NCBI RefSeq assembly: GCF_013001275.1
Contig: NZ_JABDMV010000103.1
Coordinates: forward strand, 1-64,000
Origin: Flaviramulus sp.
GTDB taxonomy: Bacteria; Bacteroidota; Bacteroidia; Flavobacteriales; Flavobacteriaceae
DNA length: 64,000 nucleotides
Direction: 5' to 3'
The notes under the pieces were generated by a model. The model saw only the letters and a program-made list of their open reading frames with translations. It made no database searches and had not been told where the DNA came from. This document shows positions 1 through 64,000 of the stretch, in pieces. Position 1 is the stretch's first letter. Each line of letters begins with the position of its first letter. Made by a program: the position numbers and the translations under genes.

Positions 1-1
1 C

Positions 2-439
2 AAACTCGTTTTTTGTTCTGTGTTAAGAGCTGGTTTACCATTGCATCAAGGTCTATTAAATTATTTTGATAAATCGGAAAATGCTTTTATTTCAGCCTAT
101 AGACATCATATAGATAACAAAGATGACTTTGACGTTATTATAGAATATCTTGCTGCACCTTCTTTAAATAATAAAATATTAGTGATTGTCGACCCCATGT
201 TAGCTACAGGAAAAACGTTACAGAATGTTTTAAATGCAATCAAAAAGCATGGTAAACCAAAAAAAATTCATATTGTTTCAGTTATAGGCTCTAAATATGG
301 TGTCGCTAATGTGGCCTCCTATTATCCTGAAAACACACATTTATGGATTGCGACCATAGATGATAATTTGAGCGAAAGGGGTTATATTATTCCTGGATTG
401 GGGGATGCAGGGGATTTATCTTTTGGAATTAAACTCTAA
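2..439 (+). CDS. upp: Uracil phosphoribosyltransferase, 5' end outside window
   Basis: Salvage enzyme converting uracil and PRPP to UMP in the cytoplasm. The frame is open to the left edge (K-L-V-F-C-S-V-L-R-A-G-L precedes and includes the GTG at 20), so that GTG is an internal valine and the N-terminus is missing. The PRPP-binding stretch VIVDPMLATGKTL and the C-terminal uracil-binding stretch YIIPGLGDAGDLSFG are both present, as in full-length Upp. About 145 of roughly 215 residues are visible. It ends at TAA 437-439. The next rightward gene is far away, so it ends its transcription unit. Family assignment is confident. Confidence 0.95.
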   Translation, partial: KLVFCSVLRAGLPLHQGLLNYFDKSENAFISAYRHHIDNKDDFDVIIEYLAAPSLNNKILVIVDPMLATGKTLQNVLNAIKKHGKPKKIHIVSVIGSKYGVANVASYYPENTHLWIATIDDNLSERGYIIPGLGDAGDLSFGIKL

Positions 440-457
440 TTAAGATTTTTTATATAA

Positions 458-486
458 CAAAAAAGCAGGAAGTAAAAACTTCCTGC
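458..486 (-). terminator. Hairpin with minus-strand U tract (9-bp stem)
   Basis: GCAGGAAGT (465-473) pairs with ACTTCCTGC (478-486) around an AAAA loop. On the minus strand it is followed by TTTTTTG, a good intrinsic terminator. On the plus strand the tail is CTTCCG, not U-rich, so it serves upp less well. Its stem core CAGGAAG/CTTCCTG is shared with the hairpin at 640-665. Confidence 0.6.
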
Positions 487-632
487 CTTCCGAAAAATTT
501 AATTTTATTGTTTCTCTTACAGCACTTCCAACAACTTTTTATTGCTAAAAAATTTTTAGAACCATAAGCCAAACGATATCTTTAAACCCTCTATTCAAGT
601 CTTCTCATATTGCAACGAAAAAACTTGTGTGT

Positions 633-665
633 TTTAAAGAAACAGGAAGCCTAAACTTCCTGTTT
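633..665 (-). terminator. Intrinsic terminator of candidate small RNA
   Basis: AAACAGGAAG (640-649) pairs with CTTCCTGTTT (656-665) around a six-base loop. On the minus strand the tail is CTTTAAAAC, moderately U-rich. It is related in stem sequence to the hairpin at 465-486. Confidence 0.5.
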
Positions 666-846
666 CCTAGAAAGAGTTTATCTTCATTATCTAATTTCAG
701 ATATAAACAACTTTAGGATAAAGATGTTATGAAAAAAATAATATTAAATAATAATTTTAAACTCTAAATATGGTCGACAAAGTCTTACGATTTACCGACC
801 TATATTTTAAATATTATTAATAGTGTAAAGAACGTTTCTTAATTTG
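633..846 (-). ncRNA. Candidate FNR-box-controlled small RNA (~210 nt)
   Basis: No CDS lies between 440 and 1129. A TGATATATATCA box (882-893) is followed on the minus strand by the -7-like TATTTTAG (858-851), with the same 33-bp centre-to-centre spacing as the other boxed promoters, giving a start near 846. The transcript would run left to the hairpin at 640-665 with the tail TTTCTTTAAAA. The only ATG on this strand opens a six-codon frame (MKINSF), so the product is probably RNA. It can form an internal stem GGTCG/CGACC (796-800 with 772-776). By analogy with E. coli FnrS it could be an oxygen-responsive regulatory RNA. The function is inference. Confidence 0.45.
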
Positions 847-850
847 AACA

Positions 851-893
851 CTAAAATACAATAGATTTAAAGATTAAAATATGATATATATCA
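851..893 (-). promoter_or_regulatory. FNR-type box plus -7 element for the small RNA
   Basis: TGATATATATCA at 882-893 is a perfect TGATnnnnATCA palindrome. On the minus strand TATTTTAG (858-851) resembles the Bacteroidota -7 consensus TAnnTTTG with the TTAG variant also seen at 9542 and 11445. The centres are 33 bp apart. In the plus direction the corresponding position has no -7-like sequence. Confidence 0.55.
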
Positions 894-904
894 GTTTATG
901 AAAT

Positions 905-949
905 ATTAATATAAAAAAGGAATCCAAATATTAATTTTTGGATTCCTTT
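905..949 (-). terminator. Strong hairpin downstream of the usp/membrane-protein operon
   Basis: AAAGGAATCCAAA (916-928) pairs perfectly with TTTGGATTCCTTT (937-949), a 13-bp stem with an 8-base loop. The minus-strand tail continues as TTTATATTAATA, so it probably ends leftward transcripts coming from 1130. Confidence 0.65.
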
Positions 950-1129
950 AAGATTAATAGCTAACATATTACAAAGAATCCCTAATTCTAAGTAACATTT
1001 TTAAAATGACTTTGTAAATTTAACTAACTACGAATTGAAAAATAATGATATTCGTCAGGTTTAGTAATTTATAGTTCCAAACAAATAATTATCTCGTTAG
1101 CTAAATTTAGCGCTTCATGATATTGATGC
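950..1129. other. Intergenic stretch without recognisable gene
   Basis: AT-rich sequence between the terminator at 905-949 and the end of the membrane-protein gene. It contains the short palindrome GCTAAATTTAGC near 1100. I see no ORF of note, RNA gene or FNR-type box here. Confidence 0.5.
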
Positions 1130-1516
1130 TTAAAAAGGGACAATCCCGTAAACGACATTTAGTAAAAAAATACCAACAAGAAATAATAAAGTGTAAATTA
1201 CTTGAACCAATTTAATATTTATTAGCACTAACCAAGTAACCGTCTGTTTTGGAAACATGAACAAAGCCAAACCTAAAAAAAATGATAACCAGCCTATTAG
1301 TGTTATAACAAACTTATAACTTGGTTCCCAAATATTGTGAAATAAAATATTCAACAATCCCACTATAATGGCCATAAAGGCAAAAATGATTAAAAATTTT
1401 TCATCCTTAAGATCATTAAATATTTGCTTTATACGTTTTGGGTTAAGACTTAGTATTAAAAAGAAAACGATAAGATACCAGCCCCAAAACTTTGCTAAGA
1501 AAATTGAATTATCCAT
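1130..1516 (-). CDS. Small four-helix integral membrane protein, unknown function
   Basis: A 128-residue protein with four hydrophobic segments at about residues 8-23, 41-60, 69-87 and 102-125, probably in the inner membrane. A charged loop (residues 24-40) separates helices 1 and 2. I do not recognise the family and see no catalytic motif. It starts 12 bp after the universal stress protein gene ends and is very likely co-transcribed with it from the boxed promoter at 2391-2433. It is therefore a likely member of the same stress regulon. The terminator at 905-949 lies downstream. Confidence 0.75.
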   Translation of the reverse strand: MDNSIFLAKFWGWYLIVFFLILSLNPKRIKQIFNDLKDEKFLIIFAFMAIIVGLLNILFHNIWEPSYKFVITLIGWLSFFLGLALFMFPKQTVTWLVLINIKLVQVIYTLLFLVGIFLLNVVYGIVPF

Positions 1517-1528
1517 AATTTTTGTTTT

Positions 1529-2371
1529 TTATTCGTGCAATACTAAAAATGGTATACGCGTATGATAAGTTATTTTCTCAACTTTAGAATGAAATAATAT
1601 GCTTTGAAAATAATTAAGATTTTTGGCAACCATGGCTATCATATCAATGTCTCTACTTTCAACAAAACATTGAATAGCATTTTCTACTTTTTTATTTGTA
1701 AGGAAATGAAAACTTGGTTTAAAATCTTCGAAATAATCGTTTAACAAATCTTTCTTCGAATGTTGTTCTGGACTTAGTGATGCATTACTATCATTAATGT
1801 GAACGATACGCAAATTTGCATTTACTGAATTTAAAATATCAGTAAATGGCTCTAGAATGTTTAAAGGATAGGTTAAAGTGAGGTCTGTTGGATATGCAAT
1901 TTCCTTTAAATTAGAATATTTTGCATTTTCTGGGACAATTAGAGTAGTACATTTTACCTTAGTAATAACATCACCAGCATTACTTCCAATAATACATTTT
2001 TTGAGTCCTGAAGCTCCTTTTGTTCCCATTATAATCATGTCAATATTTTTTTCATTAACATGCTTTCTTATGGATTCTAGAAAATAACTATAATCGCTTA
2101 GTGAATAAAACTTGTGCTTTTTATTAGGTTTAATATCCTGACTAATTCTCTTTATGAGTTCTTTAAGTTTGGGTTTGGATTGCTCAATATTAATTTCACC
2201 TAAAATCTCTGGGGTTGGATTATAGCTATAATCGCCCACGAATACATTCTCTAAGCTATTAACATTGAGAATATAAAAGTTGCATGCCTTATTTTTTAAA
2301 AAATCAGTAGCATAATTAATCGCGTTCCATGAGTTATCAGAAAAATCTGTAGGTAATAAAATATTCATCAT
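1529..2371 (-). CDS. Universal stress protein with two tandem Usp domains
   Basis: A 280-residue cytoplasmic protein made of two Usp domains. The first (about 1-147) keeps the nucleotide-binding pattern: ILLPTDFSDNS at the N-terminus, GTKGASG (116-122), then GSNA and TTLIVP. The second domain (about 155-280) lacks a clear G-x2-G-x9-G(S/T) motif, so probably only the first binds ATP. Tandem Usp proteins are typical of stasis and hypoxia responses, for example in the DosR regulon. The first codon is one of two adjacent ATGs, and the predicted transcription start lies about 15 nt upstream. A perfect FNR-type box and a perfect -7 element precede it. Confidence 0.9.
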   Translation of the reverse strand: MMNILLPTDFSDNSWNAINYATDFLKNKACNFYILNVNSLENVFVGDYSYNPTPEILGEINIEQSKPKLKELIKRISQDIKPNKKHKFYSLSDYSYFLESIRKHVNEKNIDMIIMGTKGASGLKKCIIGSNAGDVITKVKCTTLIVPENAKYSNLKEIAYPTDLTLTYPLNILEPFTDILNSVNANLRIVHINDSNASLSPEQHSKKDLLNDYFEDFKPSFHFLTNKKVENAIQCFVESRDIDMIAMVAKNLNYFQSILFHSKVEKITYHTRIPFLVLHE

Positions 2372-2390
2372 TTAAATTTTTCATTATGAA

Positions 2391-2433
2391 CAAATCTAAA
2401 TGTAAATGCATTTAAAAAAAATGATATTAATCA
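2391..2433 (-). promoter_or_regulatory. FNR-type box and perfect -7 element of the usp operon
   Basis: TGATATTAATCA (2422-2433) is followed on the minus strand by TAGATTTG (2398-2391), an exact match to TAnnTTTG. The centres are 33 bp apart, which puts the box near -41.5 relative to a start at about 2386. This is the clearest example of the shared promoter layout. Confidence 0.75.
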
Positions 2434-2456
2434 TATTGGATAATAATAGAATACTA

Positions 2457-3509
2457 CTAGTAAACCTCTTGTAACTTTTGAAGGTCTAAAACTTTAATAT
2501 TTCTACCTTCCATTTCTATAAACCCTTGTTTTTTAAAATCTGACAATGTTCTAATTAAGGTCTCTGTTGCTATACCTGCAACACTAGCCAAATCATTACG
2601 TGAGATTTTAATCGGATCTTCAGGTTTTATATTTATTTTTTCGGCAAACCTTAAGATTGTTGAAGCTGTTTTTCTCTGAACAGAGCTATATGCCATTTGC
2701 AATAGTTGATCTTTAACACCTGTGATATCATCGGTTAATAATTGAATAACTTCCAAAGTAACCTTGTGATTATTAATTAAAACATCTTGAAACTCTGTTT
2801 TAGAAACACCTACCATTTCTGTGTCTTTCATTGCTACAGCTGTTTCTCGATAAGGTATATTTTGTGTAAAGGAAGTATAACCAAAAAGATCATCGGCTTT
2901 GTGCAGAGCAGTGGTAAGTTCTTTACCTTTTTCATCAAATTTAAAACATCTAACAACCCCTTTATTTATTAAATAAATGAAGTTTGAATTTTGTCCTTCT
3001 TTATAAATGGTTTCATTTTTTGAATAGTTGAGCACTGTACCATTCTTATCAAAAAAAAGCTTTAGATCATTTAAAGTTCTTAATTCATCTTCAAAATTAT
3101 TTGAATTGTTTTGAAAAGATTCTCTTTCATCTTTTAATATTGCAGCCTTGGCAATTCTGCTCTCAATAGCACTAATAATTTCATCTTCACTAAAGGGTTT
3201 GGTTATATAATCATCTGCACCCAGATCCATGCCTTTTCTCACATCTTGTCTTTCAGTTTTAGCCGATAGAAATATAAACGGAATAAATTTTGTTTGGTCA
3301 TGTTTTGCTAAACCCTCCAAAACACCATAGCCATCAAGTATTGGCATCATAATATCACATACAACAATATCAGGTCTTGTTTCTAATGCCATTTTTAGTC
3401 CTAATTGTCCATTAGCAGCAGTATGTACTTCGTAGTTTGAAAGTTCCAAGAGTTCAGCTGTGTTTTCTCTTAATACTTTATCGTCTTCTATTAATAGTAC
3501 ACTTTTCAT
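2457..3509 (-). CDS. Response regulator with Crp/FNR-type output (REC-cNMP-HTH)
   Basis: A 350-residue regulator. Residues 1-120 form a receiver domain with the acidic pair E8/D9/D10, phospho-acceptor D52 in CDIMMP and the conserved T/K positions (LSAKT, TKPF). Residues about 150-265 form a cyclic-nucleotide-binding-like barrel and 280-350 a Crp-type winged helix. The recognition helix TETLIR carries E316 and R320, spaced like E209 and R213 of E. coli FNR, which read TTGAT. There is no FNR-like N-terminal cysteine cluster, so the signal probably arrives by phosphorylation. Its ATG overlaps the kinase stop by 4 nt. It is the obvious candidate to bind the TGATnnnnATCA boxes of this region. Confidence 0.9.
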   Translation of the reverse strand: MKSVLLIEDDKVLRENTAELLELSNYEVHTAANGQLGLKMALETRPDIVVCDIMMPILDGYGVLEGLAKHDQTKFIPFIFLSAKTERQDVRKGMDLGADDYITKPFSEDEIISAIESRIAKAAILKDERESFQNNSNNFEDELRTLNDLKLFFDKNGTVLNYSKNETIYKEGQNSNFIYLINKGVVRCFKFDEKGKELTTALHKADDLFGYTSFTQNIPYRETAVAMKDTEMVGVSKTEFQDVLINNHKVTLEVIQLLTDDITGVKDQLLQMAYSSVQRKTASTILRFAEKINIKPEDPIKISRNDLASVAGIATETLIRTLSDFKKQGFIEMEGRNIKVLDLQKLQEVY

Positions 3510-5011
3510 ATCGCTGCTTTGTTTGGAAGTTCTATAGTAAAAGTTGACCCTTGATGTTCAACACTTTCAAAAGAAATAGTTCCGTTCAAATTTACTAAAT
3601 GATCTTTCACAATATTTAAACCAATCCCAGTGCCTTGCATGAGTAATGCGTTTTCCGCTCTAAAATAACGATTAAATATGTTTTTTTGATCTTTTTCAGG
3701 TATTCCCATACCATTATCTGTTACATTAATAATTGTAGTATTTTTATTTTGAGAAATTGTAATATCAATGACCGTGTTTTCTGGTGAATATTTTATTGCA
3801 TTATAAAGAATGTTTGATAAGGATAATTCTAATATTTTTTCATCTTGGAATAATGAGATATCATCTATATGTTCAGGATAATTTATGTGCTGACCTTTCT
3901 TTAAAATCATATTTGCATTGTAAATTACCTCATTTAAAACTTTGCTTAGCTTAAAGGAAGTGAATTTATAATTAATTTTACCTTTTTCTAATTTTTCTAC
4001 TGAAAGAAAATCATTTAAAATAGTATTGAGATATTGCACTTTATCTGTAATAGTATTAATATGTTTTTCACGTTTTTCTTGTTGTTCGGTCAATTTGTAT
4101 TTATTCAATAACATAGTTGAGGTTAAAATACCACTTAAAGGTGTTTTAAACTCATGAGAAACCATAGATAGGAATTTTGTTTTTAAATCGTTCAGTTCCA
4201 TTTCCGTAGCCAAAGCAGTTTTTAATTCTTCAGTTCTTAATTCAACAGTTTTTTCTAGTTTTTCTGTGTAGTTTTTTTGTTCGGTAATATCTAAAATGAT
4301 TGCAACAAAAACAGCTCTATCACCTAACTTTGAAAGCTGAAGATAAACATTTACAGGATAGGTGCTTCCTGATTTTCGCTGATGGATTGTTTCAAATTGG
4401 ATTTTTTCAATAGCTTTATCATTAAGTTCATTTAATTGCATCCTAAACTGCGATTCCGTAAAGTTTGGATTTAGGTCTATTGGTGTCATATCGGTAAGTT
4501 CCTCCAAACTGTAACCTATATTTTTTTGAGCACCATAATTAGCATTTATATACTTTAGGGTTTTGGCATCAAACACATATATTTCATTTAGGGATTCCTT
4601 AAAAATATTTGCTAAATGATTCCGCTCTTGCTCCATATATTTACGCTCGCTTATATCAATAACCAAAGCCATTACATAATCCTTACCGTATATTGTAAAT
4701 GGGTTTAAACCAGCTTCTACAGGAAACACACTACCATCCTTTTTCGCACCAAAAAGGTCACGCCCATGTCCCATTTGTCTGCGGGCTTTGTGTTTCATAA
4801 AACCATTAAAGTGAGCGCCATGGCCAGCATGATAATTTTGAGGAATTAATATATTAAGTGATTGTTTTACAAGTTCACCTTTAGCATAACCAAACATTTG
4901 GTTTGCAGAATCATTAGTTTCAACAATTTTTTGGTGCTCGTCAACTATAACAACCCCTTCGGAAACAGCATCTAGAAGCACCTTAAATATATCTTGATTT
5001 TGTTGAAACAT
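3506..5011 (-). CDS. PAS-PAS sensor histidine kinase with FixL-like first PAS domain
   Basis: A 501-residue soluble kinase with no membrane segment. PAS1 spans about 10-122, PAS2 about 132-246, then a coiled linker, HisKA with H286 (SHEFKTP) and HATPase_c with N-box NILYNAIKYS, DNGMGI and GTGIGL. In PAS1, H64 (NYHAGHGAH) and R84 (GHGRDLFG) are 20 residues apart, as are the heme ligand H200 and R220 of Bradyrhizobium FixL, and both are followed by a KKDGSVFP-like strand. A heme or other oxygen/redox ligand is thus plausible, but this motif also occurs in PAS domains not known to bind heme. The partner is the overlapping response regulator gene. A -7-like TAGATTAG (5054-5047) may be its promoter. 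Confidence 0.9.
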   Translation of the reverse strand: MFQQNQDIFKVLLDAVSEGVVIVDEHQKIVETNDSANQMFGYAKGELVKQSLNILIPQNYHAGHGAHFNGFMKHKARRQMGHGRDLFGAKKDGSVFPVEAGLNPFTIYGKDYVMALVIDISERKYMEQERNHLANIFKESLNEIYVFDAKTLKYINANYGAQKNIGYSLEELTDMTPIDLNPNFTESQFRMQLNELNDKAIEKIQFETIHQRKSGSTYPVNVYLQLSKLGDRAVFVAIILDITEQKNYTEKLEKTVELRTEELKTALATEMELNDLKTKFLSMVSHEFKTPLSGILTSTMLLNKYKLTEQQEKREKHINTITDKVQYLNTILNDFLSVEKLEKGKINYKFTSFKLSKVLNEVIYNANMILKKGQHINYPEHIDDISLFQDEKILELSLSNILYNAIKYSPENTVIDITISQNKNTTIINVTDNGMGIPEKDQKNIFNRYFRAENALLMQGTGIGLNIVKDHLVNLNGTISFESVEHQGSTFTIELPNKAAI

Positions 5012-5101
5012 GTCTTAATATTGATTGAAAAGTAACACGAAGATAACTAATCTAAATAATTTATGTTAACAGCCAGAGTAAAGTTTTAAATAGACTTTTA
5101 A

Positions 5102-5144
5102 TGATTTATATCATTCTTTAAATATTATGATATAACTAATTTTA
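5102..5144 (+). promoter_or_regulatory. FNR-type box and -7 element upstream of TerB-like gene
   Basis: TGATTTATATCA (5102-5113) lies 33 bp, centre to centre, from TAATTTTA (5137-5144), which matches TAnnTTTG except for the last base. The predicted start near 5149 is about 20 nt before the ATG at 5169. The box is divergently placed to the kinase gene, but at a non-standard distance for it. Confidence 0.65.
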
Positions 5145-5168
5145 CCATAAATATTAAAATCAAAAAAG

Positions 5169-5579
5169 ATGATAACTAAAAAGAAAATGACGCTTAAGTT
5201 TTATCAAAATCTTGGTAAGTTGTTTTATGCAATTGCAGCGTCCGATGGTAGCGTAAGAGATGCAGAGTTTGATAAGTTAAAAATATGTGTGAAAAAACAA
5301 TGGTTAACAATTGATGATATTGAAGATGGATTTGGTACTGATGCTGCTTACCAAATAGAAGTAGTTTTTGATTGGTTGAATCGCGATGAAGAATATAATG
5401 CTAAAACCTGTTATGATGATTTTGTTTCGTTTAAAAAAAGTCAAAGCCATTTGTTTACAGATGATGTTAGACGGTTAATACTTAAAACGGCGTCCTCAAT
5501 TGCTCATGCCTTCGCAGGTATCAATAAAGCGGAATTAATTATGCTCGCTAAACTAGACATGGAATTAAAAAAAAACTAA
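5169..5579 (+). CDS. TerB-like helical protein
   Basis: A 136-residue, largely alpha-helical cytoplasmic protein. The segment FYAIAASDGSVRDAEFDKL (about 17-35) resembles the metal-binding D-G-x-v-x-x-x-E stretch of TerB-like (tellurite resistance/YebE-type) domains, and a second helical half ends in AELIMLAKLD. TerB-like domains occur in stress-related membrane complexes; the exact role is unknown. It has its own boxed promoter, and the thioredoxin gene follows after 110 bp. The assignment rests on pattern similarity only. Confidence 0.6.
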   Translation: MITKKKMTLKFYQNLGKLFYAIAASDGSVRDAEFDKLKICVKKQWLTIDDIEDGFGTDAAYQIEVVFDWLNRDEEYNAKTCYDDFVSFKKSQSHLFTDDVRRLILKTASSIAHAFAGINKAELIMLAKLDMELKKN

Positions 5580-5589
5580 CTATAAGATA

Positions 5590-5609
5590 TTATAGTGACA
5601 AGACTATAA
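5590..5609. repeat. Short inverted repeat between TerB-like and thioredoxin genes
   Basis: TTATAGT (5590-5596) and ACTATAA (5603-5609) form a 7-bp inverted repeat around GACAAG. It could be a weak terminator or an operator. It does not match the FNR-type box. Confidence 0.3.
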
Positions 5610-5689
5610 CTGAACGCGTTGAAGCTGTAGAATGACTTTAGCCTATAATATTAGTTTTAAACTTAAAAATGTTATAAATAATCTAGAAA

Positions 5690-5986
5690 ATGAAAAGTAA
5701 TTTTGATGACATAATTAATTCTGAAACACCAGTATTAGTTGACTTTTTTGCTGAATGGTGCGGTCCATGTAAAACGTTGGCGCCTATATTAAAGGAAGTC
5801 AAAGAAGACCTTGGCGACGGTGTGAAAATTATAAAAATTGATGTAGATAAAAACCAACCATTAGCTGCAAAATATCAGGTAAGAGGCGTTCCAACAATGT
5901 TATTATTTAAAAATGGGACTCAAGTTTGGAGACAATCTGGAGTACTTCAAAAAAATGACATTATCAATATCATTAACTCAAACTAA
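5690..5986 (+). CDS. trxA: Thioredoxin
   Basis: A 98-residue single-domain thioredoxin, slightly shorter than the ~105 usual. The active site is WCGPC (C24, C27), the buried Asp lies in LVDFFAEW, and the cis-proline loop is GVPTML. It reduces protein disulfides in the cytoplasm. There is no signal peptide. A -7-like TAGTTTTA (5652-5659) suggests its own promoter, without an FNR-type box. The purine nucleoside phosphorylase gene starts 9 bp after its end, so the two are probably co-transcribed. Confidence 0.92.
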   Translation: MKSNFDDIINSETPVLVDFFAEWCGPCKTLAPILKEVKEDLGDGVKIIKIDVDKNQPLAAKYQVRGVPTMLLFKNGTQVWRQSGVLQKNDIINIINSN

Positions 5987-5995
5987 TCGGACTTT

Positions 5996-6694
5996 ATGAG
6001 TGTACACATAGAAGCAAAAAAAGGAGAGATAGCGGAAACTGTTTTGCTGCCTGGAGATCCTATGCGAGCCAAATGGATTGCAGAATCGTTTTTAGAAAAC
6101 CCTGAATGCTACAACGATGTACGCGGTATGCTAGGTTATACTGGGTTTTATAAAGGTAAACGTGTGTCTGTGCAAGGTACCGGCATGGGCATTCCATCTG
6201 CACTAATATATTGTCATGAATTAATAAATGAGTATGGTGTAAAAAACTTAATTCGTGTTGGTTCAACAGGGTCGTATCAAAAAGCGGTAAAAATCCGAGA
6301 TATTATAATAGCCATGGCCGCGTCATCTACTTCAGGCATCAATAATTCTCGTTTTATTAATGCGGATTATTCACCCACAGCTAATTTTGAGTTGTTAATG
6401 AAAGCTGCGAATTATGCCAAAGCTCAAAATATTCCTATAAAAGCTGGAAATGTACTATCTGCGGATGAGTTTTATGAAGACGATTTTGATGCTTATAAAA
6501 AATGGGCAGAATTTGGTGTGCTATGTGTAGAAATGGAAACCGCAGGATTATACACTATTGCCGCAAAATTTAATGTTAAAGCACTCTCAATTTTAACAGT
6601 TTCCGATTCTTTAGTTACTAAAGAAAGAACCAGCGCAAACGAACGTGAAAGCACATTTCAAACCATGGTAGAAATTGCTTTAAGTACACTGTAA
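5996..6694 (+). CDS. deoD: DeoD-type purine-nucleoside phosphorylase
   Basis: A 232-residue enzyme that phosphorolyses purine (deoxy)ribonucleosides to base plus (deoxy)ribose-1-phosphate. N-terminal [13 protein letters not shown] (phosphate-binding G20/R24 equivalents), [19 protein letters not shown] (purine/ribose contacts) and TVSDSL (catalytic Asp) match hexameric DeoD. Length is normal for the family. It lies 9 bp after trxA. With upp at the left edge this end of the window holds two nucleoside/base salvage genes. Confidence 0.95.
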
Positions 6695-6729
6695 TTTTCT
6701 TTTAATTGTAAAAATTCCAAAGTTCAAAT

Positions 6730-6770
6730 GAAACTAGATACCATTAAAAGCCACTAGTTTCTTATTTTTG
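6730..6770 (+). promoter_or_regulatory. Possible terminator of deoD and -7 element of the P-type ATPase gene
   Basis: GAAACTAG (6730-6737) and CTAGTTTC (6754-6761) are inverted repeats around a 16-base loop, followed by TTATTTTT, a weak terminator. TATTTTTG (6763-6770) is an exact TAnnTTTG -7 match about 20 nt before the ATG at 6791. There is no FNR-type box at the matching upstream position. Confidence 0.4.
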
Positions 6771-6790
6771 AATTGAGATGATATTATTTT

Positions 6791-8758
6791 ATGGAAAACA
6801 ATCAAGAAGACCATCACAATCATAATCAGCTATTTGGAAGGAAAACAGAGCTTTATTTCGCCATTTTATGTGGTTTCTTTTTACTAATTAGTTTTTTAGT
6901 TGAAAAGTTAACCGCTTTATCTTACTTGGTTTACTTTTTAGGGTATATCATATCATATTTTTTTGGAGGATTTTATATCTCCATTGAAGCCTCAAAAAAA
7001 ATCCCTAAGAGACAATTTGATATAGATTTCTTAATGATTGCAGCAGCAGCAGGCGCTGCCTATATTGGTTGTTGGGCGGAAGGTGCTTTATTATTGTTCC
7101 TATTTAGTTTAGGTCATGCCCTTGAGCATTACGCCATGAATAAAGCAAAAAAATCGATTGAAGCTTTAGGCAATTTATCCCCGAAAACAGCACTCATAAA
7201 AACTAACGGAAAATTAGAAGAAATATCAATTCAAGATTTACAAATTAATGATGTAATTGTAATTAAGCCAAATACAAAAATTGCGGCTGATGGGGTTATC
7301 ATAAATGGTAGCAGTAGTGTTAATCAAGCACCGATCACAGGAGAGAGTATACCAGTTGATAAAACATTTATAGAGCATTTTGATAATTTACGAGATTTTA
7401 ATAAGATAGATAAAAAGCATGTTGTTTTTGCAGGAACCATAAATGGTGATAATTTACTTGATGTTTTAGTTCTTAAGCTTAGCAAGGATTCAACAGTTTC
7501 TAGATTAATAAAATTAGTTAGCGAAGTAGAAACCCAAAAATCACCCACACAGCGACTCACTAAAAAGTTCGAGAAATGGTATGTTCCCATAGTTATAATC
7601 ATCGTTTTTTTATTATGTTTTGCGTATTTGGTGATAGATGAAAGTTTTAACGATAGTTTGTATAGAGCCATAACTGTATTAGTTGCAGCTAGTCCATGCG
7701 CATTAGCAATCTCTACACCGAGTGCCGTATTAAGCGGTATAGCAAGAGCGGCTCAAAAGGGTGTTCTAATCAAAGGAGGAAAAGCTTTAGAAGATTTAGG
7801 CGAAATCACCACCATAGCATTTGATAAAACCGGTACATTAACCGAAGGGAAACCAAAACTTACGAACCTCATTCCATTAAATAAAATGGGTGAAATCGAC
7901 TTATCTAAGTTAGTATTTGAAGTTGAAAGTTTGAGCAATCATCCACTTGCAAGAGCCATGGCTAATGATTTAAAAACGAAATTTAATATTGAACCGAAAA
8001 ATAAAGCTTCAAGAGTTAATGCCATTCAAGGTAAAGGAATTCAGGCCATTTATGATGACCACAAAGTTTTTATTGGCAACGTAAAGCTAATGACCGATTC
8101 TGGGATTGACGTTGGTGATTCCGTAATTTCCAAAATGGAGAATATGTTAAAAAACGGACATACGGTAATGTTGGTGGCTTATAAGAATAAAATCGTCGGT
8201 TTAGTAAGTGTTATGGATTTGCCCAGAAAAACGGCTGCATCAACTTTAAAACGATTAAAAGAAATAGGTATTAAACACATGATTATGCTTACTGGCGATC
8301 ATCAAAATGTTGGAGATGCCATTGCAAAGCAAATTGGGCTTACAGAAGCTAAAGGGAATTTATTGCCAGAAGATAAAGTTGCTGCTATAAGAACATTAAT
8401 AGAAAGAGATAAAAAAATAGCCATGGTGGGAGATGGTGTTAACGATGCTCCCGCTATGGCATTAAGTACAGTGAGCGTTGCTATGGGAGCCGCAGGTAGC
8501 GATGTTGCACTTGAGACGGCAGATGTAGCATTAATGTCTGATAAAATTGAAAATTTACCCTTTGTAATTGGTTTGAGTCGTGAATCTAAGCGCATCATTA
8601 AACAAAATATTATTATAAGTTTAGGGGTTGTGATATTACTTGTTCCTATTACTATATTAGGACTAACAAATATTGGTATAGCCGTCGCTTTTCATGAAGG
8701 TTCTACTATAGTTGTAGTCATAAATGCATTACGATTACTTCGATTTAAAATGGATTAG
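6791..8758 (+). CDS. P1B-4-type heavy-metal ATPase (probable Fe(II)/Co(II) exporter)
   Basis: A 655-residue inner-membrane pump with A-domain ITGES, P-domain DKTGTLTEG, TGDHQNV and GDGVNDAP. The transmembrane metal site is SPC (about residue 301) rather than CPC, and the penultimate helix has HEGST (about 634). SPC plus HEG(G/S)T and about six helices define the P1B-4 subgroup (CoaT, CtpD, PfeT), which exports cobalt or ferrous iron. The N-terminus is short and His-rich (DHHNHN) with no CxxC domain. Fe(II) export would fit a low-oxygen gene cluster. Substrate is inference from the motifs. Confidence 0.88.
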   Translation: MENNQEDHHNHNQLFGRKTELYFAILCGFFLLISFLVEKLTALSYLVYFLGYIISYFFGGFYISIEASKKIPKRQFDIDFLMIAAAAGAAYIGCWAEGALLLFLFSLGHALEHYAMNKAKKSIEALGNLSPKTALIKTNGKLEEISIQDLQINDVIVIKPNTKIAADGVIINGSSSVNQAPITGESIPVDKTFIEHFDNLRDFNKIDKKHVVFAGTINGDNLLDVLVLKLSKDSTVSRLIKLVSEVETQKSPTQRLTKKFEKWYVPIVIIIVFLLCFAYLVIDESFNDSLYRAITVLVAASPCALAISTPSAVLSGIARAAQKGVLIKGGKALEDLGEITTIAFDKTGTLTEGKPKLTNLIPLNKMGEIDLSKLVFEVESLSNHPLARAMANDLKTKFNIEPKNKASRVNAIQGKGIQAIYDDHKVFIGNVKLMTDSGIDVGDSVISKMENMLKNGHTVMLVAYKNKIVGLVSVMDLPRKTAASTLKRLKEIGIKHMIMLTGDHQNVGDAIAKQIGLTEAKGNLLPEDKVAAIRTLIERDKKIAMVGDGVNDAPAMALSTVSVAMGAAGSDVALETADVALMSDKIENLPFVIGLSRESKRIIKQNIIISLGVVILLVPITILGLTNIGIAVAFHEGSTIVVVINALRLLRFKMD

Positions 8759-8809
8759 TAAAAGCAATTTGTGTATTAAATTTCTACGTAATGCTAATTT
8801 CTAACAAAC

Positions 8810-8852
8810 TGACATTTATCATTTTAAGAAACATACACTTGTGATATTTTTA
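8810..8852 (+). promoter_or_regulatory. One-mismatch FNR-type box and -7 element
   Basis: TGACATTTATCA (8810-8821) differs from TGATnnnnATCA at one position. TATTTTTA (8845-8852) is centred 33 bp downstream and matches TAnnTTTG except for the last base. The predicted start near 8857 is about 14 nt before the ATG at 8871. Confidence 0.5.
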
Positions 8853-8870
8853 TAGAAATAGCCAATTTCT

Positions 8871-9473
8871 ATGCTCACATTTAAAAACTATAATATTGCT
8901 GACTGGTTCTCTTTTTATAGAATAATAGCAGCACCCTTTTTATTGACGCTAATTTGGTTTGATAAACAGTTAATTTTTACTTGGTTCCTTTTAATTAGTT
9001 ATTCTACCGATGCTATAGATGGTTTTTTGGCACGTAAACTTAAAATAGTAAGTTCGAGGGGTTCTCAATTAGATTCATTTGGAGATCAAATAACCTTGAT
9101 TATTGGTCTTATTGGACTTTTTTATTTTGAACCAGATTTTATCAAAGCAAACCTTATATTAATTCTTATTGCGTTCGTGCCATATATCATACAAATGGTT
9201 CTCGCATATATAAAATATGGAAAGGCAACTGCGTTTCACACGTATTTGGCAAAATTGTCGGCAATGATACAATGTGTTTTTATTCTATGGGCGTTATTCT
9301 TCTCGCCTGAATATTCCCTATTCTACATTATGATTGGTATTGGATTGCTAGAGACTTTTGAAGAAATTACACTTATTTATATGTACGATAATTGGGCTTC
9401 AGATGTAAAAGGAATATACTGGGCTTTTAGAGATAAAAGGCGATTTAAAAAAAACACAATCGAAAAGCATTAA
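8871..9473 (+). CDS. CDP-alcohol phosphatidyltransferase family membrane enzyme
   Basis: A 200-residue integral membrane protein carrying the family signature D-x2-D-G-x2-A-R-x8-G-x3-D-x3-D in TDAIDGFLARK...SRGSQLDSFGDQ (about residues 47-74). Such enzymes transfer a phosphoalcohol from a CDP-linked donor to an alcohol, as in phosphatidylglycerophosphate synthesis. About six hydrophobic helices are visible. The specific product is not predictable. It has its own boxed promoter and no close operon partner, so it may adjust membrane lipids as part of the regulon. Confidence 0.85.
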   Translation: MLTFKNYNIADWFSFYRIIAAPFLLTLIWFDKQLIFTWFLLISYSTDAIDGFLARKLKIVSSRGSQLDSFGDQITLIIGLIGLFYFEPDFIKANLILILIAFVPYIIQMVLAYIKYGKATAFHTYLAKLSAMIQCVFILWALFFSPEYSLFYIMIGIGLLETFEEITLIYMYDNWASDVKGIYWAFRDKRRFKKNTIEKH

Positions 9474-9506
9474 CACTGATTAAAGTTATTAGAACTTCTA
9501 GATAAC

Positions 9507-9549
9507 TGATTAAAATCATAGTTTGAAAAATACAATCTTAATAATTTAG
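9507..9549 (+). promoter_or_regulatory. FNR-type box and -7 element upstream of PNPOx-like gene
   Basis: TGATTAAAATCA (9507-9518) is a perfect box. TAATTTAG (9542-9549) is centred 33 bp downstream. The predicted start near 9554 lies about 20 nt before the ATG at 9574. Confidence 0.65.
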
Positions 9550-9573
9550 CTTAAACACTAAATAGTAACAATA

Positions 9574-10029
9574 ATGATTAGAACACTTAACAAAAAAGAA
9601 TGTGAAAAAGTGCTGGCAACTAATTACATTGGAAATCTTTCCTATATTTTTAAAGACAGACCATTTATAGTGCCCATAACTTATTTCTATAACCAGGATG
9701 ATAATGTAATTATTGGGTATTCGGCCGAAGGTCATAAAATAAATGCGATGCGTAAAAACGACAATGTGTCTTTTAGTGTTTCAGATGTTGATTCTATAAA
9801 TTCGTGGGAATCTGTACTCGCTCGAGGTAGTTTTAAAGAACTTATTGGGAGCTATGCTAAGGCGCAACTTCATGCATTTTCTTTAGGAGTAAAAGATTTA
9901 ATAATGAAAAAAGAGCATAAAAAACTAGATTTCATTAGTGAGTTTTCAGCGAAACTATATACCGAAGATTTACCCATAGTTTTTCATATTCTAGTTGAAG
10001 AAATTACGGGTAAAATAAGAAGGCATTAA
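9574..10029 (+). CDS. Pyridoxamine 5'-phosphate oxidase-like flavoprotein
   Basis: A 151-residue split-barrel protein of the PNPOx_2/NimA-like group. Recognisable are the N-terminal LNKKECEKVL helix, GNLSYIFKDRPFIVPITYF (first strands), YSAEGHKINAMRKNDNVSFSV (flavin phosphate-binding region) and WESVLARGSFKEL. Members bind FMN, heme or F420 and often act in redox defence. A lipoprotein gene follows after 16 bp, so both are probably transcribed from the boxed promoter at 9507-9549. The substrate is unknown. Confidence 0.85.
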   Translation: MIRTLNKKECEKVLATNYIGNLSYIFKDRPFIVPITYFYNQDDNVIIGYSAEGHKINAMRKNDNVSFSVSDVDSINSWESVLARGSFKELIGSYAKAQLHAFSLGVKDLIMKKEHKKLDFISEFSAKLYTEDLPIVFHILVEEITGKIRRH

Positions 10030-10045
10030 TTATAATAGAAAGTAC

Positions 10046-10924
10046 ATGAAATATATATATATAATTTTACTCGTTTTATTGTTTTCAAATTGCAAAAAGG
10101 ACAAACCTCAGGAAGGTATTTTGGACATGGACGCAGCCGAACAATTGGAGCCTCTTATAGAAGACACATTGCAATCAACCGATCCAGATATCGCTCCTCT
10201 TAATAGGTCCATTTCTATCGAAATAAAACAAAAAAATCTGATTAAGAAAAAGGACGAAAGAGAAGAACTTCAAAAATTAATCATTGATAAAAGAGAAGAA
10301 ATAGACACTAAAGAATATACCATTAATTTTAAGTATCCACTACTAAATGAGTCGTTTAAACCAACTCATAGAAATTTTAATGAATTTATTACTCAGTATT
10401 ACGCTAATTTAAAAGAAACCGAATTAGACATACTAGAAAGCAAATTATTATGCGATAGTATAGCAGCTGCCAATTTTAGAGAAGAACGCTTTATTGATTA
10501 CAAAATATATAGTGTAAACGATCAACTTGTGAGCGTGCTGTTTTATAAAGAAAATTTCTACTCTGAAGCCATGCATCCTAGTTACACTTTCGATTGCTTT
10601 AATTTCGATTTAAACAGAGGTGTTTTCATGACTTATGAAGACTTTTTTGTTCAGGGATCAGAGGATGAATTATTAGGGATTATAAATAATAATATAAATC
10701 AAAAAATAAGAAGCGGAAATATGTATTATGAATGCTGGGAATTATCTTTAGACGATTTGTTTTTAAATAAAAACAACTTTGTTCTTAACGACGAGTACGC
10801 CGAGTTTTATTTTGATGACTGCATAATCTGTCCATCTTATACAGGTACTTATTCAATCAAACTGCCATTAGTCGACCTATTATCGGTATTAAAAAAATAC
10901 GATTTAAATCCCTTAGTGTTTTAA
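10046..10924 (+). CDS. DUF3298-type lipoprotein
   Basis: A 292-residue protein with signal sequence and lipobox (LLFSNC, Cys17), so it is probably an outer- or inner-membrane-anchored lipoprotein. The C-terminal part (about 95-290) resembles DUF4163/DUF3298 (RsiV-like) domains: a strand pair around VSVLFYKENFYSEAMHPSY, then FNFDLNRGVFMTYEDFF and a C-terminal segment ending PLVDLLSVLKKY. Two cysteines in FDDCIICPSY are close together. RsiV-like domains bind peptidoglycan or lysozyme in some proteins; no function is established here. Confidence 0.7.
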   Translation: MKYIYIILLVLLFSNCKKDKPQEGILDMDAAEQLEPLIEDTLQSTDPDIAPLNRSISIEIKQKNLIKKKDEREELQKLIIDKREEIDTKEYTINFKYPLLNESFKPTHRNFNEFITQYYANLKETELDILESKLLCDSIAAANFREERFIDYKIYSVNDQLVSVLFYKENFYSEAMHPSYTFDCFNFDLNRGVFMTYEDFFVQGSEDELLGIINNNINQKIRSGNMYYECWELSLDDLFLNKNNFVLNDEYAEFYFDDCIICPSYTGTYSIKLPLVDLLSVLKKYDLNPLVF

Positions 10925-10976
10925 TGAATTCAATAACTTGAGTAATCTTTATATATTCAAAACGAAGAGTCCACAA

Positions 10977-11005
10977 TGTTATTAATGTGAATAATAACAA
11001 TAAAA
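10977..11005. terminator. AT-rich hairpin between convergent genes
   Basis: TGTTATT (10977-10983) pairs with AATAACA (10993-10999), followed by ATAAAATT. It sits between the lipoprotein and CBS genes, which converge. The stem is weak, so the call is tentative. Confidence 0.3.
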
Positions 11006-11413
11006 TTATAATTGCTTTTCAAGAAAGTAATTCATCAGGTCTTCTGTAGATACTATTCCAACAACCTTGTTATCTTCAACAAGCGGAATGGCACGAAATT
11101 TCCCCTTTGAAAGTTCGGTGACAATTTCTTTAATGGTGGCATCAGGGCTTAATGAAAAAGGGTTAGAAGTCATGATATCCTTTACTAACAGTTCGTTGTA
11201 AATAGAATTTTTATCATCAAGTCCTGCACCTTTAATTCTGTACATAAAGTCAATTAAACTAACCATACCAACCAATCTGTCATTTTCAGTTACAGGAATA
11301 TGATGGTGAAATTTTTCTTTCTCATAGATATGTTTAACGTCAATGATTTTTTGCTTTGGCGAAACACAAATTATATTTTTTGTCATAATTGAAGATACGG
11401 GTGTAGATTTCAT
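11006..11413 (-). CDS. Tandem CBS-domain protein
   Basis: A 135-residue protein made only of two CBS domains (about 6-62 and 76-133). The first contains VSSIMTKNIICVSPKQ and LVGMVSLIDFM, the second VKDIMTSNPFSLSPDA and VVGIVSTEDLM. Stand-alone CBS pairs bind adenosine nucleotides, and one such protein, Hrp1, is strongly induced by hypoxia in mycobacteria. It is transcribed leftward from the bidirectional box at 11476-11487, opposite to the phasin-like/ABC1 operon. Confidence 0.9.
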   Translation of the reverse strand: MKSTPVSSIMTKNIICVSPKQKIIDVKHIYEKEKFHHHIPVTENDRLVGMVSLIDFMYRIKGAGLDDKNSIYNELLVKDIMTSNPFSLSPDATIKEIVTELSKGKFRAIPLVEDNKVVGIVSTEDLMNYFLEKQL

Positions 11414-11444
11414 AATGTTGAATTTATGGTTATTAAAGCTTAAG

Positions 11445-11518
11445 CTAAATTAATTTAAAGTATAGTAAGAACACATGATTAATATCATTTTTAAGCAGGT
11501 TATTAAACAATATATTAG
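11445..11518. promoter_or_regulatory. Bidirectional FNR-type box with two -7 elements
   Basis: One perfect box, TGATTAATATCA (11476-11487), has a -7-like element at 33 bp on both sides: TAATTTAG on the minus strand (11452-11445) for the CBS gene and TATATTAG on the plus strand (11511-11518) for the phasin-like/ABC1 operon. A single regulator dimer could thus activate two divergent promoters, each from about -41.5. Confidence 0.65.
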
Positions 11519-11544
11519 ATATGAATTAAAACTAATTTTAGAAT

Positions 11545-11919
11545 ATGAAAACTAGAACTCTTATTGAGCTACTCGCGTTATCATCGAGTTTATACCATTT
11601 TGCAAAAGAGGCTCAACTTATGGATAGAATTAATGAGTTGTCCGATAAAGGAAAAGATGGAATTAACAAAGTAGCTTCAGAATCACAGATAGATGAAGAT
11701 GGAAATGAACTCGAATTTATGGACAAGGTTATTCGAAAAGCAAATCAAGTAAAAGAAGAACTTGAACAAAAAATTGAGGAGCAAGTCGTTATAATATATA
11801 AAAAAATGAACATTGCTCATTTAGACGAAATAAAGGCACTTAATGAAAAAGTTATACAATCTGATAAGGAAATTGCATTATTGGAAGCACGTTTAAATCG
11901 AATAGAAGCAAAAGAATAA
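11545..11919 (+). CDS. Phasin/UbiK-like coiled-coil protein
   Basis: A 124-residue, highly charged helical protein. The C-terminal stretch from DEIKALNEKV to LEARLNRIEAKE is a coiled coil like the trimerisation segment of phasin-like PhaI/PhaF and UbiK proteins. A central negatively charged helix (residues 50-85) precedes it. It ends 1 nt before the start of the ABC1/UbiB-like kinase, so the two are translationally coupled. In E. coli UbiB works with UbiJ and the small coiled-coil UbiK, which makes an accessory role plausible. No enzymatic motif is visible. Confidence 0.6.
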   Translation: MKTRTLIELLALSSSLYHFAKEAQLMDRINELSDKGKDGINKVASESQIDEDGNELEFMDKVIRKANQVKEELEQKIEEQVVIIYKKMNIAHLDEIKALNEKVIQSDKEIALLEARLNRIEAKE

Positions 11920-11920
11920 G

Positions 11921-13624
11921 ATGGGGATTTTCCACATAATTAGAAAAAGGTACAAATCGGTTGCAAGATATAATCAAATCATAAGAGTTTTGGTTAAATA
12001 CGGCTTCGATGATATGGTGTTTTATATGAGGCAAGAAAAACGCTATCAGTTTTTTCAAAAATTTATACCAAAATCTTCAAAGAAACGTGCTTTGCAACAT
12101 ACAAAATGGGAAAAAATGCGTTTGGTGTGCGAGGAACTTGGACCAACATTTATAAAATTTGGACAAATAATGAGCAATCGTCCCGATTTAATACCATTCG
12201 ATTTAGTTTTTGAGTTAGAGAAACTACAAAATAACGTTCCGCCAATAAGTAATGAACAAGCCAAAGTCATAGTAGAATCAGAACTAAAAGATACCGTAGA
12301 AAATTTATTTGCTTGGTATGAACCTAAACCTTTTGCATCAGCTTCAATGGCACAGGTACATAAAGTTACACTTTTTACCGGCGAGCGTATTATATTGAAA
12401 ATTCAACGACCAGGTATTCGTGAAATTATTTTGGAAGATATAAAAGTAATGTATAAAATAGCTGCTCTTCTAAAAAAAAGAATTCCTTCCTTAAAAAGTT
12501 TTGATCCTGTTGGTTTGGTTAAAAACTTTGAAGAATCCATTTTAAAGGAACTCGATTTTATTAATGAGTCCATTAATGTCCAGCGATTTTATAATAATAT
12601 AAATAATGATACTGCTAAAGATCAATTTGCTAAGGCACCTAAAGTATTTCAAAATTATACAACAGATAAAATACTGGCATTAGAATTTATGTCAGGAATT
12701 AAAATTAATAAGATAAAAGAGTTAGAAGATTCTGATTTTGATGTAAAAGTAATTAGTAGGCGTTTAGCTACTACCTATTTTAAGCAAATTTTCGAATATG
12801 GCTTTTTTCATGCAGATCCGCATCCTGGTAATTTGTTGGTAATGCCTAATAGAACGATTTGCTATTTGGATTTTGGAATGATGGGTAGTATTCTACCTAG
12901 AGATATTGAAATATTCGGTCAATTATTTATGTCTATTATAAAAAAGGATGTCAATAAAATTATTAAGGTCTTGCAGAAATTATCTAATGATTCTGCGATA
13001 CCAAATATGAGAGATTTAGAATTTGATATTAACGAATTTGTTGAGAAACATTACGTAAGGACTATTCATAAAAATGAAATGAGCACACTTTTGCTCGAAC
13101 TAAAGGATATAATAATTGCACATGGTTTAAAAGTGCCAACTTATTTCTATCTTTTTGCTAGATCGCTAGTTACAATTGAAGGCGTTTTAGATAAACTTAA
13201 CCCTAATTTGGAGCAGTTTGATATGGTTCGCCCTTATTTAATTAAAAGTGTAACTAAGAATTACAATCCATTAAAAATGGGGGAAAAAGTACTTAATTCT
13301 ATGTACGAACTTAGTAATTATATGGAAGATTTTCCAGGGGATTTAAAAAATGCGATTCGCAAAATTAATAGTGGACAGGTTAAAGTTGATTTAACACATA
13401 AAGGTATCGACCCAATGGTGCATACTCTACAACGGATAACAAAACAACTTGTTAGTGCGTTTATCGCAGTAGCATTAGTGGTAGGGTCATCTTTGTTTAT
13501 TATTAACGATGTAATGCCGTTGTGGAAAGGTACTTCTGTTTTTGGTATTATTGGTATTGTATTAGCAGGCATACTCACTTTTGGGATGTTAATGAACATA
13601 AAAAAAGGTGATTACGATTACTAA
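11921..13624 (+). CDS. ABC1/UbiB-family atypical kinase, membrane anchored
   Basis: A 567-residue protein of the AarF/UbiB/ADCK family. The family marker KFGQ lies at 79-82 within GPTFIKFGQIMSNRPDLIP, followed by the A-rich loop ASASMAQVHKV, catalytic Lys in LKIQRPG, HADPHPGNLL and the DFG-like YLDFGMMG. Two hydrophobic helices at the C-terminus (about 505-560) anchor it in the membrane. Such proteins promote isoprenoid quinone or lipid metabolism. This lineage normally makes menaquinone rather than ubiquinone, so the exact target is open. It is coupled to the upstream coiled-coil gene and controlled by the bidirectional box. Confidence 0.9.
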   Translation: MGIFHIIRKRYKSVARYNQIIRVLVKYGFDDMVFYMRQEKRYQFFQKFIPKSSKKRALQHTKWEKMRLVCEELGPTFIKFGQIMSNRPDLIPFDLVFELEKLQNNVPPISNEQAKVIVESELKDTVENLFAWYEPKPFASASMAQVHKVTLFTGERIILKIQRPGIREIILEDIKVMYKIAALLKKRIPSLKSFDPVGLVKNFEESILKELDFINESINVQRFYNNINNDTAKDQFAKAPKVFQNYTTDKILALEFMSGIKINKIKELEDSDFDVKVISRRLATTYFKQIFEYGFFHADPHPGNLLVMPNRTICYLDFGMMGSILPRDIEIFGQLFMSIIKKDVNKIIKVLQKLSNDSAIPNMRDLEFDINEFVEKHYVRTIHKNEMSTLLLELKDIIIAHGLKVPTYFYLFARSLVTIEGVLDKLNPNLEQFDMVRPYLIKSVTKNYNPLKMGEKVLNSMYELSNYMEDFPGDLKNAIRKINSGQVKVDLTHKGIDPMVHTLQRITKQLVSAFIAVALVVGSSLFIINDVMPLWKGTSVFGIIGIVLAGILTFGMLMNIKKGDYDY

Positions 13625-13630
13625 CAATAA

Positions 13631-13659
13631 AAAACATCTCTGGTTAGAGACGCTTTTTT
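13631..13659. terminator. Bidirectional terminator between convergent genes
   Basis: Stem TCTCT/AGAGA extended by CAT/ACG positions around a GGTT loop (13634-13654), with A-rich sequence on the left and CTTTTTTATT on the right. On the minus strand the mismatched pairs become G-U wobbles and the tail is T-rich. It separates the ABC1 gene from the leftward coiled-coil gene. Confidence 0.6.
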
Positions 13660-13678
13660 ATTATATGTCCTTTTTAAA

Positions 13679-14281
13679 TCAGGCTTTTTTAACAAAGGCT
13701 TGTTTTAAATGTGTAAATGCTTCAGAAATTTCACCTTGAAAATGCTCCCATTTAGTTTCTTCTTTTTTAGTGTACTTTGATTTGAAATCATCAACAAATT
13801 GCTTAAACTGCTTTTTGCCTTTTTCAAAAGATACTTTTGTATCTGAATTTCCTAAATTTAATTTTTCTTCTAAAATTTCAAGACCAATTTTAAACTGTTC
13901 GATTTCAATCAATGCAATAGCGTACATGCGTTTAAATTTTTCATTAGTTTTTATTTTCACTTCAAGATCATGCAATGATTGTAGTAATTGTTTTTTTTGT
14001 TCGTTAAATTTTTCTGTTGTTTCTGCTTTGCCCAGAGCGAGTTGTACGCGAAGTTCGTCAAATTTAGCATGAATTTCATCTGCCTTTTCTTTCCCTTTTT
14101 TAACTCTTAATTCGTTATCATGAATATATAAGTTGAATTTCTTTTTTAATTCCTCATACTTGTCTTGTGCTTCGGCTTTTCCTAATGCTGCTTTTACTTG
14201 AATTTCTTCCAACTCGATAGATGTTTTTTTAAGAGCATCAACAACCTTGTCTATAAAATGAGTGTTCTGTGTTGTTTTCAT
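13679..14281 (-). CDS. Coiled-coil protein with internal ~50-residue repeats
   Basis: A 200-residue, lysine/glutamate-rich all-helical protein without signal peptide or membrane segment. An internal repeat is visible: the core xLALGKAExxxKxxExKK occurs at about residues 30-49 (VKAALGKAEAQDKYEELKK) and 80-98 (VQLALGKAETTEKFNEQKK), with a diverged third copy near 142-160 (LNLGNSDTKVSFEKGKKQF). The pattern suggests a long amphipathic rod, such as a phasin- or apolipoprotein-like surface binder. The family is unknown to me. An FNR-type box at 14339-14350 precedes the gene. Confidence 0.7.
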   Translation of the reverse strand: MKTTQNTHFIDKVVDALKKTSIELEEIQVKAALGKAEAQDKYEELKKKFNLYIHDNELRVKKGKEKADEIHAKFDELRVQLALGKAETTEKFNEQKKQLLQSLHDLEVKIKTNEKFKRMYAIALIEIEQFKIGLEILEEKLNLGNSDTKVSFEKGKKQFKQFVDDFKSKYTKKEETKWEHFQGEISEAFTHLKQAFVKKA

Positions 14282-14307
14282 AATAAATTGATTTTTTATA
14301 TTGAATA

Positions 14308-14350
14308 TAAATATCTATACAATACTTCAAAAATTCTATGATATATATCA
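14308..14350 (-). promoter_or_regulatory. FNR-type box with weaker -7 element
   Basis: TGATATATATCA (14339-14350) is a perfect box with the same core as the one at 882-893. At the standard 33-bp spacing the minus strand reads GATATTTA (14315-14308), which keeps the TTT but not the initial T of TAnnTTTG. The box therefore fits the set, with a poorer core promoter. Confidence 0.5.
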
Positions 14351-14426
14351 ACTATTAGAAAATTTACAACACAATTTTATCTAAACAAAAACCTAAAGTG
14401 TGTATAAATTAGCCATAAATTAATAA

Positions 14427-15419
14427 CTAATTATTAGCTTGTTTGTTTAATTTTCTTTCTTTTCGCTCTAATTTTTTAAAATAACCGCGTGTTAAAAAAT
14501 TGTGCTTTAAGGCTTCCATGTTTTGATTAAACTTATCTGTTCCTTCATTAATGTTTTTAATAGTAGATTTTAAATCATCGACTAATAGTGTGTCATTAGC
14601 GATGTAATTCAGTGCTCCTTTATTAGAATTCAAACTGTTTACAATACCATTAATATTGCCTATTACTGTGTCAATTTCGGTACTGGTTGTTTCTAAGTTA
14701 TTGACAATAGATTTAAGTTTTTCACCAGTAACCATATCATTTAAAAATATACCTAAAAGTGTTTCGTTATTTGTTAGTATAGGTTTAATAACATTATTTA
14801 AATCATTAATAGTTGCCGTAGCTGTATAACTTGCATGCTTTAAATTTTTAATGGATTGCTTTAAATCGTTAGCCATTATAGTATCATTTAGCAGCATTCC
14901 TAATGTGCCCTTCCCATAGGTCAAGGCATCGGCAACTTTAAGCAGTTTTGCCGTTAGAATAGCAGTATTTTCGCCTGTAACACTAAGCGTACTCAAAATA
15001 TCGTCCGCGCCAATTTTACTATAGGATGCAATGGTATCCCCATTATTTATGGATTGTGTTTCACCTTTTCCTGGCACAATATTTATAATCATATTGCCTA
15101 CTAAACCATCAGAACCAATAGTTGCAATCGCATCTATTTTTATGTGATTTGTGATTTTTTCATCTATAACCATATCTACTTTTATAGTAGAATCATTTAT
15201 CATACTTATCGATTTTACTGTGCCAATATCTATTCCAGAATAGCGCACATTATTTCCTTTTTGCAAACCATTAACGTTTTGAAAATAGGCATGAACATTA
15301 AATGTTTTTTTAAACATATTTTCTTTTTGTCCAAGAAAATAAACACCAATAACAAAAAGAAGTGTACCAATAATGACAAAGAAACCTAAATTTAATTTTT
15401 GTGCGTTTGTTGTTTTCAT
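14427..15419 (-). CDS. MlaD-type MCE-domain lipid transport protein
   Basis: A 330-residue protein with one N-terminal membrane helix (LGFFVIIGTLLFVIGVYFL), then an MCE domain with the typical VNGLQKGNNVRYSGIDIGTV stretch, followed by a long helical C-terminal part with repeated LLNDT-type motifs. MCE proteins form periplasmic hexamers carrying phospholipids to or from the MlaE/MlaF transporter. I chose the ATG at 15419 because it gives a standard start 10 bp after mlaF. The frame extends further upstream to 15512, but that would overlap mlaF and add a non-signal N-terminus. Confidence 0.88.
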   Translation of the reverse strand: MKTTNAQKLNLGFFVIIGTLLFVIGVYFLGQKENMFKKTFNVHAYFQNVNGLQKGNNVRYSGIDIGTVKSISMINDSTIKVDMVIDEKITNHIKIDAIATIGSDGLVGNMIINIVPGKGETQSINNGDTIASYSKIGADDILSTLSVTGENTAILTAKLLKVADALTYGKGTLGMLLNDTIMANDLKQSIKNLKHASYTATATINDLNNVIKPILTNNETLLGIFLNDMVTGEKLKSIVNNLETTSTEIDTVIGNINGIVNSLNSNKGALNYIANDTLLVDDLKSTIKNINEGTDKFNQNMEALKHNFLTRGYFKKLERKERKLNKQANN

Positions 15420-15429
15420 GATAATGGTT

Positions 15430-16212
15430 TTATTGTTTAAAAAATGCCTGAACTCTTGGGTCATTAGAGGACGATAGTTCTGTAAATGAGCCAACCGCAT
15501 AATTAGTGCCATCTATAAGTAATATCATGCGTTCAGAAATCACTCTAGCACAATCCACATCGTGCGTTATGATTAGAGAAGACGTGTTATATTTTCTTTG
15601 AATATCTTGCATTAATAGGATAATCTCCTTTGCTGTAATAGGATCTAATCCGCTTGTTGGCTCGTCATATAAAATAATTTTTGGCCGCAAAATAAGTGTA
15701 CGTGCTAAAGCGACTCGACGTTTCATACCGCCAGATAATTCTGAAGGCATTAAGTCTATAGCATCCGCTAAACCAACATTTTCTAAAGCCTCAATTACTA
15801 ATGCATCCTTATCTTTATAATTTTCCATTTTTTTGGCATGATGACGTAATGGAAATTCTAAATTTTCTCTAACCGTCATAGAATCATACAAAGCGCTACC
15901 TTGAAATAGAAATCCAATATCTGATCTTAGCATATCCAAAGCCAATTGGTCTAATTTTGTGATGTCTTTATGCATCACCGAAATCGTACCACTATCCGCT
16001 TCCATTAAACCAACAAGGCATTTAATCATTACCGATTTTCCTGATCCCGATTTTCCCATTATAACTAAATTTTCACCTTGATGTAGTTTCATGTTAAAAC
16101 CATTAAGCACGTTATTACTGCCAAAGCTTTTGTGTAAATCTTTGATTTCAAGAACAATTTCGCGTTCTTCTGAAAGATCATGTTCCGCAGATATGTTTTT
16201 TTGTGGAATCAT
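15430..16212 (-). CDS. MlaF-type ABC transporter ATPase
   Basis: A 260-residue ATPase with Walker A GKSGSGKS (53-60), Q-loop FLFQGSALYDSMTV, signature LSGGMKRRVALAR, Walker B IILYDEPTSGLDP and switch His in IITHDV. The FQG(S/A)ALFDSMTV-type Q-loop is characteristic of MlaF/Ttg2A. It energises lipid transport by the MlaE permease. Its ATG overlaps the permease stop by 4 nt, and mlaD follows after 10 bp, so the three genes form one operon. Confidence 0.95.
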   Translation of the reverse strand: MIPQKNISAEHDLSEEREIVLEIKDLHKSFGSNNVLNGFNMKLHQGENLVIMGKSGSGKSVMIKCLVGLMEADSGTISVMHKDITKLDQLALDMLRSDIGFLFQGSALYDSMTVRENLEFPLRHHAKKMENYKDKDALVIEALENVGLADAIDLMPSELSGGMKRRVALARTLILRPKIILYDEPTSGLDPITAKEIILLMQDIQRKYNTSSLIITHDVDCARVISERMILLIDGTNYAVGSFTELSSSNDPRVQAFFKQ

Positions 16213-16991
16213 AAATCATAAAAAATATCAGTTACAAAAACAGCAATAAAATCGATAACAAAGAGTAATAGTGAAGTAAAAACAACAGCAGAATTAGCAG
16301 CTGCCCCGACACCCTCAGTTCCTTTTTCACAATAATATCCTTTATAACAACCAACTATACCAATAGCTAGCCCAAAGAAAAATGTTTTAATAGTCGCTGG
16401 TACAATATCTCCAAATTCTAATGCCTCAAATACCTTATTGAAATACAAACTAAACGAGACATTACCTTTTACATTTTCCACTAAATAGGAACCGTATAGT
16501 GCCACAGCATCACCAATTATAACCAATAGAGGTAGCATTAAAGTAATCGCGAGTACGCGTGTAACTACCAGATATTTAAAAGGGTTGGTGCCAGAAACTT
16601 CCATAGCATCAATTTGTTCAGTAACACGCATGGAACCAAGTTCGGCACCAATTCCAGAGCCAATTTTACCAGCGCAAACAAGCGCAGTAATAATAGGACC
16701 TATTTCCCTAACAATAGATATTCCTACCATAGATGGCATCCAAGATACCGCGCCAAATTCCATTAACGTGGGGCGTGTTTGTAAAGTGAGTACCAATCCA
16801 ATAATAAAACCTGTAATACCAACTAATAAGAGTGAGCGATTACCCATATTATAGGCTTGTCGGAATAATTCTTTAATTTCAAAAGGACGCTTAAAAACTT
16901 CCTTAAAAAACCTGCCTGTAAAATAGGCGATATCTCCTATCTCTATAAAAAAGTCTTTTAGTTTGGTTATAATTTTGTTCGTTTTTGGCAT
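16209..16991 (-). CDS. MlaE-type ABC permease
   Basis: A 260-residue inner-membrane permease with the family core GFIIGLVLTLQTRPTL, SIVREIGPIITALVCAGK, GAELGSMRVTEQIDAMEV and a YKGYYCEKGTEGVG segment. I place the start at the ATG at 16991 (MPKTNKIITK), not at the upstream in-frame ATG at 17060. A perfect FNR-type box and a perfect -7 element lie between them and predict a transcript start near 17005, downstream of the longer start. First gene of the mlaEFD operon, so lipid trafficking would be under the same control as the stress genes. Confidence 0.88.
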   Translation of the reverse strand: MPKTNKIITKLKDFFIEIGDIAYFTGRFFKEVFKRPFEIKELFRQAYNMGNRSLLLVGITGFIIGLVLTLQTRPTLMEFGAVSWMPSMVGISIVREIGPIITALVCAGKIGSGIGAELGSMRVTEQIDAMEVSGTNPFKYLVVTRVLAITLMLPLLVIIGDAVALYGSYLVENVKGNVSFSLYFNKVFEALEFGDIVPATIKTFFFGLAIGIVGCYKGYYCEKGTEGVGAAANSAVVFTSLLLFVIDFIAVFVTDIFYDL

Positions 16992-17009
16992 AATAACATG
17001 GTTATTACT

Positions 17010-17052
17010 CAAATGTAGCCCAATAGCGTCGCTTTTTAAATGATAAAAATCA
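17010..17052 (-). promoter_or_regulatory. FNR-type box and perfect -7 element of the mlaEFD operon
   Basis: TGATAAAAATCA (17041-17052) is followed on the minus strand by TACATTTG (17017-17010), an exact TAnnTTTG match, centres 33 bp apart. A start near 17005 lies 14 nt before the ATG at 16991. A second, one-mismatch box, TGATGAATGTCA (17064-17075), lies 23 bp further upstream. Confidence 0.7.
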
Positions 17053-17123
17053 TGTATCAAGTCTGATGAATGTCATATTTATTAGCATTTTATAGACTTA
17101 CTTTTATAATTATATACGAACAC

Positions 17124-17131
17124 TAGATTTG
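17124..17131 (+). promoter_or_regulatory. -7 element candidate for the L,D-transpeptidase gene
   Basis: TAGATTTG is an exact TAnnTTTG match 86 bp before the ATG at 17217. No FNR-type box occurs at the matching position. Tentative. Confidence 0.3.
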
Positions 17132-17216
17132 TTACCTTAATAAAAGTGTAATGCCTAAGTAAATAGTGTTATTGGAAGCGCATTAAAAAATTTATTGAGC
17201 ACGAATAAAAAAGGAT

Positions 17217-18161
17217 ATGACTTATAAACTATTTTTAAACTTATCGGGCGTTATTCTTGCTTTTATAACATTGAAATTTTGTTGCCCAAAAGATAATAAT
17301 TTGGAAATATTCGCTTTTAATGATATTAAAGAATTTAGGCTTCAAAATCAAGATTCTTTGCATACAATTGTTGTGAATAGGGATATTACAGTTGATAATT
17401 ATTTTCAGTATTTGGATTCGTTGGTGAAGGCATACAACGCATTTATGCCATATAAATTATCTGAACATTTATTAGTTAGACATAATCCTTGGATTATAGA
17501 CACCCTTCAGAATACCGACTATTACAGGAATATAGCAAAAGATTCCTTTGTTTATAATCAAAAAAAGATGATTGCGTTACCGAAAGGGAATGTCATAGGA
17601 ATTCCAAATGTACTTCAAGTTAATAAATTATCAAGCGCCTTCAAGAAAACAAGATTAGATATCAATATCCCTGAGTATAAATTACGAATTTTTCAAGATT
17701 CAATTCTACTTCACGAATTTTCAGTTCGCGTAGGTAGAGACGAAAAAAAATATCTTAAAATGGCCGGAAGAGAACAGGATTTGCGAACAAAAACGGGAAA
17801 AGGAATAATTGTAGGACATGTGAAGAATCCAGATTATTATAATCCTGTAGATGGACGTCAATACCATGTAACCAGACGTGATGACGAAAAGATTACAAAA
17901 CTTCCTCAAATTCCATTTATCGAAACTGAAATTAATGGGGTTAGAAATGGACAATTAATACATCCAACAACCAACCAAAACACCTTAGGAAAAGCCTATT
18001 CAAATGGCTGTATAGGAACTAAAGAAGCAGATGCGTGGGTTATTTATTATTATACGCCTATTGGAACAAAGATTAATATCCGTTATGACTTAAACGTAGT
18101 TGACGCTTTCGGGGATAGTAATAATTTGCAAGATGTTTATAAGTATAAACAGCGTGATTAG
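17217..18161 (+). CDS. YkuD-type L,D-transpeptidase, cell-envelope
   Basis: A 314-residue protein with an N-terminal hydrophobic segment ending in FCC (about residues 21-23), so it is exported and possibly lipid-anchored. The YkuD domain spans about 145-290. The catalytic region has H (GQLIHPTT) followed by SNGCIGTKEADAW. The usual sequence is S-H/x-G-C-[IV]-R; here the Arg position is Gly. The Cys is present, so it may still cross-link meso-DAP residues of peptidoglycan. No operon partner is evident. Confidence 0.82.
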   Translation: MTYKLFLNLSGVILAFITLKFCCPKDNNLEIFAFNDIKEFRLQNQDSLHTIVVNRDITVDNYFQYLDSLVKAYNAFMPYKLSEHLLVRHNPWIIDTLQNTDYYRNIAKDSFVYNQKKMIALPKGNVIGIPNVLQVNKLSSAFKKTRLDINIPEYKLRIFQDSILLHEFSVRVGRDEKKYLKMAGREQDLRTKTGKGIIVGHVKNPDYYNPVDGRQYHVTRRDDEKITKLPQIPFIETEINGVRNGQLIHPTTNQNTLGKAYSNGCIGTKEADAWVIYYYTPIGTKINIRYDLNVVDAFGDSNNLQDVYKYKQRD

Positions 18162-18188
18162 ACTTCAGTTTTTTCTAAGCTTTTTAAT

Positions 18189-19370
18189 TTAGGATACTTT
18201 AGAAGCTTTAATCATTATCTTTTCACTATTCATATTAGTTGTAAAAAACATATAACTATTCCCACCATCTTTAATTTTGAATTTTTTTCGGATTCGTTGA
18301 ACAGATTCTGGAAAATTTCTGGTCGTGATATTAGCTTTGGTATTGGTTAGTTTCTTTAATTCCTTTTTGTTAAAAGGACTAATATTTTCGATGTTGAATG
18401 TCCTGCCCGGAAAATCAACTAAACTATCACTTGTATATAAATGTGAATGTTTATGTAGTTTAAAAACTTTCAACTCTTTTGATATAGAATCAAATCCCCC
18501 AGATTTTAATATTGCTGAATTTGGTTCATAAAGATAGGTGAGCGGTAAATTGTAATTTGATTGAGTGTTTTTTTCATTTTCTAACGAAAATTTAAAATGG
18601 TCATTTTTTTCTTTTTTGAGATTTACGGTTTCTATTTGAATACCTCCATTAAATTTATTTTCTAGAATCCATAGCAATTCTTTTACCTCATTATTTACAG
18701 CAACAACATGAATGGCTTTTACATACTTTAATTCGCCAATACCTATGGTTAAATCCAGCAATGGCGAAGTTTTAATCATAATGTTTTTTGAACGACTAAA
18801 AAGTAAATCGAGATGCGTTGTTACATTAGGAATACAATCCTTTAAAAAAAATACTTTTCCCTTACTTTCATGCCTTCTTGAGGGGTCAAGGTAAATTAAA
18901 TCATAATTCGATTTACTATGGGTTAGATGTTCAATTCCATCGATATTTAAGGCATTTATATTCTTTATTTTAAGTTGTTTAAAGTTATACTTTACAATCT
19001 CAGATAGGTTTTTATCTATTTCACAATGTTCAACAGAATTAAACTGTTTTGAAAAATAATAGCTATCTACTCCAAAACCACCTGTTAAATCAATAAAGGT
19101 GTTGCCATTTATTATTTTTGATTTGTATTTGGCAGTTATTTCCGAGGATGTTTGTTCTACATTTAATTTATTAGGATAGTAAATATTTTGTGTATTATAC
19201 CAGGTTGGTAATTTCTTTTCACAACGCTTTTTGGCTTCAATTTGCTCAATAATTTCAATGGTAGTTACTGAAAAATAGTTGGTTCCTTTTAAAGTTAGGG
19301 CCAATACATCAGAATTTAAGTTTTTATTTATAAACTCTTGAATTTCGGTATTTATAATAGCCTTGTTCAA
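18189..19370 (-). CDS. Class I SAM-dependent methyltransferase with THUMP-like C-terminus
   Basis: A 393-residue protein. The central Rossmann part has FIDLTGGFGVDSYYFSK (SAM-binding glycine loop, about 95-111), a CEID acidic strand end and DLIYLDPSRR (catalytic-type DPxx motif). The C-terminal part (from about 310) includes FPGRTFNIENISPFNKK and TRNFP as in the THUMP-like domain of Bacteroidota and actinobacterial homologues. Probably an RNA methyltransferase; the target is unknown. It begins 8 bp after the AI-2E family gene and ends a leftward gene run. Confidence 0.8.
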   Translation of the reverse strand: MNKAIINTEIQEFINKNLNSDVLALTLKGTNYFSVTTIEIIEQIEAKKRCEKKLPTWYNTQNIYYPNKLNVEQTSSEITAKYKSKIINGNTFIDLTGGFGVDSYYFSKQFNSVEHCEIDKNLSEIVKYNFKQLKIKNINALNIDGIEHLTHSKSNYDLIYLDPSRRHESKGKVFFLKDCIPNVTTHLDLLFSRSKNIMIKTSPLLDLTIGIGELKYVKAIHVVAVNNEVKELLWILENKFNGGIQIETVNLKKEKNDHFKFSLENEKNTQSNYNLPLTYLYEPNSAILKSGGFDSISKELKVFKLHKHSHLYTSDSLVDFPGRTFNIENISPFNKKELKKLTNTKANITTRNFPESVQRIRKKFKIKDGGNSYMFFTTNMNSEKIMIKASKVS

Positions 19371-19378
19371 AATAAAGC

Positions 19379-20467
19379 TTATAAATCTCTGGTGAGCTTT
19401 TTCACGATTTTATTATCGGATAAAAATTCCTTTAAAATTACTTTTATTGCCGTGTATGCAGGAACGGCAATAATTAATCCAATTACTCCGAATAAAATAC
19501 CTGTGATAAGTATAACTAAGAATATTTCCAGCGGATGAGATTTTACACTTTTTGAAAAAATTATAGGTTGACTGCCAAAATTATCAATTAGCTGACCAAT
19601 TAAGAAAACAATAAAAACCCAAAATGTTTTTGGTAAAATAACGCCACTAAAACTAGTGCCTAAATTACTTGTCATTGTCAATGTAAGCATTAAAAACACT
19701 CCAATTAATGGGCCAACGTAAGGTATTAAATTTAGCAATGCACATAAAAATGCGATGACCACAGCATTTTCAACCCCTATTATTAGCAGTCCAATTGTGT
19801 AAATAATGAAAAGAATTAGTATTTGAAATATTAACCCAACAAAGTATCGAGATAATAAATTTTTAATTTTGTTTGATGAAGTGTTCCACCGAGATTCTTT
19901 GTTTTCAGGGATAAATGTGAGAATACCATTTTCAAAAAGCTGGCTGTCTTTTAAGAAGAAAAAGGAAATAAAAAGTACTGAAAATAAGCCAATGCTAAAG
20001 CTTCCTAAGCCATTAATTATTGAGTTGAAAAAATTAGGAATTAAAGCAAAATCTATTTTTGATAACAGATTAGAATCTTTTAACGATTGCTCCACATCTA
20101 TTTGATGCATATCGAAATAGGTTAAGATTTCACTGTATAAACTCTCTATATTAGATTGTAATTCATTAATATTTAATAGTGATAAATTTTGACCTTGCTT
20201 AATTACTAATGGAATAAATAATCCAACCAATCCTGCAAAAATTCCTAATAAAAGTACCATAGTCACAATTACCGCTATGGTGTTCTTAAATTTCAATTTC
20301 CCTTCAAGAAATAACACAATAGGTCTTCCTATTAATGAAATTACCGCCGCTACAGCTATATACACAATTACAGATTGTACTTCATATAAAAACCACAATA
20401 CTAAGGCTATGCCAAATATTACTGCTAATGCTCTTAAAATTCCTTTGGAAATGGTGTTGGAGTTCAT
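19379..20467 (-). CDS. AI-2E family (PerM-type) membrane transporter
   Basis: A 362-residue inner-membrane protein with about eight hydrophobic segments. It shows the family features: N-terminal VIVYIAVAAVISLIGRPIV, a soluble helical stretch (about 95-150), LNLIPYVGPLIG and the C-terminal GVIGLIIAVPAYTAIKVIL. Members include the E. coli AI-2 exporter TqsA, PerM and Na+/H+ antiporters, so the substrate is not defined. It lies 22 bp after the trmH-like gene and 8 bp before the THUMP-like gene. Confidence 0.9.
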   Translation of the reverse strand: MNSNTISKGILRALAVIFGIALVLWFLYEVQSVIVYIAVAAVISLIGRPIVLFLEGKLKFKNTIAVIVTMVLLLGIFAGLVGLFIPLVIKQGQNLSLLNINELQSNIESLYSEILTYFDMHQIDVEQSLKDSNLLSKIDFALIPNFFNSIINGLGSFSIGLFSVLFISFFFLKDSQLFENGILTFIPENKESRWNTSSNKIKNLLSRYFVGLIFQILILFIIYTIGLLIIGVENAVVIAFLCALLNLIPYVGPLIGVFLMLTLTMTSNLGTSFSGVILPKTFWVFIVFLIGQLIDNFGSQPIIFSKSVKSHPLEIFLVILITGILFGVIGLIIAVPAYTAIKVILKEFLSDNKIVKKLTRDL

Positions 20468-20489
20468 AAAGTAAATATATAAAAACTGT

Positions 20490-20990
20490 TTACATAAGTT
20501 GCTTTGTCAATTCATATAATGCAATATTGGTTGCTTGAACAACATTCATACTACTGTTTTGTCCAAACATGTCGATGTGTACAATGATTTCTGAATCACT
20601 TAGGATATCGTTTGAAATTCCAAAATTTTCATCACCAATAATTAAGGCAATAGGTTTTTTATTTGAAAATGTGAATGTTTGGATGGATTTGCTGGTATCA
20701 GTTATTTCTAATGAAATTAGTTGATAACCATTCATTTTTAATTCTTGTACAACCGAATAAGCTGACTTGCAAATATCGAAATTCACCACTTTTTCGGTAG
20801 CTCTTGATGTTTTTGCAACTTTTCGTCCAATATTAATGTTTTCACCACATAAAATTAATTTTTCAACTCCAAAAGCATCACATATTCTAAATAGACTTCC
20901 AATATTTGGTGCGTTTGTAACATTGTCACACACTAATATTATCGGGAAAGTTTGATTTTTAAATTTTGAATTATAGTGAGTAAGTTGCAT
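20490..20990 (-). CDS. TrmH/SpoU-family RNA 2'-O-methyltransferase
   Basis: A 166-residue SPOUT enzyme consisting of the catalytic domain only, as usual for short TrmH/TrmL-like members. Motif 1 is NVTNAPNIGSLFRICDAFG, motif 2 LIIGDENFGISND and motif 3 IDMFGQNSSMNVVQATNIAL, the knot and SAM-binding parts. It probably methylates a tRNA or rRNA ribose. It lies 10 bp after the DUF4159 gene. Confidence 0.9.
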   Translation of the reverse strand: MQLTHYNSKFKNQTFPIILVCDNVTNAPNIGSLFRICDAFGVEKLILCGENINIGRKVAKTSRATEKVVNFDICKSAYSVVQELKMNGYQLISLEITDTSKSIQTFTFSNKKPIALIIGDENFGISNDILSDSEIIVHIDMFGQNSSMNVVQATNIALYELTKQLM

Positions 20991-21000
20991 TTATTTTAAA

Positions 21001-21651
21001 CTAATTCTCAAAAGCATATTTAACTATATTTGCCCCCATTTTTAAGGCATTTTCTCTAACATGGGTAGGATCGTTATGCACTTGTTGATCTTCCCATCCA
21101 TCGCCCAAATCACTTTCGTAAGTAAATAATAATATAAGTCTTGCTTCATGAAAAATACCAAATGCTTGCGGACGTTTACCATCATGCTCGTGTATTTTAG
21201 GTAATCCCTTTGGGAAACTAAAGGCATTATTAAAAATTGGGTGGTTTGAAGGTAGCTCAACCAAATCTTTATCTGGAAATACTTTTTTAAGTTCTTTCGT
21301 AATATACGGCTCCATACCATAATTATCATCGATATGTAAAAATCCTCCGGATATTAAATAAGTACGCAGATTGTCTGCATCGGTTTCGTTAAAAAACACA
21401 TTGCCATGGCCCGTCATGTGTAATAATGGGTATTGAAAAACATCAATACTTCCTACTTCAACCGTTTCAGGTTTTGGATTGATTTTAGTATTAATATTAT
21501 TGTTACAAAACGAAATTAAGTTGGGTAATGCCGTTGGGTTACTATACCAATCACCGCCTCCCTTATATTTTAATATTGCTAAGTCTTGAGCTAATAAGCA
21601 AAAAGTTAATAATGAAAAGATAGCAGTAAAATATAGCTTCATATTATTCAT
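21001..21651 (-). CDS. DUF4159 secreted protein
   Basis: A 216-residue protein with a signal peptide (cleavage after FCLLAQ). It has the DUF4159 features: YKGGGDWYSNPTALPNLI, a PLLHMTGHGNV strand, GGFLHIDDNYG and a C-terminal DPTHVRENALKMGANIVKYA. The fold resembles glutamine-amidotransferase-like domains, but no catalytic triad is evident, and the role is unknown. Its start overlaps the end of rsmE by 8 nt, so the two are translationally coupled. Confidence 0.85.
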   Translation of the reverse strand: MNNMKLYFTAIFSLLTFCLLAQDLAILKYKGGGDWYSNPTALPNLISFCNNNINTKINPKPETVEVGSIDVFQYPLLHMTGHGNVFFNETDADNLRTYLISGGFLHIDDNYGMEPYITKELKKVFPDKDLVELPSNHPIFNNAFSFPKGLPKIHEHDGKRPQAFGIFHEARLILLFTYESDLGDGWEDQQVHNDPTHVRENALKMGANIVKYAFEN

Positions 21652-22348
21652 TTGAAAATGCTACTGAATGGCAGGCAACAATGGCTGCAGTTTCAGTTCG
21701 TAATCTAGTTTCTCCCAAAGTTACAGGAATAAAATTATTTTTAAGAGCTTCTTCAATTTCTTTCGTAGAAAAATCGCCTTCTGGTCCAATTAAAATCGTT
21801 AAATCTGTTTTTGGTTTAATAAGTTTCTTTAAAGATTTTTTATCTGTTTCTTCACAATGTGCGATAAACAAATCTCCTGTAAAACTTTTACAAATAAAGT
21901 CTTTAAATAATGTGGGCTCATTCAACTTTGGTAAATAACAACTTAAAGATTGCTTCATAGCCGATTGTAAAATACGCTCAAAACGATCTGTTTTTATAAC
22001 TTTTCGTTCGCTGTGGTTGCAAATAATAGGTGTAATACTATCAATACCAATTTCGGTAGCTTTTTCTAAAAACGACTCATAACGGTCGTTCATTTTTGTT
22101 GGTGCGACTGCTAAATGTAAATTGTAATCCCGTTTAGGTTGAAGTTTTTTAGAAACTATTTTAGCAGTACATTTATTGATATTAGGCACTATAATTTTAG
22201 CTTTAAATAACAAGCCTCTACCATTGGTGAGATATAAAGTATCACCAACATTTTTGCGTAACACTTTTACAATGTGTTTACTCTCTTCTCTTTCAAAAGT
22301 GAAATGCTCGCTACTTTCTGTAATATCTTGACTATAAAAAAGTTGCAT
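21644..22348 (-). CDS. rsmE: 16S rRNA m3U1498 methyltransferase
   Basis: A 234-residue SPOUT enzyme of normal length. An N-terminal PUA-like domain (HFTFEREESKHIVKVLRKNVGD) is followed by the knot domain with AVAPTKMNDRYESFLEKATEIG, ILIGPEGDFSTKEIE and LGETRLRTETAA. It methylates U1498 in the decoding centre of 16S rRNA. The start codon shares one nucleotide with the stop of the preceding ppiC-like gene (TAATG). Confidence 0.95.
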   Translation of the reverse strand: MQLFYSQDITESSEHFTFEREESKHIVKVLRKNVGDTLYLTNGRGLLFKAKIIVPNINKCTAKIVSKKLQPKRDYNLHLAVAPTKMNDRYESFLEKATEIGIDSITPIICNHSERKVIKTDRFERILQSAMKQSLSCYLPKLNEPTLFKDFICKSFTGDLFIAHCEETDKKSLKKLIKPKTDLTILIGPEGDFSTKEIEEALKNNFIPVTLGETRLRTETAAIVACHSVAFSNE

Positions 22349-22986
22349 TAATTTTTTGCTTCAACAATTTTTAAAACTTCTATTTCTGAAATATTTTTTG
22401 GTTCATGCGTTTTTAAAACGACATAATACAAGTTTTCAGATGGAATATCAATATTGAAAATATCATTTAGTTCATGAACTTCATTAAGGGCTTCACTCTC
22501 AAAATCAGATTGCATTTTCCCTTTTTGAAACCAACCTAAATCGCCACCTTTATTAGCATTTTCATCCATGGAATACTGTTTTGCTAAAATGTTAAATGGC
22601 ACACCATTATGATATTTTTTTATAATTTTTTCTCTAATGATATTGATATCGTTTATATTATATTTTGATCCATCTAAATAAATGTAAGCAACTCTATGGT
22701 ATGTGTTCTCCGTTTTTTGAATTACTTTATAAAATGTTTTGTCAAACTCATTCTCATTAACTTTTGTTCCCCCAACATTCAACTTAAAGAGTTCCTTTGC
22801 TAGAATGGTTTTATGCATTTCTTCATTAAAGGTTATTAGGTTACTTTTTTTGGAGTTTTTAATTTCTAAATAGCTTTCAACTTGTTCTGGTGTTTCGAGG
22901 ATTTGAAGCTCTTCTATTACCGAAGTTTGAGCGGATAAAAATGGTGTTATGCTAATAAAAAATAGAATAAGTAAGTTTTTAAACAT
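22348..22986 (-). CDS. PpiC-type peptidyl-prolyl isomerase, exported
   Basis: A 212-residue protein with a signal peptide (MFKNLLILFFISITPFLSAQ). A parvulin domain occupies about residues 95-205 with FNILAKQYSMDENANKGGDLG (typical FAxxAxxxSxDxxSAxxGGDLG pattern), WFQKGKM and YYVVLKTHE. Probably a periplasmic folding catalyst. It is the first gene of a tightly packed run with rsmE and DUF4159. Confidence 0.88.
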   Translation of the reverse strand: MFKNLLILFFISITPFLSAQTSVIEELQILETPEQVESYLEIKNSKKSNLITFNEEMHKTILAKELFKLNVGGTKVNENEFDKTFYKVIQKTENTYHRVAYIYLDGSKYNINDINIIREKIIKKYHNGVPFNILAKQYSMDENANKGGDLGWFQKGKMQSDFESEALNEVHELNDIFNIDIPSENLYYVVLKTHEPKNISEIEVLKIVEAKN

Positions 22987-23211
22987 ATTGTAGGTTTTAA
23001 ATTCAATATCAAATTTAAGCCTAATGTTGAGACCTATCGATGTTGAAATAATAAGTTTTAAAGAATGTGCTGTTTATAACTTATTAAATAACATTTTGCA
23101 GTAACATAAAGTGCCTGAATGTAAGTTAATAACAAATAAAATATAAAAGAAGGTAAAAATTAACGATTGGCTAAAAAATAAAAATAAATAAGAATTTTAT
23201 TTAGATTCAAA

Positions 23212-24234
23212 TTAAATTTTTAATCGAGCAGAAGCCACAACATTCTGATTAGCAAAATTGCCTTCCAAAAATTTCAAATATCCAACAATTGCTATCATTG
23301 CTGCGTTATCGGTAGTGAATTCAAACTTGGGTATATATGTTGTCCAACCAAATTTTTGTTCACCATCTTTTAAAGCTTGTCTAATTCCAGAGTTTGCAGA
23401 AACACCACCTCCAATGGCTATGTGCTTTATTCCCGTTTGTTTTGAAGCCATTTTTAATTTATCAATTAAAATATTAATAATTGTGTATTGAATAGATGCA
23501 CAAATATCATTAATGTTTTCTATAATAAAATTTGGATTAGTTTTTACCTCGCGTTGAATAAAATACAAAACAGCTGTTTTAAAACCTGAAAAGCTAAAAT
23601 TTAAACCATCAACTTTTGGTTTAGTAAATTTAAAAGCTTTTGGGTTTCCCAGTTTTGCACGTTTATCAATTTCTGGGCCCGCTGGATAACCAAGGCCTAA
23701 AATTTTTCCACTCTTATCAAAGGCTTCACCAACAGCATCATCAATGGTTTCACCAATAACATTCATATCAAAATAGTTATTCACTCTAACAATTTGTGTA
23801 TGCCCACCAGAAATAGTCATAGCTAAAAACGGAAACGGGGGTTTTTCAAATCCATCCTCATCAATAAAATGGGCCAAAATATGCCCTTGCATGTGATTTA
23901 CATCTATTAACGGAATATTTAATCCGTAAGCTAACGATTTGGCAAAGGATGTTCCAACCAAAAGACTTCCCATTAAACCAGGACCCCGCGTAAAAGCAAT
24001 AGCATTAAGTTGTTCTTTAGATATATTTGCTTTTTTTAGTGCTTGATGCACAACAGGAACAATGTTTTGTTGATGAGCTCTAGACGCTAATTCTGGTACT
24101 ACGCCACCAAATTCTTCATGTATTTTTTGGCTAGCTATAACATTGCTTAAAATGCGCCCATTATGTATTACAGAAGCCGCTGTATCATCGCAGGAAGACT
24201 CAATTCCAAGAATATAAATATTTTGTGAAGTCAT
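23212..24234 (-). CDS. tsaD: tRNA N6-threonylcarbamoyladenosine transferase TsaD
   Basis: A 340-residue enzyme that, with TsaB, TsaE and threonylcarbamoyl-AMP, makes t6A37 in ANN-decoding tRNAs. N-terminal LGIESSCDDTAASV, metal-binding HMQGH (about 113-117), GGHTQIV and C-terminal GGGVSANSGIRQAL plus FTTDNAAMIA are all present. Length is normal. It is divergent to tamB with a 165-bp gap. Confidence 0.97.
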   Translation of the reverse strand: MTSQNIYILGIESSCDDTAASVIHNGRILSNVIASQKIHEEFGGVVPELASRAHQQNIVPVVHQALKKANISKEQLNAIAFTRGPGLMGSLLVGTSFAKSLAYGLNIPLIDVNHMQGHILAHFIDEDGFEKPPFPFLAMTISGGHTQIVRVNNYFDMNVIGETIDDAVGEAFDKSGKILGLGYPAGPEIDKRAKLGNPKAFKFTKPKVDGLNFSFSGFKTAVLYFIQREVKTNPNFIIENINDICASIQYTIINILIDKLKMASKQTGIKHIAIGGGVSANSGIRQALKDGEQKFGWTTYIPKFEFTTDNAAMIAIVGYLKFLEGNFANQNVVASARLKI

Positions 24235-24399
24235 TAATAAAAATTAGGCATAATAATTGTTAATTTTGATAACGAATAAACGTCTCTATTGTTATTTTTA
24301 CTCGTAATTACAAAAGTAGTTTATTCTTAATAAAGTTATAACTTTAGGCATATCAAAAAATTTCTAAAAATACTATATAAAATAGTAGGCATTCTACTT

Positions 24400-27300
24400 A
24401 TGTTATTCATCATTTTGGTGTTAATACTTTCCGTGCCCGCTGTTCAAACCAAACTTGGAAAATTCGCCACAAAAAAATTAAACGAAGAGTTTAAAACTAA
24501 CATTAATATTAATAGAGTTAGTTTACAATTCAATAGCGATGTTGAAATAAAGGAAATATATATTGAAGATTATAAAAAAGACACGCTAATAAGTATAGCA
24601 GAATTGAATACGTCTATTTTAAGTTTTAGAAATATAATAAACGGTAATTTAAATTTTGGAGATATAGATATTGAAAACCTTTTTTTTAATATTAAAACAT
24701 ATGAAGGTGAGACAGATACAAATTTAGATGTTTTTGTAAATAAATTTGAAGACGATAACCCACGAACGGAAAAAAGTAGTTTTCTTTTATCTTCCAGCGA
24801 TGTTTCCATTTACAATAGTGTCTTTAAATTATCTGATGAAAACAGAGAAACTACAAAAGTGCTTCATTTTGAAGATTTAAATATAAATGCAACCGACTTT
24901 TTAATTAATGGTAGCGATGTAAGTACGCGAATAAACACCTTAGCATTTAAAGATAGTAGAGGAGTAGAAGTGAAAAATTTGATGGCTAATTTTAGTTATA
25001 CTTTAACAGATATGACTTTTGAAAATCTTCAAATTAAAACGCCTAATTCCGTATTAAAAGGCGATTTAAAATTTTCATACCATAGAGAAGATTTACAATA
25101 TTTTACAGATAAAGTTCAAGTAAAAGCCAATTTTAAAGAATCAAATGTTTTTTTAAATGAACTTAATACTTTTTATAATGAATTTGGTGTAAATCAATCG
25201 GCCAAATTTAGTGTTAATCTAACAGGTGTATTAAACGATTTACAAGCTAATAACCTTAAATTAAACACAAGTACTCGAACTCGAGTTTATGGTAATATTA
25301 ACTTTAAAAACTTATTTAATAAGGAGACTGATAATTTCTATATGAATGGTAATTTTAGTGATTTGTCATCAACTTATAAAGATTTAAAAGCGTTATTGCC
25401 TAACGTACTTGGGGAAGCGATACCGACTTCGTTTGACAGACTAGGGAAATTCACTATTGTTGGAAATTCGCAAGTAACATCTTCAAAAGTAATCGCAGAT
25501 ATTAAAATAGATACCGACTTAGGTTTTGTAGATTCTAATTTAGAAATAAATAAAATCAACGACATTGATAATGCAGCATATAAAGGAAATGTGGTTTTTG
25601 AAGATTTTGATTTTGGCATTTTTTTAAATGATCCCTTGGTAGGAATTGCGTCTCTAAATTTTGATGTTGATGGACAAGGGTTTACAGCCAAAAAAATTGA
25701 CACTCAAGTAAAAGGGAATATTTTTCAAATTGAATATAACGGTTATAAATATCTGGAAACTAAAGTGGCTGGAACCATAAAAAACAGAATTTTTGATGGG
25801 AATCTAATAGTAAATGATAGAAATTTAAAACTTAATTTTAGTGGATTAGTTGATTTTTCAGAAGATATAAAAAAGTATGATTTTGAAGCTGATGTGGAAT
25901 ATGCCAATTTAAACACTTTAAATTTTGTAAAAAAAGATAGCATTTCAATGTTTAGTAGTAACGTTAAAATGAATATGAATAGTAGTAGTTTTGATGATGC
26001 TGTAGGGAAAATAGAATTTAAAAACACGGTTTATAAGAATGAAAATGACACGTATTACTTTGATAAATTTGATATATCTTCTAGATTTGAGGGTAATATG
26101 CGATATGTTGAATTTAACTCACCTGACATTATAGAAGGCGAATTAAAAGGTCAGTTTTTATTCAAGGATGTACCTAAGTTATTTCAAAATTCTATAGGCT
26201 ATATTTATACTAATTATATACCTTACAAAGTAAAAACCAATCAAAGTATAGATTTTAATTTCAAAATTTATAATAAAATTGTTGAAGTTTTTTATCCTAC
26301 AATCGAACTTGGTAAAAACACTTACATCCGTGGAAGAGTTGAAAGTAACGAACAGAATTTTAGGTTAACATTTAAATCACCTAAAATTAAATTATTAGAT
26401 TATTTCGCAAATAATATCGAACTTCAAGTTGATAATAAAAATCCTGTATTTAATACTTACATTGAAATTGATAGTTTAAACACGAAATATTACGATGTTT
26501 CAAAATTCAATTTAATTAATGTAACAGTAAACGACACATTATTTATGCGTTCAGAATTTAATGGCGGGAAACGAAATACCGATGTTTATAACTTAAGTTT
26601 CTATCATACAATTAACGACCAAAACGAGTCTGTAGTAGGCTTTAAACAGTCCGATGTTACCATAAAAAACAATAAATGGAATATAAATGAAAATCAAGAT
26701 AATTTTCATAAAATCACCTTCAATAAAAAACTAACAAATTTCAACATTGATAAGTTTAAAATTAATCATAATAATGAGGAAATTAAACTTTCAGGATTCT
26801 TAAAAGATTCAACTCAAAAAGATATAAAACTAAGTTTTAAAGATGTTGATTTATCGAAAATAACGCCCGATATTGATAGTTTATCGTTAGCGGGAAATGT
26901 AAATGGTAAGCTCGATATTCTTCAGAAAAATGGAAGTTATCTACCTAATTCTAGTTTGATTATTGATGATTTAAAGGTTAATGATTATTTATTAGGATCA
27001 TTTGATGCGACAATAACCGGAAACGAATCACTTACTAATTATAAAGTAAATGCCACTATCAAAAACGATGATGCCAAATCATTTTCTGCGAAAGGGGATA
27101 TTTATGTAGCAGGAAGATCATCAACAATTGATGTACTATTGGATTTTAATAAATTTAATTTATTCCCTTTAAACCCTTTATTAGATGGCGTTTTAACTAA
27201 TATTCGAGGAGATGTCACCGGTGGCGTTACGGTTGTTGGTGATTTAAGATTGCCAAATATTAATGGAAACCTGGAATTGAATGATTCTGGTTTGGGTATT

Positions 27301-28779
27301 CCGTATCTAAATGTAGACTATGATTTTAACGATAAAGCTTTAGTTACGTTAAAAAACCAAAGTTTTATATTCAATAGTATAAGATTAACTGATACTAAAT
27401 ATAATTCTAAAGGTCAGTTAAATGGTGCTTTAAATCATGTAAATTTTTCTAATTGGGATTTGGATTTGAATATTTCAACTTCCCGATTATTAATTTTAGA
27501 CACCAAAGAAACAGAAGAATCTTTATACTACGGCACCGGTTTTATTGGAGGTAGAGCAACCATTTTTGGACCTACAGACGAATTAGTTATAAACGTCGTC
27601 GGTGAAACTAAAAATGGTACGGTGTTTAAAATTCCTTTAAACGATGCAGAGTCTTTTGGTGATAATTCATTTATTCATTTTATAAGCAAAGAAGAAAAAG
27701 AAGCAAGAAAAAAAGGCGTGGAGGTTGTTTTTAATGAAATAAAAGGATTGGAACTTGATTTTGATTTAGACGTTACAGAGGATGCTGAAGTTGAAATTAT
27801 AATTGATAAAAACACAGGTCATTCATTAAAAGGGCGCGGAATAGGAGGTTTATTGGTGGAGATAAACACGAATGGGAAGTTTGATATGTGGGGGGATTTT
27901 GCGGTATTTGAAGGTGTTTATAATTTTGCTTATGGTGGTATTATTCAAAAACAATTTACTGTTCAACCCGGTGGAACTATTGCGTGGGAAGGTGATCCAT
28001 TAGATGCTCAAATAGATATGCTCGCCATTTATAAAACACAAGCAAATCCATCTCCATTGCTGGATAATCCTATTAATAGAAGTATTCCTGTTGAATTAAA
28101 TATTGCCTTAACTGGCAATTTAGAACAACCCAATCCCGAATTTAATTTTGAATTTCCGAATGTAAGTTCTACGATAAAATCAGAGTTGCAGTATAGGCTG
28201 GAATCAGACGAGGATAAACAAAATCAAGCGTTGTATTTAATATCTACTGGTTCATTTTCCAGAGGTTTAAACGAAGTCAATTTTTCTGGTACAATAGCAG
28301 AACGATTAAATGGAATTATTGGAGGAATATTTAGTTCGGAAGACGGGAAATTTAACATGAACCCGTATTTTGAAGCAGGTCAAAATAGAGCCGATTATCA
28401 AACGGATAATAGAGTTGGAGTTACACTTCAAACACAAATTAGCGATCGCGTACTTATAAATGGTAAAGTTGGTGTTCCTGTTGGAGGTGAAACTCAAACT
28501 GTAATCGCTGGCGATGTTGAGATAGATTTTCTTTTAAATGAAGAAGGTACACTAACCGCAAAAGTATTCAATAGAGAAAATAGTATTCGAAATTTTGGTG
28601 AAGCTATTGGATATACACAAGGAGTTGGCCTTTCTTATAATGTGGATTTTGATACGTTTAAAGAACTTCTTCAAAAACTCTTTAAAAAATCAGCAAACAC
28701 AGGTGAAAGTATAGAAGAGAATCCAGAATTAAAAAAGCCCAAGTCAACGGCCTTACCAGAATATATTTCTATTAAATAG
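24400..28779 (+). CDS. tamB: TamB-type translocation and assembly module / AsmA-like lipid bridge protein
   Basis: A 1,459-residue inner-membrane-anchored periplasmic protein. One N-terminal helix is followed by a long beta-rich region of repeated amphipathic strands, and a C-terminal TamB (DUF490) domain with GTIAWEGDPLDAQIDMLAIY and the end GVGLSYNVDFDTF. Such proteins span the periplasm and move lipids or assist outer-membrane protein assembly. The ATG at 24400 begins inside the hydrophobic helix. The same frame is open upstream and encodes a basic stretch HIKKFLKILYKIVG, typical of the true N-terminus, but without an ATG, GTG or TTG. Confidence 0.9.
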   Translation: MLFIILVLILSVPAVQTKLGKFATKKLNEEFKTNININRVSLQFNSDVEIKEIYIEDYKKDTLISIAELNTSILSFRNIINGNLNFGDIDIENLFFNIKTYEGETDTNLDVFVNKFEDDNPRTEKSSFLLSSSDVSIYNSVFKLSDENRETTKVLHFEDLNINATDFLINGSDVSTRINTLAFKDSRGVEVKNLMANFSYTLTDMTFENLQIKTPNSVLKGDLKFSYHREDLQYFTDKVQVKANFKESNVFLNELNTFYNEFGVNQSAKFSVNLTGVLNDLQANNLKLNTSTRTRVYGNINFKNLFNKETDNFYMNGNFSDLSSTYKDLKALLPNVLGEAIPTSFDRLGKFTIVGNSQVTSSKVIADIKIDTDLGFVDSNLEINKINDIDNAAYKGNVVFEDFDFGIFLNDPLVGIASLNFDVDGQGFTAKKIDTQVKGNIFQIEYNGYKYLETKVAGTIKNRIFDGNLIVNDRNLKLNFSGLVDFSEDIKKYDFEADVEYANLNTLNFVKKDSISMFSSNVKMNMNSSSFDDAVGKIEFKNTVYKNENDTYYFDKFDISSRFEGNMRYVEFNSPDIIEGELKGQFLFKDVPKLFQNSIGYIYTNYIPYKVKTNQSIDFNFKIYNKIVEVFYPTIELGKNTYIRGRVESNEQNFRLTFKSPKIKLLDYFANNIELQVDNKNPVFNTYIEIDSLNTKYYDVSKFNLINVTVNDTLFMRSEFNGGKRNTDVYNLSFYHTINDQNESVVGFKQSDVTIKNNKWNINENQDNFHKITFNKKLTNFNIDKFKINHNNEEIKLSGFLKDSTQKDIKLSFKDVDLSKITPDIDSLSLAGNVNGKLDILQKNGSYLPNSSLIIDDLKVNDYLLGSFDATITGNESLTNYKVNATIKNDDAKSFSAKGDIYVAGRSSTIDVLLDFNKFNLFPLNPLLDGVLTNIRGDVTGGVTVVGDLRLPNINGNLELNDSGLGIPYLNVDYDFNDKALVTLKNQSFIFNSIRLTDTKYNSKGQLNGALNHVNFSNWDLDLNISTSRLLILDTKETEESLYYGTGFIGGRATIFGPTDELVINVVGETKNGTVFKIPLNDAESFGDNSFIHFISKEEKEARKKGVEVVFNEIKGLELDFDLDVTEDAEVEIIIDKNTGHSLKGRGIGGLLVEINTNGKFDMWGDFAVFEGVYNFAYGGIIQKQFTVQPGGTIAWEGDPLDAQIDMLAIYKTQANPSPLLDNPINRSIPVELNIALTGNLEQPNPEFNFEFPNVSSTIKSELQYRLESDEDKQNQALYLISTGSFSRGLNEVNFSGTIAERLNGIIGGIFSSEDGKFNMNPYFEAGQNRADYQTDNRVGVTLQTQISDRVLINGKVGVPVGGETQTVIAGDVEIDFLLNEEGTLTAKVFNRENSIRNFGEAIGYTQGVGLSYNVDFDTFKELLQKLFKKSANTGESIEENPELKKPKSTALPEYISIK

Positions 28780-28907
28780 ACTTGGTAAAATACCCTTCAA
28801 AATAACTTGCAATAAGCTAAAATAATGTTTCTTATTAACTAAAACGTTATAGTTTTAATTCTATCATAAATTAGTATAAATGGTATAGTTATTTGCAATT
28901 TGTTTAG

Positions 28908-28915
28908 TAATTTTA
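28908..28915 (+). promoter_or_regulatory. -7 element candidate of pfkA
   Basis: TAATTTTA matches TAnnTTTG except for the last base, about 22 nt before the ATG at 28937. A TTTG (28892-28895) lies upstream at a spacing expected for the -33 element. No FNR-type box. Confidence 0.4.
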
Positions 28916-28936
28916 CCTTATAAATTATAATACTTA

Positions 28937-30948
<2,012 letters not shown>

Positions 30949-30957
30949 AAATTAACA

Positions 30958-31005
30958 ACTCCACAGCGCTTTTGCACTAATATTATAAGATCTGTGGAGT
31001 TTTTA
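30958..31005 (+). terminator. Terminator downstream of gap
   Basis: ACTCCACAG (30958-30966) pairs with CTGTGGAGT (30992-31000), followed by TTTTATC. The 25-base loop is long but the 9-bp stem is perfect. Confidence 0.6.
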
Positions 31006-31016
31006 TCTTTAAACGC

Positions 31017-31877
31017 ATGATTTTAATTGTTGATAGTGGTTCTACAAAATCTGATTGGATTGCTGTAGATAGTAATGGTAAACAGCTTCTGGAAAAGTTA
31101 AGGACGAAAGGGCTTAACCCTGAAATTTTATCTGAGAAAAAACTAAAAAAAACAATTAAAAAGAATGAAGATTTAAATGCTCATAAAAACATTGTTACTC
31201 ATGTGTACTTTTATGGTGCTGGTTGCGGTACAGAGCAAGGAAAAGAGTTAGTTTACAATGTTTTAAGAGAGATATTTGTAAATGCTATTATTAAGGTTGA
31301 CGAAGACACTATGGCTGCAGTTTATGGTACGATTAGTCGAGTAGATGAAGCTGCAGTAGTTTGTATTTTGGGAACAGGATCGAACTGTAGCTATTATGAT
31401 GGTAAAAAATTGCACCAACGTGTTCAATCTTTAGGCTATATTTTAATGGATGATGCCTCTGGAAACTATTTTGGTAAACAATTAATAAGAGATTATTATT
31501 TTAACCTTATGCCAGAGAATATTAAGGTAGCATTTGGCAGCAAATATAATTTGGAAGCAGATTACATTAAATATAATATTTATAAACAACCAAACCCGAA
31601 TGCATATTTAGCAAACTTCGCTGAGTTTATGTTTTTAAATAAAGATTCTGATTATATATTGGACTTAATCAAAAATGGGATAAGAACATTTGTGAAAAAT
31701 TACGTAATGCAATACAAGGAAGAACTTAAAACAGTTCCGGTTCACTTTGCAGGATCAATAGCATTTTTCTCCCAAGATCAAATTAAACAAGTAGCCCAAG
31801 AAATGGGATTTGTTGTCGGCAATGTAGAGCGTAGACCAATAGAAGGTTTAGTAGCTTTTCATACTAAAAATTTATAA
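31017..31877 (+). CDS. BadF/BadG-type ATPase, N-acetylglucosamine-kinase-like
   Basis: A 286-residue ASKHA-fold protein with phosphate-1 motif IVDSGSTKSDWIAVD, ILGTGSNCSYYDG (phosphate-2 region), LMDDASGNYFGKQLI and a C-terminal HFAGSIAFF. The family includes N-acetylglucosamine and glucosamine kinases of cell-wall recycling. Flavobacterial genomes often place it near pfkA/gap. The substrate is inferred from family only. A terminator separates it from gap. Confidence 0.82.
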   Translation: MILIVDSGSTKSDWIAVDSNGKQLLEKLRTKGLNPEILSEKKLKKTIKKNEDLNAHKNIVTHVYFYGAGCGTEQGKELVYNVLREIFVNAIIKVDEDTMAAVYGTISRVDEAAVVCILGTGSNCSYYDGKKLHQRVQSLGYILMDDASGNYFGKQLIRDYYFNLMPENIKVAFGSKYNLEADYIKYNIYKQPNPNAYLANFAEFMFLNKDSDYILDLIKNGIRTFVKNYVMQYKEELKTVPVHFAGSIAFFSQDQIKQVAQEMGFVVGNVERRPIEGLVAFHTKNL

Positions 31878-32073
31878 ACTTTTATTTCTGATTTTACTTG
31901 AGATTTAGTTTTTAGAATGAAATGTTCTATAGTGAATCTTCATATCATTGATTCTAGTTTTAAGTCATTTTCTATCCATCTATCTGTTATTTAATAAATA
32001 CTTAAAATGTTCATCATTTTTAATTTTTATATTTAGTTATAACGATCATATAATATAATATAAATACCAGTAT

Positions 32074-32081
32074 TACTTTTG
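32074..32081 (+). promoter_or_regulatory. -7 element candidate of the hybrid kinase gene
   Basis: TACTTTTG is an exact TAnnTTTG match 46 bp before the ATG at 32127, in an otherwise gene-free 249-bp stretch. No FNR-type box was seen there. Confidence 0.35.
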
Positions 32082-32126
32082 TTATTTAGTATATTTATAG
32101 ATAAGTTTGTTGAAATGTACTTTTAA

Positions 32127-33545
32127 ATGAATTTTCTCCCAAAGTCTTTAAAGTCAATAAAAATAAAAAAGAAATTATCGTTTTTTATTTTTATGTCAAT
32201 TGGGGCCATTTTAATTATTGGAATATTATTTCTTGAAAAAATAATTTATATCCAAAGTGCTGCTATTTTTCTATTTTCTCTAGCCATAATTCAAGTTTTT
32301 GCGTTGCAATATTTTTTAAAGAATCTGTTAAAAAATGAAGTGATTAAAAATAATTTAAAATCGCGAATTGACGAGCTTAAAGCTAATTTGGAAGAAGCAG
32401 AAGAACTTGCCGACCATAAATCTATTTATTTAGCTAATATGAGTTATGAAGTTCGTACACCTTTAAATACTGTATTAGGTATGCTTAATATGTTAAAGCA
32501 AACTGATTTAGATAGTGACCAAGAAGCACAAGTAGAAATAGCAGAATACTCATCGAAACACTTGCTACAACTAGTTAGTCTGGTTACAAGTAATGCTGAA
32601 GTTGATGCCGGTAATTTAACCTTGAATTTATTGGCTATGGACTTAAAGTCTGAACTATCAAGACTTTTAAAGGTTTTTGAATATCAGGCATGGGAAAAAG
32701 GGCTTGAGTTTGAATACAAATTTTTACAGGAGCAAAAAGATAATTTTTTAGTTTTAGGTGATTCAGCTAAAATTCAACAAGTATTGATAAATTTAATTAA
32801 CAATGCTATAAAATTTACAAATTATGGTAAAATATCAATAATAGTAGACCAAACTGTGGGTATTGATGATGAACAAATTATTACGTTTTATATAAAAGAT
32901 ACCGGCATTGGAATGCGACAAGAAGAAGTTAATAATATTTTTAGTAATTCCGTTAAATCCTATACAAAATCAATGATGCAGGATTATAGAGGTGGCGGAA
33001 TTGGGCTATCTATCTCTCATCAATTGGTAGAGCACATGGGAGGCGAACTAAAGTTAGAAAGTAAAGAAAATGAAGGATCTACCTTTTATTTTAGCTTACA
33101 ATTAAAAAAGACACTAAATTTAAGAACACCCGAAGAAGTTTTTAGCCCAGTTTTATTGGATAAGTTTAATGTTTTAGTCGCTGAAGATAATAGATTAAAT
33201 CAAAAAGTTATCAAATTTTTACTAGAGAGGCAAGGAGCTCAATGTACTTTTGCAAAAAACGGATTAGAGGCTGTTGATTTATATAAGATATTAGATTTTG
33301 ATTTAATTTTTATGGACATATACATGCCAGATATGGATGGTTATGAAGCCACTAAATTTATAAAAGAAACAGATAAATATTTAGTAAATAACACACCAAT
33401 TATTGCGGTTTCTGCGAGTGCTTTTGAGGAAGATATATCAAAAGCAAAACTTGCTGGAATTGATGATTTTTTAGCCAAACCTATTGAAGTAGCAAAGCTA
33501 AAAGAGTTGTTAATTAAACATTCTAACGAACAAACCTCCGCTTAA
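32127..33545 (+). CDS. Hybrid histidine kinase/response regulator with Tyr in place of the H-box His
   Basis: A 472-residue inner-membrane protein: two helices (about 18-62), a coiled linker, HisKA-like and HATPase_c domains, and a C-terminal receiver (about 350-470). The H-box reads MSYEVRTPLN, so the phospho-acceptor His is Tyr107 (TAT codon) where homologues have SHE(I/L)RTPLN. The ATP site is intact: NLINNAIKFT, DTGIGM, GGGIGLS. The receiver keeps AEDN, D397 (MDIYMPDMDG), SAS and the Lys in AKP. It cannot autophosphorylate on the usual residue, so it may be a pseudokinase, a phosphatase/scaffold or a receiver fed by another kinase. Confidence 0.88.
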   Translation: MNFLPKSLKSIKIKKKLSFFIFMSIGAILIIGILFLEKIIYIQSAAIFLFSLAIIQVFALQYFLKNLLKNEVIKNNLKSRIDELKANLEEAEELADHKSIYLANMSYEVRTPLNTVLGMLNMLKQTDLDSDQEAQVEIAEYSSKHLLQLVSLVTSNAEVDAGNLTLNLLAMDLKSELSRLLKVFEYQAWEKGLEFEYKFLQEQKDNFLVLGDSAKIQQVLINLINNAIKFTNYGKISIIVDQTVGIDDEQIITFYIKDTGIGMRQEEVNNIFSNSVKSYTKSMMQDYRGGGIGLSISHQLVEHMGGELKLESKENEGSTFYFSLQLKKTLNLRTPEEVFSPVLLDKFNVLVAEDNRLNQKVIKFLLERQGAQCTFAKNGLEAVDLYKILDFDLIFMDIYMPDMDGYEATKFIKETDKYLVNNTPIIAVSASAFEEDISKAKLAGIDDFLAKPIEVAKLKELLIKHSNEQTSA

Positions 33546-33556
33546 ATAAAAAGCTT

Positions 33557-33937
33557 TTATTTAACGGCAATCATACTAATTTCAACATTAACATTTTTAG
33601 GCAATTTGGCTACTTGAACGGTTTCACGAGCAGGAGCTGTCGCTTCGTCAAAATAGCTTCCGTAAACTTGATTAATTAAACTAAAATCGTTCATGTTACT
33701 AATGAAAATTGAAGTTTTAATAACATGATCAAAAGTCATATTGGCCGCTTCCAAAACTGCTTCTAAGTTTTTCATTACTTGTTCAGTTTCACTTTTAATG
33801 TCATCGACAATTAGCTCCATAGATTTTGGATTCATTGCTATTTGCCCTGAAGTATACAGTGTATTGCCACTTAAAACAGCTTGGTTGTATGGTCCAATTG
33901 GAGCTGGTGCGTTTCCCGTTTTAATTATTGTTTTCAT
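33557..33937 (-). CDS. ridA: RidA family enamine/imine deaminase
   Basis: A 126-residue protein of the YjgF/YER057c/UK114 family, which hydrolyses reactive 2-aminoacrylate-type imines. It carries PAPIGPYNQAVLSGNTLYTSGQ near the N-terminus (reported in parts: PAPIGPYNQA, LYTSGQ), and the C-terminal PARETVQVAKLPKNVNVEI with the substrate-binding Arg (R in PARE). It follows lptD by 29 bp on the same strand. Confidence 0.95.
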   Translation of the reverse strand: MKTIIKTGNAPAPIGPYNQAVLSGNTLYTSGQIAMNPKSMELIVDDIKSETEQVMKNLEAVLEAANMTFDHVIKTSIFISNMNDFSLINQVYGSYFDEATAPARETVQVAKLPKNVNVEISMIAVK

Positions 33938-33966
33938 TATTTGATTTTTATTGTAAGAATGAAAGT

Positions 33967-36720
33967 TTATAATTGAATATCTGGTTGATTGCGTTTCTCG
34001 TATTTTAAATCTTTTAAAATATTAGATTTTATGCCAATAAAGAAATTCCAAGAAGCTCTAGTACTGAAAGGAATCCAACTAAAATTCATCCGCCAACTTA
34101 ACAAATCACGTTCAAACCTAAGCTGTGTATAGGTAAAGCCTGCATTTTTTAAATCATACCCCGATGAGGCCCCTACAGACCATTTTTTAGATAATTCAAT
34201 ATCACCTGAAAACATAAGAGAATGTGAAGAGATTTCATTTTGACGACGAGAATTCGAATAATTTACGGCATATGCAAGTCTTAAATTCCAAGGTATTTTA
34301 TAATTGTAAAATTCACTTGGCACTTCGTCTTTATCTTTTTTATCGTCTCTTATTTGTTGATTTGCAAAATCTTGGGATACTCCAAATAAATCATCATCAC
34401 GCCCACCACTTCTTACGTTTTCGTCTATCCCGCTTTTTTTGTCTTTGTCCTTGGTATCTCCTCTTTTGCTTGAAATTGACCAACTCGCTGTTAGATTAGC
34501 ACTCGTTAACCTGAACAAGCTTCCACCATTATCTACATTAAATTGGTCGATACGGTTATTGTTGCTGTCAAGGGCATATGGATCTAAAGTGGCACCAAAG
34601 TTAATGCTCATTTTATTTTTAAATAATTGTGTACCACCACTCATTCTAACGGGGCTCCATTGTAATGAATCACCGGCAAAATTATAAGAAGTTGAAAAAT
34701 TTAGATTGTTTAATAAAATGATTTTTTTTGGTTCTGTCACCGTACTATCTTTCTCTTTTACTTTAGCCTCAAAGTTATTAGATAATGAGATGCCCATAGA
34801 ACTGGAAAAATTATTGTTAGGCCTACCGAAGATGCCTTCCTCAAATCTTGTGTACTCTACGTCACTAGTAGTTGTTCCGTCAGCGCTTATCACCTCATAC
34901 GTATCATAATACTTATCAAATGCGGGGTTCATATTATAGCTAATCGAAGGACGCATTACGTGCCTAATTTTCTGAATTTTAGGAGTTTTTCCTTCTTTTT
35001 CAAAATTAAACATACCGTAAATTGTGGTACCAATGCTAGTACTAAAATTGTAGGTTCTAAAAGAATCGAATCCGTTTATAGTTTCACTTACTGTTTGACC
35101 CTCAATTGGATCATAATACTTTTCTATAGTTTTAAATGTCCAAACCTCATTAAAGCTTGAGCTTGCACTCATACTAAAATATTTAAACACTTTAAAATTG
35201 GTACTTAAAGGAATGGTGTGTTGAAAACCGGATTTTGCTTCATCAAACATTTCCTTTTTGAAGAATAAAGAATCTGTAGTTTGAATTCTATTTTCTCCAC
35301 GAATATTATATTGCAGATTAACATTTTGAATGATTCCTTTTTTTGAACCCTCTTTAGATGCAAACGGATACATTCGTCCAACACTACCTTGAAAAGTTGG
35401 TAGTGTCATATTTATAGTTTCGGTATTCGTGTTTTGAGAATGAGTTGCAGTTAAGCTATAATTAACAGACGGCTCTCCCTCAAATGTTTTAGAATAAGAA
35501 ACCGAAGACGACAATGTATTATTTAAAAATGCACCAGAATTAACTTGATTAACAGAATTACGATAATACGTACTACTACCTAAGTTAACTGATGCTGAAA
35601 AACGCGAACTGGGATTTGCTTTAGTATCTTGACTATGCGACCAGCGTAAATTATAAATTGTATTTCTTGCATAATCTGGAAAGCCACGTTCGCTAGTTAT
35701 TAAATTTTCGTAACGAAACCCTACGTTTCCTCTAAATCTGTACCTTTTTGCATAAGTACTTTCTAATCTAGTCCCGTAACTTCCATTAGTATAATAATCG
35801 CCCAATACAGCCAAATCTACATAATCACTTATTGCAAAATAGTAGCCACCATTCTGTAAAAAATATCCACGGTTGTTTTGTTCACCAAATGAAGGAATAA
35901 TGACACCCGATGTTTGTTTTTCACTTTGAGGAAAAAAGCCAAATGGTAAACCAAGAGGTGTTGGTACATCATAAATAAATAAATTAGCTAAGCCTGTCAC
36001 AATTTTTTTACCAGGAACAATTTTTGCTTTTCTAAGTTTTATATAATACTCGGGGTCTTCAAGATTCTCTGCAGTAGTATATTTGGCATCCTTTAAAAAA
36101 TAAACGGAATCATTTTCTTTTTTAGTTATTGAAGCAATTACGGTGCCTTCACCTTGCTCTGTTTTAGAATTATAAATAAGTGCTTTTTGGCTTTCTGTAT
36201 TAAATACAATTGAATCTGGTTCAACCACATTGCTACCTTGAGTAAAAACAGGTTTTTGTGTATAACCTTCAATAGAATCTGTAATACCTTTGGCATATAC
36301 AGTATTTTTATTATAATCAATAATGATATTACCTGCAGTAATATTCATATCACCATAATCAATTTTGGCATCGTTATATAAATATAACTTCTGGTTTTTT
36401 TGGCTAAACCGTGTATAATCTGCAGCGTGGTATTTTACGATATACTCTAAAAGATCTTTTTTTGATTTAACAGAATCTTGACGAATAGAGTCTTGGTTTT
36501 TTTCAGATACTTCTTTAGTTATTAGACTATCTGTTTTAATTATTGCAACATCTTTCTCTTTTAGGCCGATAGGTTTTCCTTTTTCTGGAATATCTTGAGC
36601 TAAGCTAAACATGTTAATAAACACTGTAAAACTTAGTGCAAAAAGTATTTTAAAGTTGTTTGTACGCAACGCTTTTAAATGTATTTTTGTAAAAGTATGG
36701 CTCGGTTTTTGAAAAGCCAA
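33967..36720 (-). CDS. lptD: LPS-assembly outer-membrane protein LptD, Bacteroidota type
   Basis: A 917-residue outer-membrane protein. A signal peptide (hydrophobic FKILFALSFTVFINMF, ending SLAQ) follows a longer than usual N-terminal stretch. Then comes an OstA-like beta-taco region (about 90-230: YLYNDAKIDYGDMNITAG, IDYNKNTVYAKG) and a large beta-barrel with alternating aromatic strands to the C-terminus. It inserts LPS into the outer leaflet with LptE. A later Met (in NMFSLAQ) would remove the signal peptide, so the first ATG is preferred. Confidence 0.88.
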   Translation of the reverse strand: MAFQKPSHTFTKIHLKALRTNNFKILFALSFTVFINMFSLAQDIPEKGKPIGLKEKDVAIIKTDSLITKEVSEKNQDSIRQDSVKSKKDLLEYIVKYHAADYTRFSQKNQKLYLYNDAKIDYGDMNITAGNIIIDYNKNTVYAKGITDSIEGYTQKPVFTQGSNVVEPDSIVFNTESQKALIYNSKTEQGEGTVIASITKKENDSVYFLKDAKYTTAENLEDPEYYIKLRKAKIVPGKKIVTGLANLFIYDVPTPLGLPFGFFPQSEKQTSGVIIPSFGEQNNRGYFLQNGGYYFAISDYVDLAVLGDYYTNGSYGTRLESTYAKRYRFRGNVGFRYENLITSERGFPDYARNTIYNLRWSHSQDTKANPSSRFSASVNLGSSTYYRNSVNQVNSGAFLNNTLSSSVSYSKTFEGEPSVNYSLTATHSQNTNTETINMTLPTFQGSVGRMYPFASKEGSKKGIIQNVNLQYNIRGENRIQTTDSLFFKKEMFDEAKSGFQHTIPLSTNFKVFKYFSMSASSSFNEVWTFKTIEKYYDPIEGQTVSETINGFDSFRTYNFSTSIGTTIYGMFNFEKEGKTPKIQKIRHVMRPSISYNMNPAFDKYYDTYEVISADGTTTSDVEYTRFEEGIFGRPNNNFSSSMGISLSNNFEAKVKEKDSTVTEPKKIILLNNLNFSTSYNFAGDSLQWSPVRMSGGTQLFKNKMSINFGATLDPYALDSNNNRIDQFNVDNGGSLFRLTSANLTASWSISSKRGDTKDKDKKSGIDENVRSGGRDDDLFGVSQDFANQQIRDDKKDKDEVPSEFYNYKIPWNLRLAYAVNYSNSRRQNEISSHSLMFSGDIELSKKWSVGASSGYDLKNAGFTYTQLRFERDLLSWRMNFSWIPFSTRASWNFFIGIKSNILKDLKYEKRNQPDIQL

Positions 36721-36885
36721 AATTACATATATTTTTTTGGGATTGATTTAATATTCGATTAAAAGTTCAAATTTAAAATTCTATTAAATTTTAAAGGGTA
36801 ATAAAGCCAACTTTTCATTCGTTTTACCCTCATAAAATACTTGTATTTATAAATTTTCATAAAAACGATGCTTTATTAAAATTCT

Positions 36886-38016
36886 ATGCGATTATTAAAA
36901 AACAATAATAATTATTCCATGAAAACGAACGGGTTGTTCCTTTTCGTATGCGTTATAATAGTATTAACATGTTCTTCTTTTTCTATTTTTAATAATGATA
37001 CACAATCTAAAAAATTTGTAGTTGTTTTAGATGCTGGTCATGGAGGTAAGGATCCAGGAAACCTGGGCAACGGTTATAAAGAAAAAGATATTGCATTAAA
37101 AGTAGTTTTAGCAGTTGGAAAGGAACTAGAAAAGAATCCTAACATAGAAGTGATTTATACTCGGAAAAACGATGTATTTATTGATTTATTCGTAAGAGGT
37201 AAAATAGCTAACAAAGCAAATGCCGATTTATTTGTATCGGTACATTGTAATTCTCATAACTCAAGTGCACATGGCACCGAAACTTTTGTTTTAGGTACTA
37301 ATAGTAACAAAACAAATTTTGAAGTTGCAAAAAAGGAAAACTCGGTTATTTATCTTGAAGATGATTATGAAAAAAATTATGCAGGTTTTGATCCGAATTC
37401 GCCAGAATCTGTAATGAGCATTCTTTTAAGTCAAGAAGAATATTTAGATCAAAGTATTATGCTAGCTAGCCTCATTCAAAACAAATTCACAAATGTTTTA
37501 AAACGTAAAAACAGAGGCGTTAAACAAGCAGGATTTATAGTATTGCATCAAACTGTTATGCCAAGTGTGTTAGTAGAACTGGGTTTTTTAACATACAAAA
37601 AAGAAGGCGCTTATTTAAATTCTAGAAAAGGACAGCAGGAAGTGTCTGCCTCCATAGTAAACGCGGTATTAGAATATAAAAAATCTATTGATCGAAATGT
37701 TGATAATTACACTGTAGTTGAATCAAGTGATAAAACTAATGATTATAATAAAGACATTTTATTTAAAGTACAAATCGCAGCGAGCTCAAAAGCGCTAGAT
37801 CCAAAACCATATAATTTTAAGGGATTAGAAAGTATTTCCAGATTAAAAGAAGGTAATTTATACAAGTATTTTTACGGTAGCTCTTCCAATTATGAAGATA
37901 TAAAAATTCTTGAGGCAGAAGCTCGAAAAAAGGGCTATTCCTCAAGTTTTGTAGTAGCTTTTAAAGACGATAAAAAAATTGCTTTAATTGATGCTTTAAA
38001 ATCAACAGCTAATTAG
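36886..38016 (+). CDS. N-acetylmuramoyl-L-alanine amidase
   Basis: A 376-residue exported zinc amidase (Amidase_3). The N-terminal hydrophobic segment LFLFVCVIIVLTCSSFSIF is a signal sequence or anchor. The catalytic domain (about 45-265) has LDAGHGGKDPG (zinc His), KEKDIAL (Glu), VSVHCNS (second zinc His) and PSVLVELGFL (catalytic Glu). The C-terminal part (about 300-370) resembles a SPOR-like repeat (FKVQIAASS). It cleaves peptidoglycan stem peptides at division. An alternative start is the ATG at 36919. It is divergent to lptD and 50 bp before the MCE gene. Confidence 0.9.
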   Translation: MRLLKNNNNYSMKTNGLFLFVCVIIVLTCSSFSIFNNDTQSKKFVVVLDAGHGGKDPGNLGNGYKEKDIALKVVLAVGKELEKNPNIEVIYTRKNDVFIDLFVRGKIANKANADLFVSVHCNSHNSSAHGTETFVLGTNSNKTNFEVAKKENSVIYLEDDYEKNYAGFDPNSPESVMSILLSQEEYLDQSIMLASLIQNKFTNVLKRKNRGVKQAGFIVLHQTVMPSVLVELGFLTYKKEGAYLNSRKGQQEVSASIVNAVLEYKKSIDRNVDNYTVVESSDKTNDYNKDILFKVQIAASSKALDPKPYNFKGLESISRLKEGNLYKYFYGSSSNYEDIKILEAEARKKGYSSSFVVAFKDDKKIALIDALKSTAN

Positions 38017-38066
38017 ACCAGTTCTTTTTAAATTTATATTAAATTTGTTTTTCAAACCTATTTATT

Positions 38067-39029
38067 TTGAAAATATCAAAAGAAGTTAAAATTGGAGTGC
38101 TCGTATTATCAGGAATAGTCCTATTTATTTTTGGATTTAATTATCTTAAAGGGCAAAATTTACTAGATTCTTCGCGAACATTTTTTACAGAATATTCAAA
38201 TGTTGAAGGATTAGCTAATTCTACACCTGTAACTATAAATGGAATGCAGGTTGGTAAAGTTGTAGATATTGGTTTTAAAGGAGATGGCTCGGGAAAACTA
38301 TTAGTAAAACTTTTAGTGAATAGCGATTTTGAGTTTTCTAAAAACAGTAGAGCTCAACTCTATGAAACAGGATTGATTGGCGGTAAAGCCATTGCAATAA
38401 TTCCAGCTTTTGATGATGCAGAAATAGCAAAAGACAATGATTATCTGCAAGGTGGTGTTAAAGCGGGCTTAACTGAATTAGTAAATCAAAGACTTACACC
38501 TTTACAAGAAAAAATTGAAGTGATGATGGTAAGTGCGGATGGTTTACTTACTAATATAAATGCGGTTTTTGATGAAAAAACTAAAGCAAATCTTAAATCC
38601 AGTATCGCTGGATTAAATGATGTTATTCAAAACTTCAAAGAAACCTCTGCATCTTTAAATACTTTAGTTGAAAGTAATAAAGAAAAGTTGAACAGCACAT
38701 TAACAAATGTGGATAATATATCATCAAATTTATCAAAAGTCTCTGATTCGCTAGCTATGGCCAATGTTGGTCAAACCATGAGGAATTTAGAATCAACTAT
38801 TCAGAATTTTAATAGCATTTTGGCTAATATAGAAAATGGGGAAGGCTCAATGGGTAAATTATTAAATGATGATGGATTGTACAATAATTTAGAAGGGGCA
38901 ACTTTACAGATGGAGCAACTTCTAGAGGATATGAAATTAAACCCTAAGCGATACGTTCATTTTTCGTTATTTGGCAAAAAAGCTAAACAATACGATGCCG
39001 AGGGTAACGAAATAAAAGAACAAAATTAA
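38067..39029 (+). CDS. Second MlaD-type MCE-domain protein (TTG start)
   Basis: A 320-residue protein with an N-terminal helix (IGVLVLSGIVLFIFGFNYL), an MCE domain (EGLANSTPVTINGMQVGKVV, GLIGGKAIAII) and a helical C-terminal tail with SMGKLLNDDGLY. It probably takes lipids through the periplasm with an unlinked MlaE/MlaF. The best start is TTG at 38067; no ATG occurs at the expected N-terminus before the helix. It differs clearly from the MlaD at 14427-15419. It follows the amidase and precedes the Fe-S proteins by 11 bp. Confidence 0.85.
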   Translation: MKISKEVKIGVLVLSGIVLFIFGFNYLKGQNLLDSSRTFFTEYSNVEGLANSTPVTINGMQVGKVVDIGFKGDGSGKLLVKLLVNSDFEFSKNSRAQLYETGLIGGKAIAIIPAFDDAEIAKDNDYLQGGVKAGLTELVNQRLTPLQEKIEVMMVSADGLLTNINAVFDEKTKANLKSSIAGLNDVIQNFKETSASLNTLVESNKEKLNSTLTNVDNISSNLSKVSDSLAMANVGQTMRNLESTIQNFNSILANIENGEGSMGKLLNDDGLYNNLEGATLQMEQLLEDMKLNPKRYVHFSLFGKKAKQYDAEGNEIKEQN

Positions 39030-39040
39030 ACCCGTAAAAA

Positions 39041-40348
39041 ATGAACTACGTAGCTAATCTGATTTTTGCAATCATTTTGATTATTGGTATAGGTTATTTT
39101 GCAAAAAATGTTAAAAAACTAATACGAAATATAAAGTTAGGTACCGCTGTTGACCTTAGTGATAATAAACCACAACGTTGGAAAAATATGGCTTTGATTG
39201 CACTGGGGCAAAGTAAAATGGTGCGCCGTCCAATTGCTGGGCTTCTACATGTAATTGTTTATGTTGGCTTTATTATTATAAACATCGAAGTTTTAGAAAT
39301 AGTTATTGACGGTTTATTTGGCACACATCGTGTGTTTTCTTCAATAGGTTCTGCTTACGGCGTATTAATTGGTTCTTTTGAGATATTAGCAGTTTTAGTA
39401 TTTGTATCTGTAATTTTATTTTGGATTCGAAGAAATATAATAAAGCTAAATCGTTTCTGGAAAAACGAAATGACTAGTTGGCCAAAAAATGATGCCAATT
39501 ACATTTTATATTTCGAAATGGTTTTAATGATGTTGTTTTTAATAATGAATGCAACCGATGTTCCTTTTCAAAACATGAATTCAGGAAATGTTATTAGTCA
39601 ATATATAGCACCAATATTTTCTGGATTTTCTGAAAGCACAATACATTTAATTGAAAGAGCTGCATGGTGGATGCATATAGTTGGTATTTTAATATTTTTA
39701 AATTATTTATACTTTTCAAAACACCTGCATATTTTATTGGCTTTTCCAAATACTTATTATGGAAAGTTAACACCTAAAGGACAGTTCAATAATCTCGAAG
39801 CAGTTACAAAAGAAGTTAAAATGATGATGGATCCAAATATCGATCCATTTGCTGCACCTCCCGAAGGGACAGAAGGTCAAATGCCTGCTAAATTTGGAGC
39901 AAGTGATGTTCAGGATTTAAATTGGGTTAGTTTGTTAAACGCGTATACGTGTACAGAATGTGGTCGTTGTACAAGCGAATGTCCTGCAAATCAAACAGGA
40001 AAAAAGTTGTCGCCTCGAAAAATAATGATGGATACTAGAGATCGACTCGAGGAAGTAGGTAAAAACATTGATGCTAATAAAGGTGAATTTAAAGACGATG
40101 GAAAACAGTTATTAGATAATTATATAACTCGAGAAGAATTGTGGGCCTGCACGTCCTGCAACGCCTGTGTTGAAGCTTGTCCGGTCAGTATCGATCCGTT
40201 ATCAATCATTCTGGAAATGCGTCGTTATTTAGTTATGGAACAATCGGCTGCTCCTGTTGAATTAAATAACATGATGACGAATATTGAAAACAACGGTGCT
40301 CCATGGCCTTACAATCAAATGGATAGATTAAATTGGAAAAACGAATAA
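39041..40348 (+). CDS. Membrane-bound 4Fe-4S dicluster protein (heterodisulfide-reductase-like)
   Basis: A 435-residue protein with about five membrane helices in the N-terminal 230 residues, NarI/HdrE-like with several His near helix ends (HVIVYVG, HLIERAAWWMH). A ferredoxin part follows with two cysteine motifs, CTECGRCTSECP and CTSCNACVEACP (about 307-390). It probably passes electrons between the quinone pool and the soluble CCG-domain partner encoded downstream. The donor or acceptor is unknown. A 92-bp palindromic repeat separates the two genes. Confidence 0.88.
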   Translation: MNYVANLIFAIILIIGIGYFAKNVKKLIRNIKLGTAVDLSDNKPQRWKNMALIALGQSKMVRRPIAGLLHVIVYVGFIIINIEVLEIVIDGLFGTHRVFSSIGSAYGVLIGSFEILAVLVFVSVILFWIRRNIIKLNRFWKNEMTSWPKNDANYILYFEMVLMMLFLIMNATDVPFQNMNSGNVISQYIAPIFSGFSESTIHLIERAAWWMHIVGILIFLNYLYFSKHLHILLAFPNTYYGKLTPKGQFNNLEAVTKEVKMMMDPNIDPFAAPPEGTEGQMPAKFGASDVQDLNWVSLLNAYTCTECGRCTSECPANQTGKKLSPRKIMMDTRDRLEEVGKNIDANKGEFKDDGKQLLDNYITREELWACTSCNACVEACPVSIDPLSIILEMRRYLVMEQSAAPVELNNMMTNIENNGAPWPYNQMDRLNWKNE

Positions 40349-40356
40349 TTAAATAA

Positions 40357-40448
40357 TTAGGGCGTTACCCAAAAAGGGTCAGGCTTTCGGCAGTCGCTTC
40401 CCGATAAAAAAATCGGGAGAGCTCCAACAAAGCCTCAATCCCTAACGC
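40357..40448. repeat. REP/MITE-like nested palindrome between Fe-S genes
   Basis: A GC-richer 92-bp element with three nested inverted repeats: TTAGGG (40357-40362) with CCCTAA (40440-40445); AGGCTTT (40381-40387) with AAAGCCT (about 40429-40435); and CCCGAT (40400-40405) with ATCGGG (40412-40417) around an A-rich loop. GGGCGTTACCC and CCCAAAAAGGG add local hairpins. Its composition differs from the flanks. I recall similar GGGCGT...CCCTAACGC elements scattered in flavobacterial genomes, but only one copy is seen in this window. Confidence 0.6.
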
Positions 40449-40468
40449 ATAAAAACAAACTCGATAAA

Positions 40469-41260
40469 ATGAGCGAATTACTAAAAGTACCAACAATGGC
40501 GGAATATACGGCACAAGGAAAACAACCTGAAGTGTTATTTTGGGTTGGTTGCGCTGGAAGTTTTGATGATAGAGCTAAAAAAATCACAAAAGCATTCGTA
40601 AAACTATTAAACGAAGCTAATGTTGAATTTGCTGTGTTAGGGACAGAAGAAAGCTGTACCGGCGATCCAGCAAAACGTTCAGGTAACGAGTTTTTATTTC
40701 AAATGCAAGCCGTAACTAATATAGAGGTGCTTAACGCTTACGAAGTCAAGAAAATAGTAACTGCTTGTCCACATTGTTTTAATACTATAAAAAATGAATA
40801 TCCAGAATTAGGAGGAAATTATGAGGTAATGCACCACACACAATTTCTAAAAACATTACTTAATGAAGGTCGTTTAACAATTGAAGGTGGAAAATATAAA
40901 GGTAAACGTATTACTTTTCATGACCCTTGTTACTTAGGGCGTGCTAATAATGTTTATGAAGCACCACGTGAGTTAATTCAGAAATTAGAAGCGGAATTAG
41001 TTGAAATGAAAAATTGTAAACGAAATGGTTTATGCTGTGGGGCAGGAGGTGCGCAAATGTTCAAAGAACCCGAAAAAGGTGATAAAGATGTAAATGTTGA
41101 GCGCACAGAGCAAGCTCTTGATGTAAAACCTGAAATAATAGCCGCAGGTTGCCCATTTTGTAATACCATGATGACTGATGGTATTAAAGCCAAAGAAAAA
41201 GAAAGTGATGTAGCCGTTATGGACATTGCAGAATTAATTGCTAATGCTCAAGATTTATAA
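40469..41260 (+). CDS. CCG-domain Fe-S oxidoreductase (HdrB-like)
   Basis: A 263-residue soluble protein with two cysteine-rich CCG domains: VGCAGSFDDRAKK with ACPHCF, and HDPCYLGRANN, LCCGAGGAQMF, CPFCNTMM. Such domains bind noncubane or 4Fe-4S clusters in heterodisulfide reductase, glycolate oxidase and lactate dehydrogenase complexes. It is the likely redox partner of the membrane Fe-S protein upstream. The next gene starts 9 bp downstream. Confidence 0.9.
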   Translation: MSELLKVPTMAEYTAQGKQPEVLFWVGCAGSFDDRAKKITKAFVKLLNEANVEFAVLGTEESCTGDPAKRSGNEFLFQMQAVTNIEVLNAYEVKKIVTACPHCFNTIKNEYPELGGNYEVMHHTQFLKTLLNEGRLTIEGGKYKGKRITFHDPCYLGRANNVYEAPRELIQKLEAELVEMKNCKRNGLCCGAGGAQMFKEPEKGDKDVNVERTEQALDVKPEIIAAGCPFCNTMMTDGIKAKEKESDVAVMDIAELIANAQDL

Positions 41261-41269
41261 CTTAACTTA

Positions 41270-41755
41270 ATGCTAGTAGATTTCAATACATTACCGGAAG
41301 AATCACGAGTTTGGATCTATCAAGCAAACCGCTCATTTACCGAACAGGAACTTGAAGAAATAAAATCGAAACTTAATGTCTTTATAGATAATTGGACTGC
41401 ACACGGAAGCGACTTGCAATCTGGTTATACTATTAAATACAAACGTTTTATTGTTCTCGGATTAAATCAAAATTTAAACAATGCTACAGGTTGTTCTATT
41501 GATGCCTCAGTACATTTTATTCAACAATTAGAAAAAGAATACGATGTTGATTTAATGGATAAAATGAATGTATCCTATAAACAAGGCGAATACGTTGCAT
41601 ATAAAACACTTACCGATTTTCGAAAAATGGCAAAAGATAATGCGGTTTCGAAAAACACCATTGTTTTTAATAATTTGGTAACCAATATAGCAGAATTTAA
41701 CGAAAATTGGGAGGTCCCCGCGAGTGAGAGCTGGCATGGCAGATTTTTAAAATAA
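41270..41755 (+). CDS. Conserved flavobacterial protein of unknown function
   Basis: A 161-residue soluble protein without signal peptide. It has VWIYQANRSFTEQELEEI near the N-terminus, then WTAHGSDLQSGYTIKYKRF and GCSIDASVHFIQQLEKEY, and ends WEVPASESWHGRFL. I recall this kind of protein being labelled 'ABC transporter ATPase', but there is no Walker A, signature or Walker B motif, so I do not use that name. It is packed 9 bp after the Fe-S gene. Confidence 0.75.
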   Translation: MLVDFNTLPEESRVWIYQANRSFTEQELEEIKSKLNVFIDNWTAHGSDLQSGYTIKYKRFIVLGLNQNLNNATGCSIDASVHFIQQLEKEYDVDLMDKMNVSYKQGEYVAYKTLTDFRKMAKDNAVSKNTIVFNNLVTNIAEFNENWEVPASESWHGRFLK

Positions 41756-41823
41756 CATAATGCCAAAAAAACTTTTATTTATCAAATAGAATATTGATTT
41801 TTGCCGCTTTCAATGTGTAATTT

Positions 41824-43047
41824 ATGGCTAACGATATTTTTTTACTAAATATTTCGGGACAAGACAAACCAGGATTAACAGCTGGATTAACTAGCGTATT
41901 GGCAGATTATGGGGGTAAAGTTCTTGATATTGGTCAGGCGAATATTCATGATACGCTTTCCTTAGGAATGTTATTCGAAATTGAGTCTGGAGAAAAATCG
42001 TCAGCAGTACAAAAAGATTTACTCTTTAAAGCCTACGAGCTTGGTATTACCGCAAAGTTTAAACCAATTTCACTTGAAGATTATGAGCATTGGGTAACTC
42101 TTCAAGGGAAAGACAGATATATAGTTACTATTTTAGGCGAAAAGCTTTCTGCGTATCAAATTACAGAAGTGACCAAGGTAATTTCTGATAAGAATTTGAA
42201 TATTGATGCAATAAAAAGACTTACAGGGCGCTTATCACTTGTTAAAGAAGAAGAGTATCCTCGAGCATCTATTGAATTATCAATACGTGGAAAGATTGAA
42301 AATAAAGTAGAACTTACTGAACAATTCTTGCAGATATCTCACGATTTAGATGTGGATATTGCATTTCAAGAAGATAATATTTATAGACGAAATAGACGAT
42401 TGGTTTGTTTTGATATGGACTCAACTTTAATACAAACTGAAGTAATTGATGAGTTGGCAGAATTAGCGGGCGTTGGTAGCGAAGTAAAAGCAATTACCGA
42501 GGCAGCAATGCAAGGTGAAATAGACTTTAATGAAAGTTTTGAGAGACGTATGAAACTTTTAAAGGGTTTAAGCGAGGATGTTCTGCATGATGTTGCTGTA
42601 AATTTACCAATAACCAAAGGAGCAAGAAGACTTATTGATACTTTAAAAAGTTACGGATTTAAAACCGCTATTTTATCTGGTGGATTTACTTATTTTGGTC
42701 ACTACTTGCAAAAAGAATTGGGTATCGATTATGTATATGCCAATCAACTGGAAATAAAAAATGGCGTTTTAACCGGTAATTATTTAGGAGAAATAGTTAA
42801 TGGTGCTAAAAAAGCAGAGTATCTTAAAGAAATTGCGCTTCAAGAAGGTATAGATATTAATCAAACCATTGCAGTTGGTGATGGTGCAAATGATTTGGAG
42901 ATGCTTAATGTTGCAGGTTTAGGTATTGCGTTTCATGCAAAACCAACTGTAAAAGATAATGCACAAAATTCAATATCGAGTATTGGTTTAGATGGTGTAT
43001 TATATTTATTGGGCTATCACGATAGGCATATCGATTTATTGGAATAG
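41824..43047 (+). CDS. serB: Phosphoserine phosphatase with N-terminal ACT domains
   Basis: A 407-residue enzyme for the last step of serine synthesis. Two ACT-like domains (about 1-85 and 95-175; LNISGQDKPGLTAGLTSVL) precede a HAD phosphatase domain with DMDSTLIQTEVIDELA (nucleophile and acid/base Asp), ILSGGFTYF (motif 2), and GDGANDLEML (motif 4). The ACT domains probably give serine feedback. This fused layout resembles mycobacterial SerB2. Confidence 0.95.
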   Translation: MANDIFLLNISGQDKPGLTAGLTSVLADYGGKVLDIGQANIHDTLSLGMLFEIESGEKSSAVQKDLLFKAYELGITAKFKPISLEDYEHWVTLQGKDRYIVTILGEKLSAYQITEVTKVISDKNLNIDAIKRLTGRLSLVKEEEYPRASIELSIRGKIENKVELTEQFLQISHDLDVDIAFQEDNIYRRNRRLVCFDMDSTLIQTEVIDELAELAGVGSEVKAITEAAMQGEIDFNESFERRMKLLKGLSEDVLHDVAVNLPITKGARRLIDTLKSYGFKTAILSGGFTYFGHYLQKELGIDYVYANQLEIKNGVLTGNYLGEIVNGAKKAEYLKEIALQEGIDINQTIAVGDGANDLEMLNVAGLGIAFHAKPTVKDNAQNSISSIGLDGVLYLLGYHDRHIDLLE

Positions 43048-43198
43048 CTAAAACGGTTTAACTGTATTATAGAATAGTTCATTACTTTCTTTATAAATCT
43101 ATCTTAAAGTCTTTTTTTCTTCTTTTTAAAAGTATTAATTTGGCATGATTATTAATAGAACCTATAATTAATATTAATAAGCTTAATTACTCTCTTCT

Positions 43199-46120
43199 AT
43201 GCGTCAAATCTATTTTACAATAGTATGCTTGTTTTATACATTTTGTGTATGTAGTCAAACATCAAAAAATCCATTAATTACATCAGATTTTGAAGCTCAA
43301 AATAAATGGGTGGATAGTGTTTATTCATCAATGAGTTTGGCAGAAAAAGTTGGACAATTGTATATGGTTCAAGTCATGTCTAATCAGGATAGATCGACTA
43401 AAAACAAAGTAATTAATCTTATTAAAAAGCATCAAATTGGAGGTGTTATTTACTCTAATGGGGGTCCAGTAAGGCAAGCAAAATTAAATAATGAATTGCA
43501 AGCCCTTTCAAAAACACCAATGTTAATTGGGATGGATGCTGAATGGGGATTAAGCATGCGCTTAGATTCCACCTATGCATTCCCTTGGAATATGACATTA
43601 GGCGCGATAAAAGATAATAAACTTATTGAACAAACGGGAAGACAAATAGGTGAACATTGTAAACGTTTAGGAGTTCATTTTAATTTTGCTCCGGTAGTAG
43701 ATATTAATACCAATCCTAAAAACCCAATAATAGGAAATCGGTCGTTTGGAGAAAACAGCGATAACGTTACTGAAAAAGCTTCTGCTTTTATGAAAGGTAT
43801 GCAAAGCGCTGGTGTTTTAGCTAATGCAAAACATTTTCCAGGACATGGTGATACCGATCAAGATTCACACGAAACGTTACCAACTATTAGTTTTAATGCC
43901 AAACGAATTGATTCAGTCGAGTTATATCCTTATAAAAAATTAATTAAAGAAGGGCTTTCAAGCGTTATGGTTGCCCATTTAAATGTGCCGAGTTTGGAAT
44001 CGCGTAGTGGCTACCCATCTTCTTTATCAAAACATATAGTAACTGATGTTTTAAAAGAAAAATTAGGGTTTGAAGGTTTAATATTTACTGATGCGTTAAC
44101 AATGAAAGGTGCAGCAGATTTTAGTGAAACAGGAGATATTGATTTAGCTGCGTTTATGGCTGGAAATGACGTTATGTTAATGTCTGAAGATGTTGGTATT
44201 GGTGTTTCTAAAATTATGGAAGCTTATAATAAAGGAACTATAACCGATGCTCGTTTAGCTCATTCAGTTAAAAAAATACTTCAAGCAAAATACAAAGTTG
44301 GATTAAATAATTATAAACCTGTTGGGTTGTATAATTTATCAAAAGATCTGAATAGAGTAAAAGACGATGTGTTATATGAAGAATTAATTGAAAATGCCAT
44401 AACAGTATTAAAAAACGTTAGAGAAGTTTTACCATTAAGGCAGTTAGAAACTAAAACAATTGCTTATGTAAAGTTGGGAGATGATTCTGGAGACGTGTTT
44501 TTTAATGAATTAAAAAAGTACGCAAAAGTTCACCAAATAACCTCTTCAAAAAATTTAAAGGACTTAAAAAATAAATTACAGCCCTATAACACTGTTATTG
44601 TTGGTTTGCATCGTTCGAATGATAGTCCTTGGAAACCTTATAAATTTGCAAAAGATCAAATAACTTGGCTAAATGAGATTGCAAAAACACATACCATTAT
44701 TTTAGATGTTTTTGTTAAACCCTATGCTTTATTGGATTTAAAAAACATTGATGGAATAGAAAGTATTATTGTAAGTTATCAAAATAGTAAAATAGCCCAA
44801 GAAAAATCAGCACAACTTATTTTTGGAGCAATTGCGGCAAAAGGAATATTACCAGTTTCGGCGGGTGATCATTTTAATGAAGGTGAAGGTATTCCATCTT
44901 TTTCGATAAAACGATTAGGTTATACGATTCCAGAACGTGTGGGTATGAGTTCTGAAAAATTAAAAAAAATTGATTCTGTAGCGCAACATGCTGTTGATGC
45001 TAAAATGACTCCTGGAATTCAGTTATTAGTGGCAAGAGAAGGAAAAGTTATCTATAATAAAAATTTTGGTAAACACACATATAAAGGAAAAGAGAAAGTG
45101 TCATATGATGATATTTACGATTTGGCATCGTTAACAAAAATATTGGCTACTCTGCCATTACTTATGGAATTGGATGAACAAGGAATTGTATCTTTAAATA
45201 ACAAACTTTCAGATATTTTACCAGAATATAAAAATTCAAATAAAAAGAATATAACGTTAAAAAATATGTTATCTCACTATGCACAATTGCGTCCATGGGA
45301 ACCATTCTATTACCATACTTTAGATTCTATTACAAAACGCCCAAGTCCTAAATATTATCGAAATCAAAAAAGCAATAAATTTAGTATAGAGGTTGCTAAA
45401 AATTTGTATTTACGCACTGATTATCAGGATTCTATTCCAAAAATAATAAAAGACTCGGAATTGCTTGAACAGTTAAGATATCGATATAGCGATTTCCCAT
45501 ATTATATTTTAAAGAAATTTATTGAAGAACATTACGACAGAACATTAGATCAAGTGGTTCAGTCGCATTTTTATGAACCATTAGGAGCTAATTATACCAT
45601 GTATAATCCTTATCATACAATAAGTAATAAAAAAATCATTCCAACGGAAGAGGATGATTATTATCGATACCAAAAAATACATGGTTATGTGCATGATATG
45701 GGTGCGGCAATGCAAAATGGAGTTGGAGGTCATGCTGGTGTTTTTAGCAATGCAAATGATGTGGCAAAAATTATGCAGATGTATTTACAAAAAGGATACT
45801 ACGGTGGAAAACGTTTTTTGAAACCTGAAACCATTGATAAATTCAATACTTGTTACTATTGCGAAAAAGATAATAGACGAGGTATAGGATTTGACAAACC
45901 ACAGTTAGGAGATGATGGCCCAACATGTGGGTGCGTTTCCATGACAAGTTTTGGGCATTCTGGTTTTACTGGCACGTATGCATGGGCAGACCCAGAGAAA
46001 GAAATTGTTTATGTTTTTTTAGCAAATAGAACATACCCAACCGCAGGAAAAAACTTGTTATTAAGAGAAAATATTAGAACCGAAATACAACGCTTAATTT
46101 ATGAAGCGATTGAGGATTAA
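43199..46120 (+). CDS. GH3 beta-N-acetylhexosaminidase fused to a serine beta-lactamase-like domain
   Basis: A 973-residue exported protein (signal peptide ending CVCSQ). The N-terminal GH3 domain (about 30-390) has the NagZ marker KHFPGHGDTDQDSHETLP and nucleophile Asp in IFTDALTMKG (about 298). A GH3 C-terminal/linker domain follows (to about 570), then a class C beta-lactamase/DD-peptidase-like domain (about 580-965) with SxxK in LASLTK, YSD in YRYSDF and a late GHSGFTG. The combination suggests envelope muropeptide processing: GlcNAc removal plus a peptidase or esterase activity. Confidence 0.9.
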   Translation: MRQIYFTIVCLFYTFCVCSQTSKNPLITSDFEAQNKWVDSVYSSMSLAEKVGQLYMVQVMSNQDRSTKNKVINLIKKHQIGGVIYSNGGPVRQAKLNNELQALSKTPMLIGMDAEWGLSMRLDSTYAFPWNMTLGAIKDNKLIEQTGRQIGEHCKRLGVHFNFAPVVDINTNPKNPIIGNRSFGENSDNVTEKASAFMKGMQSAGVLANAKHFPGHGDTDQDSHETLPTISFNAKRIDSVELYPYKKLIKEGLSSVMVAHLNVPSLESRSGYPSSLSKHIVTDVLKEKLGFEGLIFTDALTMKGAADFSETGDIDLAAFMAGNDVMLMSEDVGIGVSKIMEAYNKGTITDARLAHSVKKILQAKYKVGLNNYKPVGLYNLSKDLNRVKDDVLYEELIENAITVLKNVREVLPLRQLETKTIAYVKLGDDSGDVFFNELKKYAKVHQITSSKNLKDLKNKLQPYNTVIVGLHRSNDSPWKPYKFAKDQITWLNEIAKTHTIILDVFVKPYALLDLKNIDGIESIIVSYQNSKIAQEKSAQLIFGAIAAKGILPVSAGDHFNEGEGIPSFSIKRLGYTIPERVGMSSEKLKKIDSVAQHAVDAKMTPGIQLLVAREGKVIYNKNFGKHTYKGKEKVSYDDIYDLASLTKILATLPLLMELDEQGIVSLNNKLSDILPEYKNSNKKNITLKNMLSHYAQLRPWEPFYYHTLDSITKRPSPKYYRNQKSNKFSIEVAKNLYLRTDYQDSIPKIIKDSELLEQLRYRYSDFPYYILKKFIEEHYDRTLDQVVQSHFYEPLGANYTMYNPYHTISNKKIIPTEEDDYYRYQKIHGYVHDMGAAMQNGVGGHAGVFSNANDVAKIMQMYLQKGYYGGKRFLKPETIDKFNTCYYCEKDNRRGIGFDKPQLGDDGPTCGCVSMTSFGHSGFTGTYAWADPEKEIVYVFLANRTYPTAGKNLLLRENIRTEIQRLIYEAIED

Positions 46121-46157
46121 AAATTAATACACAATGTACCATTAAAAAAATAAACTA

Positions 46158-47297
46158 ATGAAAATAGGAATAGTTTGTTATCCAACTTTTGGAGGAAGCG
46201 GCGTAGTTGCTACTGAGCTTGGTTTAGAATTATCTAAACGTGGGCATGAAGTTCATTTTATTACATATAAGCAACCTGTTCGATTAGAGTTACTAAGTAA
46301 TCGGGTACATTATCATGAAGTTAATGTTCCAGAATATCCTTTATTTCATTATCAGCCTTACGAGCTGGCTTTATCTAGCAAACTAGTGGATATGGTTAAA
46401 CTTCATAAAATAGAAATTCTACATGTCCATTATGCTATTCCGCACGCATATGCAGCTTATATGGCCAAAAAAATGTTGCAGGAGGAAGGTATTTATCTGC
46501 CAATTGTAACCACGTTGCACGGAACCGATATTACGCTGGTTGGAAGTCATCCATTTTATAAATCTGCAGTAACGTTTAGTATAAATAAATCGGACGCCGT
46601 CACAGCCGTTTCGCAAAGTTTAAAGGATGACACATTGCGTTTATTTGATATTAAAAATGAAATTAGCGTGGTTTCTAATTTTATTGATTTAGAAAAATAT
46701 AAGCATGAAGGGTTTACTGATTGTCAAAGGGGAATAATGGCAAAAGATGACGAAAAAATAATAACTCATATAAGTAATTTAAGGCCTGTTAAGAGAGTAC
46801 ATGATGTTATAAGCGTGTTTTATAATATTCAAAAAGAAATGCCAGCTAAACTAATGTTTATAGGTGAGGGGCCAGAAAAAGAGAAGGTAGAGCAAAAATG
46901 TAGAGAACTAGGAATTTCTAATAAAGTAGTATTCTTTGGTAAAAGCAACGAGATTGATAAAATTTTATGCTTCAGTGATTTGTTTTTATTACCATCACAA
47001 ACCGAAAGTTTTGGTTTGGCGGCTCTGGAAGCAATGGCTTCTGGTGTCCCAGTTATTTCTAGTAACACAGGAGGTATTCCAGAAGTAAACATTCACGGTA
47101 TTTCCGGGTATTTAAGTAATGTTGGCGATATTGATGATATGACTAAAAATGCATTACATATATTAGGTAATGAAAATCGATTAAAAACTTTTAAGGCCAA
47201 TGCCCGAAATGAATCTTTAAAATTTGATTTACATAAAATTGTGCCACAATACGAATCTATTTATGAAGATACTCTGGCTAAGTGCATGGTGCTTTAG
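46158..47297 (+). CDS. bshA: N-acetyl-alpha-D-glucosaminyl L-malate synthase
   Basis: A 379-residue GT4 glycosyltransferase, first enzyme of bacillithiol synthesis, joining GlcNAc from UDP-GlcNAc to L-malate. It has the BshA-specific N-terminus KIGIVCYPTFGGSGVVATEL, then HVHYAIPHA, TTLHGTDITLVG and the GT4 nucleotide-sugar region PSQTESFGLAALEAMASGVP. Length is as expected. The other bsh genes are not in this window. A strong terminator follows. Confidence 0.95.
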   Translation: MKIGIVCYPTFGGSGVVATELGLELSKRGHEVHFITYKQPVRLELLSNRVHYHEVNVPEYPLFHYQPYELALSSKLVDMVKLHKIEILHVHYAIPHAYAAYMAKKMLQEEGIYLPIVTTLHGTDITLVGSHPFYKSAVTFSINKSDAVTAVSQSLKDDTLRLFDIKNEISVVSNFIDLEKYKHEGFTDCQRGIMAKDDEKIITHISNLRPVKRVHDVISVFYNIQKEMPAKLMFIGEGPEKEKVEQKCRELGISNKVVFFGKSNEIDKILCFSDLFLLPSQTESFGLAALEAMASGVPVISSNTGGIPEVNIHGISGYLSNVGDIDDMTKNALHILGNENRLKTFKANARNESLKFDLHKIVPQYESIYEDTLAKCMVL

Positions 47298-47324
47298 CTT
47301 TTTTAGCTCGATTATAATATAAAT

Positions 47325-47355
47325 AAAAAAAGCGCTCAAATTGAGCGCTTTTTTA
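47325..47355. terminator. Bidirectional terminator between bshA and beta-barrel gene
   Basis: AGCGCTCAA (47331-47339) and TTGAGCGCT (47341-47349) form a perfect stem, flanked by A6 on the left and T6 on the right. It can end transcription in both directions between two convergent genes. Confidence 0.85.
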
Positions 47356-47375
47356 AATTTCCCAAATGTTGTGTG

Positions 47376-47855
47376 CTAAAATTGGTAACGAATACCAAAA
47401 GCAATATCAAAATCTAAATCGTCGGTAAACTTACCAAAACCAAGTTCTGGTCTAAAATCTAATGAAAGTTGTAAAGGAATATCAAAAGAATATTCAATTC
47501 CTATATCACCCGCCGCAAAAAGCGCTGTTTCACTATCACCATTCAATGCATTTTTGCCATCAAATGAGGCAATACCACCACCGGCACCAACGTACCAGTT
47601 AAAAGCGTCATCTAAAGGAAATACCCATTGGTATAATCCTGTTAGTTTGAAGGCGTTATAATTATTTCCATCTCTCCACCCAAAATCTAGCTCTAAACGA
47701 TTGTTATCGCCTAACGCATGTTGATAAGATATTTCGGCACCTAATCCATCACTATCTCCTAAACGCAATCCAATTGCATTTGGTGATATCTCTTGTGCAC
47801 TTGCTAAAAATGAAAACCCAAAGATTGTAAGCGATAATAAAAATAATTTCTTCAT
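47376..47855 (-). CDS. Small outer-membrane beta-barrel protein
   Basis: A 159-residue protein with a signal peptide (MKKLFLLSLTIFGFSFLASAQ). The mature part has about eight alternating amphipathic strands (GLGAEISYQHAL, NRLELDFGWRDG, FKLTGLYQWVFPL, WYVGAGGGIA, GIEYSFDIPLQLSLDFRPEL) and ends in a Phe after GIRYQ, as expected for Bam-dependent insertion. OmpA/OmpW-like size. No enzymatic motif. Confidence 0.85.
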   Translation of the reverse strand: MKKLFLLSLTIFGFSFLASAQEISPNAIGLRLGDSDGLGAEISYQHALGDNNRLELDFGWRDGNNYNAFKLTGLYQWVFPLDDAFNWYVGAGGGIASFDGKNALNGDSETALFAAGDIGIEYSFDIPLQLSLDFRPELGFGKFTDDLDFDIAFGIRYQF

Positions 47856-47991
47856 AAATATTTATGTTTTAATTCGACAATATATACGGTATTTTCTTTA
47901 AAAAAGACCATTTGTTAATATTCAAATTACTTTTACAAAAATAACGCCAAAATTGTATTTATATTTAGACAATTAATGGATTTTTTATACA

Positions 47992-50907
47992 ATGTCGTTA
48001 ACAAGTTTACAATCAAACTTATCGGGTGAATTATTTTTTGATGATTTAATAAAATCATTGTATGCCACAGATGCATCCGTTTACAGAATGCTGCCATTGG
48101 CAGTGGCATATCCCAAAAATATTCAAGATATAAAAGAGCTTATTAAGTTTGCTAAAAAAAATAACACTTCTTTAATTCCTCGAACCGCAGGTACTTCATT
48201 GGCTGGTCAATGTGTAGGAAAAGGAATTATAGTGGATGTTTCAAAAAATTTTACGAAGATTTTAGATATCAATGAAAAGAATCAAACAATCACAGTTCAA
48301 CCAGGTGTTGTTAGAGATGAGTTGAACAACTTTTTAAAACCCTTTGGGTTATTTTTTGGGCCAAATACGTCGACATCTAACAGATGTATGATTGGAGGTA
48401 TGGTTGGAAATAACTCTTCAGGAACCACTTCTATTCAATACGGTGTAACGCGGGATAAGGTATTGGAAATGCACGTTGTGTTAAGTGATGGCAGTGAAGT
48501 AGTGTTTGGAGAGTTGTCAATTGAAGAATTTCACCAAAAATTAAAATTAAATAATTTAGAAGGCGATATTTATAAAGTAATTTATAATGAGCTAAAAGAA
48601 GAGAGTATTCAAGAGCGAATTATCGAAAACTTCCCAAAACCCGACATACATAGAAGAAATACAGGTTACGCGATAGATGCCTTATTAAAAAGTGACATTT
48701 TTTCAGACTCTTCAGAAAAATTCAATATTTGTAAATTGCTTACAGGGAGCGAAGGCACACTGGCATTCACAACACAAATTACATTAAAATTAGATAAATT
48801 ACCACCTAAAGAAAGTATCATGGTGGCTGCGCATTTTACAAGTATTGAAAATTGTTTAAATATGGTAGAAATCGCCATGAAACATGATTTGTACACCTGT
48901 GAAATGATGGATAAAACTATTTTAGATTGTACAAAACACAACAAACCACAGCAGGAGAACCGATATTTTATTGAGGGCGACCCGAAAGCTATATTAATGT
49001 GTGAAGTAAGAGCAGAATCCTTTAATGAAGTTGAAAGGTTAACTAATAATCTTTTAACGGATATTAAAAAAACAAACTTGAGTTATGCTTTTCCTACACT
49101 TAATGGAGAGAATATTGAAAAAGCAAATAACTTGCGTAGTGCCGGTTTGGGTTTGTTGGGTAATATTATAGGAGACAAAAAAACAGCCGCCTGTATTGAA
49201 GATACGGCAGTGGCGTTATCAGACTTATCTAATTATATAGCTGATTTTACAGCTTTGATGAAAGGCTATAATCAAGAGGCTATCTATTATGCACATGCCG
49301 GAGCTGGTGAGTTACATTTAAGGCCTATTTTGAATTTGAAGAAGTTTGAAGAAGTTATTCTATTTAGAAAAATAACAACCGATGTCGCGCATTTAGTAAA
49401 GAAGTACAAAGGCTCATTGAGTGGTGAACACGGAGATGGAATTGTTCGATCAGAATTTATTTCTTTTATGATTGGTAAAGAAAATTACGAAATTTTAAAA
49501 CGAATTAAAAAGACATTCGATAAGGACAACATTTTTAATCCAGGAAAAATTGTAGATCCTTTTCCAATGGATAAAGGGCTGCGTTATGAAACTGATAGGG
49601 AGGAACCTAAAATTGAAACGCTTTTAGATTTTTCAAAATCCCAGGGAATTTTGCGTGAAGCAGAGAAATGTAATGGGTCTGGTGATTGCCGGAAATTACC
49701 TGAATTTGGCGGAACCATGTGCCCTAGTTACAGGGCTACCAGAAACGAAAAAGATACTACTCGTGCTAGAGCAAATGCATTGCGTGAGTTTTTAACAAAC
49801 TCAGAAAAGTCAAACAAGTTTAATCATAAGGAATTAAAAGAGGTGTTTGATTTATGTTTAAGCTGCAAAGCTTGTGCTAGTGAATGTCCAAGCAGTGTAG
49901 ATGTGGCTAGTTTAAAAGCAGAATTTCAATACCAATATAAAAAAGAAAATGGTGCTAGTTTACGTACTAAATTATTTGCTTCAAATAATAAATTAAATGA
50001 TTTTGGAAGCAAATTCCCAAGTCTTACAAATTTTGTTTTTTCTAATGGAATTACTTCCTACTTATTAAAAAAATCTTTCAGAATAGCTAAAGAACGTAAT
50101 TTGCCTTTAATTTCAAGAAAAAATTTAAATAAAGAATTACAGCTAATTAAAAATAAGAAGTTAAATAAAAATTTTATAAAAAAAGTTTATTTATTTAATG
50201 ATGAATTTACAAACCATTTAGACACAAATATTGGAGTTGATGCGATACAGCTTTTAACCTCGTTAAATTTTGAAGTAGAAGTAATTAAAAGCGAAGAATC
50301 AGGTAGAGCATTTATTTCAAAAGGATTTTTAGACGAGGCCAAAGTTATAGCAAATAAAAATGTAGCAATTTTTAAAAATAAAGTTTCAAACGAAACTCCT
50401 TTAGTTGGTATAGAACCATCTACGATTTATACATTTAAGGATGAATATTTAAAATTAGCAGACGATAGAGTTTCAGCAGAATTAATCGCAACGAACACGT
50501 TTTTAATAGAAGAGTTTATTCAACAAGAAATTAAGTTAGGAAATATAATACCTGAGCAATTTACGTCAGAAGCAAAAACAATAAAATTTCATGGGCATTG
50601 TCATCAAAAAGCTTTGAGCAATCAACTATCTAGTTTTGCTGTGTTAAATCTTCCTAAGAATTATAAAGTCACCATTATCCCTAGTGGATGTTGCGGGATG
50701 GCAGGAAGTTTTGGGTTTGAAAAAGAGCATTATAAAGTAAGTATGCAAATAGGCGAACAAACTTTATTTCCTGCTATTAGAAAAGCCAAAGAAGATGTTG
50801 TTATAGCAGCAAATGGTACAAGTTGTAGACATCAAATAAAGGATGGAACACAAAGAGAAGCAAAACATCCAATATCAATTTTAAAAGAAGCATTAATCAA
50901 AATTTGA
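47992..50907 (+). CDS. FAD- and Fe-S-containing dehydrogenase (YdiJ/D-2-hydroxyacid type)
   Basis: A 971-residue three-part oxidoreductase. An FAD-binding PCMH domain (about 30-265: PRTAGTSLAGQ, GGMVGNNSSGT) is followed by a C-terminal FAD-oxidase domain with GELHLRP, SGEHGDGIVR and NPGKIVDP. Then come cysteine motifs CNGSGDCRK/CPSYR and CLSCKACASECP, and a CCG-like end GHCHQKAL and GCCGMAG. This layout fits YdiJ-type D-2-hydroxyglutarate or D-lactate dehydrogenases feeding electrons to the respiratory chain. The substrate is not certain. Confidence 0.9.
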   Translation: MSLTSLQSNLSGELFFDDLIKSLYATDASVYRMLPLAVAYPKNIQDIKELIKFAKKNNTSLIPRTAGTSLAGQCVGKGIIVDVSKNFTKILDINEKNQTITVQPGVVRDELNNFLKPFGLFFGPNTSTSNRCMIGGMVGNNSSGTTSIQYGVTRDKVLEMHVVLSDGSEVVFGELSIEEFHQKLKLNNLEGDIYKVIYNELKEESIQERIIENFPKPDIHRRNTGYAIDALLKSDIFSDSSEKFNICKLLTGSEGTLAFTTQITLKLDKLPPKESIMVAAHFTSIENCLNMVEIAMKHDLYTCEMMDKTILDCTKHNKPQQENRYFIEGDPKAILMCEVRAESFNEVERLTNNLLTDIKKTNLSYAFPTLNGENIEKANNLRSAGLGLLGNIIGDKKTAACIEDTAVALSDLSNYIADFTALMKGYNQEAIYYAHAGAGELHLRPILNLKKFEEVILFRKITTDVAHLVKKYKGSLSGEHGDGIVRSEFISFMIGKENYEILKRIKKTFDKDNIFNPGKIVDPFPMDKGLRYETDREEPKIETLLDFSKSQGILREAEKCNGSGDCRKLPEFGGTMCPSYRATRNEKDTTRARANALREFLTNSEKSNKFNHKELKEVFDLCLSCKACASECPSSVDVASLKAEFQYQYKKENGASLRTKLFASNNKLNDFGSKFPSLTNFVFSNGITSYLLKKSFRIAKERNLPLISRKNLNKELQLIKNKKLNKNFIKKVYLFNDEFTNHLDTNIGVDAIQLLTSLNFEVEVIKSEESGRAFISKGFLDEAKVIANKNVAIFKNKVSNETPLVGIEPSTIYTFKDEYLKLADDRVSAELIATNTFLIEEFIQQEIKLGNIIPEQFTSEAKTIKFHGHCHQKALSNQLSSFAVLNLPKNYKVTIIPSGCCGMAGSFGFEKEHYKVSMQIGEQTLFPAIRKAKEDVVIAANGTSCRHQIKDGTQREAKHPISILKEALIKI

Positions 50908-50973
50908 GTTATTTTGGGTTCACAATTTTTGTTTCTGTTATATTAGATTTATTTTAGCATCAAATTTCAAATA

Positions 50974-52035
50974 ATGGCTGGCAATTCTTACGGTAAACTA
51001 TTTAATTTATCCACTTATGGTGAATCTCACGGACCTGCTTTGGGCGGTGTTATTGATGGTTGTCCTCCAGGAATTAAGCTAGATTTGGATGCTATCCAAA
51101 ATGAACTTAATAGACGTAAACCAGGTCAATCAGCTATTGTTACACAGCGCAAAGAACCTGATACCGTAAAATTTCATTCTGGAATTTTTGAAGGAGAAAC
51201 TACTGGCACACCAATAGGTTTTGTTATAGAAAATACCAATCAAAAATCGCACGATTACTCACATATAAAAGATAGTTACAGACCAAGTCATGCCGATTAT
51301 ACGTATGATAAAAAATACGGGGTAAGAGACTACCGTGGTGGTGGCCGTAGCTCTGCGCGTGAAACTGCTTGTAGAGTTGTGGCAGGTGCAATCGCAAAGC
51401 AAATGCTAAAAAATATTAAAATAAAAGCATATGTTTCTGGCGTTGGCCCTATGAAACTTGAAAAATCGTATACCGAATTAGACCTTTCAAAAGCAGAAAC
51501 AAATATTGTACGTTGTCCAGATCCAGTAATGGCTTCAAAAATGGAAACTTTTATTAAAGAAGTTCGAGGCAAAGGCGATACCGTTGGAGGAGTTGTAAGT
51601 TGTGTGATTCAAAATGTACCGGTAGGATTGGGTGAACCAGTTTTCGATAAACTCCATGCCGAATTAGGTAAAGCTATGCTTTCGATAAATGCGGTAAAAG
51701 GATTTGAGTACGGTAGCGGTTTCCACGGGAGTACTATGTATGGCAGCGATCATAACGACGCTTTTCAACCCGACGGAACCACAAAAACTAATTATTCAGG
51801 CGGTATACAAGGTGGTATAAGTAATGGAATGGATATTTATTTTAACGTTGCTTTTAAACCTGTTGCGACACTAATTCAGGAATACGAAACTATCGATAAG
51901 AAAGGCAAAGTTGTGCAAATGCATGGTAAAGGACGCCACGATCCATGTGTCGTTCCACGCGCTGTTCCTATTGTAGAGGCTATGGCAGCATTAGTGTTAG
52001 CCGATTTTCACCTCATCAATAAAATATATAGTTAG
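50974..52035 (+). CDS. aroC: Chorismate synthase
   Basis: A 353-residue enzyme converting EPSP to chorismate with reduced FMN, last step of the shikimate pathway. Signature segments: [45 protein letters not shown], and [18 protein letters not shown]. Length is normal. It follows the FAD/Fe-S dehydrogenase by 66 bp and is followed by an inverted-repeat element. Confidence 0.97.
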
Positions 52036-52177
52036 TAGCTGTTTCCCGCTTTCCGTTGTATCTTTTTTGTGCGGAGCTAGTTTCAGTATCTCATAACACT
52101 TATTTTTTTAATCTAAGTTTGGATTAATTTCAAATTTGTTTCGAGCACAAAAAAGGATGCCACTTCAATCGGGGCTA
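52036..52177. repeat. Intergenic inverted-repeat element downstream of aroC
   Basis: About 142 bp bounded by imperfect inverted ends: TAGCTGTTTCCCGCTTTCC at the left and a GGATGCC...CGGGGCTA end at the right. Inner arms ATCTTTTTTGTGC (left) and GCACAAAAAAGGAT (right) are near-perfect complements. A plain AT-rich core lies between them. The ends are richer in G+C than the flanks. I recall similar TTTCCCGCTxTCC...CGGGGCTA elements in other flavobacteria, but no second copy is seen here. The remaining 127 bp to the next gene show nothing else clear. Confidence 0.5.
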
Positions 52178-52304
52178 AATTATCCGCCATTTATTGTGAA
52201 AATACGCTGGTTTAATAGCAATTTACCATTTTATATATTTCAATTATATTATAAAAATTTTCCTAATTTAGTTTCATGAAATTCAACTTTTACATTTTAA
52301 AAAA

Positions 52305-53069
52305 ATGTGTTACGATATAAAAGCGAGTTACGAAGCGCAATTAAAGCGGGCAATTCGAAGAGGTGATTTAAATGCTATTGCAGAAATTGAAGAAAAATTA
52401 ATTCCCTTTACAGATTTACCCATACATCATGCTTCAGGTTTTTCGCATCCAGAGTTATTAATTTATACCAATAGGTCTCCAGATTTTCCAGAAGTTGCAA
52501 CTTGGGGACTGGTACCACATTGGATTCGTGATCAAGAACATCTTGAAAAAACATGGAATAACACCCTAAATGCACGAGGGGAAACTATTTTTGAAAAACC
52601 ATCTTTCCGGGATTCCGCCAAAGATCACAGATGTATCGTTTTTATTGATGGTTTTTACGAACATCATCATTTCAATAAAAAAACATATCCATTTTTTATT
52701 CAAAGAAAGGATAATTTGCCTATAGCTTTAGCAGGATTGTGGTGCGAATGGAAAAATCCAGAAACGGGCGGTTCAATTAAAACCTTCTCTATTGTTACAA
52801 CAAATGGGAATTCTTTACTTGCTAAAATTCACAACAATCCGAAACTAAAAGGACCCAGAATGCCATTAATATTGAAGGAATCAAATGAAGATTCTTGGTT
52901 AAACCCAGCTGAAAGACATATGGATTTTCAACCTATAAAAGATCTCATTAAGCCTTACCCAGAAGAAAATCTTAAAGCATTTACGGTCAACAAATTGCGA
53001 GGTAAAGAATACCTTGGAAATGTTAAGGAAATATCACAAGAGGTGATTTATGAAGAATTAGAATTTTAA
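52305..53069 (+). CDS. SOS response-associated peptidase (YedK/HMCES)
   Basis: A 254-residue protein whose second residue is the catalytic Cys2 (MCYDIKAS), exposed after Met removal. Other SRAP residues: WGLVPHW, NARGETI (Asn/Arg/Glu), IDGFYEHHH (Glu) and NPKLKGPRMPLIL with a preceding His (AKIHNNP). It forms a thiazolidine cross-link with abasic sites in single-stranded DNA to protect them at forks. Start is fixed by Cys2. No LexA-type box was identified. Confidence 0.95.
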   Translation: MCYDIKASYEAQLKRAIRRGDLNAIAEIEEKLIPFTDLPIHHASGFSHPELLIYTNRSPDFPEVATWGLVPHWIRDQEHLEKTWNNTLNARGETIFEKPSFRDSAKDHRCIVFIDGFYEHHHFNKKTYPFFIQRKDNLPIALAGLWCEWKNPETGGSIKTFSIVTTNGNSLLAKIHNNPKLKGPRMPLILKESNEDSWLNPAERHMDFQPIKDLIKPYPEENLKAFTVNKLRGKEYLGNVKEISQEVIYEELEF

Positions 53070-53116
53070 ACATCTTAAAAATACTTATCTTGTTCTCCAT
53101 ATAGATATTATATCAC

Positions 53117-54442
53117 ATGAAAAAACTAGCACTACATTGGAAGATTATTATAGGAATGATTCTCGGAATCATTTTTGGTTTTATTATGAATACCGTTGAT
53201 GGCGGAAAAGGCATTGTAACCGATTGGATTGCGCCGTTTGGAACCATTTTCATTAATCTTTTAAAACTTATCGCTGTGCCTTTAATATTGGCATCTTTAA
53301 TTAAAGGAATTTCCGATTTAAAGGATATTTCCAAAATAAAATCAATGGGTTTACGCACTATTGGAATTTATATTTCTACCACATTAGTAGCGATAGTAAT
53401 TGGTTTAACAATAGTAAATACAGTTAAACCAGGTGATGGTATGCCACAAGAAACTATCGAAAAAATTAAACTTAAATATGAAAACGACGCAGGTGTAACC
53501 GATAAATTAATGAAAGCGTCTGCTCAAAAGGAAGCAGGACCATTACAATCGTTAGTAGATATTTTTCCAAGTAATATTTTTGAATCTTTTGTTGAAGCTT
53601 CGATGCTTCAAGTTATCTTTTTTGCACTATTTGTTGGTATTTGTTTATTATTAATAGGAGAGAAAAAGGCAAAACCATTAATTGATTTTTTTGATTCACT
53701 TAACGAAGTAGTCATGAAAATGGTAGATTTAATAATGCTTTTTGCACCTTATGCTGTTTTTGCCTTACTCGCAAATGTGATTATTGCCTTTGATGATGTA
53801 GAAATATTAATCAAACTCCTTTATTATGCATTTTGTGTTGTTGGAGGATTAATATTAATGATTGGGTTCTATCTGTTATTAATTGGTTTTTATGTAAAAA
53901 AATCGCCAATGTGGTTTTTAAAACAGATAAGTCCGGCACAATTATTAGCATTTTCAACAAGTAGTAGTGCTGCTACATTACCAGTAACTATGGAGCGTGT
54001 TGAAGAACATTTAGGAGTAGATAAGGAAGTTTCTGGTTTTGTTTTACCTGTTGGAGCAACCGTAAATATGGATGGTACAAGTTTGTATCAAGGTATTGCC
54101 GCTGTATTTATTATGCAGGTTATATGGCCAGAAGGATTGACATTTACTAATCAACTTTTGATAGTTGCCACAGCCTTATTAGCATCCATTGGAAGTGCCG
54201 CAGTACCAAGCGCAGGAATGGTTATGCTCGTAATCGTTTTAGAATCTATTGGTTTCCCAGCTGAATTATTACCAATAGGGTTAGCACTTATATTTGCGGT
54301 TGATAGACCTTTAGATATGTGTAGAACTGTAATAAACGTAACTGGTGACGCAACAGTTTCAATGATGGTTGCTAAATCATTAGATAAGTTACATGATCCA
54401 AAGCCTAAAGAATGGGATGACCATTATGATGCAGTGAAATAA
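53117..54442 (+). CDS. Dicarboxylate/amino acid:cation symporter (DAACS)
   Basis: A 441-residue inner-membrane transporter with eight helices and two re-entrant loops. FSTSSSAATLPVTMERVEEHLG is the serine-rich HP1 loop (shown in parts: FSTSSSAATLP), followed by LPVGATVNMDGTSLYQG (NMDGT cation site), GSAAVPSAGMVML (HP2) and DRPLDMCRTVINVTGD. Substrates in the family are glutamate, aspartate or C4-dicarboxylates, with Na+ or H+. The rhodanese-type gene follows after 37 bp. Confidence 0.93.
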   Translation: MKKLALHWKIIIGMILGIIFGFIMNTVDGGKGIVTDWIAPFGTIFINLLKLIAVPLILASLIKGISDLKDISKIKSMGLRTIGIYISTTLVAIVIGLTIVNTVKPGDGMPQETIEKIKLKYENDAGVTDKLMKASAQKEAGPLQSLVDIFPSNIFESFVEASMLQVIFFALFVGICLLLIGEKKAKPLIDFFDSLNEVVMKMVDLIMLFAPYAVFALLANVIIAFDDVEILIKLLYYAFCVVGGLILMIGFYLLLIGFYVKKSPMWFLKQISPAQLLAFSTSSSAATLPVTMERVEEHLGVDKEVSGFVLPVGATVNMDGTSLYQGIAAVFIMQVIWPEGLTFTNQLLIVATALLASIGSAAVPSAGMVMLVIVLESIGFPAELLPIGLALIFAVDRPLDMCRTVINVTGDATVSMMVAKSLDKLHDPKPKEWDDHYDAVK

Positions 54443-54479
54443 AATATATAACTTTATCTATAGCGAGATTAATAGAAAA

Positions 54480-55313
54480 ATGAGCGATAGTATTTCATTA
54501 TCATCACCAATTGTTTCAGTGGAATGGCTTCATAAAAATTTGAACGCCAAAAACTTAATTGTTTTAAATGGAACAATTCCTAAAGTAACAGGCGATGATT
54601 GGACTAACGTTCAAAAACAAATAACAGGTGCAAGATATTTTGATATAAAAAATAAGTTTAGCGATACTTCCGCTGAATTTCCTAGCACCATTCCAACACC
54701 AAAACAATTTCAAACTGAAGCTAGGGCTTTAGGTATTAATAACGATAGTGCCATTGTAGTTTATGATGAAAAAGGCATTTACTCAAGTGCACGTGTTTGG
54801 TGGCTGTTTAAAGTATTTGGTTATAATAATGTTGCCGTATTAAATGGTGGACTTCCTTCTTGGGAAAAAGCAGGCTACAAAACAGAATTACCTTCAAGTT
54901 TTAAAGGAAAACCTGGAAATTTTACTGGGATTTATAATCCAGAATTCATGAAGTTTTTTAATGATGTTAAATCAGCTGCAAAACATAATACACATACTAT
55001 TATTGATGCGCGTTCGGCAAGTCGATATAATTGTAAAGAGCCTGAACCTAGAGCAGGGTTGCGAATGGGGGCCATACCAAATTCCTTAAACTTACCTTTT
55101 GAAGACCTTTTAGAAAATGGGGTTTTAAAACCAAAAGTAGATTTAGAAAAAGCCTTTTATATGCTTGCAGACAAAAATGATGATATAATTTTTTCGTGTG
55201 GCTCCGGTATTACGGCTTGTGTTTTAGCATTAGGGGCAGAAATAGCTGGTTATAAAAACATTTCAGTATATGATGGCTCTTGGACCGAATGGGGCAGTTT
55301 GGTTAAAGACTAG
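54480..55313 (+). CDS. Two-domain sulfurtransferase, mercaptopyruvate type
   Basis: A 277-residue protein with two rhodanese domains (about 8-130 and 155-275). The N-terminal domain has VVYDEKGIYSSARVWWLF but no active cysteine. The C-terminal active loop is CGSGITA, the CGSG(V/T)TA form found in 3-mercaptopyruvate sulfurtransferases (SseA) rather than CRKGVT of thiosulfate rhodaneses. It probably moves sulfane sulfur to thiols or cyanide. Confidence 0.92.
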   Translation: MSDSISLSSPIVSVEWLHKNLNAKNLIVLNGTIPKVTGDDWTNVQKQITGARYFDIKNKFSDTSAEFPSTIPTPKQFQTEARALGINNDSAIVVYDEKGIYSSARVWWLFKVFGYNNVAVLNGGLPSWEKAGYKTELPSSFKGKPGNFTGIYNPEFMKFFNDVKSAAKHNTHTIIDARSASRYNCKEPEPRAGLRMGAIPNSLNLPFEDLLENGVLKPKVDLEKAFYMLADKNDDIIFSCGSGITACVLALGAEIAGYKNISVYDGSWTEWGSLVKD

Positions 55314-55338
55314 TAAGTAAAAAATAGGCTTTTATTAA

Positions 55339-55755
55339 TTAGTCCAGAAACTTACTTTTCAATTCAGGTGTTGGAATCATACAAGCGTCTTTTTTACCAT
55401 ACCATTTGTATCGATTTTTTGCAATATAATCATAAACCCAATTGCGAATAAAAGGCGGAATAATATAAAATATTCCCAATAAATTTTGTGGAAACCCCAA
55501 TTGATAGGCGATTTTTATAGCTGCTGTAGATTTGTAATCAATGCCTTTTTCTGGAGTGTATAATAAAATAGAATCTGTTTTAGCGGTATCTATTTTAAAT
55601 TCTTCAATAATTTTTTTTCCCGTTTCGCTCTGTATTGCGGTAAACATAAATAGGTTTTTTTTATCATTTTTTATAACATATTGCACACTGTTGTTGCAAA
55701 GGTTACAAATACCATCAAATAAGATTAATTTTTTATGTTTATTTAAGTGTATCAT
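55339..55755 (-). CDS. DCC-family thiol-disulfide oxidoreductase-like protein
   Basis: A 138-residue protein. LILFDGICNLCNNSVQYVI contains the family D-G-x-C-x-x-C motif near the N-terminus. The rest has FTAIQSETGKKII and a C-terminal RYKWYGKKDACMIPTPEL. DCC proteins are thioredoxin-fold relatives of unclear physiological role. Its ATG overlaps the stop of mutS2 by 4 nt, so they are co-translated. Confidence 0.9.
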   Translation of the reverse strand: MIHLNKHKKLILFDGICNLCNNSVQYVIKNDKKNLFMFTAIQSETGKKIIEEFKIDTAKTDSILLYTPEKGIDYKSTAAIKIAYQLGFPQNLLGIFYIIPPFIRNWVYDYIAKNRYKWYGKKDACMIPTPELKSKFLD

Positions 55756-57917
55756 TTTTTAGTTTCTACTAATTCTAACTGATCTACATTTACATTAGTC
55801 GTAAAAATACCATAATTCACAATTGCTTTGTTTTTTTCTATTTTATCAATGCTTCCTACAGCTCTGCCATCTTCCATTCTAACTCGATCGCCCACTTTTA
55901 ACGTAGGTTTCGGTTTTGGTGTTTCAATAGCTCTTTGCTTTGCAATTTTCTTCTTTTGGCGAATCACATTAACTGTTTTCTCGACTTCCTTTTTTACTTG
56001 TTTCTCCTTTTCTTTAACTACTTTTTTTTGTTTAGTCGAAACTTTTTTTCGTTTTGAATTTTCTATTTGAACTAATTTAAAAAGCTCATCCATTAATGGC
56101 CTTTTCTGTTTATTGTCAAAGTATTTTTCGGCAATATCATTTACTTTTTGTCCCAAGTAGATTAAGCGTTGATTACTATCATACAACTCTTGATAGCTTT
56201 CTAATTTCTTTTGAATTTTTTCGTTAATCTCTTCAAGTTTATCAGCTTCTTCAATCTTTTTCTTTTCATTAAGCTTTAAAGATTGACCTGTTTTTTCTAA
56301 TCTTGAACGCTCCTTTTGAAGTTTTGCAATAGTAGCATCAAATCGTACTTTGCTGCGTTCAATTTTCTTTTTAGCTCTGTTAATTAAACTATACGGGATC
56401 CCATTTTTCTGTGCCACCTCAAAGGTAAAACTACTTCCGGCTTGACCTATAACTAATTTAAAAAGTGGTTCTAATGTTTTTTCATCAAAAAGCATATTCG
56501 CATTTAGCATATGCGGTAGCTCGTTGGCTAATATTTTTAAATTTGAATAATGTGTTGTGATGATTCCGAAGGCTTCTCTATGATAGAATTCTTCTAAAAA
56601 AGTTTCAGCCAAAGCACCACCTAATTCAGGGTCGCTTCCCGTTCCAAATTCATCTATTAAAAAAAGTGTGTTTTTGTTACATTTTTTTAAAAAGTAATTC
56701 ATTTGCTTTAAACGATAACTATACGTACTTAAATGATTTTCAATGGATTGATTATCTCCAATATCAGTCAAAATTCGATCAAATAAACATATTGTGCTTC
56801 GTTCGTGCACTGGAATTAGTAATCCGCTCTGTAACATTACTTGTAATAAACCAACTGTTTTTAAAGTAATGCTTTTTCCGCCAGCATTGGGTCCTGAGAT
56901 TACAATTATTCTACTATCTTGTTTTAATCCTATGGTTTGCGGAAAAGTTTTTTCTTTCTTTTCTAAATTATTTAAATAAAGTAACGGATGATATGCATCG
57001 CGCAAAAACATGCTTTTATCTTCAGAAATTTCTGGAAGAATGCCGTTCATAGCTTTAGCGTACTTTGCTTTAGCAGAAATCACGTCCATGTCAATTAGAA
57101 AGGCTTGATAATCGTGTAAAAGCGTTAAAAACGGACGGATAAAATCGGTAACGTCTTTTAAAATTCTAATAACTTCTTCCTGCTCTTCGTATTCTAAATT
57201 ATTTAATTCTCTAGAATGTTGAAGCGTTGTTTCGGGTTCGATATAAACGATGCTTCCTGTTTTGCTACCACCCATAATAGCGCCTTTTACTTTGCGACGG
57301 TACATGGCTTTAACTGCAAGTACACGTTTATTATCAACTACAGATTCTCGAATATCATCTAAATATTCGAGGTTGTGATACATGTTTAGCGCAGTTGAAA
57401 AACTAGCATTTATTTTACCTTTAATTTTATTAATTGATTGTCTTAAATCTAGTAATAGGGAAGATGCGTTATCTTTAATATCGCCAAAACGGTCAACAAT
57501 GTTATCTATTTTTTCAATTATAACTTTAGTGACTTCAATATGTGAAGCGTGGTTGTTTAAATTAGGGTAGTATTCTATAAATTTCTTTAAATATGTAACA
57601 ATTTCGTTTACAGTGATGGAGATGGATACTATTTTTTTTAAGCTATGTACTTCCAGATACGTGTTTTCAATACGTAAGAGTTTTAACTCTTTAGAAATAA
57701 TATCAAACCCATGATTCGGAATTCGGTTGTCGTTGTAAAACGAAGAGAGATATTCGTTAGTTAGTTTTAAAGCGACCAGCAATTCTTCTTTTGTTTTATA
57801 GGGCGAAATCTTTAATGCTTTTTCATTCCCCAATAGCGTCACGCAATGCTCGCTTACTTGTTGTAGCACGGTATGAAATTCTAAATCTTTTAATGTTTTT
57901 TCGTGAATATTAATCAT
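55752..57917 (-). CDS. MutS2-type DNA-binding ATPase lacking the Smr domain
   Basis: A 721-residue protein from the ATG at 57917 (MINIHEKTLKDLEF), which matches the usual MutS2 N-terminus; the frame extends to 57962 but adds an unrelated stretch. It has the MutS core and ATPase: VISGPNAGGKSITLKTVGLL (Walker A), FLIDEFGTGSDP (Walker B), THYSNLK. A long Lys/Glu coiled coil follows (about 510-670), and a KOW-like end with VGDRVRMEDGRAVG. The C-terminal Smr nuclease domain of canonical MutS2 is absent. It may act on recombination intermediates or collided ribosomes. Confidence 0.9.
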   Translation of the reverse strand: MINIHEKTLKDLEFHTVLQQVSEHCVTLLGNEKALKISPYKTKEELLVALKLTNEYLSSFYNDNRIPNHGFDIISKELKLLRIENTYLEVHSLKKIVSISITVNEIVTYLKKFIEYYPNLNNHASHIEVTKVIIEKIDNIVDRFGDIKDNASSLLLDLRQSINKIKGKINASFSTALNMYHNLEYLDDIRESVVDNKRVLAVKAMYRRKVKGAIMGGSKTGSIVYIEPETTLQHSRELNNLEYEEQEEVIRILKDVTDFIRPFLTLLHDYQAFLIDMDVISAKAKYAKAMNGILPEISEDKSMFLRDAYHPLLYLNNLEKKEKTFPQTIGLKQDSRIIVISGPNAGGKSITLKTVGLLQVMLQSGLLIPVHERSTICLFDRILTDIGDNQSIENHLSTYSYRLKQMNYFLKKCNKNTLFLIDEFGTGSDPELGGALAETFLEEFYHREAFGIITTHYSNLKILANELPHMLNANMLFDEKTLEPLFKLVIGQAGSSFTFEVAQKNGIPYSLINRAKKKIERSKVRFDATIAKLQKERSRLEKTGQSLKLNEKKKIEEADKLEEINEKIQKKLESYQELYDSNQRLIYLGQKVNDIAEKYFDNKQKRPLMDELFKLVQIENSKRKKVSTKQKKVVKEKEKQVKKEVEKTVNVIRQKKKIAKQRAIETPKPKPTLKVGDRVRMEDGRAVGSIDKIEKNKAIVNYGIFTTNVNVDQLELVETKK

Positions 57918-58111
57918 TCTCTCTATAAAACTGCTTGAAATAAGAAATGCAAATTTAAACAATCTGCTTTAGAAGTATTACAAAGTAAAAGGCTTCTTAA
58001 TAAATAGTTAATTAACAGATTTAAGTAGTTGTTTAACACAACCATAACACTTATACATTGTATTTCTTTTTAAATTTAAGAATCAACAATCAAACTACAT
58101 TTCAGTTGTTT

Positions 58112-58146
58112 AAAGCTCAATCAAACTATTGGTTGAGCTTTTTTTA
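58112..58146 (+). terminator. Plus-strand-oriented terminator at the end of miaE
   Basis: AAAGCTCAA (58112-58120) pairs with TTGAGCTTT (58133-58141), stem extended by a few pairs including wobbles, then a run of T into the miaE stop region. The T tract is on the plus strand, although no plus-strand gene is recognised upstream (57963-58111). On the minus strand the tail is weaker. Confidence 0.6.
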
Positions 58147-58725
58147 TCCGTGTATGGTTTCGTGTTTGCCGTAGCTTTTTATGAGCTCGCCTTCAAATTC
58201 CACTAATTCTTTCCAGCGCTTATCAACATCAATTTCTTTCCCATATTTTCTTGCAAAGCCTATAAATGTTGTGTAATGTCCAGCCTCACTTATCATTAAA
58301 TCATGATAAAATTTAGAAAGCTCGGGGTCGTTTATTTCTTTTGATAATAATTTAAAACGTTCGCAGCTTCTGGCTTCTATCATAGCAGAAAATAATAATC
58401 GGTCTACCATGCTTTGGAGCCTGTTTCCGCCTTTATTCATAAATTTATAGAGTTCATTAACGTAACTATCCTTGCGCTCTCTACCGAGTTTGAAACCGCG
58501 TTTTTTAATGATGTTATGAACCATTTGAAAGTGTTCCAACTCTTCTTGCGCTAAAACCAATAAATCTGTAACTAAATCGGTATGCTCGGAATTAAGAGTA
58601 ATAATGGTAATCGCATTGGTCGCTGCTTTTTGTTCGCACCAAGCGTGATCAGTTAAAATTTCTTCAATATTCGACTCAACAATATTTACCCATCGCGGAT
58701 CGGTTTCTAATTTTAGATGAAGCAT
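58144..58725 (-). CDS. miaE: tRNA-(ms2io6A)-hydroxylase
   Basis: A 193-residue diiron, ferritin-like oxygenase that hydroxylates 2-methylthio-N6-isopentenyladenosine at tRNA position 37. Iron ligands are recognisable: EQKAATNAI (Glu), LAQEELEHFQMV (Glu/His), MIEARSCERFKLL (Glu) and SEAGHYTTFI (Glu/His). Length is normal. It uses O2, so its product level can report oxygen supply, although no FNR-type box is near. It follows recG by 42 bp. Confidence 0.93.
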   Translation of the reverse strand: MLHLKLETDPRWVNIVESNIEEILTDHAWCEQKAATNAITIITLNSEHTDLVTDLLVLAQEELEHFQMVHNIIKKRGFKLGRERKDSYVNELYKFMNKGGNRLQSMVDRLLFSAMIEARSCERFKLLSKEINDPELSKFYHDLMISEAGHYTTFIGFARKYGKEIDVDKRWKELVEFEGELIKSYGKHETIHG

Positions 58726-58767
58726 AGTTTTTTTATAAAAGTAATTAAAGTTGAAGATAATATAAGA

Positions 58768-60870
58768 TTAACTAATATAATTCCAAATATTCTTATACTT
58801 ACTGAGTTGCTTATAAGTTCTTAAGATAACCTCATTTTCGGGTAATGACAGATTTTGATCAATTTGAAGTATCTTTTTTGCATAATATCTGGCGCTTTGT
58901 AGAATGTCGTGATCTTTGATGATATCGGCTATTTTTAAGTTCAAAACACCACTTTGTTGTGTTCCCATAATGTCTCCTGGACCTCGTAATCGTAAATCGA
59001 CTTCCGCAATTTCAAAACCATCATTCGTACGAACCATGGTTTCTAATCGTGTTTTACTATCGCTGCTTAATTTATGGCTAGTCATTAAAATGCAGTAACT
59101 CTGTTCAGCACCACGGCCTACGCGTCCTCGTAATTGATGTAATTGTGATAAGCCGAATCGTTCTGCACTCTCAACAATCATTACGGAGGCATTGGGCACA
59201 TTCACACCAACTTCAATCACAGTAGTAGCTACCATAATTTGGGTTTCACCTTTAATAAAACGTTGCATTTCAAAATCTTTATCAGCAGGTTTCATTTTTC
59301 CATGCAAAATGGAAATTTGATAATCAGGCATTGGGAAATCCCTTGAGATACTTTCATAACCATCCATCAAATCTTTATAATCAAGCACTTCACTTTCTTG
59401 AATTAAAGGGTAAACAATATAAATTTGTCTCCCTTTTGCAATTTCATCCCTTATAAATTTAAATACTTGAAGTCTGTTTTTGTCATATCGGTGCACGGTT
59501 TTTACAGACTTTCTGCCCGGTGGTAATTCATCAATAACCGAAATATCTAAGTCACCGTAAACCGACATTGCTAACGTTCGAGGAATTGGTGTTGCCGTCA
59601 TAACTAGAACATGCGGAGGCGAGGTGTTTTTATGCCATAATTTACTGCGTTGCGCAACTCCAAAACGATGTTGTTCATCTATAACGGCGAGCCCTAAATT
59701 CTTAAATTTCACCTTATCTTCGAGTAGGGCATGAGTGCCAATTATGATTTGTAATTCGCCATTTTCTAAAGTTTCATGAATTTTTCTTCTTTCTGAAGTT
59801 TTACTTGAACCAGTTAACATTTTAATACTGATATTCAAATTATTACACATATCAACTAAACCATTATAGTGTTGTACTGACAAAATTTCAGTCGGCGCCA
59901 TTAAACAAGCTTGAAAACCATTGTCAAGTGCTATTAACATTGACATTAATGCAACTATGGTCTTGCCAGAACCAACATCGCCCTGCAATAGTCGATTCAT
60001 CTGTGCGTTACTTCCTAAATCTGCCCTAATTTCTTTAATTACTCGTTTTTGAGCGTTGGTTAATTTAAAGGGTAAATGGTGGTTGAAAAACGAATTAAAG
60101 TAGTCGCCAACATTTTCAAATGGAAAGCCCTTTATTTTAGATTTATGAATTAAATTTTTGATAATTAATTGCAGTTGAATATAAAATAATTCTTCAAATT
60201 TTAATCGAAATTGAGCGCGAGAAAGAAGCTCTTGACTTTTTGGAAAATGAATATTAAAAAGTGCTTCACTTTTATTAATTAATTTTAATTCCGACCTCAA
60301 ATTTTCAGATAAGGTTTCATTATACTTTCCACCAGATTCAATAAATAATTGTTGGATTATTTTTATAATGGCGCGATTTGTAATCCCTTTATTTGATAAT
60401 TTTTCAGTAGATGGATAAATTGGCTGCATTGCCGTACGAATGTTTTTTTTATGCTCCTCGAGTAATTCTAACTCAGGGTGTGGCATATTGTATTTTCCAC
60501 TAAACCAGTTGGTTTTTCCGAAAGCAACATATGATTTATTAAGTTTTAAGTTTTCTCGAATCCATTTTTGTCCTCTAAACCAAACCAATTCCATGGATCC
60601 CGTATCATCTTGAAAAGTTGCAATTAAGCGTTTGCCTTTTTTTTGAGTTACTTCTTTAAACTGAATTATTTTTCCAATTACCTGTACATCGGCATTATTA
60701 CGCTGTAATTCATTTATTTTATAAAATCGTGTTCTATCTATATATCTATTTGGAAATAAGTTAATTAAGTCTTGGTATGTGTAAATGCCCAACTCCTTAC
60801 GCAATAAATCGGCACGATTGGGCCCAACGCCTTTTAGATAATCAATGGGAGTTTGAAGGTTTACAGACAT
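58768..60870 (-). CDS. recG: ATP-dependent DNA helicase RecG
   Basis: A 700-residue superfamily 2 helicase that regresses stalled forks and moves Holliday junctions. An N-terminal wedge/OB domain (YLKGVGPNRADLLRKELGI; PNRYIDR) precedes the helicase with LLQGDVGSGKTIVAL (Walker A), VIDEQHRFGVAQR (motif II), MTATPIPRTLAM (III), and C-terminal VGVNVPNASVMIVE, QLRGRVGRG and LRGPGDIMGTQQSG. Length and motifs are typical. It is divergent to the M1 peptidase gene by 72 bp. Confidence 0.96.
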   Translation of the reverse strand: MSVNLQTPIDYLKGVGPNRADLLRKELGIYTYQDLINLFPNRYIDRTRFYKINELQRNNADVQVIGKIIQFKEVTQKKGKRLIATFQDDTGSMELVWFRGQKWIRENLKLNKSYVAFGKTNWFSGKYNMPHPELELLEEHKKNIRTAMQPIYPSTEKLSNKGITNRAIIKIIQQLFIESGGKYNETLSENLRSELKLINKSEALFNIHFPKSQELLSRAQFRLKFEELFYIQLQLIIKNLIHKSKIKGFPFENVGDYFNSFFNHHLPFKLTNAQKRVIKEIRADLGSNAQMNRLLQGDVGSGKTIVALMSMLIALDNGFQACLMAPTEILSVQHYNGLVDMCNNLNISIKMLTGSSKTSERRKIHETLENGELQIIIGTHALLEDKVKFKNLGLAVIDEQHRFGVAQRSKLWHKNTSPPHVLVMTATPIPRTLAMSVYGDLDISVIDELPPGRKSVKTVHRYDKNRLQVFKFIRDEIAKGRQIYIVYPLIQESEVLDYKDLMDGYESISRDFPMPDYQISILHGKMKPADKDFEMQRFIKGETQIMVATTVIEVGVNVPNASVMIVESAERFGLSQLHQLRGRVGRGAEQSYCILMTSHKLSSDSKTRLETMVRTNDGFEIAEVDLRLRGPGDIMGTQQSGVLNLKIADIIKDHDILQSARYYAKKILQIDQNLSLPENEVILRTYKQLSKYKNIWNYIS

Positions 60871-60942
60871 ATAAGCGAATTTAAGTTATTTCAATTAAGA
60901 TTAAAAGTGCTATTTTGGTCTAACCCTTGTTATTGTTTTAGA

Positions 60943-62922
60943 ATGAAGTATTTAGTATCATTTTTATTTTTATTTAAGTGTATAATTGGTCTAGCCCAAC
61001 AGACAGATTATGTGGATTTTAAATCAGCAAAAGCCGATATCAAATTTGGTAATTTAACCAAAAATGAAGTTATTGGAAAGATTGTTTTTGAAATCGAAAT
61101 TTTAAAGGATATTGATTCTATTTTTATTGATGCGATTAATTTTCATTCCATTAAGTATATTTTAGATGATTCTTACGCAGATAGCTTATACAACGGTAAG
61201 CAGCTTATTATAAAACATCCTTTTAAAGTAAATACTAAACATAAAATTGAAGTTGTTTGGGAAACAAGTCCGAAAAAAGCCATGTATTTTATAGATTGGG
61301 ACTATAATATGGGTAACAAACAAATTTGGACACAAGGTCAAGGAAAATATACTAGCAATTGGCTCCCTTCAATTGACGATATGAATGAAAAAATCGAATT
61401 TGATTTGAATATTACATTTCATAAAGACTACGAAGTAATTTCCAATGGAAAACTAACCAATAAACTCAACAACGACTCAACAATCACCTGGAATTACGAT
61501 ATGCAACAGCCTATGTCGAGCTATTTGGTGGCTTTAGCTATTGGTAAATACAGCAAAAAAGTTAAATACTCCAAAAGTGGTATTCCTTTAGAAATGTACT
61601 ATTATACGGAAGATTCATTAAAATTTGAACCAACTTATCGTTATACCAAAGAAATGTTTGATTTTTTGGAAGAAGAAATTGGTTTTCCCTATCCATGGCA
61701 AAATTATAAACAAGTACCAGTAAAAGATTTTTTATACTCAGGCATGGAGAATACGAGTACCACCGTTTTTGCTGACAGTTTTGTAATAGATTCTATTGCA
61801 TTCGTTGATAAAAATTATGTTAATGTAAATGCACACGAGCTAGCGCACCAATGGTTTGGAGATTTGGTTACCGAGACTTCAGGAACTCATCATTGGCTTC
61901 AGGAAGGTTTTGCTACTTATTATGCTTTATTAGCCGAACGTGACATTTTTGGCAATGATTATTACTATTGGCGATTGTATGAATATGCTCAAGAGCTATT
62001 GGAACAGGACAATTCCGGTGGAAGTACTTCTTTATTAGATCCTAAATCTAGTAGCTTAACTTTCTATAAAAAAGGCGCTTGGGTATTGCATATACTCAGA
62101 GAACAAGTAGGAGAAAAGGCTTTTAAAACCGCAGTTAGAAATTATTTAATGAAGAATCAATTTAAAAATGTAGAAACAAACGATTTTATAGGTGAAGTAG
62201 AGGAGTCTAGCGGGAAAGATTTAAGTAATTTCAGTAAAGAATGGCTTTATTCAAGTGATTTTAAATTTAATGTGGTTGAAAAATATTTAAAAAAGAATAA
62301 AAATTTATATGATATATTGAAATTGAAAAATGAAAAGTTAGAACACATATATTATCCTGATTTTGTAAAAATGAATAATGAGAATAAGCAGTCATTTATA
62401 ATACATAAAGCTGCATCAACTGAAAATTTCAGCCTTTTTAATCAGTTTATTTTAAATGCATTTAAGGTTGATAATATAAAAGTTCGGCAAGCTATTGCTC
62501 AATCTGTGACAAGTATTCCTTCAGAGCTTAAATCTTACTACGAATCACTTTTAAGTGATAAATCATACATTACCATTGAATCAGCTTTATTTAATTTGTG
62601 GAAAAACTTCCCACAAGACCGATATAAATATTTAAATAAAACAAAAGGAATTCAAGGGTTTAATGATAAGAATGTTAGAATACTTTGGTTAACTTTAGCG
62701 TTACTAACCGAAGATTTTGAAACAGAAAATAAACCTCATTTTTTTAAAGAGTTAACCGATTATACAAACCAAAATTTTGGTTTTGAGATTCGAAAAAACG
62801 CATTTCAATATTTAAATCAAATTCAAGGGTGTATTGATAAATGTAAAGAAAATTTAAATCAAGCTACTAAACATCATAATTGGCGCTTTTCTCAGTTTGC
62901 AAAAGAGTTATTAAAAGAATAA
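60943..62922 (+). CDS. M1-family zinc aminopeptidase, exported
   Basis: A 659-residue protein from the ATG at 60943, which gives a clean signal peptide (MKYLVSFLFLFKCIIGLAQ). The in-frame ATG at 60853 would overlap recG and precede the signal, so it is not used. Catalytic motifs: YSGMENTS (exopeptidase GxMEN) and HELAHQWFGDLVTE (HExxH-x18-E zinc site). The C-terminal ~200 residues are helical. It trims N-terminal amino acids of periplasmic or extracellular peptides. Confidence 0.92.
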   Translation: MKYLVSFLFLFKCIIGLAQQTDYVDFKSAKADIKFGNLTKNEVIGKIVFEIEILKDIDSIFIDAINFHSIKYILDDSYADSLYNGKQLIIKHPFKVNTKHKIEVVWETSPKKAMYFIDWDYNMGNKQIWTQGQGKYTSNWLPSIDDMNEKIEFDLNITFHKDYEVISNGKLTNKLNNDSTITWNYDMQQPMSSYLVALAIGKYSKKVKYSKSGIPLEMYYYTEDSLKFEPTYRYTKEMFDFLEEEIGFPYPWQNYKQVPVKDFLYSGMENTSTTVFADSFVIDSIAFVDKNYVNVNAHELAHQWFGDLVTETSGTHHWLQEGFATYYALLAERDIFGNDYYYWRLYEYAQELLEQDNSGGSTSLLDPKSSSLTFYKKGAWVLHILREQVGEKAFKTAVRNYLMKNQFKNVETNDFIGEVEESSGKDLSNFSKEWLYSSDFKFNVVEKYLKKNKNLYDILKLKNEKLEHIYYPDFVKMNNENKQSFIIHKAASTENFSLFNQFILNAFKVDNIKVRQAIAQSVTSIPSELKSYYESLLSDKSYITIESALFNLWKNFPQDRYKYLNKTKGIQGFNDKNVRILWLTLALLTEDFETENKPHFFKELTDYTNQNFGFEIRKNAFQYLNQIQGCIDKCKENLNQATKHHNWRFSQFAKELLKE

Positions 62923-62924
62923 AA

Positions 62925-63827
62925 ATGAGAGCACTAGTAATTTCAGGGGGAGGAAGTAAAGGGGCATTTGCTGGTGGTGTCGCACAACATCTTATTCAAG
63001 ATTTAAATAGAACGTATCAATTATTTATTGGCACTTCTACAGGAAGCTTAATGGTTTCGCATTTAGCTATAAATAAAATCGAAAAAATTAAATCCGTTTA
63101 CACCAATGTCAATAACGATAGTATTTTTAATGTATGTCCCTTTAAAATTATAAATAAGCATGGTACACAAAATATTAAAATTAATCATTTTAACGTGCTT
63201 AAAAATATTCTTAAAGGGAGCAAAACATTTGGCGAAAGTTTCAACTTAAAAAAGTTAATAAAAGATACCATTTCCTTAGAAGAGTTTACACAATTGAAAA
63301 ATTCAACGCTCGATATTGTAGTCACGGTATCCAATTTATCACTAAATCAAGTTGAGTATAAATCGTTAAAAGATTACGATTATGAAGAATTTTGTGATTG
63401 GATTTGGATTTCTTGTAATTATACACCTTTTATGACCTTGGTAAAAAAAAATGGATGCGAATACGCCGATGGTGGAATGGGTAATATGGTGCCTATTGAA
63501 GAAGCCATTCGGCGCGGAGCAACTATAGTTGATGCCATTATTTTGCAAACAGAAGTGAATCAATTAAATAGAATGCCTTCTAAAAACCCTTTCTCCTTAT
63601 TAACGAATATGTTCGCGTTCATGCTTGATCGTATTGAATCTCAAAACATAAAAATTGGTAAATTTGTGGCATCCAACAATAATGCTATTATTAATTTTTA
63701 TTATGCCCCAACCGTTTTAACAACAAATTCTTTGATTTTTGATAAGGAAAAAATGACAAATTGGTGGCAGGATGGATATAATTTTGCTAAATTTAAAAAT
63801 CAAGAAGTAAGCCCTTTAGAGAATTAA
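62925..63827 (+). CDS. Patatin-like phospholipase, copy 1
   Basis: A 300-residue lipid acyl hydrolase from the ATG at 62925, 2 bp after the aminopeptidase stop. The oxyanion-hole loop is SGGGSKGAFAGG (7-18), the nucleophile is S38 in GTSTG, and the second catalytic residue is Asp in ADGGMGN. There is no signal peptide, so it is cytoplasmic or membrane-associated. The frame extends upstream to 62880, but that overlaps the previous gene. A second, closely similar gene begins 89 bp downstream. Confidence 0.9.
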   Translation: MRALVISGGGSKGAFAGGVAQHLIQDLNRTYQLFIGTSTGSLMVSHLAINKIEKIKSVYTNVNNDSIFNVCPFKIINKHGTQNIKINHFNVLKNILKGSKTFGESFNLKKLIKDTISLEEFTQLKNSTLDIVVTVSNLSLNQVEYKSLKDYDYEEFCDWIWISCNYTPFMTLVKKNGCEYADGGMGNMVPIEEAIRRGATIVDAIILQTEVNQLNRMPSKNPFSLLTNMFAFMLDRIESQNIKIGKFVASNNNAIINFYYAPTVLTTNSLIFDKEKMTNWWQDGYNFAKFKNQEVSPLEN

Positions 63828-63916
63828 AAAAAAAACTAATTACAAAATTTATACATCACATTAAAAATGATAAAAACAGCATTTATTACTAATTTAAAAT
63901 TAATAATTTTTAATAT

Positions 63917-64000
63917 ATGAAAGCATTAGTAATTTCTGGAGGCGGAAGTAAAGGAGCCTATGCGGGAGGCGTTGCTCAATATTTAATTGAAGAGGAAGGA
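63917..64000 (+). CDS. Patatin-like phospholipase, copy 2, cut by window edge
   Basis: Only the first 28 codons are visible. They read MKALVISGGGSKGAYAGGVA and then QYLIEEEG, nearly identical to the start of the gene at 62925 (MRALVISGGGSKGAFAGGVA). The oxyanion loop GGGSKG is present; the nucleophile lies beyond the edge. It is evidently a tandem duplicate. Confidence 0.85.
   Translation, partial: MKALVISGGGSKGAYAGGVAQYLIEEEG

Follow-up and report, generated by a model that had tools for sequence, protein, structure and literature searches.

A putative oxygen-responsive pair of FixL-class kinase and receiver–FNR/FixK-type regulator in Flaviramulus sp. and other Bacteroidota

Introduction

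In rhizobia, the fixNOQP/fixGHIS regulon is governed by the FixL–FixJ–FixK cascade, in which FixJ and FixK are separate proteins. A locus of Flaviramulus sp. (Flavobacteriaceae) raises the question of whether the steps of this cascade can be carried by a single pair of genes. An earlier note, made from the sequence alone, had read the locus as a FixL-like kinase acting on a protein in which the FixJ and FixK roles are joined. The papers that we found say little about low-oxygen control in Bacteroidota, and neither REC-CRP regulators of this phylum nor such a system was found described in the open literature. In F. psychrophilum the cbb3 oxidase is reported to be strongly raised under O2 limitation, and the passages of the report concerned with this rise name no regulator behind it (PMC9723704). 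Here, we analyse a 64,000-nucleotide stretch of the Flaviramulus sp. genome (contig NZ_JABDMV010000103.1, positions 1–64,000; hereafter the window) together with the rest of this genome and orthologous loci in its relatives.

Results

Architecture of the pair

The genes at the centre of the locus are as follows.

1529–2371, minus strand: UspA universal stress protein, 3' of the regulator, the conserved third gene (Pfam, gene order)
2457–3509, minus strand: REC-cNMP-HTH_Crp response regulator, 350 aa, with D52, E316, I319 and R320
3506–5011, minus strand: soluble PAS-PAS-HisKA-HATPase sensor kinase, 501 aa, with His286
4622–5011, minus strand: PAS1 of the kinase, of the FixL/DosP class, with H64 and R84 (PDB sequence and fold matches, conservation)

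Open reading frames, Pfam and hydropathy agree with the arrangement given in the earlier note, a soluble PAS-PAS kinase whose gene overlaps that of a REC-cNMP-HTH protein by 4 nt (3506–3509). The Pfam domains of the kinase are PAS_9 (two stretches), HisKA and HATPase_c, with His286 as the phospho-histidine. By hydropathy the kinase is soluble: it contains no hydrophobic segment, its maximum 19-residue KD mean being 1.33 versus 2.69 for MlaE.

A FixL/DosP-class PAS domain

H64 and R84 of PAS1 had been likened to H200 and R220 of FixL. The two residues lie 20 positions apart and align with the FixL pair, and a PDB sequence search with PAS1 returned FixL first (5e-13), DosP next and, weakly, the heme PAS domain of FG214. 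BjFixL served as a row in the alignment, and the PDB searches confirm the alignments to FixL itself. Structural modelling pointed the same way: with the AF2 model of PAS1 (pLDDT 88), a fold search placed FixL, DosP and FG214 on top and blue-light LOV proteins mostly below. The proximal histidine on F-alpha that characterizes the FixL/DosP class is H64. The distal side differs, as the hydrophobic triad I215/L236/I238 of FixL is replaced in the alignment by Q79/A100/L102, so that ligand behaviour may differ. In a survey of the FixL/DosP cluster, this histidine is taken to be the main determinant of heme binding and is reported in about 60% of members (PMC10468136).

Conservation of H64 in close homologues, on which the earlier reading depended, was examined in the 62 kinases whose partner regulators share at least 50% identity. 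Of these close partners, 57 retain His64 and 45 retain Arg84, which is replaced in about 27%, especially in 626-aa kinases; R78 and G81 are conserved. The proximal histidine occurs in 99/107 partner PAS domains overall and in 41/43 partner kinases of a second locus set drawn mostly from other families. In other proteins encoded at these loci, it is found in 1/48 of the PAS domains scoring 12–50 bits and in 13/13 of those above 50 bits, so that the histidine marks this PAS subclass. Partner kinases of 626–630 aa (L049–L052, L088, L103) have lost R84 and, in some cases, the proximal histidine too; leucine stands at the latter site in a few partners (L050, L088, L116). About 13 partner kinases of the second locus set carry a near-canonical FixL PAS domain (HIIGIGREV), such as that of Arcticibacter (E 8e-31 to BjFixL); the regulators with which they pair are orthologous and come from Mucilaginibacter, Arcticibacter, Sphingobacterium and others.

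A receiver joined to an FNR/FixK-type module

That a FixJ-type receiver and an FNR/FixK-type DNA-binding module are united in one protein is borne out by Pfam, which assigns Response_reg to residues 4–116, cNMP_binding to 161–246 and HTH_Crp_2 to 282–348; none of the NCBIfam matches listed for the regulator reaches its cut-off. The receiver is of the FixJ type, with D52 as its phospho-acceptor site, and the output is cNMP-HTH_Crp, with no NarL/LuxR-type output as in FixJ. The recognition helix carries E316 and R320 with the spacing of FNR E209/R213, as proposed, and D52, E316 and R320 are identical in 77/77 homologues. The site of FNR Ser212 is occupied by isoleucine in 76/77 (I319 here). Fold matches of the regulator are CRP-family structures, including FixK2 and FNR, with TM-scores that are low because the domain arrangement differs.

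The absence of an Fe-S cluster, also part of the earlier proposal, fits the regulator: its only cysteines are C51 and C188, the latter variable among homologues, so that it lacks the Fe-S cysteine set. The cAMP-binding residues Glu72/Arg82/Ser83 of CRP are likewise missing from it, Y211 standing at the Glu72 position and an acidic E222 at that of Arg82. Since the cNMP pocket is without the cAMP residues and the Fe-S cysteine set is absent, the regulator is, to judge from its residues, most likely controlled by phosphorylation.

Distribution and neighbourhood

The pair recurs across Bacteroidota and is linked to the cbb3 oxidase and hemN. Full-length regulators were counted by hand in 65 of 150 genomes of the same family (one per genus), and a match at E 1e-60 is present in 57 of 395 Bacteroidota genomes. 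The gene order kinase–regulator–Usp is preserved at nearly all of 39 loci. Under the simplification that genomes are independent, which holds only in part, ccoN lies within 15 kb of the regulator in 13 of the 62 own-family genomes with both genes, where 0.87 are expected (P 4e-12), and within 50 kb in 22 of the 62 (2.9 expected). In the second locus set, cco and/or hemN matches were found near the regulator at 25 of the 51 loci where a regulator was found; hemN and ccoG near the pair were confirmed by NCBIfam at several loci. In the Flaviramulus sp. genome, which is 94.6% complete, no ccoN scored above threshold, and the system here would therefore serve the stress island, not an oxidase.

These data bear on a reading in which a genuine two-component pair governs the island, but PAS1 of the flavobacterial subgroup has lost heme and responds through the same fold to another ligand or to redox state, the O2-sensing heme version being confined to kinases with near-canonical FixL PAS domains. 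The distal pocket unlike that of FixL, the frequent loss of R84, the loss of the histidine in a few partners and the missing ccoN of this genome all agree with it. Yet His64 is nearly invariant, R78 and G81 are conserved, PAS1 is closest to heme PAS domains in both fold and sequence, and the cco/hemN linkage is common to both kinase types, near-canonical or not. We consider a non-heme PAS1 unlikely.

Two further features of the neighbourhood were observed. Within the Usp island of several genomes lie beta-CASP RNase-like and ATP-cone proteins (L246:5928–8149, L040:1553–3780). UPRTase copies, both cut inside, stand at the left end of the window (20–439) and at the right end of contig C56 (L246:12757–13394); the C56 Usp/Hsp20 block may neighbour the window in the chromosome. 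A join of the two contigs through UPRTase was rejected, as there is no overlap and the copies are non-identical.

Operator boxes and promoter geometry

Palindromic boxes of the form TGATnnnnATCA occur nine times in the window against 1.9 expected, a number reached in 0/100 shuffles. Those with a position or a gene of note are listed with their targets; the boxes themselves are unstranded.

882–893: intergenic box, no target gene assigned
2422–2433: box TGATATTAATCA before UspA, with the -7 element TAGATTTG at 2391–2398 (minus strand), exactly +35
5102–5113: box TGATTTATATCA between the kinase and ORF 5169, at -41.5 for ORF 5169 (TAATTTTA at 5137–5144) and not for the kinase
5169–5579, plus strand: 136-aa conserved protein without a Pfam family, a recurrent neighbour and box target (20 loci)
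9507–9518: box before a PPOX-family protein (9574–10029, plus strand), with TAATTTAG at 9542
11476–11487: box between a CBS protein (11006–11413, minus strand) and a weakly phasin-like protein (11545–11919, plus strand), with a -7-like element at +35 on both sides
14339–14350: weaker intergenic box near ORF 13679–14281 (minus strand), without a -7 element at +35
17041–17052: box before MlaE (16209–16991, minus strand), with TACATTTG at 17010–17017 (minus strand)

For MlaE, the true start is probably not the TTG at 17060; an ATG at 16991 fits the box and its -7 element. The boxes at 2422 and 17041 to which the earlier note had pointed thus exist, but the FNR/FixK TTGA specificity ascribed to them does not stand; that at 2422 lies next to the pair as described, yet it precedes the downstream UspA gene and not the kinase–regulator pair.

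The strict form, MTGATWWWWATCAK, occurs 18 times in the genome versus three for the reversed motif. Across 40 ortholog loci, 87 kb of intergenic DNA contains 127 boxes, against 2 for the reversed control, and 692 kb of coding DNA contains 27, against 14. The outer, flanking base of the intergenic boxes is A in 168, C in 70, T in 12 and G in four half-sites, so that A or C is present in 238/254. With T in only 12/254, these counts reject the FNR/FixK TTGAT operator (TTGAT-N4-ATCAA). For covariation between a Ser/Ile helix residue and the outer base, only six Ser-class sites were available for comparison. Near pairs outside the own family (L282, L302, L313, L316), GTGATnnnnATCAC palindromes were observed, possibly another version of the operator.

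Of 235 oriented boxes, 152 are followed by the motif TAnnTTTG at an offset of exactly 35 nt from box start to motif start, compared with about four at an average offset. This motif is the sigma-A -7 box, which in F. psychrophilum has been located at -12 to -5 (PMC9723704). With the +35 spacing, the centre of the box falls at -41.5, the classical position for an activator. The boxes behave as activator sites, the -41.5 position being shown statistically. Autoregulation of the kinase–regulator pair from -41.5 was rejected: of the 32 boxes close to the kinase, only 3 fit.

Genes with a box at -41.5 encode Usp (61 genes at 40 loci), the 136-aa neighbour family (20), Hsp20 (10) and WG-repeat proteins (8) and, more rarely, MlaE, PPOX and S30AE (four each), DnaJ and CcoI (three each), and thioredoxin and P-type ATPase (two each). 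In Flaviramulus sp., where the regulon was read from stretches around boxes, further boxes lie before genes for Usp, Hsp20 and a CBS protein. This target set resembles the DosR regulon of mycobacteria (Usp, Hsp20, S30AE, CBS, P-type ATPase).

Which protein reads the boxes

The genome also encodes an FNR-like protein (C95) with Fe-S-type cysteines and the same E..IR helix as the regulator, and a cco-linked 225-aa FNR-like protein likewise combines FNR-type cysteines with this helix. Boxes are enriched in genomes without the regulator too, and the idea that they are exclusive to REC-CRP genomes was rejected; given both facts, the boxes are not assignable to the REC-CRP regulator alone, and an Fe-S-type FNR probably shares them. 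One could go further and regard them as mainly the sites of such a canonical Fe-S FNR-like regulator, with the REC-CRP protein binding other DNA or only modulating FNR sites. However, the composite of box and TAnnTTT was found genome-wide 584 times (control 30) in regulator-positive versus 307 times (control 53) in regulator-negative genomes, about twofold more with REC-CRP (P 7e-12), and the excess persists when negatives below 2.5 Mb are dropped (P 5e-8); moreover, boxes cluster at the pair and at the Usp gene conserved next to it. That the boxes belong mainly to an Fe-S FNR is quite unlikely. PAS kinases are abundant and the E/R spacing is shared across the CRP/FNR superfamily, but that FixL-like residues arose by chance in an ordinary two-component system lying next to an ordinary stress island is very improbable in the face of the ortholog conservation, the histidine control, the cco/hemN linkage and the promoter geometry.

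Discussion

We read the pair as a one-step version of the rhizobial FixL–FixJ–FixK cascade, in which a heme-based, O2-sensing kinase exerts phospho-control over activation from MTGATWWWWATCAK boxes at -41.5, and assign this reading a probability of about 0.6. PAS1 would bind heme b through the proximal His64, with O2 holding the soluble kinase inactive. When O2 falls, His286 would become phosphorylated and the phosphate would pass to D52 of the receiver, as the domain content and gene overlap suggest. The receiver would then let the attached CRP/FNR-type domains bind the boxes as a dimer, and boxes so occupied would activate promoters with the TAnnTTTG -7 element. The predicted targets are genes for universal stress proteins, Hsp20, the ribosome hibernation factor S30AE, thioredoxin, P-type ATPases, PPOX and lipid transport, with cbb3 oxidase genes as further putative targets in relatives.

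The broader claim, a Bacteroidota-wide O2-responsive system of FixL-class heme kinase and receiver-FNR/FixK activator with its own operator at -41.5, whose targets would be cbb3 genes in certain lineages and, in flavobacteria, a dormancy island like that of DosR, we hold at even odds. With candidates named for the sensor, the regulator, the operator, the promoter geometry and the target set, O2 control in flavobacteria becomes directly testable, and the composite of TGATnnnnATCA and TAnnTTTG at +35 (window 2422–17052, L242–L250) could predict the regulon across Bacteroidota.

With FixL–FixJ–FixK the pair shares a FixL-class PAS domain with the proximal histidine and often the distal arginine, the receiver, an FNR/FixK-type DNA-binding module and, in relatives, the linkage to cbb3 and hemN. 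There are distinguishable differences: the FixJ and FixK functions reside in one protein with no transcription step between them, the outer base of the box is A/C and not T, the local targets are mainly of the Usp/Hsp20 type and the promoters use the Bacteroidota -7 element. This suggests that FixJ and FixK can merge into a single step, so that an FNR-type activator comes under direct phospho-control where rhizobia use a transcriptional cascade. FNR itself has in common with the regulator the cNMP fold, HTH_Crp, the E..R recognition helix, the TGAT core palindrome and the -41.5 position, whereas here an N-terminal receiver replaces the Fe-S cysteines, isoleucine stands at the Ser212 site and the outer base is A/C; FNR-type DNA binding thus appears to be separable from Fe-S sensing. 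In mycobacteria, DosR/DosST likewise place a heme kinase and a response regulator over Usp, Hsp20, S30AE, CBS and P-type ATPase genes, but with GAF heme and NarL-type output in place of PAS and CRP-type output; the resemblance is one of analogy and not homology. NmpRSTU of Myxococcus xanthus is a soluble heme-based kinase pathway with proposed low-O2 sensing and with cbb3 and hemN among its targets, and the same report discusses universal stress proteins; unlike the pair described here, it employs a protoglobin sensor, a phosphorelay and an NtrC-type regulator (PMC11841059).
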